From the NCBI GenBank assembly GCA_019915015.1, contig JAHBBC010000002.1, forward strand, positions 2,046,001 through 2,110,000: a stretch of DNA of 64,000 nucleotides, written 5' to 3'. Made by a program: the position numbers and the translations under genes. This document shows positions 1-64,000 of this stretch, in pieces (within the stretch, counting starts at the first letter, position 1; every line of letters starts with the position of its first letter). The stretch comes from Auriscalpium vulgare. Taxonomy: Eukaryota; Basidiomycota; Agaricomycetes; Russulales; Auriscalpiaceae. The notes below the pieces were generated by a model. That model saw only the letters and a list, made by a program, of their open reading frames with translations, ran no database searches and was not told where the DNA came from.

Positions 1-1100
1 CATCCATCTAGACACCCCGGAGGCCGCGAGTCCCGGATACGCGTCGTGCTGCAGCGTCTTTCGCGCCGCTATGTCTGCTAGTGGTGGTGAGTTGCGTGCC
101 GGGGGACGCTGGCTTCGTAGAGGATGGGGCGGAGTTGAAGGATGTCGTACCGGTACGAAGAAGTGGGGCACGTCGATTTGCATCCAAATTGACGAAGACA
201 AGACGTCAGTATATGCGATACAACCACGGTTGAGCCAAACTCACCTGCTTGATTGACGGGCCCGGAAGACAGAGTTCTGTGCGAGGACCAGGCTCTTCAT
301 GCCGCACCGGGTCCGGCGATGGAAGCGCGACAGCGGTGGCTGCCGTGCGCAGCGAGCGGGCGTGACTCGAAAAGGTCTGGTCTGCGGGGCACCACAAGAG
401 GCGAGCAGGCTGCGCAGCGAGGCGAGGATAGTAATCAGTGGTGCTGAGATGCGACCGAGAACGGATAATACGCACTAGTTGATCTGGGGATCGGCCATCT
501 CTCGCACTCACTGTTCACTCGAGAGCCCAATCTCAACTCGAGACCTCGTTGACCTCGTTCCACCCCGCGCGCTCTCCAAAGACCATGAGCAGCGCCACAC
601 GTACGAGTGCTGCGCTCACAGGAAAGAACACCTGGATGTCGAAGGCGTTCTAGAGAGGTGGGGGCGGGCTGGTCACTGGTGGTTCGCAGAAGAACGCTGC
701 GTGCCAGCGGGGCTGCGGAGCAAAATACGGGCCGGCCCGCCGGCCTTCCGCGGCGCCTGCCGCGGCCCTGCCAGACCGCAACCTTGCCCTCCTCCTTGCG
801 CACCTTCGATGCGCAGACACTCTTCCACTCCGCCACCTCGACCACCGCCTGCGGAACAACACGTCTGATGTCTACCAGTTTAACACCCGCCCGCGCCCTA
901 GTCAGCGGCGCGCCGAACTCTCTACTAGGGTGCCGACTTGGTGCCGACGACAATAATGCGCCCCCGCCGCTCCACTCGTCGCCGTCATATAGGCACGGAA
1001 CGGGCGCACGCGGCAGTTTCGTGCGGGCTCAACATCAATGTCCGCCGACGATGGACGTGCCGCTGCCTACCGGCGTGTTCACTCTGCTCAGAGACTGCTA
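1..1100. other. No supported gene
   Basis: GC-rich DNA with many short overlapping reading frames on both strands and no recognisable domain, promoter or plausible splice chain. A ROM2-type RhoGEF would have its DH and PH domains upstream of the CNH segment seen at 1.2-2.2 kb, but I find neither here, so this is probably decayed or unrelated intergenic sequence. Confidence 0.4.
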
Positions 1101-1104
1101 CTGC

Positions 1105-2225
1105 CCGACGTGCTCACGGGATCTCTCGATGGACAGGCGCACTTGTGTCTGAAGTCACGACTCGCGCTCAATAAGCAGGAGAGCCAGGAGAGCTGGGCGA
1201 GCCATTGTAACCTCCGCGAGCAGCACTGTGACCTCGTCAAGGTGCTCAGGCTTACATACGCCGCGCAGCAGATAGATGTTCTCGTCGAATCTCGACGGCT
1301 GGTGCGTGCTTCATCCTTTCATCGCCTGTGTTGTGCTGATCTGTGGCATTGCAGAGGGCCAAGTCATCACGTTCCGCGCTAGACCATATATTGGATGCGG
1401 CTGAAGCGCGCCGGCCGCCAAGCGCATCGCGTCGCACACGTCGTTCTTGCAGTTCTTCAAGACCGGTACGGTGTGCATAGGCTGGATATTCGTCTGTCTC
1501 GTCAAGACCAGCCCGTCGAGTAGAACCAAAACACTGGAGCCGATCCCAAAACACTGGAGCCGATCATCCATAACGTCCGGGGCGAAGCAAGCCGAGATTC
1601 AGGAAGCTGTTGCATGCAAGCGACGACTAGACCTACGGATACTTATACGAGGTGCGCCACTTTTCGCGTCTCTATGCTTGTCGCAGTGTGTTGACATATG
1701 CGATCAGGACTATTCGTCCATGAAGACGAAGCGATGCGTGGCAGGTTCGCATTCATCGATCCTGATACCCTCTCAGGGCCTGCAGGACCCGAGCGACGAG
1801 TCGTCCGAGTTCGTGCGGGACAACGTCAAGCTCAAAACCATGGCAATTCATCGGATAGATAATGAGTTTCTGCTGTGCTACGATGGTGAGCGCCGTGGCT
1901 TGCTGCTGTTCATGCGACTCTGTTGACCTATCATTGCTCCGCCAGATCTCGCCTATCACATCAATCGAATTGGCACTGTTTTTGGAGATTTCATGGTCTA
2001 CTGGCAAGGCACGACAAGCTTTGGTGCGTCGCTCTGAGCTCTGTATGAACCATGCGCGCTGAGCCCGACTACATCCAGCATTCCAATAGCCCTAGCATTT
2101 GAGCCCAACGTCGTGCAAATCCGCAACGCTCAGACGGGCCCAAGTTCGCAGACCATCAAGGGCCATAATTTCCGATGTCTCTTCACCGACATCCCGCCGT
2201 CTGCCTCGCAGCCACAACGCGTATG
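1105..2225 (+). pseudogene. CNH-domain fragment of a ROM2-type Rho1 GEF
   Basis: Separated segments match, in order, the citron homology (CNH) domain at the C-terminus of fungal Rho1 guanine-nucleotide exchange factors. They are a strand ending QQIDVLVESRRLV near 1,233-1,310; FFKTGTVCIGW near 1,453; a stretch ending MAIHRIDNEFLLCYD near 1,885; DFMVYWQGTTSF near 1,990; and IALAFEPNVVQIRNAQTG near 2,086. ROM2-family CNH domains have close equivalents of each. Introns could lie at 1,886-1,945 and about 2,020-2,078, but the first segment is in another frame, one splice needs a poor donor, and no DH or PH domain is present. In the family the CNH domain helps recruit the exchange factor to the cell cortex to activate Rho1. 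I read this as a decaying or 5'-truncated copy; a very divergent live 3' end cannot be excluded. Confidence 0.5.
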
Positions 2226-3633
2226 GCATGGCTCATTGTCGTCGACATAGAGCGTCAACCAGGATGCGCATTCGCACCAACATCAACCGTACTCGACCTC
2301 GTGTTGGGCGCCAGTTGCAGCCCTCATAGAGCTGTACTCTGGCGCGGCACTGCTGTTTGGTAGGACAGCTGGGGCCGACGAGTTGTCGGATGACCGCGCT
2401 GTGGATGAATCCGGCAGGCCAGTCTTGACCTCTTCCGACGTGTACCCGTACGTTTTGCTACATTACTATCGCAGATAGCTTCTCCGCACTTCCGTTCGGT
2501 AGCTTTCGTTCAATTCAATTTCCCTTTTCTCTGTTGTGTTGCATAGCATGTGCTCGATTCATGCTCATTTGCCACGCACATCACTCGCATCTTCTATATC
2601 CTAGCTATCTTTATGTCTACGAAGCATCCATGTGTGACGAGAGTACTGCGTGCTGGTAACCCCACGCCGTCACAGGAGAACTTACTGTATCCGCCAGCGG
2701 CTGCATTCGGTTAGCTTATCCGGTGCGCAACTTTCGAGTCTCGAGACCGAGCCCACTCGCGAGCGCGCTCGTTGCGGCGGTCGGGCGGCGGCGCCTCGTC
2801 CTGCACCAACTAGCACGTCGGCGGGGAGGGCAACGGATCTGATCAGTGCATGCGCATACAAGCGCTACCGCCACGCACCTCAGTCCTGTGCTCATTTTCT
2901 CCGTAGAGCACGCTGCCTTCAGTGGGCACGCGGGCACGCAGGAATCATCCGCCGCCTTCTTCTGCCAGCCGTTCACCTCCTCGCCGATGCGTACGGACTT
3001 GAGCCGTCCTTTCTCGGCATCCTACGACCTCGTCGTCTGGAGAACGTGCCGCGCGAGCTTGTTGTGCGGTAGAGCGCTCGTCCAGGTCTGCGCTGTGACT
3101 CAGGCGCGAGATGCTTGCTTGGGCGGCTGGTCGAGAATGCCTGCTTGCGAAGGACATCGTCCCGAGATGGTGCAGGCGGGGGGCGACTCGCGAGGTTCGT
3201 TGGGGCCAAGCGTGCTGCGTGGCTAAATTGTGCGCGGGGACAGGAGAGCAGCTTGAGCGATGCGAGATACGGTAGTATCATGTCGCAAGGGGACCATGGA
3301 AGCCAAGTCAGCGTCCGCTCGTAGACGCACAGAGACGCACCTCATCGAATCGAAACGCGAGCGTGAACTTTGCGCTCGGGGCCTTGAGCTGGGTGGGTTG
3401 CGGGATAGACATGCACAAGACATGCGCTCCATGTCTAAAGGGATTGATACAATGCTTGACACTGTTGGAGAATGGAGTGAGAGGTGTTGGGGAATGCCGC
3501 AGCGCTGGCGACAGGCTCGCCCGCGCATCCGAGCTTGCCACGTGTTCCTCTTGAAGTCGACCTACCTCCTCGAGCGCAACGCACTCTCAGCATATTTACC
3601 AGGACAACTCTCCAAGCTACCTACTCAGTAAGT
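2226..3633. other. No supported gene; upstream region of the receptor
   Basis: Short frames on both strands, none with a recognisable domain. The minus strand at 3,060-2,940 encodes a peptide with the core SVRIGEE followed by QKKAAD; the minus strand near 10,750-10,680 encodes a similar one (IVRVGED then REKAAD), which may mean two decayed copies of the same unknown sequence. The last few hundred bases should hold the promoter of the NACHT-WD40 gene, but no clear TATA box was found. Confidence 0.35.
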
Positions 3634-6600
3634 ATGGCATCTATTCAAGATACCAGCCATGGTCAACCTGCCGATACATCGTACGTGCCCGCCAGTCCAT
3701 ATCTTCGTGACGCTTGATTGCTAACCAGACTGCCCATCTACAGGCCTGATCCCCCCGATCTACAGACATCGGGAGCAGGGTACGTGGGGCCTCCCCTATC
3801 TCGACGCCTCGAGATCAATCCTGCCTGCGATAGAGCCCAGATCGGTGACGCGCAGGGAGGGACGGTCCAGCGCCGTATCGACAATTTGAGCGTGAAGGGT
3901 GCGTATTCGTGTACTCGCTATCGGCTGTCCTCGCTCAGCTCTTGCCTCCAATAGTTATCCGAGCGTACGGGCTTCCGCGTATCAAGACCACGTTCAGCCG
4001 TAAGGACAGGAAGATCTTTGTGACCATAAGCAATGGGGTGGAGAAGAAGACGAAGATTGCTCGAACGGATGGGGAGTATATGACGTGGAATGAAACATTA
4101 GACGGATTGTGAGTGAGATTCAGCAGGTCTACTTGTGACTTAGAAAGCCTTTGAAGTGCGGTCGATTCCTCATCAAGCCTTACGTTGCGCGTACTTGCCC
4201 GTAACAGAGTGCTCAAGGACACTCCGATGGCAACACTTACACTTTCGCTGGGCATGATCTTGTCATCTATTGGACATGGTGCGTATATTCATGCAGCTTT
4301 CACGCATTCTGCTCCTTATACGGATTACAACAGCCACTGACTTTGATTTTGACGAGCATGGCATGGCCAAGCTCTCGCTCTTGATGAGCCTTCCTCTTAC
4401 TCCCAATACTGTGACTGCAGGGAGTGCCTTGAAAATTGCCAAGCAAAATCTAAATGTCATGCGAGGCCCATCTGAGCATGCTGTGATGGTGACAGAGACT
4501 ATAAACAATGCCCCAGATGATGTGGGTAAAGTGGCGGATCTATATGATACTTGGAAGGCCACTCTGAATAAGATCCAATGGGCTATGAAGCTTGTGGACA
4601 ACATTACAGAGGTATGCCTTAGAGTTGTGCACACTATTATATTTTCTAATAGTTTTCTCAGATTCACCCATATGTAAAGTCAGTATGGACTCTCTTGGCA
4701 GTCATCCCAAAGGTGGGTTTTGTGATTCCTGTCTATATCAAGACTTATATCATACTGGGCAGACCTTCTTGGATCAGGTGAAACGTGACCAGAATATCCA
4801 GACCCTACTTTGCACTATGCAGAGCACACTGGATATTCTTGAGCAGGCAGAAAAGATAATGCTCAATCCTGAGTCAGAGCAGGCCAAGAAACTAGTTGCT
4901 GTATTTCGGCTAATTGAGTCTTGTGGAAAATTCATTCAAGAGTATGCAGCCAGTCAAGGAATCTGTAAGTTTATCATCAAATATCGTGTTTTATATGTAT
5001 CCAACTATTACCTCTAGGGAAGCGTACTTTGGAAAATCTTTCAAGCTCTACAGACATGGAAATTGCAAAGTATAACGAGACTCTGGGCTACTTGACAAAG
5101 AATTTTTGGGATCTTACTACTCTTGAGATCCAAAACAATGCTCAACAAGCAGCAGCTCTGATAGAAAAGATGTTCGATCAGTTGAAGTCAATGATAGAGA
5201 AGCAAGGTGAGTGATTCTATATATGGTGAAGTACTAGCTAACATTGTGATGCAGACTTGGATAGAAATATCAAGGAACTCTTGCGCCAGTATAAGACAGG
5301 CTCATCTTCTCCGCCTGGAAATAATGGCTGTCTTGCTGGGACACGTACAAGTTTCTTGAATGCCATCAGTACTTGGATCAATGATCCTAAATCATCTCGT
5401 GCATTTCTCTTGCTTGGTCAAGCAGGCACAGGAAAATCATCTATTGCCTATGAAATTATAAAGCAATTTGAGAAAAGGGGACAGCTCAGTTCATCCTTTG
5501 TCTTTGTGCGAGATGAATCACAAGGGTCATCACAAGCCTTATTCTCAACACTGGCATTTAACCTTGCTGAGAAATATCCTTCATTTAAATCTGAGCTGGG
5601 CAAGAGTATTGAAAATCAAACATCCAAGTGGCTGGGTGCAAGAGACTACATCACTCATTTCAGATACCTATTGCAGCAACCCTTTGATAGTCTTCAGCTC
5701 TTTGATGCACCAATAGTAGTTGTCATTGATGCATTGGATGAAAGTGATAATGCAAGGGGCAAAGATGGGTTGCATACCTTTTTGGCGCAGAATATAAGCA
5801 AGTTGCCATCAAATATTCGAATTCTCATTACCTCTAGGCCTGAAAAAGATATTGAAAATGCTTTCATTAAATCACCCTCTGTGGACATCCACTATATGAG
5901 TGATTCTGAACTGGCTGCCGATACTAGCAATGATATTCATCAATACATATCTCAGCAACTTTCAGAGTTATCTGAAGTTATCAGTGAACTGGAAACAAGG
6001 GTGGATCAGCTGACACAAAGGGCTGAAGGGCTGTTTCAGTGGGCAGCAGTTGCCTGTCAGTATATTTGTGAGCCAGGAGCAGGGAGAACTATTGAAGATT
6101 ACATGAACATCCTTCTAAGCCCGTCTTCCAACCAGGGTGTCAACCCTCTTGATGATATATATGCCAAAGTTTTGAATGGATATTTCAATGATCCTGGCAG
6201 TCATCCTCGGTTTCGGATTGTAATGGGTCAGCTATTTTCTGCACTTACACCATTGTCCATGCCATCTCTTGGTGCCTTTCACCAGTTTCTTGAACCAAAA
6301 GTTCAGAATGCTCAAGAAGCTGTAAAATCAGTTGTGAGCCCACTTGGGTCACTCCTGAGTAATGTGAGATCTGAGCTGTTGCCAATTACACCACTGCACA
6401 CATCATTTCGAGACTTTCTTCTCAACAAGAGAAGTAAGGTGTATTATATAGATATAACAGATGCTCACTCTAACATGGCATATTGCTGTTTAAAAGTCAT
6501 GCAAGCCAAGCTTAAATTCAATATATGTCACCTTGCAACATCTCATGTTGCCAATAAAGATGTACCTGATCTTCAGGCACGGATAGAAGAAAATATTCCT

Positions 6601-9254
6601 TTGTATCTGTCCTATGCATGTTGTTATTGGAGTACACATCTGAAATATAGTGCATTTAAGGAACCACTATGCAAAGATATTAAATTGTTCATTAAGACTA
6701 AATTCCTCTTCTGGCTAGAAGTCCTCAGCCTGATTGGAAAAGTACATATTGGGGGTCAATTATTGGCTTCTGTAAAGTTGTGGCTTGCTCCTGAAGTATG
6801 TTTTTCATAATATATATATACTGGTATAGTACTGACAGGTGTCCCATCCAGTTGCAAAATAGATTGGTGATAGTGAATGAATTAAATACATTGGTGAATG
6901 ACATGACAGCATTTGTGCAATACTTTGGGGGAGCAATCTCACACAGTGCACCTCATATATATCTGTCTGCGCTTCCATTTGCACCAAAATATTCACCGAT
7001 ATTCAAATGGCACAAGACTCAGTTTCCAAAGACAATTGATTTTCGGAAAGGTCAGCTTGAAAGCTGGCCAGCATTACAGATAAGTATTCAGGTTGGGAGC
7101 GATGTTAGCTCAATCACAATCTCACCGGACGGCCAGAGCATTGCCTCAGGGTCAGGTGACAGGACTGTGCGGGTCTGGAACGTAACCACAGGGGCCATGG
7201 TTGCAGGGCCATTTGAGGGGCACACAAATCATATCACCTCTGTTGCATTCTCACCAGATGGCCAGAGCATTGCCTCAGGGTCATTTGACAGGACTGTGCG
7301 GGTCTGGAATGCAGCCACAGGGGCCATGGTTGCAGGGCCATTTGAGGGGCATACAGACTGGGTCACCTCTGTTGCATTCTCTCCAGATGGCCAGAGCATT
7401 GCTTCAGGGTCAGATGATAGGACTGTGCGGGTCTGGAATGTAACTACAGGGGCCATGGTTGCAGGGCCATTTGAGGGGCACACAAAATATGTCACCTCTG
7501 TTGCATTCTCACCAGATGGCCAGAGCCTTGCCTCAGGGTCACGTGACAGGACTGTGCGGGTCTGGGATGCAAGCACAGGGGCCATGGTTGCAGGGCCATT
7601 TGAGGGGCTCACAAATGATATCACCTCTGTTGCATTCTCACCAGATGGCCAGAGCATTGCCTCAGGGTCACGTGACAGGACTGTGCGGGTCTGGAATGCA
7701 GCCACAGGGGCCATGGGTGCAGGGCCATTTGAGGGGCATACAGACCGGGTCACCTCTGTTGCATTCTCACCAGATGGCCAGAGCCTTGCCTCAGGGTCAG
7801 GTGACAGGTCTGTGCGGGTCTGGAATGCAACTACAGGGGCCACGGTTGCAGGGCCATTTGAGGGGCATGCAGACTGGGTCACCTCTGTTGCATTCTCTCC
7901 AGATGGCCAGAGCCTTGCCTCAGGGTCACGTGACAGGACTGTGCGGGTCTGGGATGCAAGCACAGGGGCCATGGTTGCAGGGCCATTTGAGGGGCTCCCA
8001 AATGATATCACCTCTGTTGCATTCTCACCAGATGGCCAGAGCATTGCCTCAGGGTCACGTGACAGGACTGTGCGGGTCTGGAATGCAGCCACAGGGGCCA
8101 TGGTTGCAGGGCCATTTGAGGGGCATACAGACCGGGTCACCTCTGTTGCATTCTCACCAGATGGCCAGAGCCTTGCCTCAGGGTCAAGTGACAGGACTGT
8201 CCGGGTCTGGAATGCAACCACAGGGGCCATGGTTGCAGGGCCATTTGAGGGGCACACAAACCGGGTCACCTCTGTTGCATTCTCACCAGATGGCCAGAGC
8301 CTTGCCTCAGGGTCAAGTGACAGGACTGTGCGGGTCTGGAATGCAACCACAGGGGCCATGGTTGCAGGGCCATTTGAGGGGCACACAGACCAGGTCCCCT
8401 CTGTTGCATTCTCACCAGATGGCCAGAGCCTTGCCTCAGGGTCATGGGACAAGACTGTGCAGGTCTGGGATGTAACCACAGGGGCCACGGTTGCAGGGCC
8501 ATTTGAGGGGCACACAGACTGGGTCACCTCTGTTGCATTCTCACCAGATGGCCAGAGCCTTGCCTCAGGGTCAGGTGACAGGACTGTGCAGGTCTGGAAC
8601 GTAACCACAGGGGCCACGGTTGCAGGGCCATTTGAGGGGCACACGCACCAGGTCACCTCTGTTGCATTTTCACCAGACAGCCAGGTCATTGCCTCAGGAT
8701 CAGAGGACAGGACTGTGCGGGTATGGTATGCAACCACAGGGGCCATGGTTGTAGGACCACTTGAGGGGCATACAGCCGTAGTCACCTCTGTTGCATTCTC
8801 ACCAGATGGCCAAAGCATTGCCTCAGGGTCAGCGGACAATACTGTGCGGGTCTGGAATGCAAGCACCGGGACCATAGTTGCAGACCCAATAAAGGGGTGG
8901 GCAGATAATGTCAGCTCTGCTGTATGCTCTCTGGATAAGCAGGGCATTGTCTCAGCATCAGATGACATCACTGTGTCTGTCAAGGAAATGAAAAGAGAGG
9001 TCCTTCTCAATCCTGTACCTCAGGGACAGAGGGAGAATTGCACTGGTTTTACAGATCAATCTATAATTGATGAACATGGCTGGATGAGCTGCGGACCATC
9101 TAGCCTGCTCTTGGGGATTCCTCCTATACACAGAAGTGGTCTCCATAGGCCAAGCAATGTGTGGATCAGGGGGTCAGCACAGGAGACTATCTTGGACCTA
9201 CAGAATTCTGTTCATGGAAGAGATTGGATTCAATGCTTTGAGGAGCAGGCGTGA
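3634..9254 (+). CDS. C2-NACHT-WD40 NOD-like receptor (HET-E/NWD type)
   Basis: Ten exons joined by consensus splice sites give an open frame of 1,696 codons: 3634-3680, 3744-3898, 3955-4108, 4208-4278, 4334-4611, 4662-4712, 4763-4964, 5018-5206, 5255-6795, 6852-9254. The start ATG follows a short leader and the joins keep frame throughout. Residues about 60-125 resemble a C2 domain (VKVIRAYGLP, FVTISNG, WNETLDGL). A helical linker follows. The NACHT NTPase has Walker A GQAGTGKSS and Walker B VVVIDALDE, then ILITSRPE. The C-terminal part is a propeller of 14 near-identical 43-residue WD40 repeats plus one degenerate one. Proteins of this architecture are cytosolic STAND NTPases: ligand binding by the repeats is thought to trigger NACHT oligomerisation and, in HET-E/HET-D, cell death in non-self recognition. 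The N-terminal effector is C2-like rather than HET, so membrane or lipid binding is possible. No frameshift or in-frame stop was seen. Confidence 0.88.
7098..8990 (+). repeat. WD40 tandem repeats, 129-bp unit, 14-15 copies
   Basis: Exact-length 129-bp units encode 43 residues each with the core SVAFSPDGQS and TVRVW. Units 4-6 and 7-9 look like copies of one another as a three-unit (387-bp) block: both begin with RDRTVRVWDAST, end that unit with EGL, continue with NDITS and then DRVTS. Variation is concentrated at the residue before D(R/K)T (G, F, D, R, S, W, E, A) and at the two residues after EGHT (NH, DW, KY, ND, DR, NR, DQ, HQ). The final unit is degenerate and probably closes the array. 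Confidence 0.9.
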
Positions 9255-11450
9255 TAGCCATTTCATGATTGAAGTCTGGCCATGTAGACATGTTTTGGAG
9301 ATTATCATGGTTACTTGGTGTTTGATTATTATTTAGAATTTGTATAGTCTCTTGTATTAGAAACTTGTGGGTGAATGTACCATCATATTGATATTCTTGG
9401 TATAGTAAGTACTACCTAGAAGTTCTCGCAGCGACCATTGAATCCTTCTTGTGTGGGCCAAAAGTTGATGTTCATTGACAGCCTGAGCTGTCTGCAAAGG
9501 GATATACAATAAAGCTATTATAGCATAGCAATAGCCTAACAGTACCCATCCCATTGTAGACTATCAGCCACATAGCTTGCATCAATCATCCAGGCAACAC
9601 CTGCTGACTACAATTGCTCACTCCTCATCATCATCATTGTGTAATAGGATGAACCGTATGTCTAGCCCAGGCGTCATCTGCAACGAATACATGGGCATCG
9701 CACACTTGCTGCTTGATTGGAATAACGGCACCTGCACAGGCTGAGCCTTCCATCCCGGAGGGGGCACATACACGATTGCCCAGAAGTCCTGCCCTGCAGT
9801 CCAGAGCGGCAGTCAGATTTGGTACGCAGAACCTAGGAATGTGGCTGCTTACCACTGTGGGACGTGTCACCAAGAATGTCGCAGTCGGGCGGAATCACAG
9901 TGTAGTATGCGCGGTCATGGCCCAAACCTTCGGCTTGTGGACATCGTCGGTAGGAGTGTTGGACATCAGCAGTTCAGGGGACGGCGTGTGGACAGCCGTT
10001 GGCACATGGTGTTCAGCTTCACTCAGATGCGGCGAGGATGTCAGTTCCGCATAGTGTACCAGTGTGCAGATGCTCACCACCCTCTGCAAGCTGCCGACGG
10101 CTCATTTGAAGGGCTCAATGATCATTTGACAGGGTTGTTTCATTTTGGAGATCCAGATGTATGGAACTTATGTGCCTGGTGCATTTTCTCAACTACAGCA
10201 GCGCGCAGCGGCACGAGGTTGATGTGCAGAGGCAAGGCCTGGAGGAGCAAAAGCAGCGGGGCGAGGGGCGCGACAGCCTGAGTGTGCGCATGCTAGTCCT
10301 GCGCGAGTGACTGTTGGTCCTGCAGCATCCGTAAGGCACGATTCTGGTCCTGCACGAGTTGGGGATAGCACATGGCGCGAGGTCAGGTTGAGCGTTACGA
10401 GAGCAATGTAGGACGCACCGTGCGGAGTGCATCAAGCTTAGAGTCAAGTGCGGTCTTTTGTAGGACACACTGTTGAGCTCGGTACAGATAATGGCGACCT
10501 TGCGGGTTTTGACAAGTTCACCGACTGCCTTCTGGAGCATTGTCTGGCAGCGGTTTGTAGGAAATATGTAAGTGTGCATATCATTGGCCCCTCCGACTGG
10601 GTTCTAGCGCACTCAAAATGGGGCGGCGCATAGGGAAGGGGGGCATGGATGATGGGGCCAGATAGAGGAAACACACCAGTCTGCACGATGAAGTCCGCCG
10701 CCTTCTCCCGCGCGCTCTCAGCATCTTCGCCGACGCGCACGATCTCGCGCCGCGCTGATACGCTATCACCCGGGACGGACCCTAGCGGGGCGTGCGGCGA
10801 GTGCCTCTCAGGACAACAACCACCAACACTGCCTCCTACACGTCGCGATCCAAACCGGGTGACTAGACTTGCAGAGTGGGAAGGTGTTCGTGTTGCTGTC
10901 GCGCTTCGCGCCCTCCCGCGGTCGTGCGGGGCCACCTCCTACCGCCTAAACACTCACCTGCCTTCGGATGCCCTCTACTGCATCCGCCTCCGAGTGCTTC
11001 GCAACCGTGTGCGAAGCGTCCGCCTATGGGCCGTCGCGCCCCCTCTTGCCTGTCCGCCTGCCTACCTGTGCCCACATCGGTGGGATCCTGCCTTCCTAAG
11101 TCTGGTAGCGCCTCAGGCTACAGTTTCTGTGAGGTAAAGGGTGTGGGTAGCTTGCGCTGCCCACAGGTTGATTGGGTTGCTCCATCTCGTGCAGCTCCCT
11201 AAGTAGTGTCTCTACCTATGTCGCTAAGCCCTCCCGATCTAGCCCGTTCCGGTGATCTGTTCCATCGCCAGTCCCGGTTGCTGCTGGGTCGCCGGACCGC
11301 GTTCCCATCACCCACGCTCCCGCGACCCTGCGCATCGCATGCTGCTTCCCCGTCTCGCAACGTCTCGCTACACGCTTGCCCGCGGCCTGAACCTATCATT
11401 TCTCCCCCCAACTGAAACTGCAACTGTCCCCAGTTGCCAGGAACCGCGCG
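9255..11450. other. No supported gene
   Basis: The first 300 bp are AT-rich and probably hold the 3' untranslated region of the receptor gene. From about 9.7 to 11.4 kb there are several GC-rich open frames on both strands. None has a recognisable domain, and none forms a convincing splice chain. Confidence 0.4.
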
Positions 11451-11455
11451 GAAAC

Positions 11456-11470
11456 AGCATATAAGAGCTC
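11456..11470 (+). promoter_or_regulatory. Putative TATA box of the truncated gene at 11,526
   Basis: The motif CATATAAGAG lies about 65 bp upstream of an ATG and is followed by a pyrimidine-rich stretch, an arrangement common in filamentous fungal promoters. Confidence 0.45.
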
Positions 11471-11525
11471 ACAACCTTTTGCGATAACATCGCTGTAGCA
11501 TCCCTTTGCCGATTTCTGTCCCGCG

Positions 11526-11739
11526 ATGTCCCTCCCCGCCGCCTCTGCCACCGCCGACAACCTCGACCTCCTCAGCCTGTTGACGCAGGCCCCCTTTGCT
11601 GGTTTTGACCTTGGGGATGCCGACCGGGAGGTTACGCTGCGTCTAGAGTGGGCCGACAAAGTCAACCAACTTGTGGTGCGTTCTGGTCCCCGACCGCGTC
11701 TTTCCCGGCTTGACTGATGATGGACTCAACAGGCGTCCC
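11526..11739 (+). pseudogene. First exon of an unrecognised gene, cut by an LTR insertion
   Basis: An ATG downstream of a TATA-like box opens a frame starting MSLPAASATADNLDLLSLL and running through LEWADKVNQLV. A donor GTGCGT at about 11,675 pairs with an acceptor ACAG at 11,732. Exon 2 then runs only about eight bases before the sequence changes to TGTAGGTCAATT, which I take as the start of an LTR. The promoter, start and first splice look genuine, so this seems to be a host or older-element gene broken by insertion at 11,740. I do not recognise the family. The rest of the gene was not found in the window. Confidence 0.45.
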
Positions 11740-13060
11740 TGTAGGTCAATTAATATTAGTACCGATAGTGATCGGTCAGTCCATTTTTATTACAGACCGA
11801 TAACAAACTTTGTATTACGTTGACAAGCCCCGTCCCGCGCTGGGAGGGGATCTCGACTGTCTTTTCGCATTTTCGACCAAGTCCTCGGTCACGTGACCTC
11901 GGCCTTCCTGCGCCACGATCGGAACGCCCCGCCAACTCCCACGCTGCTCGCACCACGCGCCCCCAGTCGCCACACGCTCGCCAGCACAGCATTTCCCACG
12001 CCCGTCACGACGCATCAGATTTCCATCAGACTCGTACAGCCTGGTCACACGACAGCCACGCTCGGCGCTACGCAGCTCCGGAGCTCTCACGCCATCCGAG
12101 TACCGCCTCAGTCGCCCATTGTCCGCTCGCCCATTGTCCGCCCCACGATTCCGACTACCCCGACGTCCTCCGACTCAGCGCTACCGACTCGCCCGCTTCC
12201 CCCCGATGCGCCCTAGCGCCTTACGACCCGCGCTACGCCCCCGCAGTCACGACGTGACTTGCGATCGACACGTGACCCAGTCGCGACGTGCGTCGGGAGT
12301 GTGGCACTCCGAACATTTGCAATCGAAAGACGCAGCCTCGTGCCCGCATCATTGGACCACCGTTATCGTGCTCGATATGGCGCTCCTTGTCTATTCCCGC
12401 GCTCCCCGACGCTGTTTCCCACAGTTGACGACAGAGCGGATCGTTTCCCGCACCGTTTCCTTTCTCCTTTGACAGCACTGATCGTTCGCTCGACATCGTC
12501 CCCCGCCTCGTTCCTCGTCATCTGACTGTCGCATGACTCTCGCACATTGTCCGCACGATACGACGCCGCTATCTTTTCTTTTGTCTTTCCGATGTTTCCG
12601 TACTTACTTGATCGGACACGCACTGTCCTCGTCGCAACGTATAAATAGTCGTCGGATACTCTGCTAAATGCAAGTTACGTTCCCCCCCCATCGCTCCGAG
12701 CACAAGTCGTGCACTCTCGCCCTCGTCGTATCGTATAGCGGTCAACATCGGTTGACTGCTCTCGCGCCTTAGCCTCAGTCATCGCCTCAGCCTTTGTTCT
12801 CGCCTCCCGTCTTATCGCCCTCATCTTGTTCCATCGTTGTTGCCCCTTTGCCCGAGTCCTCGATTGCAGTCGCGTCGCAGCCTTCCGATGTCGTACGTCG
12901 AAGTCTTGCTTTCCGATCGGTCGGAGAGTCGATCGATCGCCTTGTCGCTGCTGCGCTCTCGATCGGATCGCAGTACGATTGATCGGAGACGGTCGTCGCT
13001 TACTCCGGGACTCCTGACGCTCGCTCGCACACACACCAACATCTCTGCAGCGCTCTAGGG
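11740..13060 (+). repeat. Probable 5' LTR of LTR element 1
   Basis: The segment starts with TGTAGGTC where the upstream gene is interrupted. It has a promoter-like CGTATAAATAG at about 12,639 and ends close to a possible primer-binding site (TGGTGCTACGTTACG, 13,064), with Gag coding sequence following. The 3' border is uncertain because no second copy of this LTR was found in the window. A palindrome (ACCGATAGTGATCGGT) lies just inside the 5' end. This is a long, GC-rich LTR if the limits are right. Confidence 0.4.
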
Positions 13061-13109
13061 ATTGGTGCTACGTTACGCATTCCGCCCTACTACCTGGTTG
13101 TGTCCATCA

Positions 13110-15345
13110 CTTTTGGAGCCCACCGCGAGGGTTTCAGTCAGGATTCCTCCGAAGCAAGCGCCAGCGCCTTCCCCCTTCTCCAATCGACGCCACACCCGTT
13201 CCTCCGCTCTCGCCGACGAAGTCCAACAAAGCTTCGTCGTACCCCCACCTGCTATCCCCGGATCCCCCACGCTCGTCGGAGATCTCTTCGACGAAGTCCC
13301 CAGCCCGGACGCGACTCACAATCACCTTCCGAGTACCTCCGGAAGTGAGTCGTTCGAGCTGCTCGATCACCCACACATCCCAGGCGGGTCCGGAACACCG
13401 TCGCCTGCTCTCACACCTTTGAGCCCATCGACTCCTTCACGTCCATCGCACCCTCCGACTCCGATCACTCCACCCTCTCCGACTCCCAACGTCGGACCAG
13501 TCACAGCTCCGATCGCTTATATCCCCCCTCCCGCAACAACCATAGCTGCCGTACCACCCGTCGCACCGCTTCCGATGGCTACTCCTATGCCCCCCGCGGT
13601 TCGAAGACCGCCCCCGTTTTTGATGAAGAAAATCCGCGATCCATCAGGCGATTCTTTTCCGACCTCGAGACGCTTGCGGCGCAGTCTGGTCTCACCGACC
13701 AGCAGAAGAAAGATTGGGTACAACGCTATGTTCCGATCGAGGTCGCCGATTGTTTCGAGGCTCTGCCAGGCTTCACGGGCACGTACGACGTGTTCAAGGC
13801 CGAGATCAAGGCACTCTACCCCACCGCCGATGAGGATCGCACCTACTCCACTTCCGACCTCGAATCGCTCATCTCCGACACGCGTCGCACGTACATGGTC
13901 ACGCTCGACGACTTTGCTGCCTACTACCGATCATTCATCACGATCTCCGGATTCCTCATCCGGCATCATCGGTACTCCGACATGCAGCAGAAGAGCGACT
14001 TTCCGCGTGGGATCCCCGACTACCTTTGGCCGCGCATCGAGGCGCGACTGCAAGTCAAGAAGCCCGATGTGGTCCCAGGCGACAGCTATGAGGTCGCCGA
14101 CGTCAATAGCGCTGCTCGCTTCGCGCTTCAGTCGGTCTCGAGGGACATCCGAGGAGCCACCACTGCTACCTCTACGACCGCTCCGACCATCGTCGCAAAC
14201 CCGCCAGCCCCAACTCCACAGTCACAGACCCCTCCACCCGCTGTTAAGGCCGAGGACATCATCACATCGTTCGTTCGAACACTGATGCAGGGAGGCGCAC
14301 TCCCAGGCGTGACTCAACAGGCTGCGGCGGCACCAGTCGCAGTCGCAGTTCCGGCAGTCGCAGTCGCCCCAGCGGCTGTCCCCAATGCGAACATGCAGCG
14401 CCTGGCAGGTCGATGCCTGTACAATGGAGCTTCCGATCATCGCATCTCAGCGTGCCCCGCAGTCGAAGAAGATATTCGGGCAGGCATAGTCGCTCGGAAC
14501 GCGGACGGAAAGGTTACCTTGCCCAACGGTACCTTTGTGCCCAGTCGCATCACAGGCGACTTCCTTCGCGATCGGGTTAGAGAGTGGCATCGTCGCAAGG
14601 CAGCGGAGCAGCCAGGAGCTGCGGCACAGCTGTTCGTCGGCGTAATCCCGGAGGAGCCCCTCCAAGTCTTCACCCTCTCGACTTCCGATCGCATCGCCAC
14701 GCTTGAAGCGGAGCTTGCACAGCTACGCGGCGAGAGGACTGCCTCGACCAACGCTCAAGTCTTCGACGGTGTAGAGATCACGCGTCGTGCTAAGCCCAAA
14801 CAGGCTGCAGCCGCTCCTACGGCTTCCGATCAACCAGCCAAGTCCTCCGATCAGTCGGCGCCCGCACCGGCGCATCCCTTTCGAGGTGCACGCGATGCGA
14901 CCGACGCGCCGGTGAAGCCCAAGACAGTGCCAGCCGACCCACCCAAAGCGACTCGCGAGCCCAACTATCGCAACCTGCCTCCGGTCCATCGATCGGAGAT
15001 CGCTGAGCAAGTCTTCACTCGTGCGATGAAGGACTCGCAGATCGTCATCACGCCTGAGGAGCTTTTGTCGCTCGCTCCCGAGGTGCGCGCCAAGTACCGC
15101 GACGCAGTCACCCCACGTCGCGCAGTCAACGAGGCAGCAGCAGCACCCGTCGCCACCACGAACTATCAGCGAGTCACCATGGAGGAAGTCCCGGACGAAG
15201 AACTTGTGTTGCCGGCGGCAGCAATCCACCAGTCAGAAGCGCGGATTTTTGCGAACTACACGCCCGATCCCCGAAAGGCCTCCAAGGAGCAGCTCTGGTC
15301 GAACGAATCGAAGGAGTGCGTCCTGTACATGTCCGACCCCATCGA
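13110..15345 (+). pseudogene. Gag-like polyprotein of LTR element 1, frameshifted and truncated
   Basis: The 5' part (13.1-13.6 kb) reads in one frame as a proline/serine-rich leader. The capsid-like part begins in another frame at FDEENPRSIRRFF near 13,618 and continues without a stop to about 15,345. It contains a cysteine/histidine cluster (CLYNGASDHRISAC) and a conserved-looking helical region (IAEQVFTRAM ... EVRAKYRDAV) typical of Gag proteins of basidiomycete LTR elements. The change of frame falls in a run of six C residues at about 13,591-13,596, where loss of one base would explain it. Coding ends at SDPIE near 15,345, where an unrelated repeat array begins. Protease, reverse transcriptase and integrase of this element are absent from the window. 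No clear initiating ATG was found. Confidence 0.65.
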
Positions 15346-15935
15346 GATCAACACTGGGGAGCACCATAGTTGTACTAAGTACTACAATAGTAGTGCAGGT
15401 ATAGTGAAGAAACCAGGAGATGTAGTAAAAGGGGTGCCCAGGCAGTGCCAATGCTACTATAGTAGTAAACCAACAATACTACAGTACTGGGTGCGAAAAC
15501 TATAGTGAAGGCATCTTTTCCCTATATTCACTATAGTGTACAAAAGTCATTCTGGCCTGCGGGGCCCCTTTCCCTGTATGTACTGTAGTATTCATTTTGC
15601 ACTACTTTACTATAGTACATACATACATTTTGGCCAGCGGGGCCCTTTTCCCTGTATGTACTGTAGTATTCATTCTGCACTACTTTACTATAGTACATAC
15701 ATACATCTTGGCCAGCGGGGCCCTTTCCCCCGTATGTACTGTAGTATTCATTCTGCACTACTTTACTATAGTACATACATACATCTTGGCCAGCGGGGCC
15801 CTTTTCAACCCTGTATGTACTGTAGTATTCATTCTGCACTACTTAACTATAGTACATACATACATCTTGGCCAGCGCGGCCCTTTTCCCTGTATACTATA
15901 GTCATCAATTCGTGTCAGTGTACTCGTGCTAAGTC
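15346..15935. repeat. 78-bp hairpin tandem array, probable subterminal repeat of KDZ element 1
   Basis: From about 15,576 to 15,890 four units repeat with spacings of 78, 78, 81 and 78 bp. Each unit holds an imperfect palindrome: GTATGTACTGTAGTA faces TACTATAGTACATAC across a loop of about 20 bases, followed by TTGGCCAGCGGGGCCCTTTT. The 15,350-15,575 part is made of related TAGTA-rich palindromic pieces. The array begins exactly where the Gag frame of LTR element 1 stops and ends shortly before KDZ transposase 1, matching the place of subterminal repeats in the complete element at 39.3-53.4 kb. Short open frames across it are repeat artefacts. Confidence 0.6.
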
Positions 15936-16261
15936 ATCTGTTCCAATTGAAGTCATGGCCCGCAGTTTTTGTTCTCGCGTGCCTTTAGAGCATCACATAT
16001 GCACCCACACACATGCACATACAATAGGTCTGGCTATCAGTTGTCGACGAAGGTGTAAATGCGGAGGTCAGTGCACCCCGCTTGACGTCAAGTCCAGGAC
16101 CGCCTGTGACATGTATATAGGAGCCGGGGACTCAATGCTTGCACTCGCTGACCAACACTTCAAGATGTACTATAGTAGATACAGTAAGCACAAAAACACG
16201 TCAAGTCGCGCCCCACAAGGAAGTAGCAAGGAGGTACACGTGGTTTCACGATAGCATGTTA

Positions 16262-19200
16262 TTACGCCCAGCCGTCGTCAAACCCAAAGTCCGACTCATC
16301 GGAGTCCGAGTCACCGCCCGATTGCTCTGAGTCACCGTCGCTCTCGTTCTCCAGCTCGACATCAGCACTCGTCAGACTTGGACCGCTACCGGTAATTGCA
16401 GGCGCCTGACTCGGATCAACAGCAAGCGGAGTATGCCAGCGAGCTGTCAATCCGTGAGAAGCGAGGGCGGCGGTCCAACCTGACTGGTAGGCGGACGCGA
16501 TATCGTCGTACATGGCGGCATGGCGACCAGCGTAAGCCTGCAACCCATCACAAACGTCTGCGGGAGCCTCTGGTCGCTGTTGGGCCCGCCCGCGCCACCA
16601 TTCCGCCTTCTGTTGGAGAAAGCGCACCGCGCGCGGCATCTCCTCTTGCAGATGCTTTACCTCTTCATCCCAGCGGCGGACTCGAGCCCGCTCCTTCAGC
16701 CAGTCAACGCGCAGGCCTACAACCGTTTAGCATGGTCGTGATGCAGGGAAGTGAAGACCCTCACCTTCGTGAACTTCGTCCTCCGTCATGTCTTCCCGGC
16801 TACCAGGGAGGTCTCGTGCTTCGTGCGGCACGGCTTTCCAGATCCACGTCTGCACTCGATGACCTTCTCCGACCCGGCGTTCGTCGTCTTTGGGCGCCCG
16901 CACATGCTCGGGCTTGAGCTCTTGAAGACGATGTTTCCAAGGCCCATCTGGCCAAACGACGAGCAGAGCCGCATACGCAGCACCGTACTGCGCCACGTGT
17001 TTGTCTATCTTTCCCTTAAACCGGAGAATTTGGCTGCGTGCGCGAGTGTTTGACTTTTGCCCAGGGCCATCAACAAATACGTGTTTGTAGTGAATCAGGC
17101 CCGCACGAATGCGGAGCTGGCGACGAAGATTATGGAGCGCATCTTCAGCTTGCGCTAAGCGTAGGCGGCGGTATTTGTCGATGAGGCCGATGGAAAAACC
17201 CTGGGCCCAGAACACCTGGGAAATGGCCGATGGCAGGAGCAGCGGCTCGTCTTCAACCTTGCTGCCCGCATCCGCTGCCGCTGCGGCGGCGGCGGCGGCG
17301 GCACCTCCGCGACGACGTCGGCGCCCTGGACGCACAGTGGGCAATTCTTCGCTGGCTGTCGGGAGCAAGGGAATGTGGGATGCGTGCGGACTTGCAGTAG
17401 GCCCGCCTACCGCCGACAAGCCGCCATTGCCGGCAACGGCTGAAGGGCCAGCAGCTGGATCCACGGGGGTCGAAGGTACACGGTCCGCGTCCTCGGTGAG
17501 CAGCGTTGTCGTCGAAGCCGCCAGCAGAGCCGCTACTGCAGGCATGTATATCTGCTGTATGGCCCGCCAAGACCGCAGGCGGCTCTGGAGGGCCATTCGC
17601 TTCTCGTGCAAGGCCAGCTTGCCCGCCGGCGTCTTGCTGTCGCCGTCTTTCGCTTTGACACGAAGTCCACGCCTGGGTGGAAACTGTGAGCAGCGGGCTG
17701 CGACGTCATGACGCACATACGTACTGTAGATCCTCTAACTCAATCCCCATGCTCAAGAACACACTTGCGGACATCTCGTGCAACGACACGACGCCTCGTG
17801 ACACCTCCGCGGCTTCCTCTTCTGCTAGCTCGAGTCGAACATCCAGTAGCGTTGTCACTGGATAGGACATAAGTAAAAACCGCAAATCGTCTTGGCGGGA
17901 GACGTACAGTTGCCAGGCTCACGGTACGGATTTGGCAGAGAGTGGTCCGCATCCCACGCGAGTACTGCTTCCTCCCAGCGAGCCCGAATCACGGCGGGTA
18001 TCGTCTCGTTGCTCTCGTCAAGTGCTCTCTTCTGACCTGCCAGCGCAGCCACAGCTTGTTTCAGCGTGCGCGTGAGGAGCTTCCCTGGAACGTGTCGACC
18101 GTGCGTCAGTGACATCCACGCCAGATGCGTTGAATAACTGACCAAGGGTAATACTTTTCCGCCAATTGATAGCCCCAAAAAAGTCGTCGAGGCTCTCACG
18201 GCACGAAGAGGGAGACATCTCACGAGTGCTCAACGCGGCACCGTTTGTGTCGGCCCAACCCGACTCAATACCCTCCCCACACGTCCGTCCCAAACCCTCC
18301 GTCTTATTGATATCGAGATTGTTCTGGCACTTGTCGCCGTGGCCCAGAATGTGGAACTTCGGTATCACGAACACAATGGTGACGTCGTTGAACTTGATAC
18401 GTAAGCCTTCGGGATACTGCTCCATTCGACTCAGGAAGTTGATGGAGAATTGGCACGCGATGTCGTATGACAATACCAACATCTTGACGTCGCCGGCCGT
18501 GTGCGCTATAGTCGAAAGAAGGACATAGTCCATGTTACAGTATCTGACCATAGCAAATATAAGCAATTGTGGAGCAACGGCTTCGGTTGTGTGCACGTAC
18601 CTTTCACCCCGTTGCAGGTCGCCGACACTGCTCTTCCGGTAGAAACAATGCCGCGCGCAAATTACAGCGCCGACTCCGTTAACGGCGAACCGCTTCGCGG
18701 CAGGCATGTTCGCGTGGTCCACTGCAGCGAACGAAGATTCACAGTGCTTCATGTAATTACGTGTCAGCGCTTGTCGCACGAGTCAGATAATGCGGCATAC
18801 CTCGTCTTGATCGATGTACGTGCGGATATGCTCCTGATACGCCCCATTCTCCACAAAATACGACCAGCCCGGTGCCATGTTGATGTCTTTCAAGCCACGA
18901 TTTTTCGACTTGAGCTTGAAATTGGCGTCTATGGCAAGCATCACCGCGTACTTCCATCTACGTTGTGTAAGCGACCGACTAAGACTGCGAGAAGTATGAC
19001 TTACGCTTCGCTTTTTGGCGCATCGCGCCAGCCCTCGGGCAAGTTGACGCCAGGATGAGGACATGCAGGACATTCCACTACAAGCTCGCCCACTTCAGTG
19101 GCGGCGATACCTCCGGGATGGTGTGCACGGCCGCCTCGCTTGGCAATACGGATATTGCGGAAACAGCGCATAATGCGAATGAAATCCTTGTAATGGTCCT

Positions 19201-20269
19201 GTTGTAGAAGAGCTCCATCACATGTCACAAATGAGGCCAGAGAGACGTGCGTACCTTGGGTGTACGTAGCCCCGTGTTGTCCGTGATTCTCACAAGTCCG
19301 TGCCAGAAGTCGTACACATTCATTTTGCCTTGAAGCGTCAATGCGTGGAACAGTTTGCACGTCCTCAACGTAACCACGGTTCCGGGCCGCTTCACTGTGG
19401 CCGGCCACCAGCGTGCACGCAGGAGTTGTACGTATGTTGGGGTGCTTCCGCAGTCGCAGTACTTGATGATGACCTTGTGGATGCCGCTAGTGTCGATGAC
19501 CGTAAGTGTTGTAGTCGTCGGCCGGGGATTGGGACACTCCAAACCGTCGTGGCCAAGCTGAACGGTCTGACCGGCCTCGAGGAGTGAATACTGTGTGAAA
19601 TGGCTGCTGGTCCACCGCTAAGAAGGCAAATGAGCGCAATGTCTAGTCCAAATGAAAGAAGACGCACCTGCACGCGATGGAGAGGACTGCGTGTGTGGTG
19701 GGCACAGAGGCAAGCGTTGCACAACAACGTTGAGCCAAAGCACTCAAGACAGCGCGACGTCCACCGCTCGTTGCATTTGGCGGTGCAGCACTTCTCCAAG
19801 TCGCGCAAGCTGCCGCGACCGTCGAGTCGAACCATCTCATCGAGAAACGAGTCACACAAGGGGAGCCATTCCCTGAGTAGCTCGACCTGCCGACCATACA
19901 TTAGGGACATAGCGCTCATCTCAGACGGAGAGATGGACATACGCGGTTCTTCTTGTGCCCGCCACGTCGACGGCGCTTATTTGGAATTTCGTCGAGCATG
20001 TCCGCAATATAAACTTCAGCGTGGAGAAACTCGGGCGCGGGATCGTCGGACAAGGGTAGCGCTCCGGTCTCGAGCTGAGGAGAGGGAGGATGAGAGGCCT
20101 GGGCTTCATGGTGATGAATGGACTGGTTCGGTCTTCCTCTGGCATGGACAACAACATTTGCGTGACGTGTCACTGTCGGACCGGGGGTAGGCGTACTAGG
20201 GCCAGAGAGCATGGGAGAGATGACAACGTCATTGGCTTTGCCGCCTTTGCGCTTTTGATTTCGTCGCAT
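16262..20269 (-). CDS. KDZ transposase 1 (CxC2 cysteine cluster)
   Basis: A multi-exon minus-strand gene. From ATG 20,269 an acidic, basic-patched leader ends KKNR; a 56-nt intron with donor GTATGT joins it to VELLREWLPLCD. A CxC2 cluster follows (about 19.84-19.68 kb: CCTAKC, CLECFG, CNACLCAHH), then the KDZ core: AIDANFKLK (about 18.93 kb), CARHCF, a split site GER/YCNMDY where an intron is removed, SYDIACQF (about 18.46 kb), and GRTCGEGIESGW (about 18.27 kb). The D, D and E in these motifs are the likely catalytic triad (inference from the family). The C-terminal helical region has an alanine run and ends in an acidic tail at TAA 16,262. The protein would cut and paste the KDZ element it sits in. 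I see no in-frame stop that an intron does not explain, but the exons were not all fixed. Confidence 0.8.
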
Positions 20270-20466
20270 TCTAAGGCAGGGCAAGGTGTAACTGGTGATA
20301 GCGCGAGACGGCCGAGACGGGACCAAACAGACCACGTGCGCTCGCAAATTCCTCGGGGCTTTACAAAGGCTACCATACAAAGTGGGACCGTCGAGCGTAC
20401 AGTAAGTACAATACCTCGGAGTATAATTACGCAGTTACAGATGTCTACTGAGCTCGGATGCACACC

Positions 20467-21281
20467 TATAACAGGGGCAAGAGAAGGGCGAGGTGCTCAG
20501 AAACCATAAATCTTGCGAAACTCGGCCTTTTTGACCCTATACAAATGTTAAACAGAGAGTGATTGGTTGACGAGAGAGCTTACCGGCATCCATTGAAGAT
20601 GAACTGGAGCTTGTGGCCTCAATGTATTCAAGCCCTTGGCTGTACAGCTCCGCCTCCTGATGGAGGGCGGCTATGATACGACGGTGCGTGTGGATGGCGA
20701 TGTCTTGAGCCTTCAGAACGTCCAATGGTTGAGCGATTCTGGCCCTCGCATCAGCCAGGTGGTGATTCAGGTGAGCCTTGACGTATTCGACGTATAAGGG
20801 TGCCCAGTTGTCGTCCTCGCTGTTTTTCTGAGCCTCCTCCTGGAGTCGCAAGCAGTACTCCCAGACGTCGTACTCGTCCATGCGCATGAAGAGCGTCCGC
20901 TCCGGATCAGGATCGCTATTTGCATACGCCAGCGTGAACACACCGGTCCTGTGCCCCGGGATCCCGTCAGCTAGGCAGAGGACATCACAGGAAGTGTACG
21001 CACGGCAGGGCTTGTTCTCTTTCTACGACCTTCTTCTTTTGCATGCCGGCCTTCTTTGACATCTTGCGTCGACCAGCTGCACGCTTGACTGCGGCGTACT
21101 TGTGCTGCCAGTCACGCTTCTGGTCCGCGGACAGCTGGTCGCTGTGTCTGTGAGCCAATTCAGTCGGCCGCTCAGCATAGATGAGCGAGCACACATACTT
21201 CTTGTAGTACGGAAAGAGGCCATCGATACCCTGAACAGGCACAGAGGGTGTAGCTGTAGATGGAGGAACTGTGTTGGACAT
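20467..21281 (-). CDS. Gene X, unknown KDZ-element cargo
   Basis: The ATG at 21,281 begins MSNTVPPSTATPSVPVQG. Exon 1 encodes a basic segment (LSADQKRDWQHKYAAVKR, then RRKMSKKAGMQKKK). A 49-nt intron (donor GTGCGT, acceptor CACAG) joins QALP to TGVFTLAYANSD. Exon 2 encodes a charged helical stretch (MDEYDVWEYCLRLQEEAQ ... RRIIAALHQEAELYSQG) and ends in a serine run before a third short exon. The LSxxQKRxW pattern is faintly like helix 3 of an HMG box, but the rest does not fit and I do not assign a function. It lies between KDZ transposase 1 and gene V on the same strand. The last splice, and so the exact stop near 20,467, is uncertain. Confidence 0.55.
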
Positions 21282-21997
21282 GTTTCGGAGGGGAGTAAAC
21301 GGTGCGAGATGTGAAATGACAGTGGTGAGTGCTGAAGACGCGAAGCTGAACTGGGCTCGCACACCGCCGATGCAAACCCGATTGGCACTCACCTCACTTG
21401 CTGCACCGTCAGGATGACACATTTCCAGCAAAATATGCCAAAAGTTTAGGGCACACATTTTACACAGCTCTGTATATTTGTAGAATACTCTATGTGGACT
21501 GTCCATAGTAAAGTCACCGACAAGAAGTTTGCGGGTTATTCCCACGCTGCTCTTGCCTGCGATTCCGCTATCAGCTCTGATTCATCTGCACCATCCACCA
21601 TAGTTGATCCTTGTAATCTTGTAATGAAATGCTTTCGAGGCTTCAAAGGCATTCACGCGTTCGTTTGAGTTAAGGCCAACACGCCCGCATGGGCTTATGC
21701 ATTTTTCGACTACGCAAAATCAACTACAACGATGCCGACAACAGACACAGATACTCGAGCACAACGTCCAACACAACCGTGCACTGTCCGACACTAAAGC
21801 GTAATGAGACAAAGACTAAAGAAAGGACCGACACAAAATTTACAGTATATGCAGTCCGAACGAGATGAGTCAAGAATTGCGCGCACAGTATGTAACAAGA
21901 CGGCTTGGGGCAGAACGGATCATCAACACAGCACAGATAAATAAACACGCCTAGGCGTCAAGAAAATGATGGTGGGACGGGGTGCGAGACAAAGCGC

Positions 21998-23189
21998 TCA
22001 GGCCTGGCTCTCAATGAACCACTGAACGGCGGCGTCGCGAGTGGAGAACTCGGCAAAGAAGGGTCCAGGGAAGTCGACAATGAAGGGAATGATGTTCGTG
22101 CTGTGGGAACGAGATCAAAAAATGATGCCTTGGCAGATTCACACAGCGGACTTACAGAGGCCCGCGAAATACTCCTTGCACATGCCCGCGCACTACTGCA
22201 AACCACCCGTCGTCGCTCGCAGCACTGGGACGCGCAGAGGAGCTGCCGGAGGCTGTGGCTCGGACGGAAGACGATGTGCTGGCATGGGGAGTGCGCCCAC
22301 CACTGGGAGGGAAGGCTCGTGCCCCGTTGACTCTTGCTCTACGATACATTTTGCTCTTCTCATCACTTTCTTTTCCTTTCCCCAATACAATATATACATA
22401 TTATATATCTGTAGAATGGTAAAATTAATGTAAACACAATGGCCAGGATCCCAGAGTCTGGATCATTTGCAAAGTACGAGACATTTCTATATTGCTCACC
22501 TGTGTTCAGATCATTTGATTATGTGAGCAATATGCAAAGTGGTATGTTGATACACCTTGCTAGAAGACATGTTAGGAGTCGCACCAGAAGACATGTTAGG
22601 AGGGGCACGCGGCGGCGTGGAGGTTATGAACTGTACTGGGGGTGTCAACGTTGCGAACGGCGCGCTTGGGGACGCGCTTGGGGACATTGTAAGGGTAGGT
22701 GGAGATGGAAGGGCAGTTGGGGGCGTGGACGTTGTGAATGGTGCGGCTGGGGAAGTGGATGTTGCGAATGGCGCGGGGACTATGCTGTTGTCGTTGGGAG
22801 CACGATGATACGGTCCGAATGAAGGAGTGAGTCGGAGGAGGGGGGTCCCGCGGTAGTAAGCTGGCTCCCCGTCGCCGCGGTCGCCACTAAATACATTTTC
22901 ACCTGTGTCGTAATCGGCAGGCTGAGGTCCGTACGCCTGCCAGTGCTGCACGGCGTCGTCCCATGTATTGAAGCCTTGCTGGACAGATCCCGCAAAGCCG
23001 CTAGTAGCGAGGCTGGCCTCAATCCTAGGCGTCATGAGTCAGTTGTAATATAATGCCGCACGAACACACGTACCAGCTGTCGGTTATGCCTATAGCATGA
23101 CCGTGCCCCACCACAAAGAAAGACCGTCCGCGGCGCGTACGAGGAGATGCTGGGCGAGGCTTTGAGGGCGGCGAACCAAAACGCTTCAT
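21998..23189 (-). CDS. Gene V: protein with two RNase H1-type hybrid-binding (viroplasmin-like) domains
   Basis: Exon 1 (23189-23074) encodes a short leader and FFVVGHGHAIGITDSW. A 49-nt intron (23073-23025) is removed and the frame continues IEASLATSGFAGSVQQGF then TWDDAVQHW. This is the RNase H1 N-terminal pattern: aromatic-x-V-x-x-G, GI/GV, SW, hydrophobic core, F-x-T-x-x-A. A serine/threonine/proline linker follows. The last two exons carry a second copy: WFAVVRGHVQGVFRGPL, an intron, then GPFFAEFSTRDAAVQWF, ending at TGA 21,998. In RNase H1 this fold binds RNA:DNA hybrids or double-stranded RNA, and in caulimovirus P6 it gave the viroplasmin name. No RNase H catalytic domain is present. 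The splice between the linker and the second domain (about 22.6-22.35 kb) is not resolved. It sits head to head with gene W inside the KDZ 1 region. Confidence 0.7.
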
Positions 23190-23545
23190 GGTGAGCAGGA
23201 TGTGGTGGGCGACAGAGGCTAGGGAGAGGTGAGGGCGAAGGTGGTCAGAGGACAACGAGGCGTCCACATGTTGCGGGCGAATCTAAAGAACGCCATGTCA
23301 TGCTGTGGGAACCAATCCCAGCATGTCCGCACGTGGATATGTTGACGCTTGATTAAATTTGCCCGCATGGTGGGCTGCAGTAAGAAAAGAAATCGGAGAG
23401 ATTAAGGCGTACCGGCGTTAGTAGCCACATTGGGGCGGGAAGCGACGACGCCGAGCACAGTGGAAGCAACCTGGAGTTAGTGAAATTGCGTGGGCAAGAC
23501 ACAACGTGGCGCTCTTTTTCACTGCCAATACTCCGTCCCTCTACA
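23190..23545. promoter_or_regulatory. Shared upstream region of divergent genes V and W
   Basis: The starts of gene V (-, 23,189) and gene W (+, 23,546) face away from each other across 356 bp, so this segment should contain both promoters. No clear TATA box or operator-like repeat was recognised. Confidence 0.35.
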
Positions 23546-25515
23546 ATGGTGTGGACGACGAAGGAGCAAAGCACGTTCCTGGGCTCATGGATACCCAAGT
23601 ACAAAGAGCACCAGGCGAGCGGGACCACCGCAAAGTTTTGGCCTCTTCTCAATGCCGAGTGGTTCAAGAGGTGGCCGGAAGGTCAGCATGGACCCGAGAA
23701 AACGACTGGAGCAGACGGCCGTCCCGTCGTCCCTATTCGACGGGTAAGTCACGGTCTAACTTGTTCACATCAAAATATGTAACTTACAGGAATTGCAGCG
23801 CCTGCAGCAGTGGTACAATAATCACAGACGAGCGACGTCGAGCAGCGACGCCTCCGGAGGCCGCCACATAGTCGACTACAGAGAAAAAGCGAGGCGCAAG
23901 CGCAAGCTGCAACCCCACCAGGCATATCAGGTCCTCTACTGGGACACGGAGCTCAAGAAGACTGTCGATCCCGAGTGGCAAAAGCTCGTCGTTGACAATG
24001 CGCCGGAAGTGCAGAAAGGTGTGCTCGCGTTCCGCAACAAGCGGTGCAAGCAGCTCTTGGAGGAGGCCACGGACGAGATCAAGGCAGAGGTTGCGCTTGC
24101 GGTGGAGATGGGGATCAATGAGGATGGTGAAATGGACCCGCTGAAACTGAAGGAAAAGTGAGTTGTGTTGTCTTTGTCGACACACCAACGTGATGCTTAC
24201 CTCAATTTACACAGCTCTATCAATGCCCTTGCGCGGTCCGTTGGCTTGGTTTTGCATGGCATAACTCAGGAGACTGGTTGGGTCGGCACCATCCTCTTGG
24301 GGGGACCGCGTCCCTCAAGCAACGGTGCGATCGAGTCTATTGCGTGAGTTCAATGTGACATATCCGTTGACACAAACCATGCTTACCATATTGTTCCAGT
24401 ATCCATTCTACGGTAGATCGCGGCATCGACTTTGGCGGACACTACAAGGCATTTGAAACGGCGGTATCGGAGCCGTTTACCCAGTTCCTGAATGACATCT
24501 TCCGTGAGTATGACTGTGCTCTGTGATTGATACAGTTACTCACCTGTCTGTCTTTTCATCAGCGCCCGACATCCGAGCTTTGGCATCATCCGAGAACACG
24601 ACGGAGAATGTCATGGGCGGGGCAGGCGAGTCGTCCGAGTCGGCAAAGGGCGGGCCGGCGGCTATCGGCCCGGTGGACCTGACGCCCATCGCCTCTGATT
24701 CAGGGAGTCCAGCCCAGGGAGCAACAGAGGGCCAGCAGAAGGGCAAGGGCACGGCATATGAGCAGCAACGCCAGAAAAACATAGCACGCAACAAGGCGCT
24801 GCTCGATAAATTCAAGCTACCTCAGCTGCGCAACGCCATGTTTTCCAGCAAGGGCGAAGTATTTCGAGCGCTTGCGGAAGCAAGTCAAGCTCAGGCTGAA
24901 CAGATCAACATCAACGGGCCAGTGGAGGAGAACACGAGCAATGGTGATAGTGGCCATGATGAGGAGGATGATGAGGATGTTGAAGGCGGTGTCGATGGTG
25001 ATGAGATTGACACTGCTCCCGCCAACGTGGCCGAACCTGCTTCCAGTGCTCCTGTGCCGTCCATCGCCGCCGCTCCCGTGCCTGCTGCCAACACGGCTGA
25101 ACCTGCTACCAGCGCTCCTACGCCATCCGCCTCCAGTGCTCCTGTGCCGTCCCTTGCCGCCGCTCCCGCGCCTGCTGCCAACGCGGCTGAACCTGCTACC
25201 AGCGCTCCTACGCCATCCGGCTCCAGTGCTCCTGTGCCGTCCCTCGCCGCCGCTCCAGCACCTGCTGCCAATGCGGCCGCGCCGGCTACCAGCACTCCTG
25301 CGCCATCCGCCACTGCCGCTCCCGCGCCTGCTGCCAACGTGGCTGCACTGGCTACCAGCGCTCTTGCACCGTCCGCCGCCGCCCCTCCACTGCCCTCCCT
25401 CATGCTCGATGCTAGCCCACTCATGCTCAAAGACATGTTGTCGGAGAGTCTTAATGGCACTTGGTGGGAAATGGCCAGTGCAAGCATGGCAGTACAATTA
25501 CTCTTAATCATTTAA
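23546..25515 (+). CDS. Gene W: W/S-family KDZ cargo protein, unknown function
   Basis: Five exons (23546-23743, 23790-24157, 24215-24343, 24400-24503, 24563-25515) give 583 codons plus stop, with intron phases 0, 2, 2 and 1. The N-terminus is MVWTTKEQSTFLGSWIPKY, then a basic helical region (LQRLQQWYNNHRR), a charged helical domain, and GTILLGGPRPSSNG. The final exon is acidic and then low-complexity: imperfect 90-bp repeats of alanine/proline/serine. It ends MLKDMLSESLNGTWWEMA and a short hydrophobic tail. Gene S in the KDZ/TET transposon has the same exon structure, phases and 129-nt third exon, so the two are homologues. W lacks the tryptophan-rich C-terminal domain (WWVSLQP type) present in S and in the relic at 30.2-31.1 kb, and may be truncated. 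WNNH-like segments could bind DNA, but I see no known fold and assign no function. Confidence 0.75.
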
Positions 25516-26194
25516 GGGGCAGGGGGGAGAGGGGCTTGGCCATTAAATATACCCAAGCAAAATTGCTGACAGTCTAGGCTTGGGGATTGTCTCTATCAAT
25601 GGGTGGTAGTTCAACATCCTGCATGCTCCGATGCACTAGGTGGTCGGAGGTGAGTGTTGCAATGTTGTGACGTTGTGATCATTCTTCCGGTAAGAATGCT
25701 CCGGAATGGTGGTCAGAATCCTGAGGCAATAATCGGGACGCTGATGAAAATACAAAACAATCGGGATCAGAACGATGCAGTGTGAGTACAAGACCTGAGG
25801 TGAACAATGGTCACAGGACAATGGTGCGACTGCAGAGGAATACAGATGTCACAGTGACTGGAGTGGCATCGTGCACACATTCTAATGACAATCTCAACAG
25901 TAAACATGTCGGATGGAATTCCGACGCGTTGTGACAGCTGTGGGAGGTGCTGTGCTCGAGGTCGCATGGTGGCAGTCGGAACAACGAGCAAGTGGTCAGA
26001 TGACTGCATGTGCTGCGTGCGACAGCATCGCTGGCGCGAGTGTGGTGTTCAAGGTATGATTCCGATTGCGTGACTGCTCTGCAAGACTCCAATCTTGCGA
26101 GCGGTTGGAAGAACTGATCAGGTGGTCGGAGCACTGCTGTGTGATGCTGCGATCTTCAGAATTGTGTGTCTGTCAACTTGATGAAAGTGCGAAA
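25516..26194. other. Non-coding region with one small cysteine-rich ORF
   Basis: No gene is supported. A 62-codon ATG frame at 25,885-26,073 (+) contains CDSCGRCCARG and, 17 residues on, CMCCVRQHRWREC, a spacing reminiscent of small zinc clusters. It has no clear neighbours or splice partners and may be chance or a remnant. The phrase AGGTGGTCGGA occurs near both ends of the segment (25,640 and 26,119). Confidence 0.3.
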
Positions 26195-26625
26195 ATTCTG
26201 TAATGATCGCCTCGCAGCATGGAGCGAGGCGTATCAGCGCCGTCACCGTTGTGCTGACGCGCCACACGACATCGACAATGTGTATCTTGGCTTCCACTAC
26301 GCCTATGGAGGCGGTTCCGGGCTCAATCAAGGGTTTGGATGTCATGTATTTCTATGATGCCCAAGCGTTTTATCTGATGCTGTATTTCACGGCAAAAGAG
26401 TTGTATTTCATTTTCACGTGTATGTCATTTCTATCCACAGTAGCACCATAGAATTGCATGTATATATGAATCAGTCATGATAGTATACATCACTATCTCG
26501 ATTGAGCCCAGAACCACCTCCACAGGCGCAGTAGAAGCTGAGATACGTGTTGTCGATGTCTCATGGCACGTCAGCACGTCAGCGACAATGCGTCACATGT
26601 TGTGGGAAGCAGCGGCGATGTGTAA
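26195..26625. repeat. Imperfect inverted repeat (foldback)
   Basis: The block at about 26,265-26,338 (around GTGTATCTTGGCTTCCACTA) reappears inverted at about 26,493-26,567 with roughly 85% identity by eye. Weaker similarity extends outward to about 26,195 and 26,625. The arms are separated by about 155 bp of AT-rich DNA. It could be a foldback or MITE-like element, or two facing ends of related elements; no clear target duplication was found. Confidence 0.55.
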
Positions 26626-26874
26626 GCGTTGGAGTCAAGAGCGAAGCCACAGCACCTGGTGGCGCCGCCCCACGGGTCGAAGACCTCTGAACTCTTTTTT
26701 TCAGTGATTCTCATCTATTTTGCAAATCACAATAATTGTAGCTTTATATATATATATCTTTTCCCAAAGTACCAAAAAAGGGGAAAGAAACTGATGCAAA
26801 GAGCAAACTGTCTTGTAGGGCAGGAGAAGATAGAAGGTCAACAACTACTGTACATATCCTATAAAGCTAACTGG

Positions 26875-27020
26875 CCTTGTAGTGTAGTGGTCCATCAGCA
26901 AAAGTGCCGAAGTCGCGCGAAGGCGCGTATGCCTTCCCGATCGGGACACGCCTCGGATGGCCTCGCGTGGGGCTCACATGGGACACCCCGGTCTGGGATT
27001 GGACCCAGGTTTTTATTAGA
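26875..27020 (+). mobile_element. Possible tRNA-derived SINE or tRNA relic
   Basis: TAGTGTAGTGG at about 26,880 fits an RNA polymerase III A box. About 110 bp downstream CTGGGATTGGACCCAG forms a T-arm-like stem-loop, followed by a run of T. The spacing exceeds a normal tRNA and no full cloverleaf could be drawn, so a tRNA-derived short interspersed element is more likely than a functional tRNA. Confidence 0.3.
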
Positions 27021-27330
27021 AGCACAGGAGCCGTAGCACGTAGAAAGTGTGTAGTACAGTACAGTGCTGCGATAAATACACCGAAAACTAGAGAAGATGG
27101 GGCTGCATTGCTGTCACTACTACGCTCATCATCGCGCTCGTTCTCGCCATCATCCGGCCCCAAATTACCATCCTCTGTACGACGGCAACGCGAGCTTCGG
27201 CGTCGTGGGCTCACGCGCACGCTGAGCCTCGAGCGCAGCAAGCCACGCAGAAGGCGCATCTCGTCCGTGTCGACGCTCGCCTCGGGGTCCGCAGACCGCG
27301 AGAATCACGGCGGGCTGGGGCGCGCGAGCT

Positions 27331-27790
27331 CTACCGCCGTCTGTCCCGCATCATGGCGGAGCAACCGCGACGCGCTGCCCGACCATCATGCGGAGGCCTG
27401 TGTGACACTGCGCCGCGCATATACCCGTTGCTCCTCGAGCCCGCACTCGAGTCATCCACCCCATGAACTGCCGCCGTGTCGCCCGGATGCCTGATGTCCA
27501 TGCTCGCCACGTCGTCCCTCCCTTCCTGCTCGCCGACGTCCACGAAGCGTCCTTGCCCCGCGCCCGCACGCGCTGTGCGAGTCGACCATCGTGAGCCGTA
27601 GGCACAGCCGCCGTCGCCTCTAGTGCGTTCACAGTCCCCGTTTGTGCCACCACCCTTGTGTCTGGTGGCACAGCCCATTCGCCGTGGGCGAGCCGCAGCG
27701 CGCGACACGCCGCCGTCGAGCTCACCTCGTGTAAGATGTGCGGTCGTTCGGGCCGTCGTAGGCCCAGCAGCGCGAGTTGCTGCTTGCCAT
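27331..27790 (-). CDS. Possible small minus-strand gene, unknown
   Basis: Reading the minus strand, a TATATATA motif (about 28,030) is followed by about 230 bp of C/T-rich leader and an ATG at 27,790 that opens MASSNSRCWAYDGPND. A consensus donor GTGAGC follows at 27,725. A downstream frame runs to a stop near 27,331 (FVDVGEQEGRDDVASMDIRH). The promoter layout is convincing; the protein is short, low in recognisable features and the acceptor was not fixed. The plus-strand frames here look like shadows. Confidence 0.3.
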
Positions 27791-27799
27791 CGAGTGAGT

Positions 27800-29035
27800 G
27801 CCAGGAGAGGAAGTTGCAGGGCGGGAGGGAGAGGGAGGGACTTTGTGGGAGTGAGTGAAGTGAGTCAAGTAGCGGCGGTAGCGTCTTTAGCGGGAAAGAG
27901 GCGCGAGCTGGGACTTGCGATGGACCGCAGTTGGGCAAAGTCGCGGTAGCACAGCTTGCAGGCTGTATGCGGGGGCGTGACGATGACTCGACTCCGTGTC
28001 GCGTCGCGTTTTGAAACTCCGCTCCTTGCTCATATATATAGAGCGGTGGAGCGAGTTCGCTGTCTCGTTGCCCTTTCCCTCCCTCCCTCATCCTGCCAAG
28101 GCCCATCTGCCCGTCGCTCCGCTTCTTCCCTGGCTGGCAGCCCGGCGTCCCTTTGAGCGCTGAGTTGTGCAGGTGAAGCTCCCTTCCTCTCACAGGCTCC
28201 AGTGTCGACTGACAAGAATCCCAGGTTGAGCCTCTCGTTCACTGCGTCGGTCAACAGGTACGCATATATTTGCCACACGCGCTGCCATTCTTCAGCATAG
28301 CTCACGCCCGCTTTGAGTAGTACAATGACTCATTGATGTTGCTAGCCCCGGACTAGCTTCCTAGGTACGTGATGTCTACCTCCCGGTTTTCCGAATCTCA
28401 CCACACGTCCGCAGGACTATCTCGATTACCATGACAACATCCACGAGCATACAAGGTACGCTCACCCGCCGTGACTTTTTCTCTTAGGTTGCCTAACATC
28501 CGTTCTAGCGCATCGGGCGCGCATATACTCGTCATATACTACGTCCCACCCTTCCTCGACATTGCTTTCTGTGTGCTACTTGTGCGTGAGAAGCTCCGAG
28601 GGCGCTGCTGCCCCGCGATGCAAGGTGAACGGTTTGCCCGACGTCGTGCAGGCCGTCGGTGTCTCTCTAGTGTACTGTATACTGTAATGTCAATATAATA
28701 TTTATTTTGCTCATGAACTGCTATGACCATAAGATGAACTACCACACTGCCCTCCGATTGTATCACAATATCTGGTGAACCGAGTCTCGCAGCCATGGCT
28801 AGGTTTCTAGTCTTGTGTCGGCTCGTATGGCCTCGGATAGCCATGTGTGGCTATCCCAGTCTCGCAGCCATGGCAAGGTCCCGAGACTCGGGAACTCAAC
28901 CATTCGACATGAGGCTATCCGAGGTCGACCCCAGACCGGCGACCGCGCCAGGGTCTGCCCAGGCTGGAGACCCGTCCAAGGTCCACCTGAGATCACGTGA
29001 GTCTTTCTGAGACCACGGCCCTTTTGCTGATGTCA
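27800..29035. other. No supported gene
   Basis: After the pyrimidine-rich leader of the possible gene at 27,790 (-) the sequence holds only short frames. At 28.79-28.93 kb the words TCTCGCAGCCATGG and GGCCTCGGATAGCC recur in direct and inverted form, making a small hairpin-rich patch. Short candidate exons with plausible GT-AG borders occur at 28.3-28.5 kb but do not chain into a protein. Confidence 0.3.
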
Positions 29036-29039
29036 ATAC

Positions 29040-29105
29040 TATTGATTGATATAAAGAACCAAGAGGTTCTAGGTTCAATTCCCCCTCTGTGCGACTTTTT
29101 AATAA
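29040..29105 (+). other. tRNA-like 3' fragment with B box
   Basis: GGTTCAATTCC at about 29,071 is a near-perfect RNA polymerase III B box. It is followed by CCCTCTGTGCGA and a T run that would terminate polymerase III. No matching A box or 5' half was found upstream, so this is probably a tRNA pseudogene or the 3' part of a SINE. Confidence 0.35.
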
Positions 29106-29139
29106 TATAATTATTCAGCCCGGGTATTGTAGTAGCCGG

Positions 29140-30170
29140 GTTTGTGCACCATGACGCGTTTAAACCTGCACACAGTCGAAAGTGCCGGTTGATGCGTCAT
29201 GGTGCGTGTTTGGCCTACCCGTGGGAAAGTTTTACCCAAAATGGAAATCGTGCAGTATTTTTTGCTGACTCGAGAACAATTGAAAACATGTTCATATTGT
29301 TGCTGGTTAGCTTGCAAAACACAAAATACTTGCAGATATGAGTGTCTTTGGAAGTGAGAAGGTGTTGAAAAGCATTGGGCAGGAGCTACTTAGCTAAAAA
29401 TTGCTCAATTACCGGGTAACCGGGTACTTTATCCCCGGGATTAGTAAGCAATGACTCATTGACCGGCAAAAATCCCAGTCTGCCTGATTCAACTGCGTCA
29501 TTTTCCCACGCTTGTTGAGGAATTATATCATTGGCTATTCACATGATCAACATCCTTTCAACACTTCTGGTATATATAATGCATGGTAGTTAGCAACTAG
29601 AGCCCTCCCAATTGCCAACCTCACCATTGTCACCCCGTGGGAACATGTTACCAAAAAGGGAAGTTAGAAGGCCTTCTCTTCTGACTTGAGAACAATTGGT
29701 ATCATGTGTATATCGATGCTAATTAGCTTGGAAAATGCAAAATACTCGCAGAAACGAGTGTCTTTTGCAGTGCAAAGGTGTGTAAATCACAGGGCAGGCA
29801 GGAGCTACTTAGCTAAGAATTACAGAATTAGGCAGATGGGACAACACGACTTGACTTTAGTCCAAGCTTTGGGACATATCTCCTAGAGCATTCTTTCTAA
29901 TGCATGTATTTTGCCTGACTGATGGAGGAAATAAACGATTAGGAGGAATCATAATTAAGAGTACTCGTAATGAGAACCATGCTAGTGCTATAGTTGAAGT
30001 GTGAGGATCCTGCAAGGTGCGGCAGGACCTGCTTAGCTAAGAGTTACTGAAAAAGGCAGTTGGGACGACGCGACTTGACCGTGGGATCTATTTCCTAAAG
30101 CGACTTATAATGTGTTCACATTTTGGCCTGACTTGGTTGAAGAAAGAAACGATTAAGAGTAATCGTAACG
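29140..30170. repeat. Diverged long repeats of about 420 bp
   Basis: Two stretches about 420 bp apart (from about 29,219 and 29,637) share, in order, GTGGGAA, GAGAACAATTG, TTAGCTTG, AAAATAC, GAGTGTCTTTT and GGAGCTACTTAGCTAA. A third partial copy near 30,024 keeps GCTTAGCTAAGAGTTACTG and is followed, like the second copy, by a stretch ending AGAAAGAAACGATTA or similar. The DNA is AT-rich and without coding potential. It directly precedes the relic gene at 30.17 kb and may be old subterminal repeats of a KDZ element. Confidence 0.45.
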
Positions 30171-30173
30171 GCG

Positions 30174-31060
30174 TTGGAGGTGGCGCGGGAGCAGACACCC
30201 GAAAAGCCTGCAAGTGTGCGCAGTGCTGACCAGCCTACGTGGGTTGCAGAGGCGATAGAATACCTGTCGGATGTGATGCACAATGAAGAATGGCAGGTCT
30301 GCGTTGAGATGTGGGGTGAGCTCGAGGCTCAACTCGGCTACCCTGACAGACGTGTACGTTCTGTTCCTAATATCTTCGTTAGTCATGGAACTGATGATCA
30401 CACAGGATAGAACTCACTGGATCAAAAGCTCCGAGAGACCTGACGTGTTCACCGAATGGCTGCGGCTGCGCCGAGTGTACACGTATGTCCCCGACATCCC
30501 GGATGTGGCCGCGTACGGGGACGCCTGGAGAGTGTGGTGGCTTTCACTCCAGCCGTCCTGGAGGTGCGAGGATCCGGCGGTATGGCCCCCGCTTCGAGTG
30601 GAGGGTAAAGAGACCGAGTGGCGCCAGGTGCGCAAGGGAGGAATGAATGGCCTCGTGACCGTGCTGATTGGATTGGGGTGGTGGGCGACTGCGGAGGGGG
30701 AAGGTGATGATGAAAGCGAGCGCACGAAGATGCGAGAAGTTGCATCAGCGGTTGAGGACGTTGCCTGGGTCCTGACGCAGCTATTGGGTTTTGAAGGGGT
30801 CCTGAAGGAGACGTTGGGGACTGAAGACACATCCGCAATCCCTGTGAAGCGAGCGGCTGAGAATGACAGCGGACCCGCCGTGAAAAAAAGGTACGCGCAC
30901 CTTGGGGTATCAAGGGTGCTGAGCTCACTATGTATGCACAGGGTAACTCGGAGTGATGCAAAACGTGTCCTTGAAACGGCCCCTGCAAAGCAAGCGGCCA
31001 AGGCTGGACGAGCAGTCAAGCCAAAACCCGCCAAGACAGGAAGGTATGCGCACCTTTGAA
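30174..31060 (+). pseudogene. 3' relic of a W/S-family KDZ cargo gene
   Basis: The first part encodes TWVAEAIEYLSDVMHNEEW and the second, after a probable intron at about 30,353-30,408, contains WRVWWLSLQPSWR, GGMNGLVTVLIGLGWW and DVAWVLTQLLG. Gene S at 49.4-52.4 kb has the same layout in its last two exons (FREAYQSMASHNFGEEW, then RWWVSLQP, then GVNGLLSVVAALTWWG). The 5' four exons are missing, the splice leaves a frame problem, and the upstream DNA is repeat. It is therefore a 5'-truncated third copy of the family, lying just left of the 146-bp subterminal array, the same position gene S has in the complete KDZ element. Confidence 0.7.
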
Positions 31061-31519
31061 TCCACACGGCACCGGGCTCACGGCACAAACTCACAGGGCA
31101 ACTCGGAGTGGGAAGACTTGAGGAAGCTGTCTTGTGGAGGACCTAACATGCCGCTGATACCGCTACCGCTGCCTGCTGCCCGCTGCCCACTGCCCACTGC
31201 CCATTGCATGTCGTCTGTTGCAGCTCGCGCATAACCGCCTGCCGTGTGTTGGAACCTTGATATGTATTGTAAAATAGTGACTTCTTGAGCATTGAAGAAC
31301 CGATTGAAAGGTGCCAGCAGGGGGAGGACAGGGAAAAAGGTGTGGGTGATGGGAGAGGCGCGCAAGAGAGGCGTGGTGATACGCCATTACCCCAAAGAAG
31401 AAAGCGCGCGTGCATGCCGCACATGTCCCGTGCTGGCGCTGTGGGATAGGATGTACCGGTGCGGGGGCAAGCAAGCCTCTGTAGGCTCGTGTTCACCCTA
31501 GCCTCCAACCATAGCAATG

Positions 31520-31640
31520 CCGCAGGAGCGGAACATTAAGCACCCTTGCCAGCGGCACATCACGGCACCGGGCGCTTTTTATTCCGCAGAGCGGAATGAT
31601 AAGCGCCCTCTGCGGAATGGTAAGCGCCCTGTGGCACGAC
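31520..31640. repeat. Short direct and inverted repeats around GCGGAAT
   Basis: GCGGAACATTAAGCACCCTT, GCGGAATGATAAGCGCCCT and GCGGAATGGTAAGCGCCCT follow each other. ATTCCGCAGAGCGGAAT in the middle forms a perfect hairpin. No coding potential; function unknown. Confidence 0.5.
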
Positions 31641-31820
31641 GCTGCTACAAGTACTTTAGTAGTTCGGTGAAATAGTGAATAGAGGCCTACATATGTAAAG
31701 TAGTATCTTTCCTAGACATAGTGGACTGAAATGGCTGTAGTATTATTGCAGAGGTTGAAGTATTTAGTAACCTAGTAAAAGTGCAGGATATTCCTGTCGT
31801 AATCTAGGATGTAGTGAATT
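31640..31820. repeat. Left part of the 146-bp subterminal array, split by the chromovirus
   Basis: The sequence carries the array words AGTGAATAGAGGCCT, AAAGTAGTATCTTTCC, TATTATTGCAGAGG and AGGATGTAGTGAATT. The same words in the same order resume at 58,310 on the other side of the LTR retrotransposon, so the two parts were one array before insertion. Confidence 0.8.
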
Positions 31821-32433
31821 TGTGACGGGAGAAAGAGGCCCGGAGGTAACGCGGGCAGAAGGTCATCAGTCTCGACGCAGGACGCTATTAGATTACTGTA
31901 CAATAGATTAGATTAGTCGGAGTTTGAAGATGTCTGTAAGTATATAAGTCGTGTACTGACAGCATCGTGCATCAACAATACAACGTGTTTCTTTTTCTTT
32001 CTCTTTTTCTCGTCTCGTCCTCTTCCTCGATTCTCTTCAAGTCTCCCTCAAGTATAGTAGTTGCTAGTCGACTACGAGAATCGACGACGCGACGACGCGA
32101 CGAGTCACGAGCGCGTGAGGCTTCTCGAGCGCCAACAGCGTGCCCACAGAACCACACACGCGCGACGCACTTGGGCCGTCGGCGCCTCGCCCTTCTCTCT
32201 CTCGAGCCAGTCACCAGGAGGAAGCCTCCTAACGACTGAGCTCCCGCTCGGGCCTTGTGCCTACGGGCGTGATCACTTCTCCTCGCCCTCCACTTCTTCC
32301 GTGCTACGGAGGAGGTCTGTCAACACGGGGAAGCCCCGTACCGACAGGACAACACACCTTTGGTTCCTCCCTGGGCTCGTCTCTCGCCCGTCCTACGCCC
32401 GAATCTCGAGACTCACCTATCAGAGGCGTCTCA
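31821..32433 (+). repeat. 5' LTR of the chromovirus
   Basis: 613 bp, beginning TGTGACGGG and ending GGCGTCTCA. TATATAAG at 31,941 is a good TATA box, followed by a pyrimidine-rich leader. Directly after the LTR is AAGGTGGACATATCC; it does not match the usual initiator-methionine tRNA primer-binding site I know, so the priming mechanism is open. Confidence 0.92.
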
Positions 32434-32505
32434 AAGGTGGACATATCCGGAACGTAGGACACGAAGACCGGTCCTGAGGAACTTTCTTCGCAAGTCGGGA
32501 ACAGT

Positions 32506-35500
32506 ATGCCGCCGCCTAGCCCAAGTCATTTACAGACTCCCTCCAGAGCGGCTACATTGGATTATTCTTTCTCTCCCAGGCGCGCTGGAGAAGTGAAAGC
32601 CCAGTCGCGACATTTGCCAGCAGCCCCTCAGTCAGAGGAAGACATTACTTTGGACAATGCGTCTCGTGCGGAAATTGCGGACAGCATTTACGCGAAATTT
32701 CGCACTTCTCCCGACGACTACGAACCATCTCTAGAAGCACGAGTGGAGGCTTTGATCAGTGCTCCGCTGTCACAACGATATATTCTACGAGATGGACCTC
32801 TATTACCCGTAGGATCGGAGCAATATTCGTTGAAATCTCATGTGTTGTGGCCTGCTATTGGAGTAGCCGCAGAGCTTCAGGATTTAATTTCACAACTCTA
32901 TGCGCTCCTGGATCCCCCAAGGTCGAGCTTTGTCATTGACTATAACAATCATCTAATTGTTGCGCTGCGAGGATCCCGTACATTGAACGAGCTCGACTTA
33001 GCCTGGGAAATCCTCGTACACCGGCTTTCCTTAGCTGTCAAACACTTGGAGAAAGCTAGAGAGGAAATAGTAGGGTCGGTCAGAATCGCTTCGCCAGCCA
33101 CAACCACGCAATCCGAGACAGTGCGACTCCACGGACTAAGTACTCTTAACGTTCTCAAAGAGTATTTACAGCGGCCTGCTCTGAGAGAGCGTATGGATCA
33201 ATTCATCATGGATTTACTACGGACAAACGCACAAGCTCTACCTCACGAAGTCTGGCCTCTCCCAGACAATTTCCTCGATGAAGTCATAGCGGCCGAATCG
33301 CAGCCGCCTCCAAGAACTCTAGCGCCCTCTCCTCGACAGAATACTCTTATAACCCCACCTCATATACGAGATGAGCCCGAGGAAGCCTCGGGACAGGGAA
33401 ATAAGGGTAAAGGAAGAGAGGACGAGACTATCATCGGAGAGCAACATACTCGGTACGAAAGCTTTGCGACAGGAGCCTCAAGTCGGCCTCGTTCTTCTCT
33501 ACCTGCGCAGTTAACTCTTCAAAATGTGGAGCATCCGCCTTTTCGAAAAGCTGGAGATTTCTTTGAACGGTTCAATAAACCATCGGCTACGTACGTGTCA
33601 CAGGTGTTACCGTATACGCCTGTACGCACGGCCACTCAGGTTTCTATGGCCAGAGGCGACGTCACCCAAGGATTGGGGCTTCCCGGGGATATACCGGGAG
33701 CAGACCCGCTCCCTTCAGAACCGGAAAATGTCGCCGAGCAGATTCAAGTGCAGAGAACACCCGAGGCAGATACTTCCTCCAAAGAAGTAGCGACGTACCT
33801 CGCTCCATCGATGTACAACGCGGAAACAGGAAGCGTCTCGGCTATGCCATACAAACGCAATCTCTACGCTCAACCTCCGCTTCAGCCGGCCTTCTCCTTA
33901 GATGCCATGGGCGTAAAGACGCAGCCTATCACCCAAGGCTTACCGGACCGTCAAACGCCTCCACACCTTCGAAGCGCGAATTTAAATAATTTCGCGACTC
34001 AACCTACACGCGTTGAGCGCACGGTGAACTTCGAGGAACGTGTACCTTGGGACAAGCGTATGGCTAGAGACAATGGTGACGAATTCCCGACCGGGCCTTC
34101 CAGTTCTTTACCTCTCCTCAAAGGAGAATGGCCCCGGAGCTCACCGTCGAAACCCGATCAGCAGAATCTTACTCCACCATGGGGCAGTAATTTCCCATTC
34201 GCGCCTCGCCGGAACACCCTCGTAACCGGTTTTCCCTCTAAACCTGATCCTCTTCCTGAAGATCCATCAGCCGGGTACTCGAACCACGGAGACTCGGCTG
34301 AACCAGCTGGCGGAGGAGTTCCTGGAGGAGGACCCCCGGGATGGCCTCCTTCACTAGGAGGAGCAGGAGGATCGGGAGGTGGACCCCCTGGAGGTCCCCC
34401 AGGATTTCCGGGCGGAGGGCCGCCCGGCGGATATCCTGGAATGCCTGGAGGTGGCGGAGGACCACCTGGAGGAGGGTTGCCTGGAACTTTTCCAGGATAT
34501 CCCGGAGGAATGCCTCCGGGTGGACCCTATGGACCGCCTGGAGGTGGAGGACCACCTGGAGGGCCACCCGGTGGAGGCGGAGGGCCGCCTCCGGGGTGGG
34601 GTTACCCTTGGCAGTGGCACGGTTATCCCAACAATCCTCAAGGTAACCTGAACCTCGGGCCGAGGTTAAAGGAAGAGCTAAGGCCCGATCATTTGCCCAG
34701 CTGGGATGGGAACAAACATACCGCTATTGCATACTTCGCCGATGTTCAGGAATTAGCGGTAATGAATGAGTCGCTTCCCGCGGCCATGGGACGTTGGCTA
34801 TGGACGCAGCTCAAGGACAACTCGCGAGTGAAGCGGTGGTGGATCCAGGTGTCGAGGCGCATGAAAACCTACATGATGGCCAACCACTTGAATTGGCTGA
34901 ACGGTCTCAAATCCGTATTCCTGGGACGTCAATGGCAGTTGGAACGGAACATGGAATTCACGGAGATGTTCTTCCGTCAAAAGGGACATGAACGTGAAAT
35001 GCCCGAGGATTACCTACAGAGGCGCATTATGTATGCTCGCGCTCTCCTGAACACGGATAACGGAGGACCCGAAGAAGCCCAGATCGTCCTTCGCAACGTA
35101 CCCTCTAGCTGGATGACGACTCTGAATGTGCCGTTACCATTAAGCACGGACGATCTCACTCGAAGGGCTCAGGATAACGCCTTAGCTCTAATTGCTGCTT
35201 CGCGTAATTCCAGCGATTTGGTATCTAAAGAAGAGATACCACAGTTAGTCCGGCAAGCGATACGTGAAGAGAATGCCCGGCCCTTCCGGCCTAGAGCATT
35301 CCGCGGCCGTAATGATAGAGGCCAAGCGTCCGTCCATCTAGCTTCCGGGAACGGGGATGAAGCTGAAGAAGCTGATTTCCCTATCGTTAATGAAGATGAC
35401 GAGGAGAATCTAAGTGCCCCGGACCAAGTCGACCCCGCCGTATCAGCACAAGTATTCGCTACGTTGGTTAAACGGCAGAGGGCTCCTCCGAAAGGAGGTT

Positions 35501-36651
35501 ATCCTTTTCCTAAAGCTGATGGCACGAAGTCCCTTGTCAAACCACCTCCTTCACCTTGCAAGCTTTGTGGGAGTAAACATCATTGGGACCGAGAATGCCC
35601 TCACTGGCCGACTTACGTCAAGAAGAAGGAAGTAAATCTTTTGAGCGCGGGATTAGAGTCGGATAGGTCTCCGGAGGATGAACTCATGTATAATACTTTG
35701 TTTGAAGCGTACCTAATGGAAGCTATTTCTTCAGCTTATATCGTATCGCGCCAGAGCGAATGGTCGGAAGCCGACCATGAGACGATAGAAATGAGATCCA
35801 TTGAGAAGCAGGTAGATATTGGGCAGGAAATCCCGTCCGTACGAGAAGTGCTGACAGCACGTACTCGAGGAAACCTCGAGAAAATCGTACGGACCCCCTC
35901 TCCTACAGTAGAGGAAGTGGAAGACGAGTATTACACTCAATTAAGGCTCCACGGTCGATCAAGTCCTAGCGACGGCAGTCTCATAGAACGAATTGAGGCA
36001 TTGCAAGCCGAAACGCCTGAGATGGAGATCATCAAATTAAAGAGGAAGCGCACTTCTATCCCCGGAATGTCAGCCGTAGGCATGTCAGTAGTGTCCATGA
36101 GAGGACGAATCATGATTCCCTCTGGACCTTTGCGCGATTTACGACTAGATTCATGCGCAGATATCTCTCTCCTCTCCAAATCGACTTATGATCAGCTAGT
36201 TAATCCGCCGGCCCTGAGGCAGGGGTTGAAGTTGAAGCTCGTGCAATTGACAGCTAAGGAGGCTTCCTTACATGGATATGTGATGTTACCCATTTTCGTG
36301 CACACGGTCGACGGAAGAGAACTCCAACTAGAAGTCGAGGCGTACGTGGTATCGAACATGTCGGTGCCCATTCTATTAGGAGAGGACTTCCACCAAGCTT
36401 ATGAGTTGGCTGTTGAACGAAACTTGGAATCAGGAACTCGAGTATACTTCGAAGGACGGAAATACGAGGTTCTAGCTGAAAGAGTTCAAGAGTCAAATGG
36501 GAAGGAAGCTCGGATAGCGAAAAGGGTACTGGGGGCTCCACTGGCACGCTTTATTCTCGCCAAAGCTCATCGTCGGAACAAGGCGAAGCGCAGAGTCTTG
36601 AGAAAGGATGCGGAAGGTCCACGAAGCGTGCGGGTATCTAGTGACTTCTGA
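32506..36651 (+). CDS. Chromovirus Gag-protease polyprotein
   Basis: 1,381 codons from ATG 32,506. The N-terminal third is hydrophilic and partly helical. Residues about 600-710 are a glycine/proline-rich stretch (GGGPPGG type). The capsid-like domain follows from about residue 725 (LKEELRPDHLPSW ... WWIQVSRRM ... MPEDYLQRR). A CCHC zinc knuckle (CKLCGSKHHWDREC) fits C-x2-C-x4-H-x4-C. The retropepsin-like aspartic protease has LDSCADISLLS as active-site motif and ends near ILLGEDFHQAYEL; the DSC form replaces the more usual DSG or DTG. The frame ends at TGA 36,651, just before the reverse transcriptase frame. It forms the virus-like particle and processes itself (family knowledge). No frameshift was seen inside it. 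Confidence 0.88.
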   Translation: MPPPSPSHLQTPSRAATLDYSFSPRRAGEVKAQSRHLPAAPQSEEDITLDNASRAEIADSIYAKFRTSPDDYEPSLEARVEALISAPLSQRYILRDGPLLPVGSEQYSLKSHVLWPAIGVAAELQDLISQLYALLDPPRSSFVIDYNNHLIVALRGSRTLNELDLAWEILVHRLSLAVKHLEKAREEIVGSVRIASPATTTQSETVRLHGLSTLNVLKEYLQRPALRERMDQFIMDLLRTNAQALPHEVWPLPDNFLDEVIAAESQPPPRTLAPSPRQNTLITPPHIRDEPEEASGQGNKGKGREDETIIGEQHTRYESFATGASSRPRSSLPAQLTLQNVEHPPFRKAGDFFERFNKPSATYVSQVLPYTPVRTATQVSMARGDVTQGLGLPGDIPGADPLPSEPENVAEQIQVQRTPEADTSSKEVATYLAPSMYNAETGSVSAMPYKRNLYAQPPLQPAFSLDAMGVKTQPITQGLPDRQTPPHLRSANLNNFATQPTRVERTVNFEERVPWDKRMARDNGDEFPTGPSSSLPLLKGEWPRSSPSKPDQQNLTPPWGSNFPFAPRRNTLVTGFPSKPDPLPEDPSAGYSNHGDSAEPAGGGVPGGGPPGWPPSLGGAGGSGGGPPGGPPGFPGGGPPGGYPGMPGGGGGPPGGGLPGTFPGYPGGMPPGGPYGPPGGGGPPGGPPGGGGGPPPGWGYPWQWHGYPNNPQGNLNLGPRLKEELRPDHLPSWDGNKHTAIAYFADVQELAVMNESLPAAMGRWLWTQLKDNSRVKRWWIQVSRRMKTYMMANHLNWLNGLKSVFLGRQWQLERNMEFTEMFFRQKGHEREMPEDYLQRRIMYARALLNTDNGGPEEAQIVLRNVPSSWMTTLNVPLPLSTDDLTRRAQDNALALIAASRNSSDLVSKEEIPQLVRQAIREENARPFRPRAFRGRNDRGQASVHLASGNGDEAEEADFPIVNEDDEENLSAPDQVDPAVSAQVFATLVKRQRAPPKGGYPFPKADGTKSLVKPPPSPCKLCGSKHHWDRECPHWPTYVKKKEVNLLSAGLESDRSPEDELMYNTLFEAYLMEAISSAYIVSRQSEWSEADHETIEMRSIEKQVDIGQEIPSVREVLTARTRGNLEKIVRTPSPTVEEVEDEYYTQLRLHGRSSPSDGSLIERIEALQAETPEMEIIKLKRKRTSIPGMSAVGMSVVSMRGRIMIPSGPLRDLRLDSCADISLLSKSTYDQLVNPPALRQGLKLKLVQLTAKEASLHGYVMLPIFVHTVDGRELQLEVEAYVVSNMSVPILLGEDFHQAYELAVERNLESGTRVYFEGRKYEVLAERVQESNGKEARIAKRVLGAPLARFILAKAHRRNKAKRRVLRKDAEGPRSVRVSSDF

Positions 36652-36701
36652 ACCAATCGTCTCCGTACATCCCGGTAGCGAATACGTCAGCGCACCCTAA
36701 G

Positions 36702-39348
36702 ATGCTGCGGAAAGGAGAAGTCGTAGGACATCTGGTCGACCCTGCTAAATTCCTGGATGCCCCCGGGAGTGTCGAGAATTCGGAAGCTTTAGCAAATCAC
36801 GCAAGCGTCCTCAAGCAGTTAGTACACGCGAACTTAAACTTGCAATCTGAAGTAAGAGATGCGGAAGTCAGGGTTGCTCCCGAAAGGCCGACGGAAGCCG
36901 TCGAGCCAGAACCTCAGGAAGAGGAGATTTGGGGGCCCAAAACTGCTGAAGTGCCCGATCCAACCATATGGCCATCTCAAGACATGGAAGAGCTCCTCGA
37001 TGTAGGGCAACTTCCGGAGGAGCTGAGAGAACGAGCTTGGGAAATGCTGCGACGCAGACAACGAGCATTTGTATTTGATGGAAGATTGGGAAAGCACCAA
37101 TCGAGGGTACACATTCGTACCGAGGACGGACAAGTGCCTATAGCCGTGCCCATGTACGGGAGCTCTCCGGCCAAACGAATGGTTATTGAAGAGCAACTTA
37201 ATGTGTGGTTTGAGCAAGGGGTCATTGAACCATCCGTTAGCCCTTGGAGCGCTCCGGTCGTCATCGTCTACCGAAATAACAAGCCAAGATTTTGTGTAGA
37301 CTACCGGAAGCTCAACGCAGTCACTGTCCCAGACGAATTTCCTATTCCACGCCAGTCTGAGATTCTTTCTTCACTCTCAGGATCTCAAGTCTTGTCATCT
37401 CTGGACGCTCTAGCCAGATTCACTCAGTTAGAGATGGCCCCGGAGGATGTAGAGAAAACTGCCTTTCGCACGCACAAAGGGCTCTTCCAGTTTTTGAGGA
37501 TGCCCTTCGGACTACGTAACGGCCCTTCGATCTTCCAACGCGTCATGCAAGAGATCTTGTCCCCGTACCTCTGGTTGTTTTGTCTGGTCTACATAGACGA
37601 CATAGTGGTTTATTCGAGGAGCTATGAAGAACACATTGAACATTTGGACAAAGTACTCGGAGCCATTGAGAAATCAGGAATTACATTATCTCCGAAGAAA
37701 TGTCATCTTTTCTATAGTTCCATCATTCTACTCGGACACAAAGTCTCTCGGTTAGGTTTGTCGACGCACAAACAAAAGGTGGAAGCCATCTTGAAGATGC
37801 CGAGGCCTACTAAGGTGGCCGAATTACGCACGTTCCTGGGGATGGCGGTGTATTTTTCAGCGTTCATACCACACTACGCTACACTTGCAACTCCTCTATT
37901 CTCGCTGACCCGGAAGGGAGCTGCATGGAATTGGCGTGCCGAACACGAAAGAGCCTTCGAAGAGATCAAGAAAGCTCTATCTCGTGCTCCGGTACTGGCG
38001 CATCCGGAGATGGGGAAGCCCTATCGGTTGTATACGGATGCTTCCGGAGACGGTCTAGGAGTTACTTTGCAACAAGTGCAAATAATGGCCTTGAAAGATC
38101 TGAAAGGAACGAGGACTTATGAGCGTGTCCGTCGGGCATACGAGTCGGGGAAGCCGGTTCCCAAGCTCACGACCACTTTATCGAGCAAGATTATTGACTG
38201 TGATTACGAGAGCTCCTGGGGAAGCTCTTTCGAGGATACGACCGTACAAGTCGAAAGGGTAGTAGGATATTGGAGTCGAACTTTCAAACCAGCGGAAAGG
38301 AATTATTCTGCAACGGAGAGGGAGGCTCTAGCCGCTAAAGAAGGGCTCGTAAAATTCCAGCCGTTCATCGAAGGCGAACGTATCTTACTCGTCACTGATC
38401 ACGCGGCTCTTCAATGGGCAAAGACGTATGAAAACAATAATCGACGACTGGGAGCTTGGGGAACTGTCTTCTCGGCTTACGCTCCGGGCCTGGAGATCAT
38501 TCATCGTCCGGGTAGGGTACACTCCAATGTAGATCCCATCTCTCGCTTGCTCGAAGGCGTGCCCAGTTATGTAACTCCTAACGACGAAGACTCACCCGCT
38601 CTAACGCTTGCCAAGTTGTCCGAGTCTCCTCTGAGGGGCAACTCCGTAGGAGAATTAGAGAAGTCCGTACAATTGGTATTAACGGACTGGAACGACGGCT
38701 TGTTTAATCCGCCACATCATTGTTTCCAAGTTACGACCCGTTCCTACAAGACGGCTAGTAAGAACCTAGATTCGGAACGCGCGACGAAGGACTACATCTC
38801 GGGGGAGCCATCGTTGGAAGCCGACACAGGAGAGATCAGGGCGTCTGACCTGTCAGAGCATATCGATCTGTACGACAAGCAGCGAGCCTGGGAAGCCGCA
38901 AATCCCCCTCCTACTATTCATGTCCACATGGATAAGAGTTATCTGCAATCCTTTCTGCAAGGATATAAAGCGGATGCCGCTTTCAAGCAGAGATGGGAAA
39001 GTACTAGTACTTCTCCGGATTCTTGGGATGCGGGACAGCGATATTTCAAGGACGAGAAAGGACTGCTATACTTTAGAGATGCGGATTTCCAACCCCGGCT
39101 TTGTGTTCCCAAATCCCTGCGAGCCAGTCTGCTCCTTCAAGCTCATGAATCTCCATTCGAATCGGCTCATGCCGGCGCAGAGAAGCTATGGCAGCTCATG
39201 AGCGGAAAATTCTTTTGGCCTTCAATGAAGAAAGACGTACAACGGTTCTGTGACACCTGCGATGTATGCCAGAAAATCAAGCACAGGAACTTTACTAAGT
39301 TCGGCCGTTTGATTCCGAATCCAGTTCCGCGACGCCCCTACGAATCTG
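36702..39348 (+). CDS. Chromovirus Pol, 5' part: reverse transcriptase, RNase H, integrase zinc finger (interrupted)
   Basis: The reverse transcriptase runs from about FCVDYRKLNAV through SSLDALARFTQLEM, MPFGLRNGPSIFQ and the catalytic YIDD. The RNase H region has RLYTDASGDGLG, SATEREALAAK and VTDHAALQWA. The integrase zinc finger has HES-x4-AHAG and CDTCDVC. Pol is in the -1 frame relative to Gag. That frame is open only from 36,645 because stops lie at 36,639-36,644, and Gag stops at 36,651, so the overlap is six bases. ATG 36,702 could serve as a separate start. The coding sequence is broken at YES (39,342-39,348) by the KDZ element and resumes in frame at 53,439. As it stands the integrase is inactivated. 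Confidence 0.88.
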
Positions 39349-39690
39349 CAGGCGTCCCTGTACCCCGTTTACAAAGGTACATACATGTATGTACCCGCCT
39401 GTTTACAAAGGTACCCACCTAGAAAAGTGCTCTTTATTAATAGGGACCTGTATACGAAAGTGGTTGGAATGAATGGGGGAGAATGTAGGGTCCCCCTAGG
39501 GCTCCCCTAGGGTGCTCTAGCGGTGCTAGCAGCGGGTTTGTAGGGGGTACTTTGTAAAGAGCACCTCTTTATAAAGAGCACCTGCCGAAACACAAACGAT
39601 TCCCCAGGTCCAAATAAATCTGGATAAATCTGTAAAATGCGCAAAATATTCGTAGCCTGCTCTGATTGTACGATTTTCGGGTTCCCAGCA
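39349..39690 (+). repeat. Left terminal inverted repeat of the KDZ/TET transposon
   Basis: Matches the right end inverted with very few differences, except in the outermost 25 or so bases, where GTCCCTGTA and TTTAC are kept but flanking bases differ. Contains a second TTTACAAAGGTAC, a CCCCCTAGGG palindrome patch and the first subterminal unit. Confidence 0.9.
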
Positions 39691-40540
39691 GGGGGTACTT
39701 TGTAAAGAGCACCTCTTTATAAAGAGCACCTGCCGAAACACAAACGATTCCCCAGGTCCAAATAATTCTGGATAAATCTGTAAAATGCGCAGAATATTCG
39801 TAGCCTGCTCTGATTGTACAATTTTCGGGTTCCCAGCAGGGGGTACTTTGTAAAGAGCACCTCTTTATAAAGAGCACCTGCCGAAACACAAACGATTCCC
39901 CAGGTCCAAATAATTCTGGATAAATCTGTAAAATGCGCAGAATATTCGTAGCCTGCTCTGATTGTACAATTTTCGGGTTCCCAGCAGGGGGTACTTTGTA
40001 AAGAGCACCTCTTTATAAAGAGCACCTGCCGAAACACAAACGATTCCCCAGGTCCAAATAATTCTGGATAAATCTGTAAAATGCGCAGAATATTCGTAGC
40101 CTGCTCTGATTGTACAATTTTCGGGTTCCCAGCAGGGGGTACTTTGTAAAGAGCACCTCTTTATAAAGAGCACCTGCCGAAACACAAACGATTCCCCAGG
40201 TCCAAATAATTCTGGATAAATCTGTAAAATGCGCAGAATATTCGTAGCCTGCTCTGATTGTACAATTTTAAGGTTCCCAGCAGGGGGTACTTTATGAAGA
40301 GCACCTGTTATGTTATGCTGTTGGTGGGTGGGAACAAATCAGATGAAATCTTACAAATAGTCAGAATATTCATATCTCTTGATGATTCTTCATTTCCAGG
40401 TAGGGGCTACTTTATAATGTGGACCTGCTATACAATATTTGTTGCCAGGCATTCAGATCGTACATGCCTCCATCATTTTCCCAGCTATAGATGACATAGC
40501 AGAGGGTACTTCATAATGTGCTCCTACTATATCTTTGTAT
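39545..40540 (+). repeat. Left subterminal array, 148-bp unit
   Basis: Five near-identical 148-bp units start at about 39,546, 39,694, 39,842, 39,990 and 40,138. Each begins GGGGGTACTTTGTAAAGAGC and contains AAAGAGCACCT twice. Three decayed units follow to about 40,540. Open frames spaced by 148 bp on the minus strand are products of the repetition, not genes. Confidence 0.9.
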
Positions 40541-40581
40541 ATTTCTTCTACTCACTGCCCATTGGATCATTATGTATTATC

Positions 40582-43500
40582 TCATTCTACATCTATTTCA
40601 ATAGGTGTAGATAACACAACTAGAGGTCTACCATCCTCCTGACGTGTCTGTAGGAATGTTTCAGCAGCCTTTCGAACAATAGCCCAGGAGGCTGAAAATT
40701 GCACTGAAAAGTCAGAAAACATGACAGCCTGTTTACCTGCATATCCAACCAGCCCCTCCTGTAGCTCACGAGACACATCAGGCCTTTGACCAGATTCGCC
40801 GCGAGAGGTCCACAGGTCCGACTTCCACATGCATGTTGCCACAACACGACGCATTTCCTCATAAAGAAGAAGTACCTCCTCAACCCAACGCTTCGATCTG
40901 GCACGCGCCTTGAACCACTCGATCTTCAAATCTGCGAGAATATCAGCCTATCAAGTTGTATGATACACCAGGCTGTGAACTTACCATCACCGATCTCCAT
41001 CTCCCCGTTCTCGCCCTCCCCATATGAGTACCAAACCCACGGCACAGTATGACTGCTTTCTCCGCTAGCCGCACCTCCCGGGTGGCGGCCACGAACGTAC
41101 TCACGGAGCCGTTGCTCATCAGCGTGGTCAATCACATGGATCATTCGTTCCCCCAGCCCAACCAGGTGCTCATCCTTGAGCTCCTGGAATCGACGCTGCC
41201 AGTCCCCATCTCCCGAGAGCCCTTGATACGCCGCGCGGTGCTTTCGATAAGCTTCTGCCGCGCGTTTCACGGAGTCCTCGATACGAGCCTGCATGTCCCG
41301 CGCACGAGTGTTTGGCCGTTGACCGCGAACGTTCTTGATTTTCCATGTGTTGACATACGTGCGGAAGCGGAGCTGGTGGCGGACATCCTCAAGGGCGTCG
41401 CACATGCCAGCATATCGAAGCTTTGACTCCGTAGAGACGATCGTCGGGCTGCAAAGCTCGTCACGCTGTGCTGCTGTGAAGTCGGAGGGAAGGTACAATT
41501 TGATGCGCTCGGGCTGCTCGCTGGAAAGGCTAGATGCAGACTCAGCTGCATCGATTTGCGGCGTGACAAATGGCATGTGTAGTTCTTGATCCAAACGAAA
41601 GCGGCGAATTTGCCGTAAGATAGCTGTTCTCGCGTCCAGTAGTAGCGTCGCTTGGTTCGCCGTGGTATCGCTCTGACGGTCAAGCCGTAGCTTCAGCCTG
41701 CAAGAGAATGTTGAGCGCAAGGTGGGGGAAACGCGTCAGGGTAGCTTACTGTGCGGCTTCAATACGCAGACCCTGCAATAAGAAGGTGCCCACGGCGGGC
41801 TCTGAAGTCGTGTTGCTGTCCAAACGAACCGCCGCATGTTCGTCCCGCGAGAGTTCCAATCGGACATCGTCCACTGTGAGGTCTAAAGGCTTGTCAGTGG
41901 ATTGGATGCCAGCGCATCAGCTATGTGCACGCACCTGACATTGGCTTTCGATAAGGGTTGCTCTTGCCGCTGGGATCTGCCTCCCAGGACTCGATGGTAC
42001 CTTGCCATTCACCCAGGACGTCCGGGTGCTGAGCTTGCAGACTGTCCGTGAATTCCGCATATATATCGCCATGCTCCTCCGAGCGTTGGATTGCCACCTG
42101 TAACTGTCGTCGTAGGAGCTGTACTGTAGGTCCATGAGCGCGAAACAGACAATGTGAGCGGTGATAAAAACGTACGAAGCCCGGTAAAGCGACGCCAGTT
42201 TGACTGGCCGCACTGGTCGTCGAGTGTGTCGTGCCGTCCGCCGGGGCCCATTTCCTTCGTGCTCGGGGCAGCCCCGTTGACAACCGACCAGCCGCGCTCG
42301 ACACTCTCTCCATCGGTTTGACCGGCGCCCTGTTCCTTGTGTGACGAAAAGTCGTCTTGACATTCCTCCTTGTGGGCAAATATGTGGAACTTCGGCACCA
42401 TGAAGTGGATGAATTCGGGGAGGGTGAACCTAGTATCGGCGACACGCGTCCTCAGGTTCTTCGACCATTGGCACGCGATGTCGTAGGAAACGAGGAGTGC
42501 GCGGTTCGCGGCGCTCGAAATGCTGCTGAGAAATACAAAGTCCATGTTGCAATACCTACAACCAGGAAGTTGGGTCAGCAAGCATGATCAACGCCGAGTC
42601 AACGTAGCACGCACCGTTCTCCTTTCTGCAAGTCTGCGAGCCCCAAAGGCCGCCAGAATCCGTGCCTCGCGCAGCACACCCCTCCAACGCCCGTCGCCCT
42701 CAACCCCTTGCTACTCTTGAGGTTTGCGGCCGCTACCGCCGAGAATCGCGAGCACCCCGACATCTGTCATGGTACAAATAATCAGCGTATGTACAGGTCC
42801 CGGCAGCAGACCCTGCTCACCACATCTTGGTCCCAAAATTTCGCCAGGTGGGTCTCATATTCTTCATCCGAAACGAAATATGCCTTGCCTGTTCCCAGGC
42901 CGGGGTCTCTGGTGCTGGATGATCGCAGTCGATTCTTGAGCCGGAAATTTGCATCGACTGCGACCATGAGCCTGTAAAGCCAGCTATTGGAAACATCAGC
43001 TAGCGTCGGGCGGGATGCTGCTGCTACGCACCTTCGATTTGGCGGTGCGGCCTCCCATCCTTCTGGTAGGTTGACGTCCGGCATGGGGCATGCAGGACAC
43101 GTCACTGCCAATTCACCAGGGCCTGTCCCCACAACGCCCGCTGGATCGTGACCCCTTCCCGCCCGTTTCATCATTTTGATATGCCGCCACTCACGCGCCA
43201 TCGTCATGAAAGCCGTCAAACGGTCCTGGGCGCGTCGTGAGCATACTGAGAGGCAAGCTAACCAAGCAGAGCTCACCGGTGGCACGCTCAAACCAGACCC
43301 GTCCGTCAGAATCTCCAGCGACTTGTAGAAGTCGTAGCCGGACAGTTTGCCCTGCAGTGACAGCTGCTGAAAGGTGTCCAGGCACGCAAAGGTCGCGGCC
43401 GTCTGGGGATCCACGACGGTGGCAGGCCAGAGCCCGGAGCGCATGAACTGTTGCCTTCGCTCGAGGCCGGTGGACAAGCCGCATCCGCAGTAATCGACTT

Positions 43501-44294
43501 TGACTTTATGTACACCGTTCGTATGCAGGACAACAAAGTCGTCGCGGGCGGGGCTGAGGCTGCCGCATTTCATACCGGGGGTGTGGCACAGTTGCAGGCG
43601 CAGGCCGAGGGAGGAGAGTGGCGACCGTTCGAAGAATGTACCGTTCCATCTCTGCCAGTGGCTGTGAGTCGTGTGCTGTAAGAAACAAAGTGCCGTGACG
43701 CACCTCCGTCCAATGAAAAGGGCAGCGCACATGGAACGCGACCGTGCACTCAGCGCAGAATAACTCGAATCCCGCACAATCTCGACAGCGGATGGTGGCA
43801 GGCCTCTCCCTGCATGATCGGCATGTCGAGTCTTGCGCATATTGCCCGCGACCCTCCAACAACAGCAGGCCATCCAGATATTCGTCGCGGTGCATTATCC
43901 AGGAGAGAAGGGGCAGATCCTAGAACGTGCCGTGTAAGTAGCAAAAGAGAACAGGATGGTATGAACTCACCGAAGACAGCCATCGGCGAGTGCGTCCCAA
44001 GGCTACGTCAACCGGCGTAATGGGAATGACCTCGCCATCTTCATCCAACGCCAGAAGCCCGTCTGGTTCGACTGTCAAATCGGTGCGCCCGTTGCCATCC
44101 CAGAGGTCGTTGCGCGGCGGGGATGGGGCTGGAGTGACGGGTTGCAGAAGTGGGCGAGTCGGTGCAACCGGCGTCCGCCTCTCGACAAGTCGCCGTCCGT
44201 CTTCAGATGCAGTGAGAACAAGAGAGCGATTGACAGCAGTAGGGGTTTTCTCGAAGAAGGTGGATTGCCGTGGGTTGGCCTTGGGGCGTGTCAT
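40582..44294 (-). CDS. KDZ transposase 2 (CxC2 cysteine cluster)
   Basis: From ATG 44,294 exon 1 encodes a proline-rich leader ending RRWLSS. An intron leads to DLPLLSWIMHRDEYLDGL. The CxC2 cluster lies at about 43.86-43.73 kb (CRSCRERP, CRDCAGFELFCAEC). Next come RWNGTFFERSPL, a cysteine pair (YCGC) and a segment with CPACPMPDVNLPEGW, which KDZ transposase 1 also has. The core follows: VAVDANFRLK (about 42.96 kb), CCARHGFW, LQKGER/YCNMDF split by an intron at the same place as in transposase 1, SYDIACQW (about 42.48 kb) and DGESVERGW (about 42.30 kb). The C-terminal helical part ends at 40,582. All key motifs are intact, so the protein may be active. It lies 108 bp downstream of the TET/JBP stop on the same strand. 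Confidence 0.85.
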
Positions 44295-44402
44295 GGATGC
44301 GCACCGTGCAGCCCTGGTGCAGCCACAGCCGCGTTGTTGACAAGTCAGAGGCGGTCACGTGAGCGCATGCGCTTTGTTCAACATGTGTTGTATTGTACTA
44401 TA

Positions 44403-46182
44403 CTAGCCTATCTGCTGATGCCCGCCCTTCTCTGCGTCTGACGGCCCTAGCCCAAAGACCTCCCGCACATCGGCCTCGAGCGCCGAAAGATGGGAGAAGA
44501 GGCCCATGGCATCCGTCGCGCGCTGAGACCTCTGGGAGTACACCTCTGCGAAACCCTTGGCGTCCTCCTTCTCGAAGGCCTTCTGGCTGCGAAAACCATA
44601 CTCAACGTAACGAAACAGCGCGCCGGATGTGTACTGTGTGATGCACGCCCTAGTCTCGCCGTCCTGGATATCGGTATTGCCGTGCGGTACGCTGCCCGAG
44701 GGGATCGCGGCTGTGGATCCTGAGGGGAATTCAATGATGACACCCATCTGCCAGAGAACAAGGTGGCCGCCCCGCTTGTGGTCGAATTCCCCCAGGGGGG
44801 TGATCGTGCACCAGCCGTGGGCAAGATTGGCACTATCGACGTGGGCCTTCGTAGTCGCGTGGGGTCCGAAGTTGAACGTTGTGGTGGCGAAGATGCTGTT
44901 ATCGTGAGGGAGGGATAGGCCTTCATGGTGCTCCAGAAGGCGGTCGACCATGTGTTCGTATTTGCGATATAGTTTTGGGGAATTCAATGCGACGACGCCT
45001 ACAAAGCCTGTCAGAAAATATCTTGGTTCCACAAGGGGCCACGCACTGCTTCCGAATCCTATGATGCGGCGGACATGGCAGTTCCTCTTCAAGCAATACA
45101 CGACCTCCTTGTTTTTGCCCAAATTGAGCTCCTTGGGCTCCTGCGCATCGTGTCAGAAAGGCGGTGGGGCGTAAGGCTGATGCTACGCACGGTGTGGCCG
45201 CGACCGTATGAGATGCCCGTATGAATGGATGGGAATTTCCCTCGACGGCGGTCCTTGCCATCCCCCTGGAATTCCAGTTGGCCGCGTGCAGCGTCGAGTG
45301 CGGCGTACGCGCCTCGTCTCGTTTTGTCCCAGCCATCGTCATCGCCGTGGGGATGACCAGCGAGAACGGCGAGGATGCGGCCTTCGGAATCCACGAACGC
45401 AATGTGCCTCCTGCATACCCAGGTCAGAGCTCCCCACATGCGAGGAAGTCCGATGCTCACCTTCCATCCCATTTGATCAAGCGCATCCCGCGCTTTTGCA
45501 GCTCTTCCGATGTTTGCATGCCCTGCGAGAGTCCGTGCGAGGCCCCCGGTAGGCCAACCCACGCCCCTTGAGCATACTTGAGTGCGTCCGCGGCCATGGC
45601 GACGTATTCGGGGGCAGGGTGCGTGTGCTTCTTCGCGACGCCTCCGCGGACTTTGTACCTGGGCATGCGCCCCTCCTGCAACACCTTTTCACGCTTGCGC
45701 GACCTACGCAGCTTGTTGTGGAGGCGAGTGATCTCCTTGTGCCCCAGGGCCATTGGTTCGTGTTGCTCCGACGCGTGCACCTGAGGAGGTGGCGCGCTGT
45801 CCGGCGCGGAGTCTGCCATGCTTGGCCCCAGGACAATGACTTCCTCGACCCATGAAGGAAGAAGAGAGGCGAGGTGCTCGGGGTATGGATCATGCGCGGG
45901 CGCGTCGAGGCCTTCCTCCGCGAGATCTGCGTGCTCCAAGGCAGCCTGCACAAGCCGTGGCATCTCGCAGTCTGCGGCAATGGGAACGGCCTCGGACACG
46001 CCATCCAAGTGCCATCGGGTGAGCTCGGAGGGGCTGTAAAAGGGGTTGTAAACACGTTTGGAACGCGTCTGCAAAAACCGCGTCAGCGTCTGTTCCCGTG
46101 GAGACGTGTCAACTGGCTCACCGTTTTCATCGCCGTGCAGTGAGTTGACGCGACCTGTCGACGCGGCCTGAAGCCAAGGCAT
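44403..46182 (-). CDS. TET/JBP-type Fe(II)/2-oxoglutarate dioxygenase 1
   Basis: Four exons (46182-45461, 45410-45191, 45140-45047, 44998-44403) give 543 codons plus stop. The N-terminal exon is charged with a basic helix (RLHNKLRRSRKREKV). The double-stranded beta-helix core holds TTTFNFGPHATTKAHVD with the HxD iron ligands, GWCTITPLG, GGHLVLW, FPSGSTAAIPSGSVPHGN with the distal histidine, and GETRACITQY with the arginine expected to hold 2-oxoglutarate. Family members oxidise 5-methylcytosine (TET) or thymine (JBP) in DNA; the fungal ones are related to these. The second copy at 59.1-60.9 kb shares all three intron positions and phases. It is codirectional with KDZ transposase 2. No broken residue was seen, so activity is plausible. 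An additional upstream exon cannot be ruled out. Confidence 0.87.
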
Positions 46183-46847
46183 GCATAAGCAAGGGGTGGT
46201 TCTGACAGAAAGAGAATGGAGGGCGTGTTATTCGCCCCAGCACTTGGGTGGTGCCGTGTCCGGCTCGCTGCACCAAGTGCTGAGGCGTGCAAGCACCTCC
46301 AGGCGCGTACTTTTGGGTCCGTAGAGGGCGCGCGGGGTGAAGGGAATCCAGATATAACAAAGGAATGATGGGATTGAATATCGCAGGTACAAAAGATGGT
46401 GACAAAAGAGGGTGGGTGTGGCCGTGTGGTTGTGGGCGCGATGGCTCGGAGATGCGGCGAATTGAACTCGTTGAGCGCTCAAGCTCGGAGCCGCTGGTCT
46501 CGATCTTGCCAAATATCCTCTGGCAATCCTCTGATTGGGATGGATGCACATCGTCTTCTGGGTCACTGCGGCGTGTCTCTGTCCTTGCATGCTTTACTCA
46601 GTCATCTGGCAGGATTTCTGCGCAAAGCTCAATCAAATGTCAAAGGTGCACCGTTGTTGAGATGCCGAGAACTTTCGACTTGGTTTTGCATGTAAGTACA
46701 AGTTTTACGCACTCGGTCAAATTCCAAAAACAAAACAGAGCAACTGATCATCGCAAATGCGATGATGCACGCAGGTGGTCGTGAATTCATGGGATGTATG
46801 TATACAGCGCAGGTGTGCCCCATCCTCAGAGTCCTCTACTCCAACGA
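46183..46847. other. No supported gene
   Basis: Upstream region of the TET/JBP gene. Short frames only. The promoter should lie here; no clear TATA box was recognised. Confidence 0.35.
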
Positions 46848-47215
46848 TCAGGCTGACTCGGATGCTCGAATACTGCTTCCTCCGCTGCCCCCGCTTACAC
46901 ATCCCCATTTTACTCCTTCGACTTTCGAGACGGACTTCATCCTATCCTTGAGCTTGGGGTCATGATGCCCGGGGACATCATCCAACGTGTAGATCTGGTA
47001 CCGCGTGCTCTGGACTCTGGAGTCAGCAAGCAGATTGAATGAATGAAACGGTGAGCGCGCAATGTGCGCATCTTCTCCGCAGCTTCCTTGGGGTCGATCT
47101 GCTTCACCTCATGCCGCGGGCTGCTAGGCGGCGGAGTTGGCGGCCGTGGCTCGCTCAGCCTCGAGGGTTGCTCGAGGGGAAGGTGTGTGTATGTTATCGC
47201 CGCACTTTGTCGCAA
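46848..47215 (-). CDS. Possible short minus-strand gene or upstream exon, unknown
   Basis: A proline-rich stretch (RPPTPPPSSPRHEVK) followed by IDPKEAAEKMRTLRAH occupies 47.2-47.05 kb. In another frame, RYQIYTLDDVPGHHDPK and KLKDRMKSVSKVEGVKWGC run to a stop at 46,848. The amino-acid composition of both looks genuinely coding and an intron around 47,045-47,000 would link them, but no canonical donor was found and there is no ATG at the 5' end. It could be a separate cargo gene or a 5' exon of the TET/JBP gene. Confidence 0.3.
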
Positions 47216-47656
47216 GGCCTCCCTTCTCCTGCCGTATACTTATGTCCACGCCCCATACAGGACGAAGTGGGGGCTTGCTAGCGCATGGGAGATGCTACGT
47301 TGGGCCATGAAGAGCAAGAACGGCCTGTTCGAAGACCGGGAGCTATAGCACGAGGTGGGCAGATGCCCACCGGGACAGAGCCCAGGCGTGGCCTCCTCAC
47401 ACTTCTTATGATCAGATCGATGAGCAGGGTCATGGGGAACCCTCGAGTTGTTCCATATCCCGCAGGCATCGCACCAACGGTGCTCGCTGCACCGGATAGA
47501 AATTAATCACGTGCAGGTGTGCTCCCCTAAGTCACACGCTTGGACGCCCAAGGCCGACACACAACGCTGTGATTCTGCATCCTCGACACGTCCTGTTACG
47601 CCGCCAACACAACGCTGATTCTTATAAGACTGGCCCTCTAGGTAGGCATCCGCACC

Positions 47657-48920
47657 ATGGCTCCCTTCGACTTTGTCAATCAACTCATCCAGCCAGCCGT
47701 TGGTAGCTTGCCCATCAAAGTCCGCGTCAATTGCCAACCTGCTTTCTTCGATATCTGGGTGCCGCCCGACGCAGATATGACGACAACTCACCGGTATACC
47801 CAGTATGCCGTACGCCAGTGGGTGGCCACAACTCTGGGCCTCCCCCAGATGCCGGAAGTCAAAGCCAGTGCCATGACTATCCGAGACAAAGACCGTTCGT
47901 ACATAGTGCATATAATTGCTCATCCATCTAATCCTATCGCGTCTCAGATAACATCAAAGGCAATGCTCCGCCTGGCCGCAAAATGGTCCGCAACGTGGTT
48001 CCGAAGGACGGTGCGCTGTGGGCGGCTATGGATGCGCAGTTCGCACTTAGCGAACTAGCTTGGCCCAATGGTCCACCTGACGCCCAGGGTGGCGATGAGG
48101 ATGAGGTAGAGAGCAGCGATGGCGAGGAGGAGGAAGACGAGGAGGACGAAGGGATGGATCACTGTGAGTCCGCTTCGCCCTGCGATATTGGATCGATAGC
48201 TTACCCTACCCTTCACTCAGTGACAATCGTAGGAACTGTCGCATCCTTCCAGCAACAGTATGTGGAAACCAACAACGCCCGGGTCGACCGGCTGGAAGAG
48301 ACTGTCGTCTCCAGGATGGACCGGCTGGAAAAGGCCGTTGTCGCTCTCCAAGAGCTTAACGCCGGTCTAGAAGGGCGTAACATCGAACAGAGGGACACAG
48401 TGAGCGCCCTTCCCACTCAACCCGATCGGCGTCTGACCGTACAAAATAGTACCAAGCAATCAATGCCGACCTAGGATCGCATGCCTCCGCGCTGACCGAC
48501 ACAGTCCAGCGCAAAGACCTTCGCATTGAGAGCCTTGAGGCCGACATCGGCGCCCTTCAGCGGGCAATTGACTTTCTCTCCATTCGTCACCTCGTAAACA
48601 TCAGCGAGGACGCCTACTGGAAGTTTCGTGGGCTGACCAAGCCAGAGAAGAGGACGCCCGTCCCCACCCTCGTCTCCGACGTGGAGACCATTACCCGGAG
48701 CGACCCATTCACCTCTTTCAATGCAAAGGAGCTCGCCGGGGCCCTTCGTCTTGCCGTCGAACCAAGCCTGTCCCGGAAAGGCGGCAATACCGCCGCCCAT
48801 AGCGCCTCTCTGGGTGACATCCAGAAGGCGCTCGAGCGGAACAACTTCGATGTCGAGAACCGTGACCATTATCTGTTGCTTCTTCGATTCGTTCAGCGCG
48901 CGTATCCTAAGAAAGTTTAG
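47657..48920 (+). CDS. Gene Y, unknown KDZ-element cargo with coiled coil
   Basis: ATG 47,657 opens MAPFDFVNQLIQPAVGSLP. After a first intron whose borders I could not settle (between about 47,860 and 47,946), the frame reads NVVPKDGALWAAMDAQFALS and an acidic run (DEDEVESSDGEEEEDEEDEG). Introns 48164-48220 and 48400-48449 have good borders. The middle is a coiled coil (YVETNNARVDRLEETVVSRM, MDRLEKAVVALQELNAGLEG, then RIESLEADIGALQRAIDFL). The C-terminal part (YWKFRGLTKPEKRTPV, then SLGDIQKALERNNFD and HYLLLLRFVQRAYPKK) ends at TAG 48,920. I do not recognise a family. It probably oligomerises through the coiled coil. It lies between the TET/JBP gene and gene S inside the KDZ transposon. Confidence 0.6.
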
Positions 48921-49352
48921 TGATACCCGGCATCGTCCAACACAGATCGTTCGCATCCTCATCCTCATCGCATCGTCTCCTCATATGATATCCCCTTTGT
49001 ACGATACGTCGGTGGCGCGCTCGCATATATACACGTACAGTTCTATCGGTAACGGATTCCCGGCTATATATTCCATGCTGAATGACTCGCGTGAGAACGA
49101 GTTGAGTATGGCCGATCATTTCGGCTGCTATGGATTGACACGGGAGGAAGTATCTCGAGTGGCAAGAATGAACCCCATATCATAATTGGGAAGTCGAGTA
49201 TGCACAACTGTAAATAGATGGTTGGCCCTCGAGACAGCCGGCGGTCGGGGCCCAACCAAGCGCCTTGACCGCGGACAAACCCTCTACCAGAGCCAGCGAA
49301 AAAGAAATACGCTGCCTCTCCCCACCACTTTCACAACCCTATCGACCCCGCC
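48921..49352. other. Gene Y to gene S intergenic region
   Basis: 432 bp without a supported gene. The 5' part is AT-richer with repeated TATATA words (about 49,024-49,072), possibly the 3' region of gene Y; the promoter of gene S should be in the second half. Confidence 0.4.
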
Positions 49353-52300
49353 ATGCCCCGAGCGAGCACAGGAAAACCGCGCGGTCGTACGTCCTGGGCG
49401 CAGGGAACAAAACTCGCCTTCCTCGTTCGCCACATGGACGGCTATAGGAAGGTTGAAGGCGATAAGCTGAAGGTCGCAAAATTTTATAATTCGCTCACCA
49501 GGCTGTGGATCCTGAGGTATAAGTATGAAAAGGCCATCGACGGCGACCTCGAGGAAGACAGCCCTGACCCCGACATCTCCCTCCTCGACGAGATCTCCGA
49601 CCACGAAGGCGAGACGGAGGAGGAGTCTCAGCAGCGCCTGTCTGTGCGCAAGGTAGTTCATAAGGTGTGTGGGACTTCACCACAAGCGTAACACGGCGTT
49701 GACCATTTCACAGCGCATCTCGGGATGGTATCAGTATAACTCGAAGAAATTAGGAAACCTACCGGCGCCGTCGGTCGCGTCGCACGAGGAAACGTTCCTT
49801 GAGCTCGTGCAGGGCGTTATCAAGCAGCCGCGCCATGAGAACATCCTGCATGTCTTCGCAGAAATGTATGCGGAGTTGATCGAGCCCGAGTACGCAAAGG
49901 AGTGGGCGACGGCTGTCGCCTTGGCCGGGCAGGGCGCTAAGGGGCTTCCCAAGGCGGTTGAAGTCCGAAATCGACTGGTGAAGCGCATCTTCGACCGGCA
50001 GAATGAGACTGTGCAGGCGACCGTCAAGCAAGTCGTCGACACCCGCTACGAGAAGGCGATGGCCGACTACCAGAGGGCTTACATTGACGCGCCGAGGACC
50101 CGCGAGCAGAAAGAATGGTAAGCTATAGCACACCCGTACAGCGCAATCAACACTCACCTCGCTGCAGGGCCCTCAATTCTGCGTTTTCCATCCTGCAGCC
50201 AATGGTCGATATGGTTTCGTCCCGGTTCGGTGTCGCTGCGACATTGATGATGGCCGGCCCTATGCCATCGAAGGGCGGCGAAGTCGACGTGTTGAGGTGA
50301 GAGGCTGTGTACGCACCTTAACCGTGACTGCGACATTGAAATTTGACTGTCTTGCAGCGTTCACTCGGGGGAGTTGCGTGGCCTGGTCAACATGATCTGG
50401 CCGGAATACGACCGCGCTGGGTACGATACAGCAGCCAACTCGCTGATAGGATTTGCGCAGGCCGTGTTTCGTAAGTTTGAAGCCTTCATGCGCTCGTTGG
50501 TCGTGTGCTGACGAATCTGGACCAAGGCGATCTCCCGGACCGGCCCGCAGGTGCCAGCACAGCAGCAACTGGCAAACGCGCCTCTGAGTCTGACAGCGCC
50601 TCCAACAGCAGCAACGAAGAGTCAGACCACCCCCTCGAGGACGACTTTGGCGCCCATCCCTCTGCTGCCCTCTCCATTGCAACTTCCTCCACTGCACCAT
50701 CCTCCGCTGCGCCCTCATGCACCGCACCCGACTCCAGCACGCAAGCGTCCAACACGCCTGGGGCAGGTGCGCTCGCCTCCAGCGCGCCCAACTCCAGCGC
50801 GCCCGCATCCAACACGCCTGCGGCAGGTGCACTCGCCTCCACCGCGCCCGACTCCACCGCGCCCGCATCCAACACGCCTGCGGCAGGTGCGCTCGCCTCC
50901 AGCGCACCCGACTCCAGCGCGCGCGTGTCCAACACGCCTGTGGGAGGTGCGCTCGCCTCCACCGCGCCCGACTCGAGCGCGCCCGACTCCACCGCGGCCG
51001 CATCCAACACGCCTGGGGCAGGTGCGCTCGCCTCCAGCGCACCCGACTCCAGCGCGCGCGCATCCAACACGCCTGTGGCCGGTGCTCGCGCCTCCACCGC
51101 GCCCGGTTCCACCGCGCCTGCGTCCAGCACACCTGCGGCAGATGCGCTCGCCTCCAGCGCACCCAACTCCAGCACGCCTGCGGCTGGCGCCTGCACCGCG
51201 CCCGACTCCACCGCGCCTGCGTCCGGCACGCCTGCGGCAGAAGCGCTCGCCTCCAGCGCACTTGACTCCAGCGCACTTGACTCCAGCGTGCCCGACTCCA
51301 ACACACCTGTGGCCGGCGCGCGCGCCTCCACCGCGCCTGACTCCATCACGCATGTTTCCTCCACGCTGAACTCTAGCAGGCCTGCGTCCACCACCCTCTC
51401 CTCTACCGCACCCGCGTCCTCCGCTCCTGTGCCATCGTCCACTGCACCGTCAACTACGGCCGCCGCGTCCGCTGCGGTCACACCGTCGTCCGCACCAGCA
51501 GCCGGCTCCAGCACGGCGGCGGCCGTATCTACCACTGCGCTGGCCCAGGGCCCTCCCTCGGCGTTTTCGGTCTTCACCGCCGTGCTCGCCGACGTGGAGA
51601 AGGCAGCCAGCACTGCGAGCGGGAACAGTGTATTGACCAAAACCATCACGGCGACAGCTGAAACCCCCACGGCCGCAGCTAACCCCGCCACAACGCTCGC
51701 CTCGACGCCGAAGTCGACTGGAGCGTTTGACACGTCTTCGTGGCCGAAAACCTTTCGCGAGGCGTACCAGAGTATGGCATCACATAACTTTGGGGAGGAG
51801 TGGCATACGCTGGTAGGCACTTACTTCTCGTTTGAGATCTCTCGTCGCTTCGAAGTGAGTGGTCGCACTTTGTCATTTTGTAATGATGTCTCATCTCTCT
51901 GATTTCAGGGAAGGCGTTTGGGGGGAACTGATCGCCCAGATGCAGTGGGGAATTGGATCAGGGACGCGCGGAAGTGGCACAGGGCGTCCGTTGACCCGAC
52001 GGAGGTTTCGTCCTTCGAAACCTCGTGGTGGCGGTGGTGGGTTTCCTTGCAACCTGCGGAGCGTGTCATCGACGCCGAAGCATTCGTCCTGGATGTACCA
52101 AAGGACGACATGTCCTGGGAGCAGGTCAACATCGCCGGCGTCAATGGACTTCTTAGCGTCGTCGCGGCGCTGACATGGTGGGGCGTTGCTGTGCATCAAG
52201 TTCAGGATGGTATACCCCGCTGGATGGATGCCGTTGTTGATGTCACACACGCCCTCCTTGCCATGCCTACCCCTCTCTTACAGGCCTTGATGACTGCCTC

Positions 52301-52397
52301 GTCATCAGGTACCTCTGTGCCATCGTCGAAGACGGCACGTCGTCAGCGATCAGACACGACGGGCACCAAGGGGCGGCCTGGCAAGCGTCGCAAGTAA
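49353..52397 (+). CDS. Gene S: W/S-family KDZ cargo protein, 924 aa, unknown function
   Basis: Six exons (49353-49664, 49714-50117, 50168-50296, 50358-50470, 50527-51854, 51909-52397) give 924 codons plus stop, with intron phases 0, 2, 2, 1 and 0. The N-terminal 430 residues form a charged helical region (LVRHMDGYRKVEGDKLKVAK; RISGWYQYNSKK; TLMMAGPMPSKGGEVDV). Exon 5 holds a long low-complexity segment of about 60-bp units encoding S/T/P/A-rich repeats such as SAPASNTPAAGALAS. After FREAYQSMASHNFGEEW the last exon carries a tryptophan-rich domain: SWWRWWVSLQP, then NGLLSVVAALTWWG, and a basic tail. Gene W shares the first four intron positions and phases and the 129-nt exon 3. The family recurs at the right end of KDZ elements here. 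No known domain was recognised; a DNA-binding or structural role is only a guess. Confidence 0.8.
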
Positions 52398-52640
52398 TTG
52401 TAGGCTGTATGTTTCATATCAATCATATGTCCCATCTTGATATTGCCTTCCTCTACCTTGTTTGGCTACACTTTGGCATCTACTCCTTAGTTACTATGTT
52501 GTAGCTAGTCTCACTGGAGTATTGTGTGCTGGCCATTTGCTACTGCAGTGACTTAAGAGCTCAAAACTGAGGTAAATCCAGGAATAAATATTACTTGTCA
52601 TGAGTTTGTTAGGACTTGCTGGCTGGGAGCAGTCACTGTA
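52398..52640. other. Gene S 3' region
   Basis: AT-rich, no coding potential; leads into the right subterminal array. Confidence 0.5.
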
Positions 52641-53230
52641 TGGCAGGTACCAATCAGAGATTAGAATAATACATACCCAGAAATACAGAATTGGCAGGGG
52701 GTATAAATATTCTGACCATTTTTGAGATTTTTCCCAATTTATTCCGACCTGAGAACAATGTGATGTAGCAGGTGCTCTTCATAAAGTACCCCCTGCTGGG
52801 AACCCGAAAATTGTACAATCAGAGCAGGCTACGAATATTCTGCGCATTTTACAGATTTATCCAGAATTATTTGGACCTGGGGAATCGTTTGTGTTTCAGC
52901 AGGTGCTCTTTATAAAGAGGTGCTCTTTACAAAGTACCCCCTGCTGGGAACCCGAAAATTGTACAATCAGAGCAGGCTACGAATATTCTGCGCATTTTAC
53001 AGATTTATCCAGAATTATTTGGACCTGGGGAATCGTTTTTGTTTCAGCAGGTGCTCTTTATAAAGAGGTGCTCTTTACAAAGTACCCCCTGCTGGGAACC
53101 CGAAAATTGTACAATCAGAGCAGGCTACGAATAGTTTGCGCATTTTACAGATTTATCCAGATTTATTTGGACCTGGGGAATCGTTTGTGTTTCGGCAGGT
53201 GCTCTTTATAAAGAGGTGCTCTTTACAAAG
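52640..53230 (-). repeat. Right subterminal array, 148-bp unit
   Basis: Three full units of the same 148-bp sequence in inverted orientation (from about 52,785), with one decayed unit inside (about 52,640-52,785). Fewer copies than on the left. Confidence 0.88.
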
Positions 53231-53431
53231 TACCCCCTACAAACCCGCTGCTAGCACCGCTAGAGCACCCTAGGGGAGCCCTAGGGGGACCCTACATTCT
53301 CCCCCATTCATTCCAACCACTTTCGTATACAGGTCCCTATTAATAAAGAGCACTTTTCTAGGTGGGTACCTTTGTAAACAGGCGGGTACATACATGTGTG
53401 TACCTTTGTAAATATACTACAGGGACTGGTG
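53090..53431 (-). repeat. Right terminal inverted repeat of the KDZ/TET transposon
   Basis: Inverted copy of 39,349-39,690. Ends TACAGGGACTGGTG just before the 7-bp duplication. Confidence 0.9.
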
Positions 53432-54547
53432 GAATCTGTATCGCTGGATTTGGTGACTGGCCTACCTTGGTCGCTAGAGTTCAATGCTGTCCTGGTTACA
53501 GTCGATCGAATGTCAAAACATGCGCAGTTTATCCCTACTACGACTGGCCTAACAGCCGAAGGATTCGCGAAACTTTTTGTCAATCATGTCATCTGCAGGT
53601 TCGGTGTGCCCGATAACATAGTTTCCGATCGTGATCCTAGGTGGACTTCTGACTTCTGGAAAGGGGTGTCGAAAGCGCTCAAAACTAGAATGTCTCTATC
53701 ATCCTCGCATCATCCTCAGCACGATGGACAGACGGAAATCGTAAATCAGAAGCTGGAGATCATGCTACGCGCCTATGTCGCTACGGACAAGACGAGTTGG
53801 GCCGAATGGTTGCCGCTGCTTGAACACGCTTATAATAATCTTCCCCATTCGTCCACGGGGATGAGTCCTCATTTCGTACTCTATGGGTTCCAACCCAAAT
53901 CCAGCTTAGATTTTGCGCAGGCAGAAGGAGCGGAAGCCGCTCCGCAGGACGCGTTATTGAATGACCGATCCGATGATTTCGTGCGACTCATGCAATACCA
54001 TAGGGAAAGCGCGAGGATGGCTCTCGCGCGAGCTCAGTTGAAACAGAGCGAATCCTACAACAAGGGTAGACGAGAGTTAGAATTCAAGGTCGGAGACCAA
54101 GTCCTGGTGAATCCTCATTCTTTGGAATGGTTGGAAAGTAAAGGGGAAGGGAGCAAGCTAGTACAGCGTGCAGTTGGTCCATTCGAAGTTCAGGAGCGTA
54201 TTAACCCCAAAGTCTACCGTCTCCGACTTCCCGACAATTACCCTGGCTCCAATGTCCTTAATCTCGAACATTTGCGTCTGTACAGACCATCAGATCCCGA
54301 ATTCGGGCATCGCACTGTGTTACCAGACACCCGTTCAGACAAGCCAGCTTCTGAAGAATATCATGTCGATAAGATTGTCGGTCATCGTTACGATAAGCGC
54401 AGGAAGCAGATGCTCTACCTCATTCGTTGGGAGGGGTATTCGCCGCTATACGACTCATGGGCAACCGCCACGGATTTACGGAACGCACCCCAACGATTAT
54501 TCTCTTACCGACGGGACGCGGGCTTGGCAGGTCCTGCTAAACGATGA
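53432..54547 (+). CDS. Chromovirus Pol, 3' part: integrase core and chromodomain
   Basis: Begins with the second copy of the 7-bp duplication and continues the integrase directly. The core has LDLVTGLP, SDRDPRWTSDFW and HDGQTEIVNQ, giving the D, D and E of the catalytic triad. A GPF/GPY-like module (VGPFEVQERI) follows. The C-terminus is a chromodomain (EYHVDKIVGHR ... YLIRWEGYSPLYDSW), which in chromoviruses directs integration to modified chromatin. Stop TGA at 54,547. Comparison with the 5' part shows that removal of the KDZ element and one 7-bp copy leaves the frame uninterrupted. Confidence 0.9.
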   Translation, partial: ESVSLDLVTGLPWSLEFNAVLVTVDRMSKHAQFIPTTTGLTAEGFAKLFVNHVICRFGVPDNIVSDRDPRWTSDFWKGVSKALKTRMSLSSSHHPQHDGQTEIVNQKLEIMLRAYVATDKTSWAEWLPLLEHAYNNLPHSSTGMSPHFVLYGFQPKSSLDFAQAEGAEAAPQDALLNDRSDDFVRLMQYHRESARMALARAQLKQSESYNKGRRELEFKVGDQVLVNPHSLEWLESKGEGSKLVQRAVGPFEVQERINPKVYRLRLPDNYPGSNVLNLEHLRLYRPSDPEFGHRTVLPDTRSDKPASEEYHVDKIVGHRYDKRRKQMLYLIRWEGYSPLYDSWATATDLRNAPQRLFSYRRDAGLAGPAKR

Positions 54548-54779
54548 AGCAGGATCGCCTCCATGTATATAATTTCTTCTGATTTTATTTCTTGATATAC
54601 TATTCATCGCTAAGAGCACCGCCTTTTAATTCTATCTTACTTATTCTACGCGACACGACTGCAGCACATGACCCCGCCGGGCGCCACCGCCTCGAGGCGC
54701 GCTTAGACGGAGAACGGACGACTCGGGTCCCTCTTCTTTGTCTCGAACCATCACCTCGCCTCTACCCCGTCAAACGCAA
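54548..54779. other. Spacer between Pol and the third ORF
   Basis: 232 bp without coding features. It contains an AT-rich patch (about 54,570-54,650) that might contribute to a promoter or an RNA-processing signal for the third ORF. Confidence 0.4.
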
Positions 54780-57701
54780 ATGTCGTCGTGGGCACAACCA
54801 TCGTATGGTTGGGGAGCGGAAGCCGCTCCCACGCCCCCGCCGGCAGGGAAACTGCGAGACATTGCGCGTCGACGGCGCGCCGGAGACCCCAAGGCAGTTT
54901 ACGATGAATCGGTCAAGCCATACAGCATAGTGACGTCCGGAGGATATCTCGCCGAAGTATACACGTCTTCAGTTCCAGGAGTTCAATGGGTGGGATTCGG
55001 AATGGATCCAACGCCGTGCGGACGCTCGCCGGTGCCCTTACCTTCACGAACTGCTTTACACGCGACTCCCCCATTTCGTTATCGATCGGACAGTCCAGAC
55101 ATTCCCATCGAATGGTGGGATTACAAACGACCTTGGCTGGCTTATCGCCCGCTGCCCAACGATAGCACCAACGACGAGTGGGTGTATAACGATGAAGCGG
55201 ACGGGAACGGCTTCGTACGTGTCGGCAACGACCGGTATCAATGCGCTCCGAAGGCCTTATTGTGGTTAACGGAGTACACAGGCCATATGATGCAGATCGG
55301 AGAGGCCATGCATAGGTACTTGGGTTACGATGCGGCTCCACTACGTATCCCTGCCATGACCCAAGAGCCAGCGGTTAAAGGCGACCTCAAGAAACAACTC
55401 TCGATCATTCGTCGTTCTATGCACGAGTGGATGGCTTTCGTGGTATTTCTCGCAACTCATGCGGGTCATGGCTGGGAAGCAATCCCTCTCCCCGTAGCTG
55501 GTTGGACCAATACGATCATCATTTGGCTTTCAGGAGAGCGCGTGGGCACCCTCATAGACTTTCATCTCCCTCGAATCACCTGGCCGAATGTTCAAGAACT
55601 CTACCTTCATGGCGCGAACCCTCGGTATCTGTGGCACTTCGGGTTGGAGAAACCTGAGTTGGAAGTGCTCAACCCTCGCAATCTGGGTGCGCGAGAAATC
55701 GGAGCGGTAACACGTGAACGAGACAAACGCTTGCGCAAGTGGGAGAAAAACGCCGAGAACTTGAAGCATAGGACAAACGAACTGCTCCGCAAAGACCGTA
55801 TTCGAAAAGTCAGTGAAGTCCGTCGCTGGCACGAACAGATGGATTCGGACGACCCCTCCACGAGGCGGTACATCGCAGCCAAGCACGTGAAGGATGGCGA
55901 GTACATGGGATGTGCGGTTCGGTTGAATCATCCTGAACCTGGGGACGGTACCGTGTTCGTCGACATAACCGACTTCCGTGCGACCAAGGAGCTGCCGGGC
56001 GAATGGGAGATGCTCCCGCTTCCCGCCTATGACCAGGACGAAGAAGACGATTTCATCGAGTCTATATACGGGAAGAACATCGGTCCCATGAGGCCGCCGG
56101 CCGATCCTCCAACCCCTTCAACTGCCGAGCCGCGCGCCTCATCGCCATCCGGGAAAGGGAAGCAGAGAGCACACGTCGACCCATCATCCCCACTCCGCGA
56201 AAGCGACGCGGATGTTGAACATCAGCTGCATCAAGAAGAGGCCGACGTTCAAACCGCCATTCGTGTCTCTCTCCAAACTCTCCATCACGGGCCTGGAGAA
56301 AGTTCGTCACAACGTGCCTCATCGGACGTGGTTATGGAGGACAGAACTGGACAGTCCGGTTCTGCGAAGAAGGATAGCTCTTCTTCATCCTCCCGCGGAC
56401 CAACCACGCCCATCGAGACACGCGGACGTAAAAGACCTCGAGAGGACAGCTCTCTTGAGGGTGGATCGAGCGCTCGATCTCTTCTTGATCGTCTGACGGG
56501 TCCCACATCAATGATTGAGAGTATATCGAGAGAATTTGACACTCCAAAAGTTCCAACGTTGCTGGCTCGCATGTCCCACGGAATTTCTGTTAAGCCCGCA
56601 TCTTTGTTGTCGCGGTTGGATACAGTGCCCACGACTTCACTGATGGACAGAATATCCGAGACGCGCGGCGATCGGTCGACGGCCATGGACACCGAACCTG
56701 TTTCCCCCGCTCCGGCCAACGTCAGCTTAGAGGAGCAGCCCGTCACTGTTAATACGGAAGTGTACGGGCCATCTTCACCGCTGCATGGGGTCGCTACGTT
56801 CTCAGCGGCTATCTTACGTCCTTCGGAGACTCCGTTGTCCATCCCGCCCACCACTCCCATCCTTACGGGGCATATTCACTTGCTGTCGCGCTCGAAACTG
56901 CGAGTAGCGATGTGGAGAGATGCCTGCACTGCACCGTGGCCAGACGTGATTGCCTTCATGCTCAGCAAAGGCATTTCCTTCCGATGGAGCTATCCAAAGA
57001 GTCGTTTACCGCGGCCACTCCCAATCCTGCCGGACAGCTGGGCGGCGTACGCGCACGTCAACCTCACCCAAGTTCGTTGGTGGGAGGCACGCGCCAACAT
57101 CTGGGACGCGTACCTCGCGACTGTGCGCGACCTCATGACACAGCCTAACGCACGCATGTTCCTCCAAGCGGGTGGCATTTCTTGGAGACTCGCCCTTCAA
57201 TTTGGGCCTCCTAGCCTGTTGGAGGATGCGGGTACGGGGCCTTCGCGGCTAGTAACGGAATATGGCATTGGCGACGCGACCACCACTCCAGTTCCTAGCT
57301 GCTTCGACCGCACGACCCCATCGGAGGTAGATCGGCTGTATGGAGGAAAGAGCGGACGAAGCCTTTGGCCGAGACAGAAGGACTTCTTGGACAGTCGCGC
57401 ATGGAACGGTGAATGGTCATGGTCCAACGAAGTCTGGTTCACCACACGTCTGAACAATCTCTCCGCGGCGAAGCAAGACCTCACCCTCACGCCGACACAG
57501 TGGACTAAGGAACTGCGTAATGCCTTGCGCCCAGCTGAACGACGTGCACTGGACGGTGTAGGCTCGGAAGCACATGCAGAAGGCCAGATCAACGCGGACC
57601 CCGACATCGCAGCCCTGGGAATCCTCGACTTGGGCGCGCTGCAGGCCTCTTGGGACAATTCGAGCGAAGCTTCCAACGCCGAGACTGGGGGGGCTTTGTG
57701 A
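54780..57701 (+). CDS. Chromovirus third ORF, 973 aa, unknown function
   Basis: The first ATG in this open frame (MSSWAQPSYGWG) is at 54,780. The protein has an N-terminal region rich in W and Y (IEWWDYKRPWLAYRPLP), a segment with hydrophobic patches (WMAFVVFLATHAG, NTIIIWLSGERVG), a basic helical stretch (RERDKRLRKWEKNAENLKHR), an acidic and serine-rich middle with EEADVQTAIRVSLQ that fits the ubiquitin-interacting motif pattern, and a C-terminal globular-looking part. There is no signal peptide or clear membrane anchor, so an Env-like role is not supported. It lies between pol and the 3' LTR on the coding strand. The stop TGA is formed by the first five bases of the 3' LTR, after a G-rich tract that may be the polypurine tract. 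I recognise no family. Confidence 0.75.
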   Translation: MSSWAQPSYGWGAEAAPTPPPAGKLRDIARRRRAGDPKAVYDESVKPYSIVTSGGYLAEVYTSSVPGVQWVGFGMDPTPCGRSPVPLPSRTALHATPPFRYRSDSPDIPIEWWDYKRPWLAYRPLPNDSTNDEWVYNDEADGNGFVRVGNDRYQCAPKALLWLTEYTGHMMQIGEAMHRYLGYDAAPLRIPAMTQEPAVKGDLKKQLSIIRRSMHEWMAFVVFLATHAGHGWEAIPLPVAGWTNTIIIWLSGERVGTLIDFHLPRITWPNVQELYLHGANPRYLWHFGLEKPELEVLNPRNLGAREIGAVTRERDKRLRKWEKNAENLKHRTNELLRKDRIRKVSEVRRWHEQMDSDDPSTRRYIAAKHVKDGEYMGCAVRLNHPEPGDGTVFVDITDFRATKELPGEWEMLPLPAYDQDEEDDFIESIYGKNIGPMRPPADPPTPSTAEPRASSPSGKGKQRAHVDPSSPLRESDADVEHQLHQEEADVQTAIRVSLQTLHHGPGESSSQRASSDVVMEDRTGQSGSAKKDSSSSSSRGPTTPIETRGRKRPREDSSLEGGSSARSLLDRLTGPTSMIESISREFDTPKVPTLLARMSHGISVKPASLLSRLDTVPTTSLMDRISETRGDRSTAMDTEPVSPAPANVSLEEQPVTVNTEVYGPSSPLHGVATFSAAILRPSETPLSIPPTTPILTGHIHLLSRSKLRVAMWRDACTAPWPDVIAFMLSKGISFRWSYPKSRLPRPLPILPDSWAAYAHVNLTQVRWWEARANIWDAYLATVRDLMTQPNARMFLQAGGISWRLALQFGPPSLLEDAGTGPSRLVTEYGIGDATTTPVPSCFDRTTPSEVDRLYGGKSGRSLWPRQKDFLDSRAWNGEWSWSNEVWFTTRLNNLSAAKQDLTLTPTQWTKELRNALRPAERRALDGVGSEAHAEGQINADPDIAALGILDLGALQASWDNSSEASNAETGGAL

Positions 57702-58309
57702 CGGGAGAAAGAGGCCCGGAGGTAACGCGGGCAGAAGGTCATCAGTCTCGACGCAGGACGCTATTAGATTACTGTACAATAGATTAGATTAGTCGGAGTT
57801 TGAAGATGTCTGTAAGTATATAAGTCGTGTACTGACAGCATCGTGCATCATCAATACAACGTGTTTCTTTTTCTTTCTCTTTTTCTCGTCTCTTCGCCCT
57901 CCTCAATTCTCTTCAAGTCTCCCTCAGGCAAAGTAGTTGCTAGTCGACTACGAGAATCGACGACGCGACGACGCGACGAGTCACGAGCGCGTGAGGCTTC
58001 TCGAGCGCCAACAGCGCGCCCACAGAACCACACACGCGCGACGCACTTGGGCCGTCGGCGCCTCGCCCTTCTCTCTCTCGAGCCAGTCACCAGGAGGAAG
58101 CCTCCTAACGACTGAGCTCCCGCTCGGGCCTTGTGCCTACGGGCGTGATCACTTCTCCTCGCCCTCCACTTCTTCCGTGCTACGGAGGAGGTCTGTCAAC
58201 ACGGGGAAGCCCCGTACCGACAGGACAACACACCTTTGGTTCCTCCCTGGGCTCGTCTCTCGCCCGTCCTACGCCCAAATCTCGAGACTCACCTATCAGA
58301 GGCGTCTCA
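57697..58309 (+). repeat. 3' LTR of the chromovirus
   Basis: 613 bp, same ends as the 5' LTR. Differences from it are clustered at about 57,885-57,935, with single changes elsewhere. The GGGGGGG tract at 57,686-57,692 may be part of the polypurine tract. Confidence 0.92.
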
Positions 58310-59050
58310 GAATTAGAGGCCTGCATATGTGAAGTAGTACTAGTATCTTTCCAAGGTGTAGTGAAAAGTGTCTTGAAAACCTTGATTGTGTCACAAGTCA
58401 TGTGACTGTGACGGTTCGTGTGTAACTGGGCAGTTAAACGCGCTTGTGGCTGAAACTTTGTCAGCTTTCCCACCAACTACTACAAGTATTATTGCAGGGT
58501 CAAAGTGTTTTGTAGCCTAGTGAAAGCGCAGGATATTCCTGTAGTAAAATAGGATGTAGTGAATAGCGGCCTACATATGTAAAGTAGTATCTTTCCTAGA
58601 CATAGCTGCAATGGCTGTAGTATTATTGCAGAGGTCCAAGTATTTTGTAGCCTAGTGAAAGCACAGGATATTCCTGTAGTAATATAGGATGTAGTGAATA
58701 GAGGCCTGCATATGTAAAGTAGTATCTTTCCAATGTGTAGTGAAAAGTTGACTACAATAGCTGTAGTATTATTGCAGAGGTCCAAGTATTTTGTAGCCTA
58801 GTGAAAGCACAGGATATTCCTGAAGTAATATAGGATGTAGTGAATATAGGCCTGCATATGTAAAGTAGTATCTTTCCAAGGTGTAGTGAAAAGTTGACTA
58901 CAATAGCTGTAGTATTATTGCAGAGGTCCAAGTATTTGTAGCCTAGTGAAAGCGCAAGTTATACCTGTAGTAAAGTAGTCTAGCAACTGTATAAAGCACT
59001 ATCCTTTCCCTACTATTACAGGACTTTAGTAATTAAAGTAGGGCCCACGG
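58310..59050. repeat. 146-bp subterminal array, right part
   Basis: TATTATTGCAG recurs at about 58,488, 58,621, 58,767 and 58,913 (spacings 133, 146 and 146 bp), each followed by GTAGCCTAGTGAAAGC and TAGGATGTAGTGAAT. The array continues the piece at 31,640-31,820 across the chromovirus. Its right end (CTATTACAGGACTTTAGTAA) read inverted resembles ACTAAGTACTACAATAGTAG at 15.37 kb, the left end proposed for KDZ element 1. Confidence 0.8.
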
Positions 59051-59111
59051 CTCGACACGTGTCGCCAAAAAGCTGCTCCTCGCAGGCAGGCATAGGGAGA
59101 CGTGAGACAAA

Positions 59112-60869
59112 ATGAGTGGAAGACGCACAGTACGCCGCCGTTCTACTGCGCCTTTACGTTCTGCTGAGCATGCTGCCTCCAGACGCGGTCAAAAAAAGGC
59201 TACGACGCCAATTACTCGTCCCTCGACTTCGACCTCGCGCGTGCCATCGAGGCGTCAGTTGCGCTCAGCCGCGCGAACGCGCGCTCAAGTTCGCCGGGCG
59301 GAGGTGATGCCGCATGCGAGAGAGAGGAGGCTAGGGGGTCGGGCGTGTCAAGTGAGCAGGCGGAAGCCGCCCGGAGCGCGGCGCGTGCTCGCGCCCGCGA
59401 GCGGCGGGAGTATGAAGACACGCAAGACGAGGAGAGGGCGATGCGGGTCGTGGAAGGCGAGGACCCCCAGAAGACGCGCAAGAAACGGCACCGGCGCGGC
59501 CGTCGCAAGGCAGCGAAGCCAAGGACCCAGTCAGGCCTGCCTCTGCCCACTCAGCACATGGCGGACACCCACGCCTCCCATTCAATCACGCACTCGGAGG
59601 CCGTCCTGGCTGACACCATGGCCGACTTCAAGGTTTCCAGCGCAGGGTGGCGGGGAACGACGGCTTTAGACGAGGTCGCGGCGACATACCTCGACAGGCT
59701 CGTACCGCCGGAGGAGCTGGTGGAGAAGCATGCGTTTCGGGTCCAGCACTGGGATGGAACGTGAGCGACGCCGGCACGTATTTGATTGGCCATGTTGGGG
59801 GCTGATTCTTTGCCTCAATGCACTCCCCAGTGGCAGCAAGTCGGTGGCCGACCGCGAGGACCGGATACTGGTACAATTGGCTGGTCGGCCGCCTACGGAC
59901 AAAACCTGGCCCGACCAAGCAAAGAGCATGAGCGAAGTGCTAGATGAAGTCGCCCCGCTTGTTGATTTTGAGCCCGGCCCTCATCAGCGCGGGCGATACC
60001 CTTTTCTGCACGCAGGGTTTACTCATGGCGGAGGGTCGGAAGTGCGTGTTTGCCAGTGCTTGTCGCTGAAAATTGAGCACTCACTTTTGATCCTCAGGAG
60101 CCTCATAATACGAAGGCCGGGAGCAGTGACCACCAGCTGGCAAGATCACGCATCCTGGCACACGAAGGCATTCAGCGCGCGGCAGGGTTCCAGAGCAGTG
60201 AGTGTCTCCCTCTGCAGCTCCCACTCGACGACTCTCAACGCGACACACACGCATTGCGGCATGTTAGGCGCAACGTCTCTCAACGCACCTCGTCTCTTTG
60301 GCCGCCTGGATGAAGTCGTGGAGGACGTGCGCGCGCGCAGGCCATTCCTCGAGAAGCCCTTCGCGCGGAGCGTGTTCCCCATGGCCACGTTCAACTTTGG
60401 ACCACGGGCGTTGACCGTGCCCCACCGGGACTCAAAGAATGTGCCGTTCGGGTGGTGCGCAATAACTGCGCTCGGAAACTACGACTACAAAAAGGGAGGG
60501 CATCTGATTCTATGGGAGCTGAAGCTGATCGTAGAGTTCCCCCCCGGCTCCACTATACTCATTCCGTCGGCACTTCTCACCCATAGCAACACCCCAATCC
60601 AGGACGGCGAAACGCGGCAGTCCTTCACACAGTGGTGCTCAGGCGATCTGGTTCGCTGGCAAGCGTACGGCCAGCGCACGGAGAAAGCACTTGAGCGCGA
60701 AGACCCGGAGCTCAAAAAACACCTAGACGAAGAGATCGATCTCCGGTGGAAGCGGTCGGTGGAGTTATTTTCAAAGAGGAGGGAGGTCCAGGACGACGTG
60801 AGGACGATGCGCGAGCGTTTGAGGGTGATGCACGGGCAGGGCGTTTCAAACCCTGCCATGGTTGATTGA
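59112..60869 (+). pseudogene. TET/JBP-type dioxygenase 2, one N-terminal frameshift
   Basis: Exons 59112-59760, 59831-60041, 60098-60197 and 60268-60869. The core keeps all key features: FNFGPRALTVPHRDSKN with the HxD pair, GWCAITALG, GGHLILW, FPPGSTILIPSALLTHSN with the distal histidine, and GETRQSFTQW with the arginine. Introns interrupt at WDGT/G, SE/EP and FQSS, the same positions and phases as in copy 1. ATG 59,112 opens a basic leader; at a run of seven A (59,191-59,197) the frame must change by one base to reach YDANYSSLDFDLARAIEAS, which fits a ubiquitin-interacting motif. The exon total is one base short of a multiple of three, as expected for a one-base loss. Initiation further downstream could still give an intact catalytic domain. 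It may be a sequencing error or a recent mutation. It lies about 60 bp right of the 146-bp array. Confidence 0.8.
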
Positions 60870-63431
60870 CTTAGCTGCCATGGTACCATAATTTATGTGC
60901 ATACTGTAGATATTATGTTCTATGGTCCTCTGGACAAGTGCTACCCAATACTGTCAATACTGGCTTGGTTTGTGCCAGAGGGATGTGTTTTGTAGTACAG
61001 GTGACATGGATGTCACATGTGACCAGCACAGTGACAATTCACTCAGGAAATCAGTACCAAATCGCAACACATATTGCTGGTCAGTGGGCAACCCAATCGA
61101 CTTCATTTTTGGTGTGTGTGGTGCCCCCACTGAGGTGTACCTGCATGCCAAGTTTCACGCTGAAACTCCAACATTTTCATTTTGGGGTGGGGTTAGACAT
61201 CTGTAAGGCATTAATTAGTATAGAGTAGGTTTCCAGATGAGATAGAGACCTGTTCGTAGTAGATCAGTATTGGCAGATGCACCGGCAGGTGTCATGATTT
61301 GCAGTGCGGGGCACGCACCTTGGCTCGGACTTGACTTGCCTATCTTGCGGTTGAGTACCGTCTCCGTGAGGCTCAAACTTCGTGAGGCTTCCGGTGATCT
61401 CAAGAAACTGGACAGAGGACGGGCTGTGAACACGGACTCGCGGTCGGAGCTTATCGGGCGGCTCACCAGAGGACTAGGCTGCCCGGTCAGAGGGTCGATT
61501 TCGGGGAAGTACTGCAGCTCGAGCTTTCCAGGCCTCACCATAGAGACATGGAGAGTGTTAGAGGGCATCGCTTCGAAGCTGGGGCAGTCGATGCAGGTGG
61601 CGCGAGCAAGGTATCGCAAAGAACCAGGATGGTCGCGATTGCCGCTGATGCGCTGATGCTTGAGTCAGCGCCATCCCCCGCACAGCCACCGGTTGGAAGC
61701 TACTTTGCCTTCAAGTTAGGCCCTTCGCAACGCGACGTGGCTCTTTGTCATGTGAAGCCTATGTGTCGATCCTCAAACAAAGATAGATATCACATTTACC
61801 AAGAACACTGAGCCTGTGGCCCTTCAAGTTCGCGACGTGGCTCGTTTTCGCACCGATTTTGTACCTAGGCTCCGCACTCTGCTACGCGCATCGCGCCGGC
61901 TACTAATCCACCCTCTGACGCCTGTGTGCTTGGTCGTCTGATTCTCCCTCTACGTCGTTTTGTGTGCGCTTGACTCGGGGGGGGGGAAATGCCTCAGCAT
62001 CAAGTGCTCCACGTCTTGGAGGCTGCGAGCCAGCGTGGGCGGACCGCTGCTTGGGCGATCTGAATGCCCGCGCCGAGGCGACTGCGTAATAAGCTGTGCA
62101 GCCCTGCCGACGCACCGAAAAGAAAACGTACCGTAGCTCGGTGTGTGGGGACCGTGCACTGACGTCAGCTGCAGCCCTCCCACTCTCCTGGGCGTCCACG
62201 CTCCCTGCGTCCCCTTCAAGATCGTCGGCACTTTGTGGAGCTGTCGGTGTCGTCGGACTGGTGGTTGGGGACGGTGGGGGTGGGTCACGGGTAGTGCGCG
62301 AGTGCGCCGGTTGGGACGCGGTGTCGCCGGAGCCCGTTTCTTGGGTGGCGGCTTCAAATGTAATGTACTAGGTCCGAAGCATCAGCAATGAGTTGTGAGA
62401 AACAAATCGGCAACCTACCAGGCTGGACGGGCGCATCAAGGACAGCGGAGTGTACAGGACTTGCACACGGGCGGGAGTACTAAGGCAGACATCGAGCCTG
62501 TCTCGAGGCAGCTGCCGCCGTCAAATCCTGTGAGATTAGCACAAGCCAGTCAGAAAATGTCAAGAGCGTACGTCAGGGTCACCGATATTGTGAGAGCGTG
62601 CTCGCTGTCTGGACATTGGCGAAGCAGAGAAGAGCAGAGAGTGACAACGCTCGCGTTTGGTGCTGAACTCGGCAAATGCCGTGCCAGCCAACTCGAGCCT
62701 CTTATCAGCTTGTCCGTCCCTTGTCAACGTACCTTTGCCAACTGCCCATGGAGTCCCACGTTGCTTTCCAAATCACTGCCCCTCCGCGCGGTAAGATCGT
62801 GAATATCGATTCATCTCAAGGCGGTCACACATGTGCTGACGAGCGCGAAGGTGGTCGAGCTTGTGCTGTCGACCACCGAGCTCGTATCATTCGCCTCGTG
62901 GCAGCCCGATCTCACTGCGGGGCCAGCAAACTCAGCGTGGCGCTCTGCGACACATCCAATTGCCGCCCCTCTAGCGTCCGCTGAGGCGTCTTCAAATGAA
63001 TGCAAGTCGGCCGGTGCGCTAGTCATCGACCCCAAGGGACCCGGTGCCCTTGTCGCCAACCATCGCGCAGTCACTGTGAAGTTGCATGTGCCGCACGACG
63101 CGAGCCCGGGGGCGAGCGTTACCATGGAGGAGGTCGTCGGCCGGCTGGTGAGCAAGTAGGGCATGCGGTGCGTTCCATTCAAATGGTCCGTCTACTCAGC
63201 GTGCTCATATCGTATGCAGCGTGGCGTAGCGACTTTGCGTGACGTTTCCGGAGAGTAGCACGTCTGGTGGTTAGTTTGTGTCGCATCGAGCACGTTGCAC
63301 CCACTGTTCCCTCGTCCACCGTCGACCCTGCGTAGCTGCTGTAGTCATACCTTCCTTGCAATCGAAACTCCTTTGCGCCTGACACTCATTCCCTCGTCGC
63401 AAGATCGCTTCAAGATAAGATTTCCGAGGCG
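60870..63431. other. No supported gene
   Basis: Open frames occur on both strands. The most protein-like are 61,619-61,215 (-; contains LELQYFPEIDPLTGQPSPLV) and 62,833-63,159 (+; contains GALVIDPKGPGALVANHRAV), but neither shows a known domain or a firm splice chain. At 60,998-61,035 GTGAC and GTCAC words form overlapping palindromes. A G9 run lies near 61,980. This may be decayed transposon or host DNA between the TET/JBP gene and the Plavaka-like gene. Confidence 0.35.
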
Positions 63432-64000
63432 CTAATAAACGGTAATGTACGTGTGTCTGTCTACAAAGGAAGACACATAGAATATGTGACACTTGTCGAG
63501 CACGTTCGCCGACGTCCAATGACGAGGAGCGTGCGGGCCAAAACGTGGTATAAGATGAATGCTACGGTGTATGGTACTGACCGGGACGACAGCGGCATGC
63601 CTATGATGGCCTGCTCGATACTTACGGCCCACGCGATACATGAGGTGATTCGGCTCCGCGGCCTGCGTGAATGGCGTGAACCATTCAACATAGGCTAGGT
63701 GGGTGGGTCCCCGATATCCCGGCGGGAATGCGGCCGTGCGCGCCTTCACCGGGAGGCTGAAAATGACCCGGACCTGAGCAACTTGATAGCCTGGGCAACT
63801 GGTCAGTCGCGACATGGTTTCGCAGCGAAAACAACACACCTGCAACGGTCGAACTGCCACCGTACCCCACGTTGATGAGCGCCGTGTCAAAACGCCCTGG
63901 AACAGCGCGGTGCCTCGTGTCGAGGTACGACGGCCGAGCATGGACCACATCATGAACGTCGGGGGCGTCTTCTTGACCCTGGGGATCGTCCAGCGAGAAC
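63432..64000 (-). CDS. Plavaka-like transposase, C-terminal part (runs off the window)
   Basis: On the minus strand an exon encoding YLDTRHRAVPGRFDTALINV and GYGGSSTVAG is spliced to GYQVAQVRVIFSLP. The frame continues LAYVEWFTPFTQ, MYRVGRKYR, VVPVSTIHRSIHLIPRFG and HWTSANVLDKCHIFY, ending at a stop at 63,432. This succession (RFDTxLxN, RVRVIF, YVEWFT, HLIPxFG, WTS-x-x-VLD-x-C) is what I know from the C-terminus of basidiomycete Plavaka transposases in the CMC group. The catalytic part would lie beyond the right edge. The final exon is uninterrupted, so the gene may be intact. Confidence 0.75.
   Translation of the reverse strand, partial: SRWTIPRVKKTPPTFMMWSMLGRRTSTRGTALFQGVLTRRSSTWGTVAVRPLQVCCFRCETMSRLTSCPGYQVAQVRVIFSLPVKARTAAFPPGYRGPTHLAYVEWFTPFTQAAEPNHLMYRVGRKYRAGHHRHAAVVPVSTIHRSIHLIPRFGPHAPRHWTSANVLDKCHIFYVSSFVDRHTYITVY

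Follow-up and report, generated by a model that had tools for sequence, protein, structure and literature searches.

Described KDZ Elements

The link between KDZ transposons and TET genes is reportedly due to Iyer 2014. The closest described systems are the TET-bearing Kyakuja elements, and what is stated here about them follows the accessible part of Kojima 2025 (PMC12730594). Like the element analyzed here, they combine a KDZ transposase, 7-bp duplications, CA..TG termini, and an internal gene of the TET/JBP fold in an Agaricomycete host. The two families described in Laccaria have no inverted repeats, whereas here these reach about 0.76–1.05 kb; their TETs are of the AG type (CcTet-like), whereas our dioxygenase is not; and that part of the text mentions no second Kyakuja gene, whereas the lineage of our element has one, which we call S. 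Another similar case, from the same source, is that of TET-bearing Plavaka and of the PE-type TETs, which transposon superfamilies have in common: these too are divergent TET-fold genes in Agaricomycete DNA transposons, but their hallmark is HxE, whereas the class described here has HxD.

KDZ1–3 of Cryptococcus neoformans (PMC12810828) are also mobile, with a KDZ transposase and TIRs, but they have CxC1 instead of CxC2 and duplications of 8 bp or 4–8 bp instead of 7 bp, and the accessible text mentions neither TET nor S, both present in our element. Zisupton and Dileera differ by their 8-bp target duplications. Nuwa/Harbinger elements are two-gene DNA transposons, with a transposase and a Myb/SANT protein (Kojima 2025, PMC12730594, accessible part). 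They work alike in having a second core gene beside the transposase, but the exons of S match no Pfam family at E up to 0.1, and membership is not claimed. Our reading of the present locus, held at a probability of about 70%, is that of a recently active autonomous KDZ transposon of the Kyakuja branch, in which S is likely a helper and the TET-fold gene likely oxidizes 5-methylcytosine (5mC).

A KDZ Transposon with Exact Borders

The window (the whole stretch of DNA analyzed, 64,000 nucleotides of Auriscalpium vulgare) contains an element of 14,083 bp at 39349–53431, between two copies of the target-site duplication GAATCTG (39342–39348 and 53432–53438). It is inserted into the integrase frame of a gypsy element on the forward strand, of which one part lies to the left (36645–39348) and another, with the integrase core, SH3_Tf2-1, and chromodomain, to the right (53439–54547). 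Joining the flanks with a single 7-bp copy gives an uninterrupted open frame across the integrase. The left terminal inverted repeat (39349–40402) starts with the terminus CAGGCGTCCCTGTA, followed by 5.2 tandem units of 148 bp; the right one (52674–53431) has 3.2 such units and ends in TACAGGGACTGGTG, the terminus on the other strand being CACCAGTCCCTGTA. Positions 39354–40010 pair with 52770–53426 over 657 nt at 98%, and the 148-bp units prolong both repeats inwards. An earlier note on this DNA had claimed a complete KDZ transposon with base-exact borders and long, nearly perfect inverted repeats; the duplication, the restored frame, and the pairing bear this out.

The transposase (40582–44294, reverse strand; 9 exons, 1094 aa) carries a CxC2 cysteine cluster (PF18803, 2.4e-39). 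The KDZ domain PF18758 is found above its cut-off in one exon (4.2e-37) and slightly below the curated cut-off in a second (2.1e-5). We take D413, D532, and E590 or E593 to be the catalytic residues (motifs VAVDANF, VSYDIACQW, and ESVERGW). The KDZ domain, the CA..TG termini, and the 7-bp target duplications, the latter in all 11 complete elements of the genome, are features of Kyakuja, and on sequence grounds the element is a Kyakuja-type KDZ DNA transposon.

Copies with the Same Termini

Contigs C19 and C9 each bear a further full copy, flanked by a 7-bp duplication of its own (CGCCTTT and ACAAGCA, respectively). Over the inner 12,266 bp these copies differ from the window element by 11 and 10 substitutions, respectively, with no indels. 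So few changes between copies that each have their own duplication point to recent movement of the element. In all three copies, the models of the transposase, of the TET-like protein (543 aa), and of S (916 aa) have no internal stops and have GT-AG introns. Movement would be of the cut-and-paste kind, with the transposase acting on the CA..TG termini (CAGGCGTCCCTGTA and CACCAGTCCCTGTA) and generating the 7-bp duplications. The termini, the duplications, and the near-identical copies are evident from the sequence; their agent would be this transposase.

The 70 termini used out of 75 (two exact forms) give 30 pairs, of which 11 are complete elements with genes and 12 are short; the remaining 7 were set aside. 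Counts of gene places were drawn from hand-compiled coordinate tables, with 108 KDZ places among the matches listed and 101 TET-like places out of 138 matches, the other 37 being mostly N-terminal matches of the same genes. The complete elements, of 13–65 kb, have common termini and perfect 7-bp duplications. The earlier note had proposed listing the genes between like ends as a check on the cargo; for the elements of this genome, the transposase, the TET-like gene, and S are found in one order in 11/11, with only a partial KDZ core match in the one on C17. S is thus conserved cargo, as that note had proposed. Uninterrupted models of the three genes exist in each of two families, between which protein identity is no more than about 30–66%, depending on the stretch.

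The short pairings (11 of about 2.28 kb and one of 2.88 kb) contain no KDZ, TET-like, or S places among the matches listed, and in the three examined by sequence nothing matches the KDZ, TET-like, Y, or S proteins. The earlier note had counted like ends without cargo against its proposal. The short pairings bear this out by half: they show none of the listed cargo genes, but the transposase is missing too, and because of this they resemble non-autonomous riders more than a case against the cargo.

Among the pairs set aside, one on C1 (6.4 kb), made of two ends of like kind, contains a piece of S, one on C17, likewise of like ends, has none of the listed genes, and five span another pair (C10:997675, C2:2057730, C2:2281657, C2:2483872, and C3:981073). 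Those at C2:2483872 and C3:981073 surround a KDZ core without TET-like gene or S, and comparison of their flanks gave no matching 7-bp duplication; nor does the duplication match between the C2:2057730 end and the right-hand terminus of the element in the window. A weakly similar end on contig C18 was discarded, as none of the four proteins is found within the 15 kb examined.

A TET-Fold Dioxygenase of Divergent Sequence

The second gene (44403–46182, reverse strand; 4 exons, 543 aa) codes for a putative 2OG-Fe(II) dioxygenase. Its predicted structure has the double-stranded beta-helix of the TET fold, with an HxD...H metal triad (H398-x-D400 and H451, in VPHGN) and R462 (in GETR). In structure it comes closest to the 5mC oxidases CcTet, NgTET1, and TET2; CMD1, which attaches a glyceryl group to 5mC (Kojima 2025, PMC12730594, accessible part), is also among the structural matches. 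Sequence searches of the PDB, with the single protein or a 71-row profile of its relatives, find none of the TET structures, CcTet included, at E up to 1, and the protein was recognized by structure alone. The TET/JBP label given earlier agrees with the predicted fold but has no support from Pfam, where the protein matches no family at E up to 10 and a search with single exons likewise failed to reveal it. Tet_JBP (PF12851) matches neither the protein nor its relative P0002; of the 71 relatives, 10 match it at E < 0.01, the lowest value being 4.8e-6. Canonical PF12851 matches occur at 17 places in the genome, 11 above the cut-off; none falls inside the elements with KDZ, TET-like gene, and S, and a weak one at C2:2970183 overlaps with one of the TET-like places.

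CcTet of Coprinopsis cinerea (7vpn, 7w5p, and 8jkk) is 15% identical to the window dioxygenase and differs in the substrate residues. At the equivalents of its Gly331 and Asp337 (+5 and +11, counting from the first H), the relatives have N in 67/69 and C in 69/69, whereas AG-type TETs have Gly or Ser and Asp. L037, a canonical TET gene of the same genome, shows G and D there when counted likewise, and it matches CcTet at 2.2e-15. The HxD residue is D in 63/69 and E in 0/69 ungapped rows, unlike in the PE type, and with respect to the PU type, rust fungi are absent among the listed relatives whose source is named. As modeled, the protein is a TET-fold enzyme of a divergent sequence class. The published KDZ-TET/JBP association therefore extends to this element as far as the fold goes, but not to the AG type of published Kyakuja.

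Among changes private to one copy of the element, 31 of 40 C-to-T changes are at CpG (counted outside the repeat part of S, at ungapped sites present in at least three copies, with no more than one copy differing from the majority). Such an excess is expected if the copies are methylated, and it suggests the presence of 5mC on the elements. The dioxygenase would most likely oxidize host 5mC on the element, since the fold, the conserved active-site residues, and the CpG footprint support it, and this would keep promoters and ends usable. An anti-silencing role is plausible on these sequence data; that transposon-borne TETs act against silencing is a recent idea, which the accessible part of Kojima 2025 (PMC12730594) presents as experimentally unvalidated.

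A different substrate or product (6mA, thymine, other oxidized products, among them a 5mC adduct, or RNA), with the enzyme marking or protecting the element instead of demethylating it, is possible, if doubtful. The missing equivalents of Gly331 and Asp337 argue for it, Asp337 being essential for 5mC in CcTet and divergent TET types being allowed other activities (Kojima 2025, PMC12730594, accessible part), as does the presence of the glyceryl-adding CMD1 among the structural matches. However, the top matches are 5mC oxidases, and the CpG excess suggests that 5mC is there to be acted upon.

S, a Partner of KDZ beyond TET-Bearing Elements

Gene S (49353–52397, forward strand; 6 exons, 916 aa) has a helical N-terminal part, an A/S/T/P-rich middle, a C-terminal WW..SLQP..GG.NG..WW domain, and a basic tail. 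A protein database search requiring shared 5-residue words and scoring the best 7999 candidates gave a single homolog, from Auriscalpium vulgare, and no description of S was found in searches of open-licence papers. The N-terminal model (mean pLDDT 59, with about 72–98 per block over most of 331–560) has no clear fold among the folds compared.

The C-terminal domain is found at 64 places in the genome (56 of the 61 matches of one search and 8 new among the 61 of another). A KDZ core lies within 20 kb behind S at 45 of these, among the KDZ matches listed, and always on the opposite strand (45/45); a shifted control gives a mean of 4.1 and a maximum of 17. In 11 of the 45 cases a TET-like core separates KDZ from S; in the other 34 none does, among the matches listed. 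Judged by these placements, S accompanies KDZ elements more widely than TET-bearing ones. The earlier view of S as cargo of a TET/JBP-bearing unit thus holds for the link with KDZ, but not for an exclusive tie to TET. S would be a second, divergently transcribed core gene of the KDZ lineage, one sublineage of which carries the divergent dioxygenase between transposase and S. Most likely S is a DNA-binding or complex-forming helper of transposition, and the subterminal repeat arrays may be where it acts.

S could instead belong to the anti-silencing side, binding the element and directing the dioxygenase there. Its association with the TET-like gene in 11/11 complete elements of the lineage is consistent with this, as are the basic tail and the long A/S/T/P-rich linker. 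But the 34 places with no TET-like core among the matches listed indicate that S seems to have a TET-independent job, which makes this role unlikely.

Gene Y and the Passenger Alternative

Gene Y (47657–48920, forward strand; about 377 aa, first intron uncertain) has no Pfam family above its cut-off. A frameshift was considered and rejected, since the copies compared have no indel there and the intron-bearing model, insecure in its first intron, is open. That Y is a third functional module is improbable: each of the three full copies gives an open model of it, but its 14 matches (for a query holding the unsure junction) lie in the 5 copies of this family only, and in the second family the slot is taken by another gene model, of 183 aa. 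The suggestion that Y is part of the system is not borne out here.

The least probable alternative, that the TET-like gene and S are unused passengers caught once, with their order fixed by common descent, would fit 11 complete elements with common termini, probably from a single ancestor, and 12 short pairings with none of the listed genes (although supply in trans is expected for these), but not the open models of three genes in two such divergent families, nor an S-KDZ pairing that reaches far beyond the TET-bearing lineage.

Implications

As Pfam misses this TET-like protein and most of its relatives, such genes are probably under-counted. For the idea that mobile DNA escapes silencing by such enzymes, the genome provides a clean test case: its intact copies are nearly identical, its KDZ-S pairs either have or lack the TET-like gene, canonical TET genes can serve as controls, and there are short riders devoid of these genes. 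As a tentative view, which we hold with considerable reserve, KDZ elements of mushrooms may be two-gene machines, of transposase and S, to which one lineage would have added a fourth, unclassified TET type in between, giving a self-moving and locally self-demethylating unit with S guiding both activities through the subterminal arrays. S is a candidate second core protein for the KDZ superfamily.

Borders, Genes, and Copies of the Element

The KDZ element (a Kyakuja-type DNA transposon) spans window positions 39349–53431 (14,083 bp) and is flanked on both sides by GAATCTG. Its insertion disrupts the frame of a gypsy integrase, which becomes continuous once the element is removed and the empty site rebuilt. 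The duplication and the interrupted frame fix the borders, and the element described in the earlier note is upheld in full. Its left terminus reads CAGGCGTCCCTGTA and its right terminus CACCAGTCCCTGTA, each in the inward direction. Tandem units of 148 bp lie directly inside both ends, which accounts for the long inverted repeats. A left-type terminus (CAGGCGTCCCTGTA) is also found at 11730–11743; because no partner was found and a KDZ core (at ~18 kb) is 6.4 kb away, it may be a solitary end.

The element codes for a transposase (40582–44294, minus strand), a TET-fold dioxygenase upstream of it (44403–46182, minus strand), and two uncharacterised genes on the plus strand, Y (47657–48920) and S (49353–52397). 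Transposase, dioxygenase, and S are all modelled with GT–AG introns and no internal stops, and these models are also open in both other full copies; the model of Y is open, its first intron being a guess. For the dioxygenase (97% identity) and for S (70% across 78% of the part searched), the closest named proteins belong to Auriscalpium vulgare (Russulales); going by these two proteins, the host is probably a near relation of that species. The dioxygenase is of a different type from the published Kyakuja TET, a point that the earlier reading passed over.

The window corresponds to C2:2046001–2110000 of the genome (51.6 Mb in 96 contigs), in which a search with 197 bp of the left end gave 12 matches. 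These come down to the window copy, two further full copies (C19:889534–903910 and C9:1346766–1361291), a copy that insertions have broken up but that keeps its perfect 7-bp duplication (C2:2455497–2478340), a right-hand fragment on contig C39, a small piece of an end on C24, and a match on C18 that is only distantly related. The three full copies measure 14,083 (window copy), 14,377, and 14,526 bp. Over the inner 12,266 bp, the other two differ from the window copy by 11 and 10 substitutions, with no indels; the length differences therefore sit in the terminal parts, where the 148-bp units are.

Elements Sharing the Termini

The terminus pattern CAVSMGTCCCTGTA occurs 38 + 37 times in the genome; reversed as a control, it occurs 5 + 4 times. 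When the 70 termini that have one of the two exact forms were paired within 70 kb, 30 pairs resulted, 7 of which were set aside. Eleven of the 30 pairs are elements of 13–65 kb that hold a KDZ core and a TET-like core together with S, always in one order. All 11 have perfect 7-bp duplications, even the one stretched to 65 kb (C25:86237–151695), presumably by nested insertions. Two of the seven pairs set aside have a KDZ core but neither a TET-like core nor S; mismatched flanks rule them out as elements. From the side of the transposase, a TET-like core lies near 13 of the 15 KDZ cores sitting ≤8 kb inside a left terminus; the remaining two, 5.6 and 6.4 kb from it, are probably unrelated to that terminus.

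Another 12 of the 30 pairs, 2.28–2.88 kb long, are without any listed place of KDZ, TET-like core, or S (C40:70705–72988, C69:3395–5685, and C2:1586551–1588840, plus nine more). The three short elements that were read are nearly palindromic; the one measured is 88.9% identical to its reverse strand across 2.3 kb. The three match one another in both orientations, two of the three have 7-bp duplications, and none is matched by the transposase, dioxygenase, Y, or S proteins. Since two short elements compared with two long ones showed no wider DNA match, they look like nonautonomous riders sharing only the ends.

A second family has the same termini and gene order. Its two elements, C22:181802–194957 and C9:881415–894573, are 99.9% identical and have different 7-bp target duplications (GAGGGTC and AAAGGGT). 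Compared by stretch with the window family, the C22 element has identities of about 43–66% for the transposase, 30–48% for the dioxygenase, and 30–43% for S; it has a 54-bp inverted repeat and, on the right side, a subterminal array of its own with 106-bp units. No match to Y was found in the slot between dioxygenase and S, where there is a different small gene model (L057, 9455–10053). Pfam gives no hit for this model; in pairwise comparison it weakly matches, over a short length (2e-4), the upstream part of Auriscalpium P0001, a protein with an RNase H1 N-terminal–like domain (PF01693). The proposal that TET/JBP, Y, and S are cargo of the element holds for the TET-like gene and S, both present in 11/11 long elements, and is unproven for Y.

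S Is Spread Wider Than TET among KDZ Elements

The C-terminal domain of S matches 56 places when searched with the element's sequence and 8 more with the version at window 30457–30897. Among the KDZ matches listed, a KDZ core lies within 20 kb behind S in 45 of these 64 places, on the opposite strand in every case; when positions were shifted within contigs (1,000 trials), the count averaged 4.1 and never exceeded 17. In 7 places a KDZ core lies ahead of S. A TET-like core lies between KDZ and S in 11/45 (among TET-like matches listed), a canonical Tet_JBP match in 0/45. Conversely, such an S accompanies 45 of the 108 listed KDZ places and is lacking at the other 63. The window itself holds a TET-less pair at 16727–30897: a second KDZ transposase (core about 18018–18950, minus strand) and the S-type domain at 30457–30897 (plus strand), with no listed TET-like place between them. 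Judging from these matches, S reaches further across KDZ elements than the association with TET does, which the earlier note had also missed. A six-row alignment of the domain has 13 invariant columns; they include two WW pairs, LQP, and two G. For the N-terminal part, a moderate predicted model is helical and has no clear structural relative.

Canonical Tet_JBP genes occur at C8:1574222–1579412 and five similar places, on the strand opposite to a KDZ core 4.6–4.8 kb away and with no S listed nearby; these are probably the published TET+ type within the same genome. Another TET-like frame, with an HRD motif, lies at window 59670–60869, near a Plavaka transposase match just beyond the window end (C2:2110821–2111797, minus strand). 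At 5242–9254, a NACHT/NPHP3_N frame is followed by one with 14 WD40 repeats, which we take to be a fungal NLR-like gene.

Probable Methylation Footprint and Proposed Mechanism

Five copies were compared, taking the majority base as ancestral. The broken C2 copy has 28 private C>T changes, C39 has 7, and the window copy 5. Of these 40, 31 are at CpG, against 30% expected (p about 1e-9); all five private changes of the window copy are of this kind. Such an excess is the footprint expected from deaminated methylated cytosine, and sequences matching cytosine-5 methyltransferases are present in the genome. There is no overall CpG depletion across the element (1.01).

The mechanism that we propose starts from what the sequence establishes, namely the borders, recent copies, gene set, gene order, and association. 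The transposase would cut at the CA..TG ends, and S would assist it, perhaps by binding the subterminal repeats. The physical role of S and the substrate of the dioxygenase are the weakest links in this scheme, in which the dioxygenase would oxidise methylated cytosine on the element and so relieve silencing by the host.
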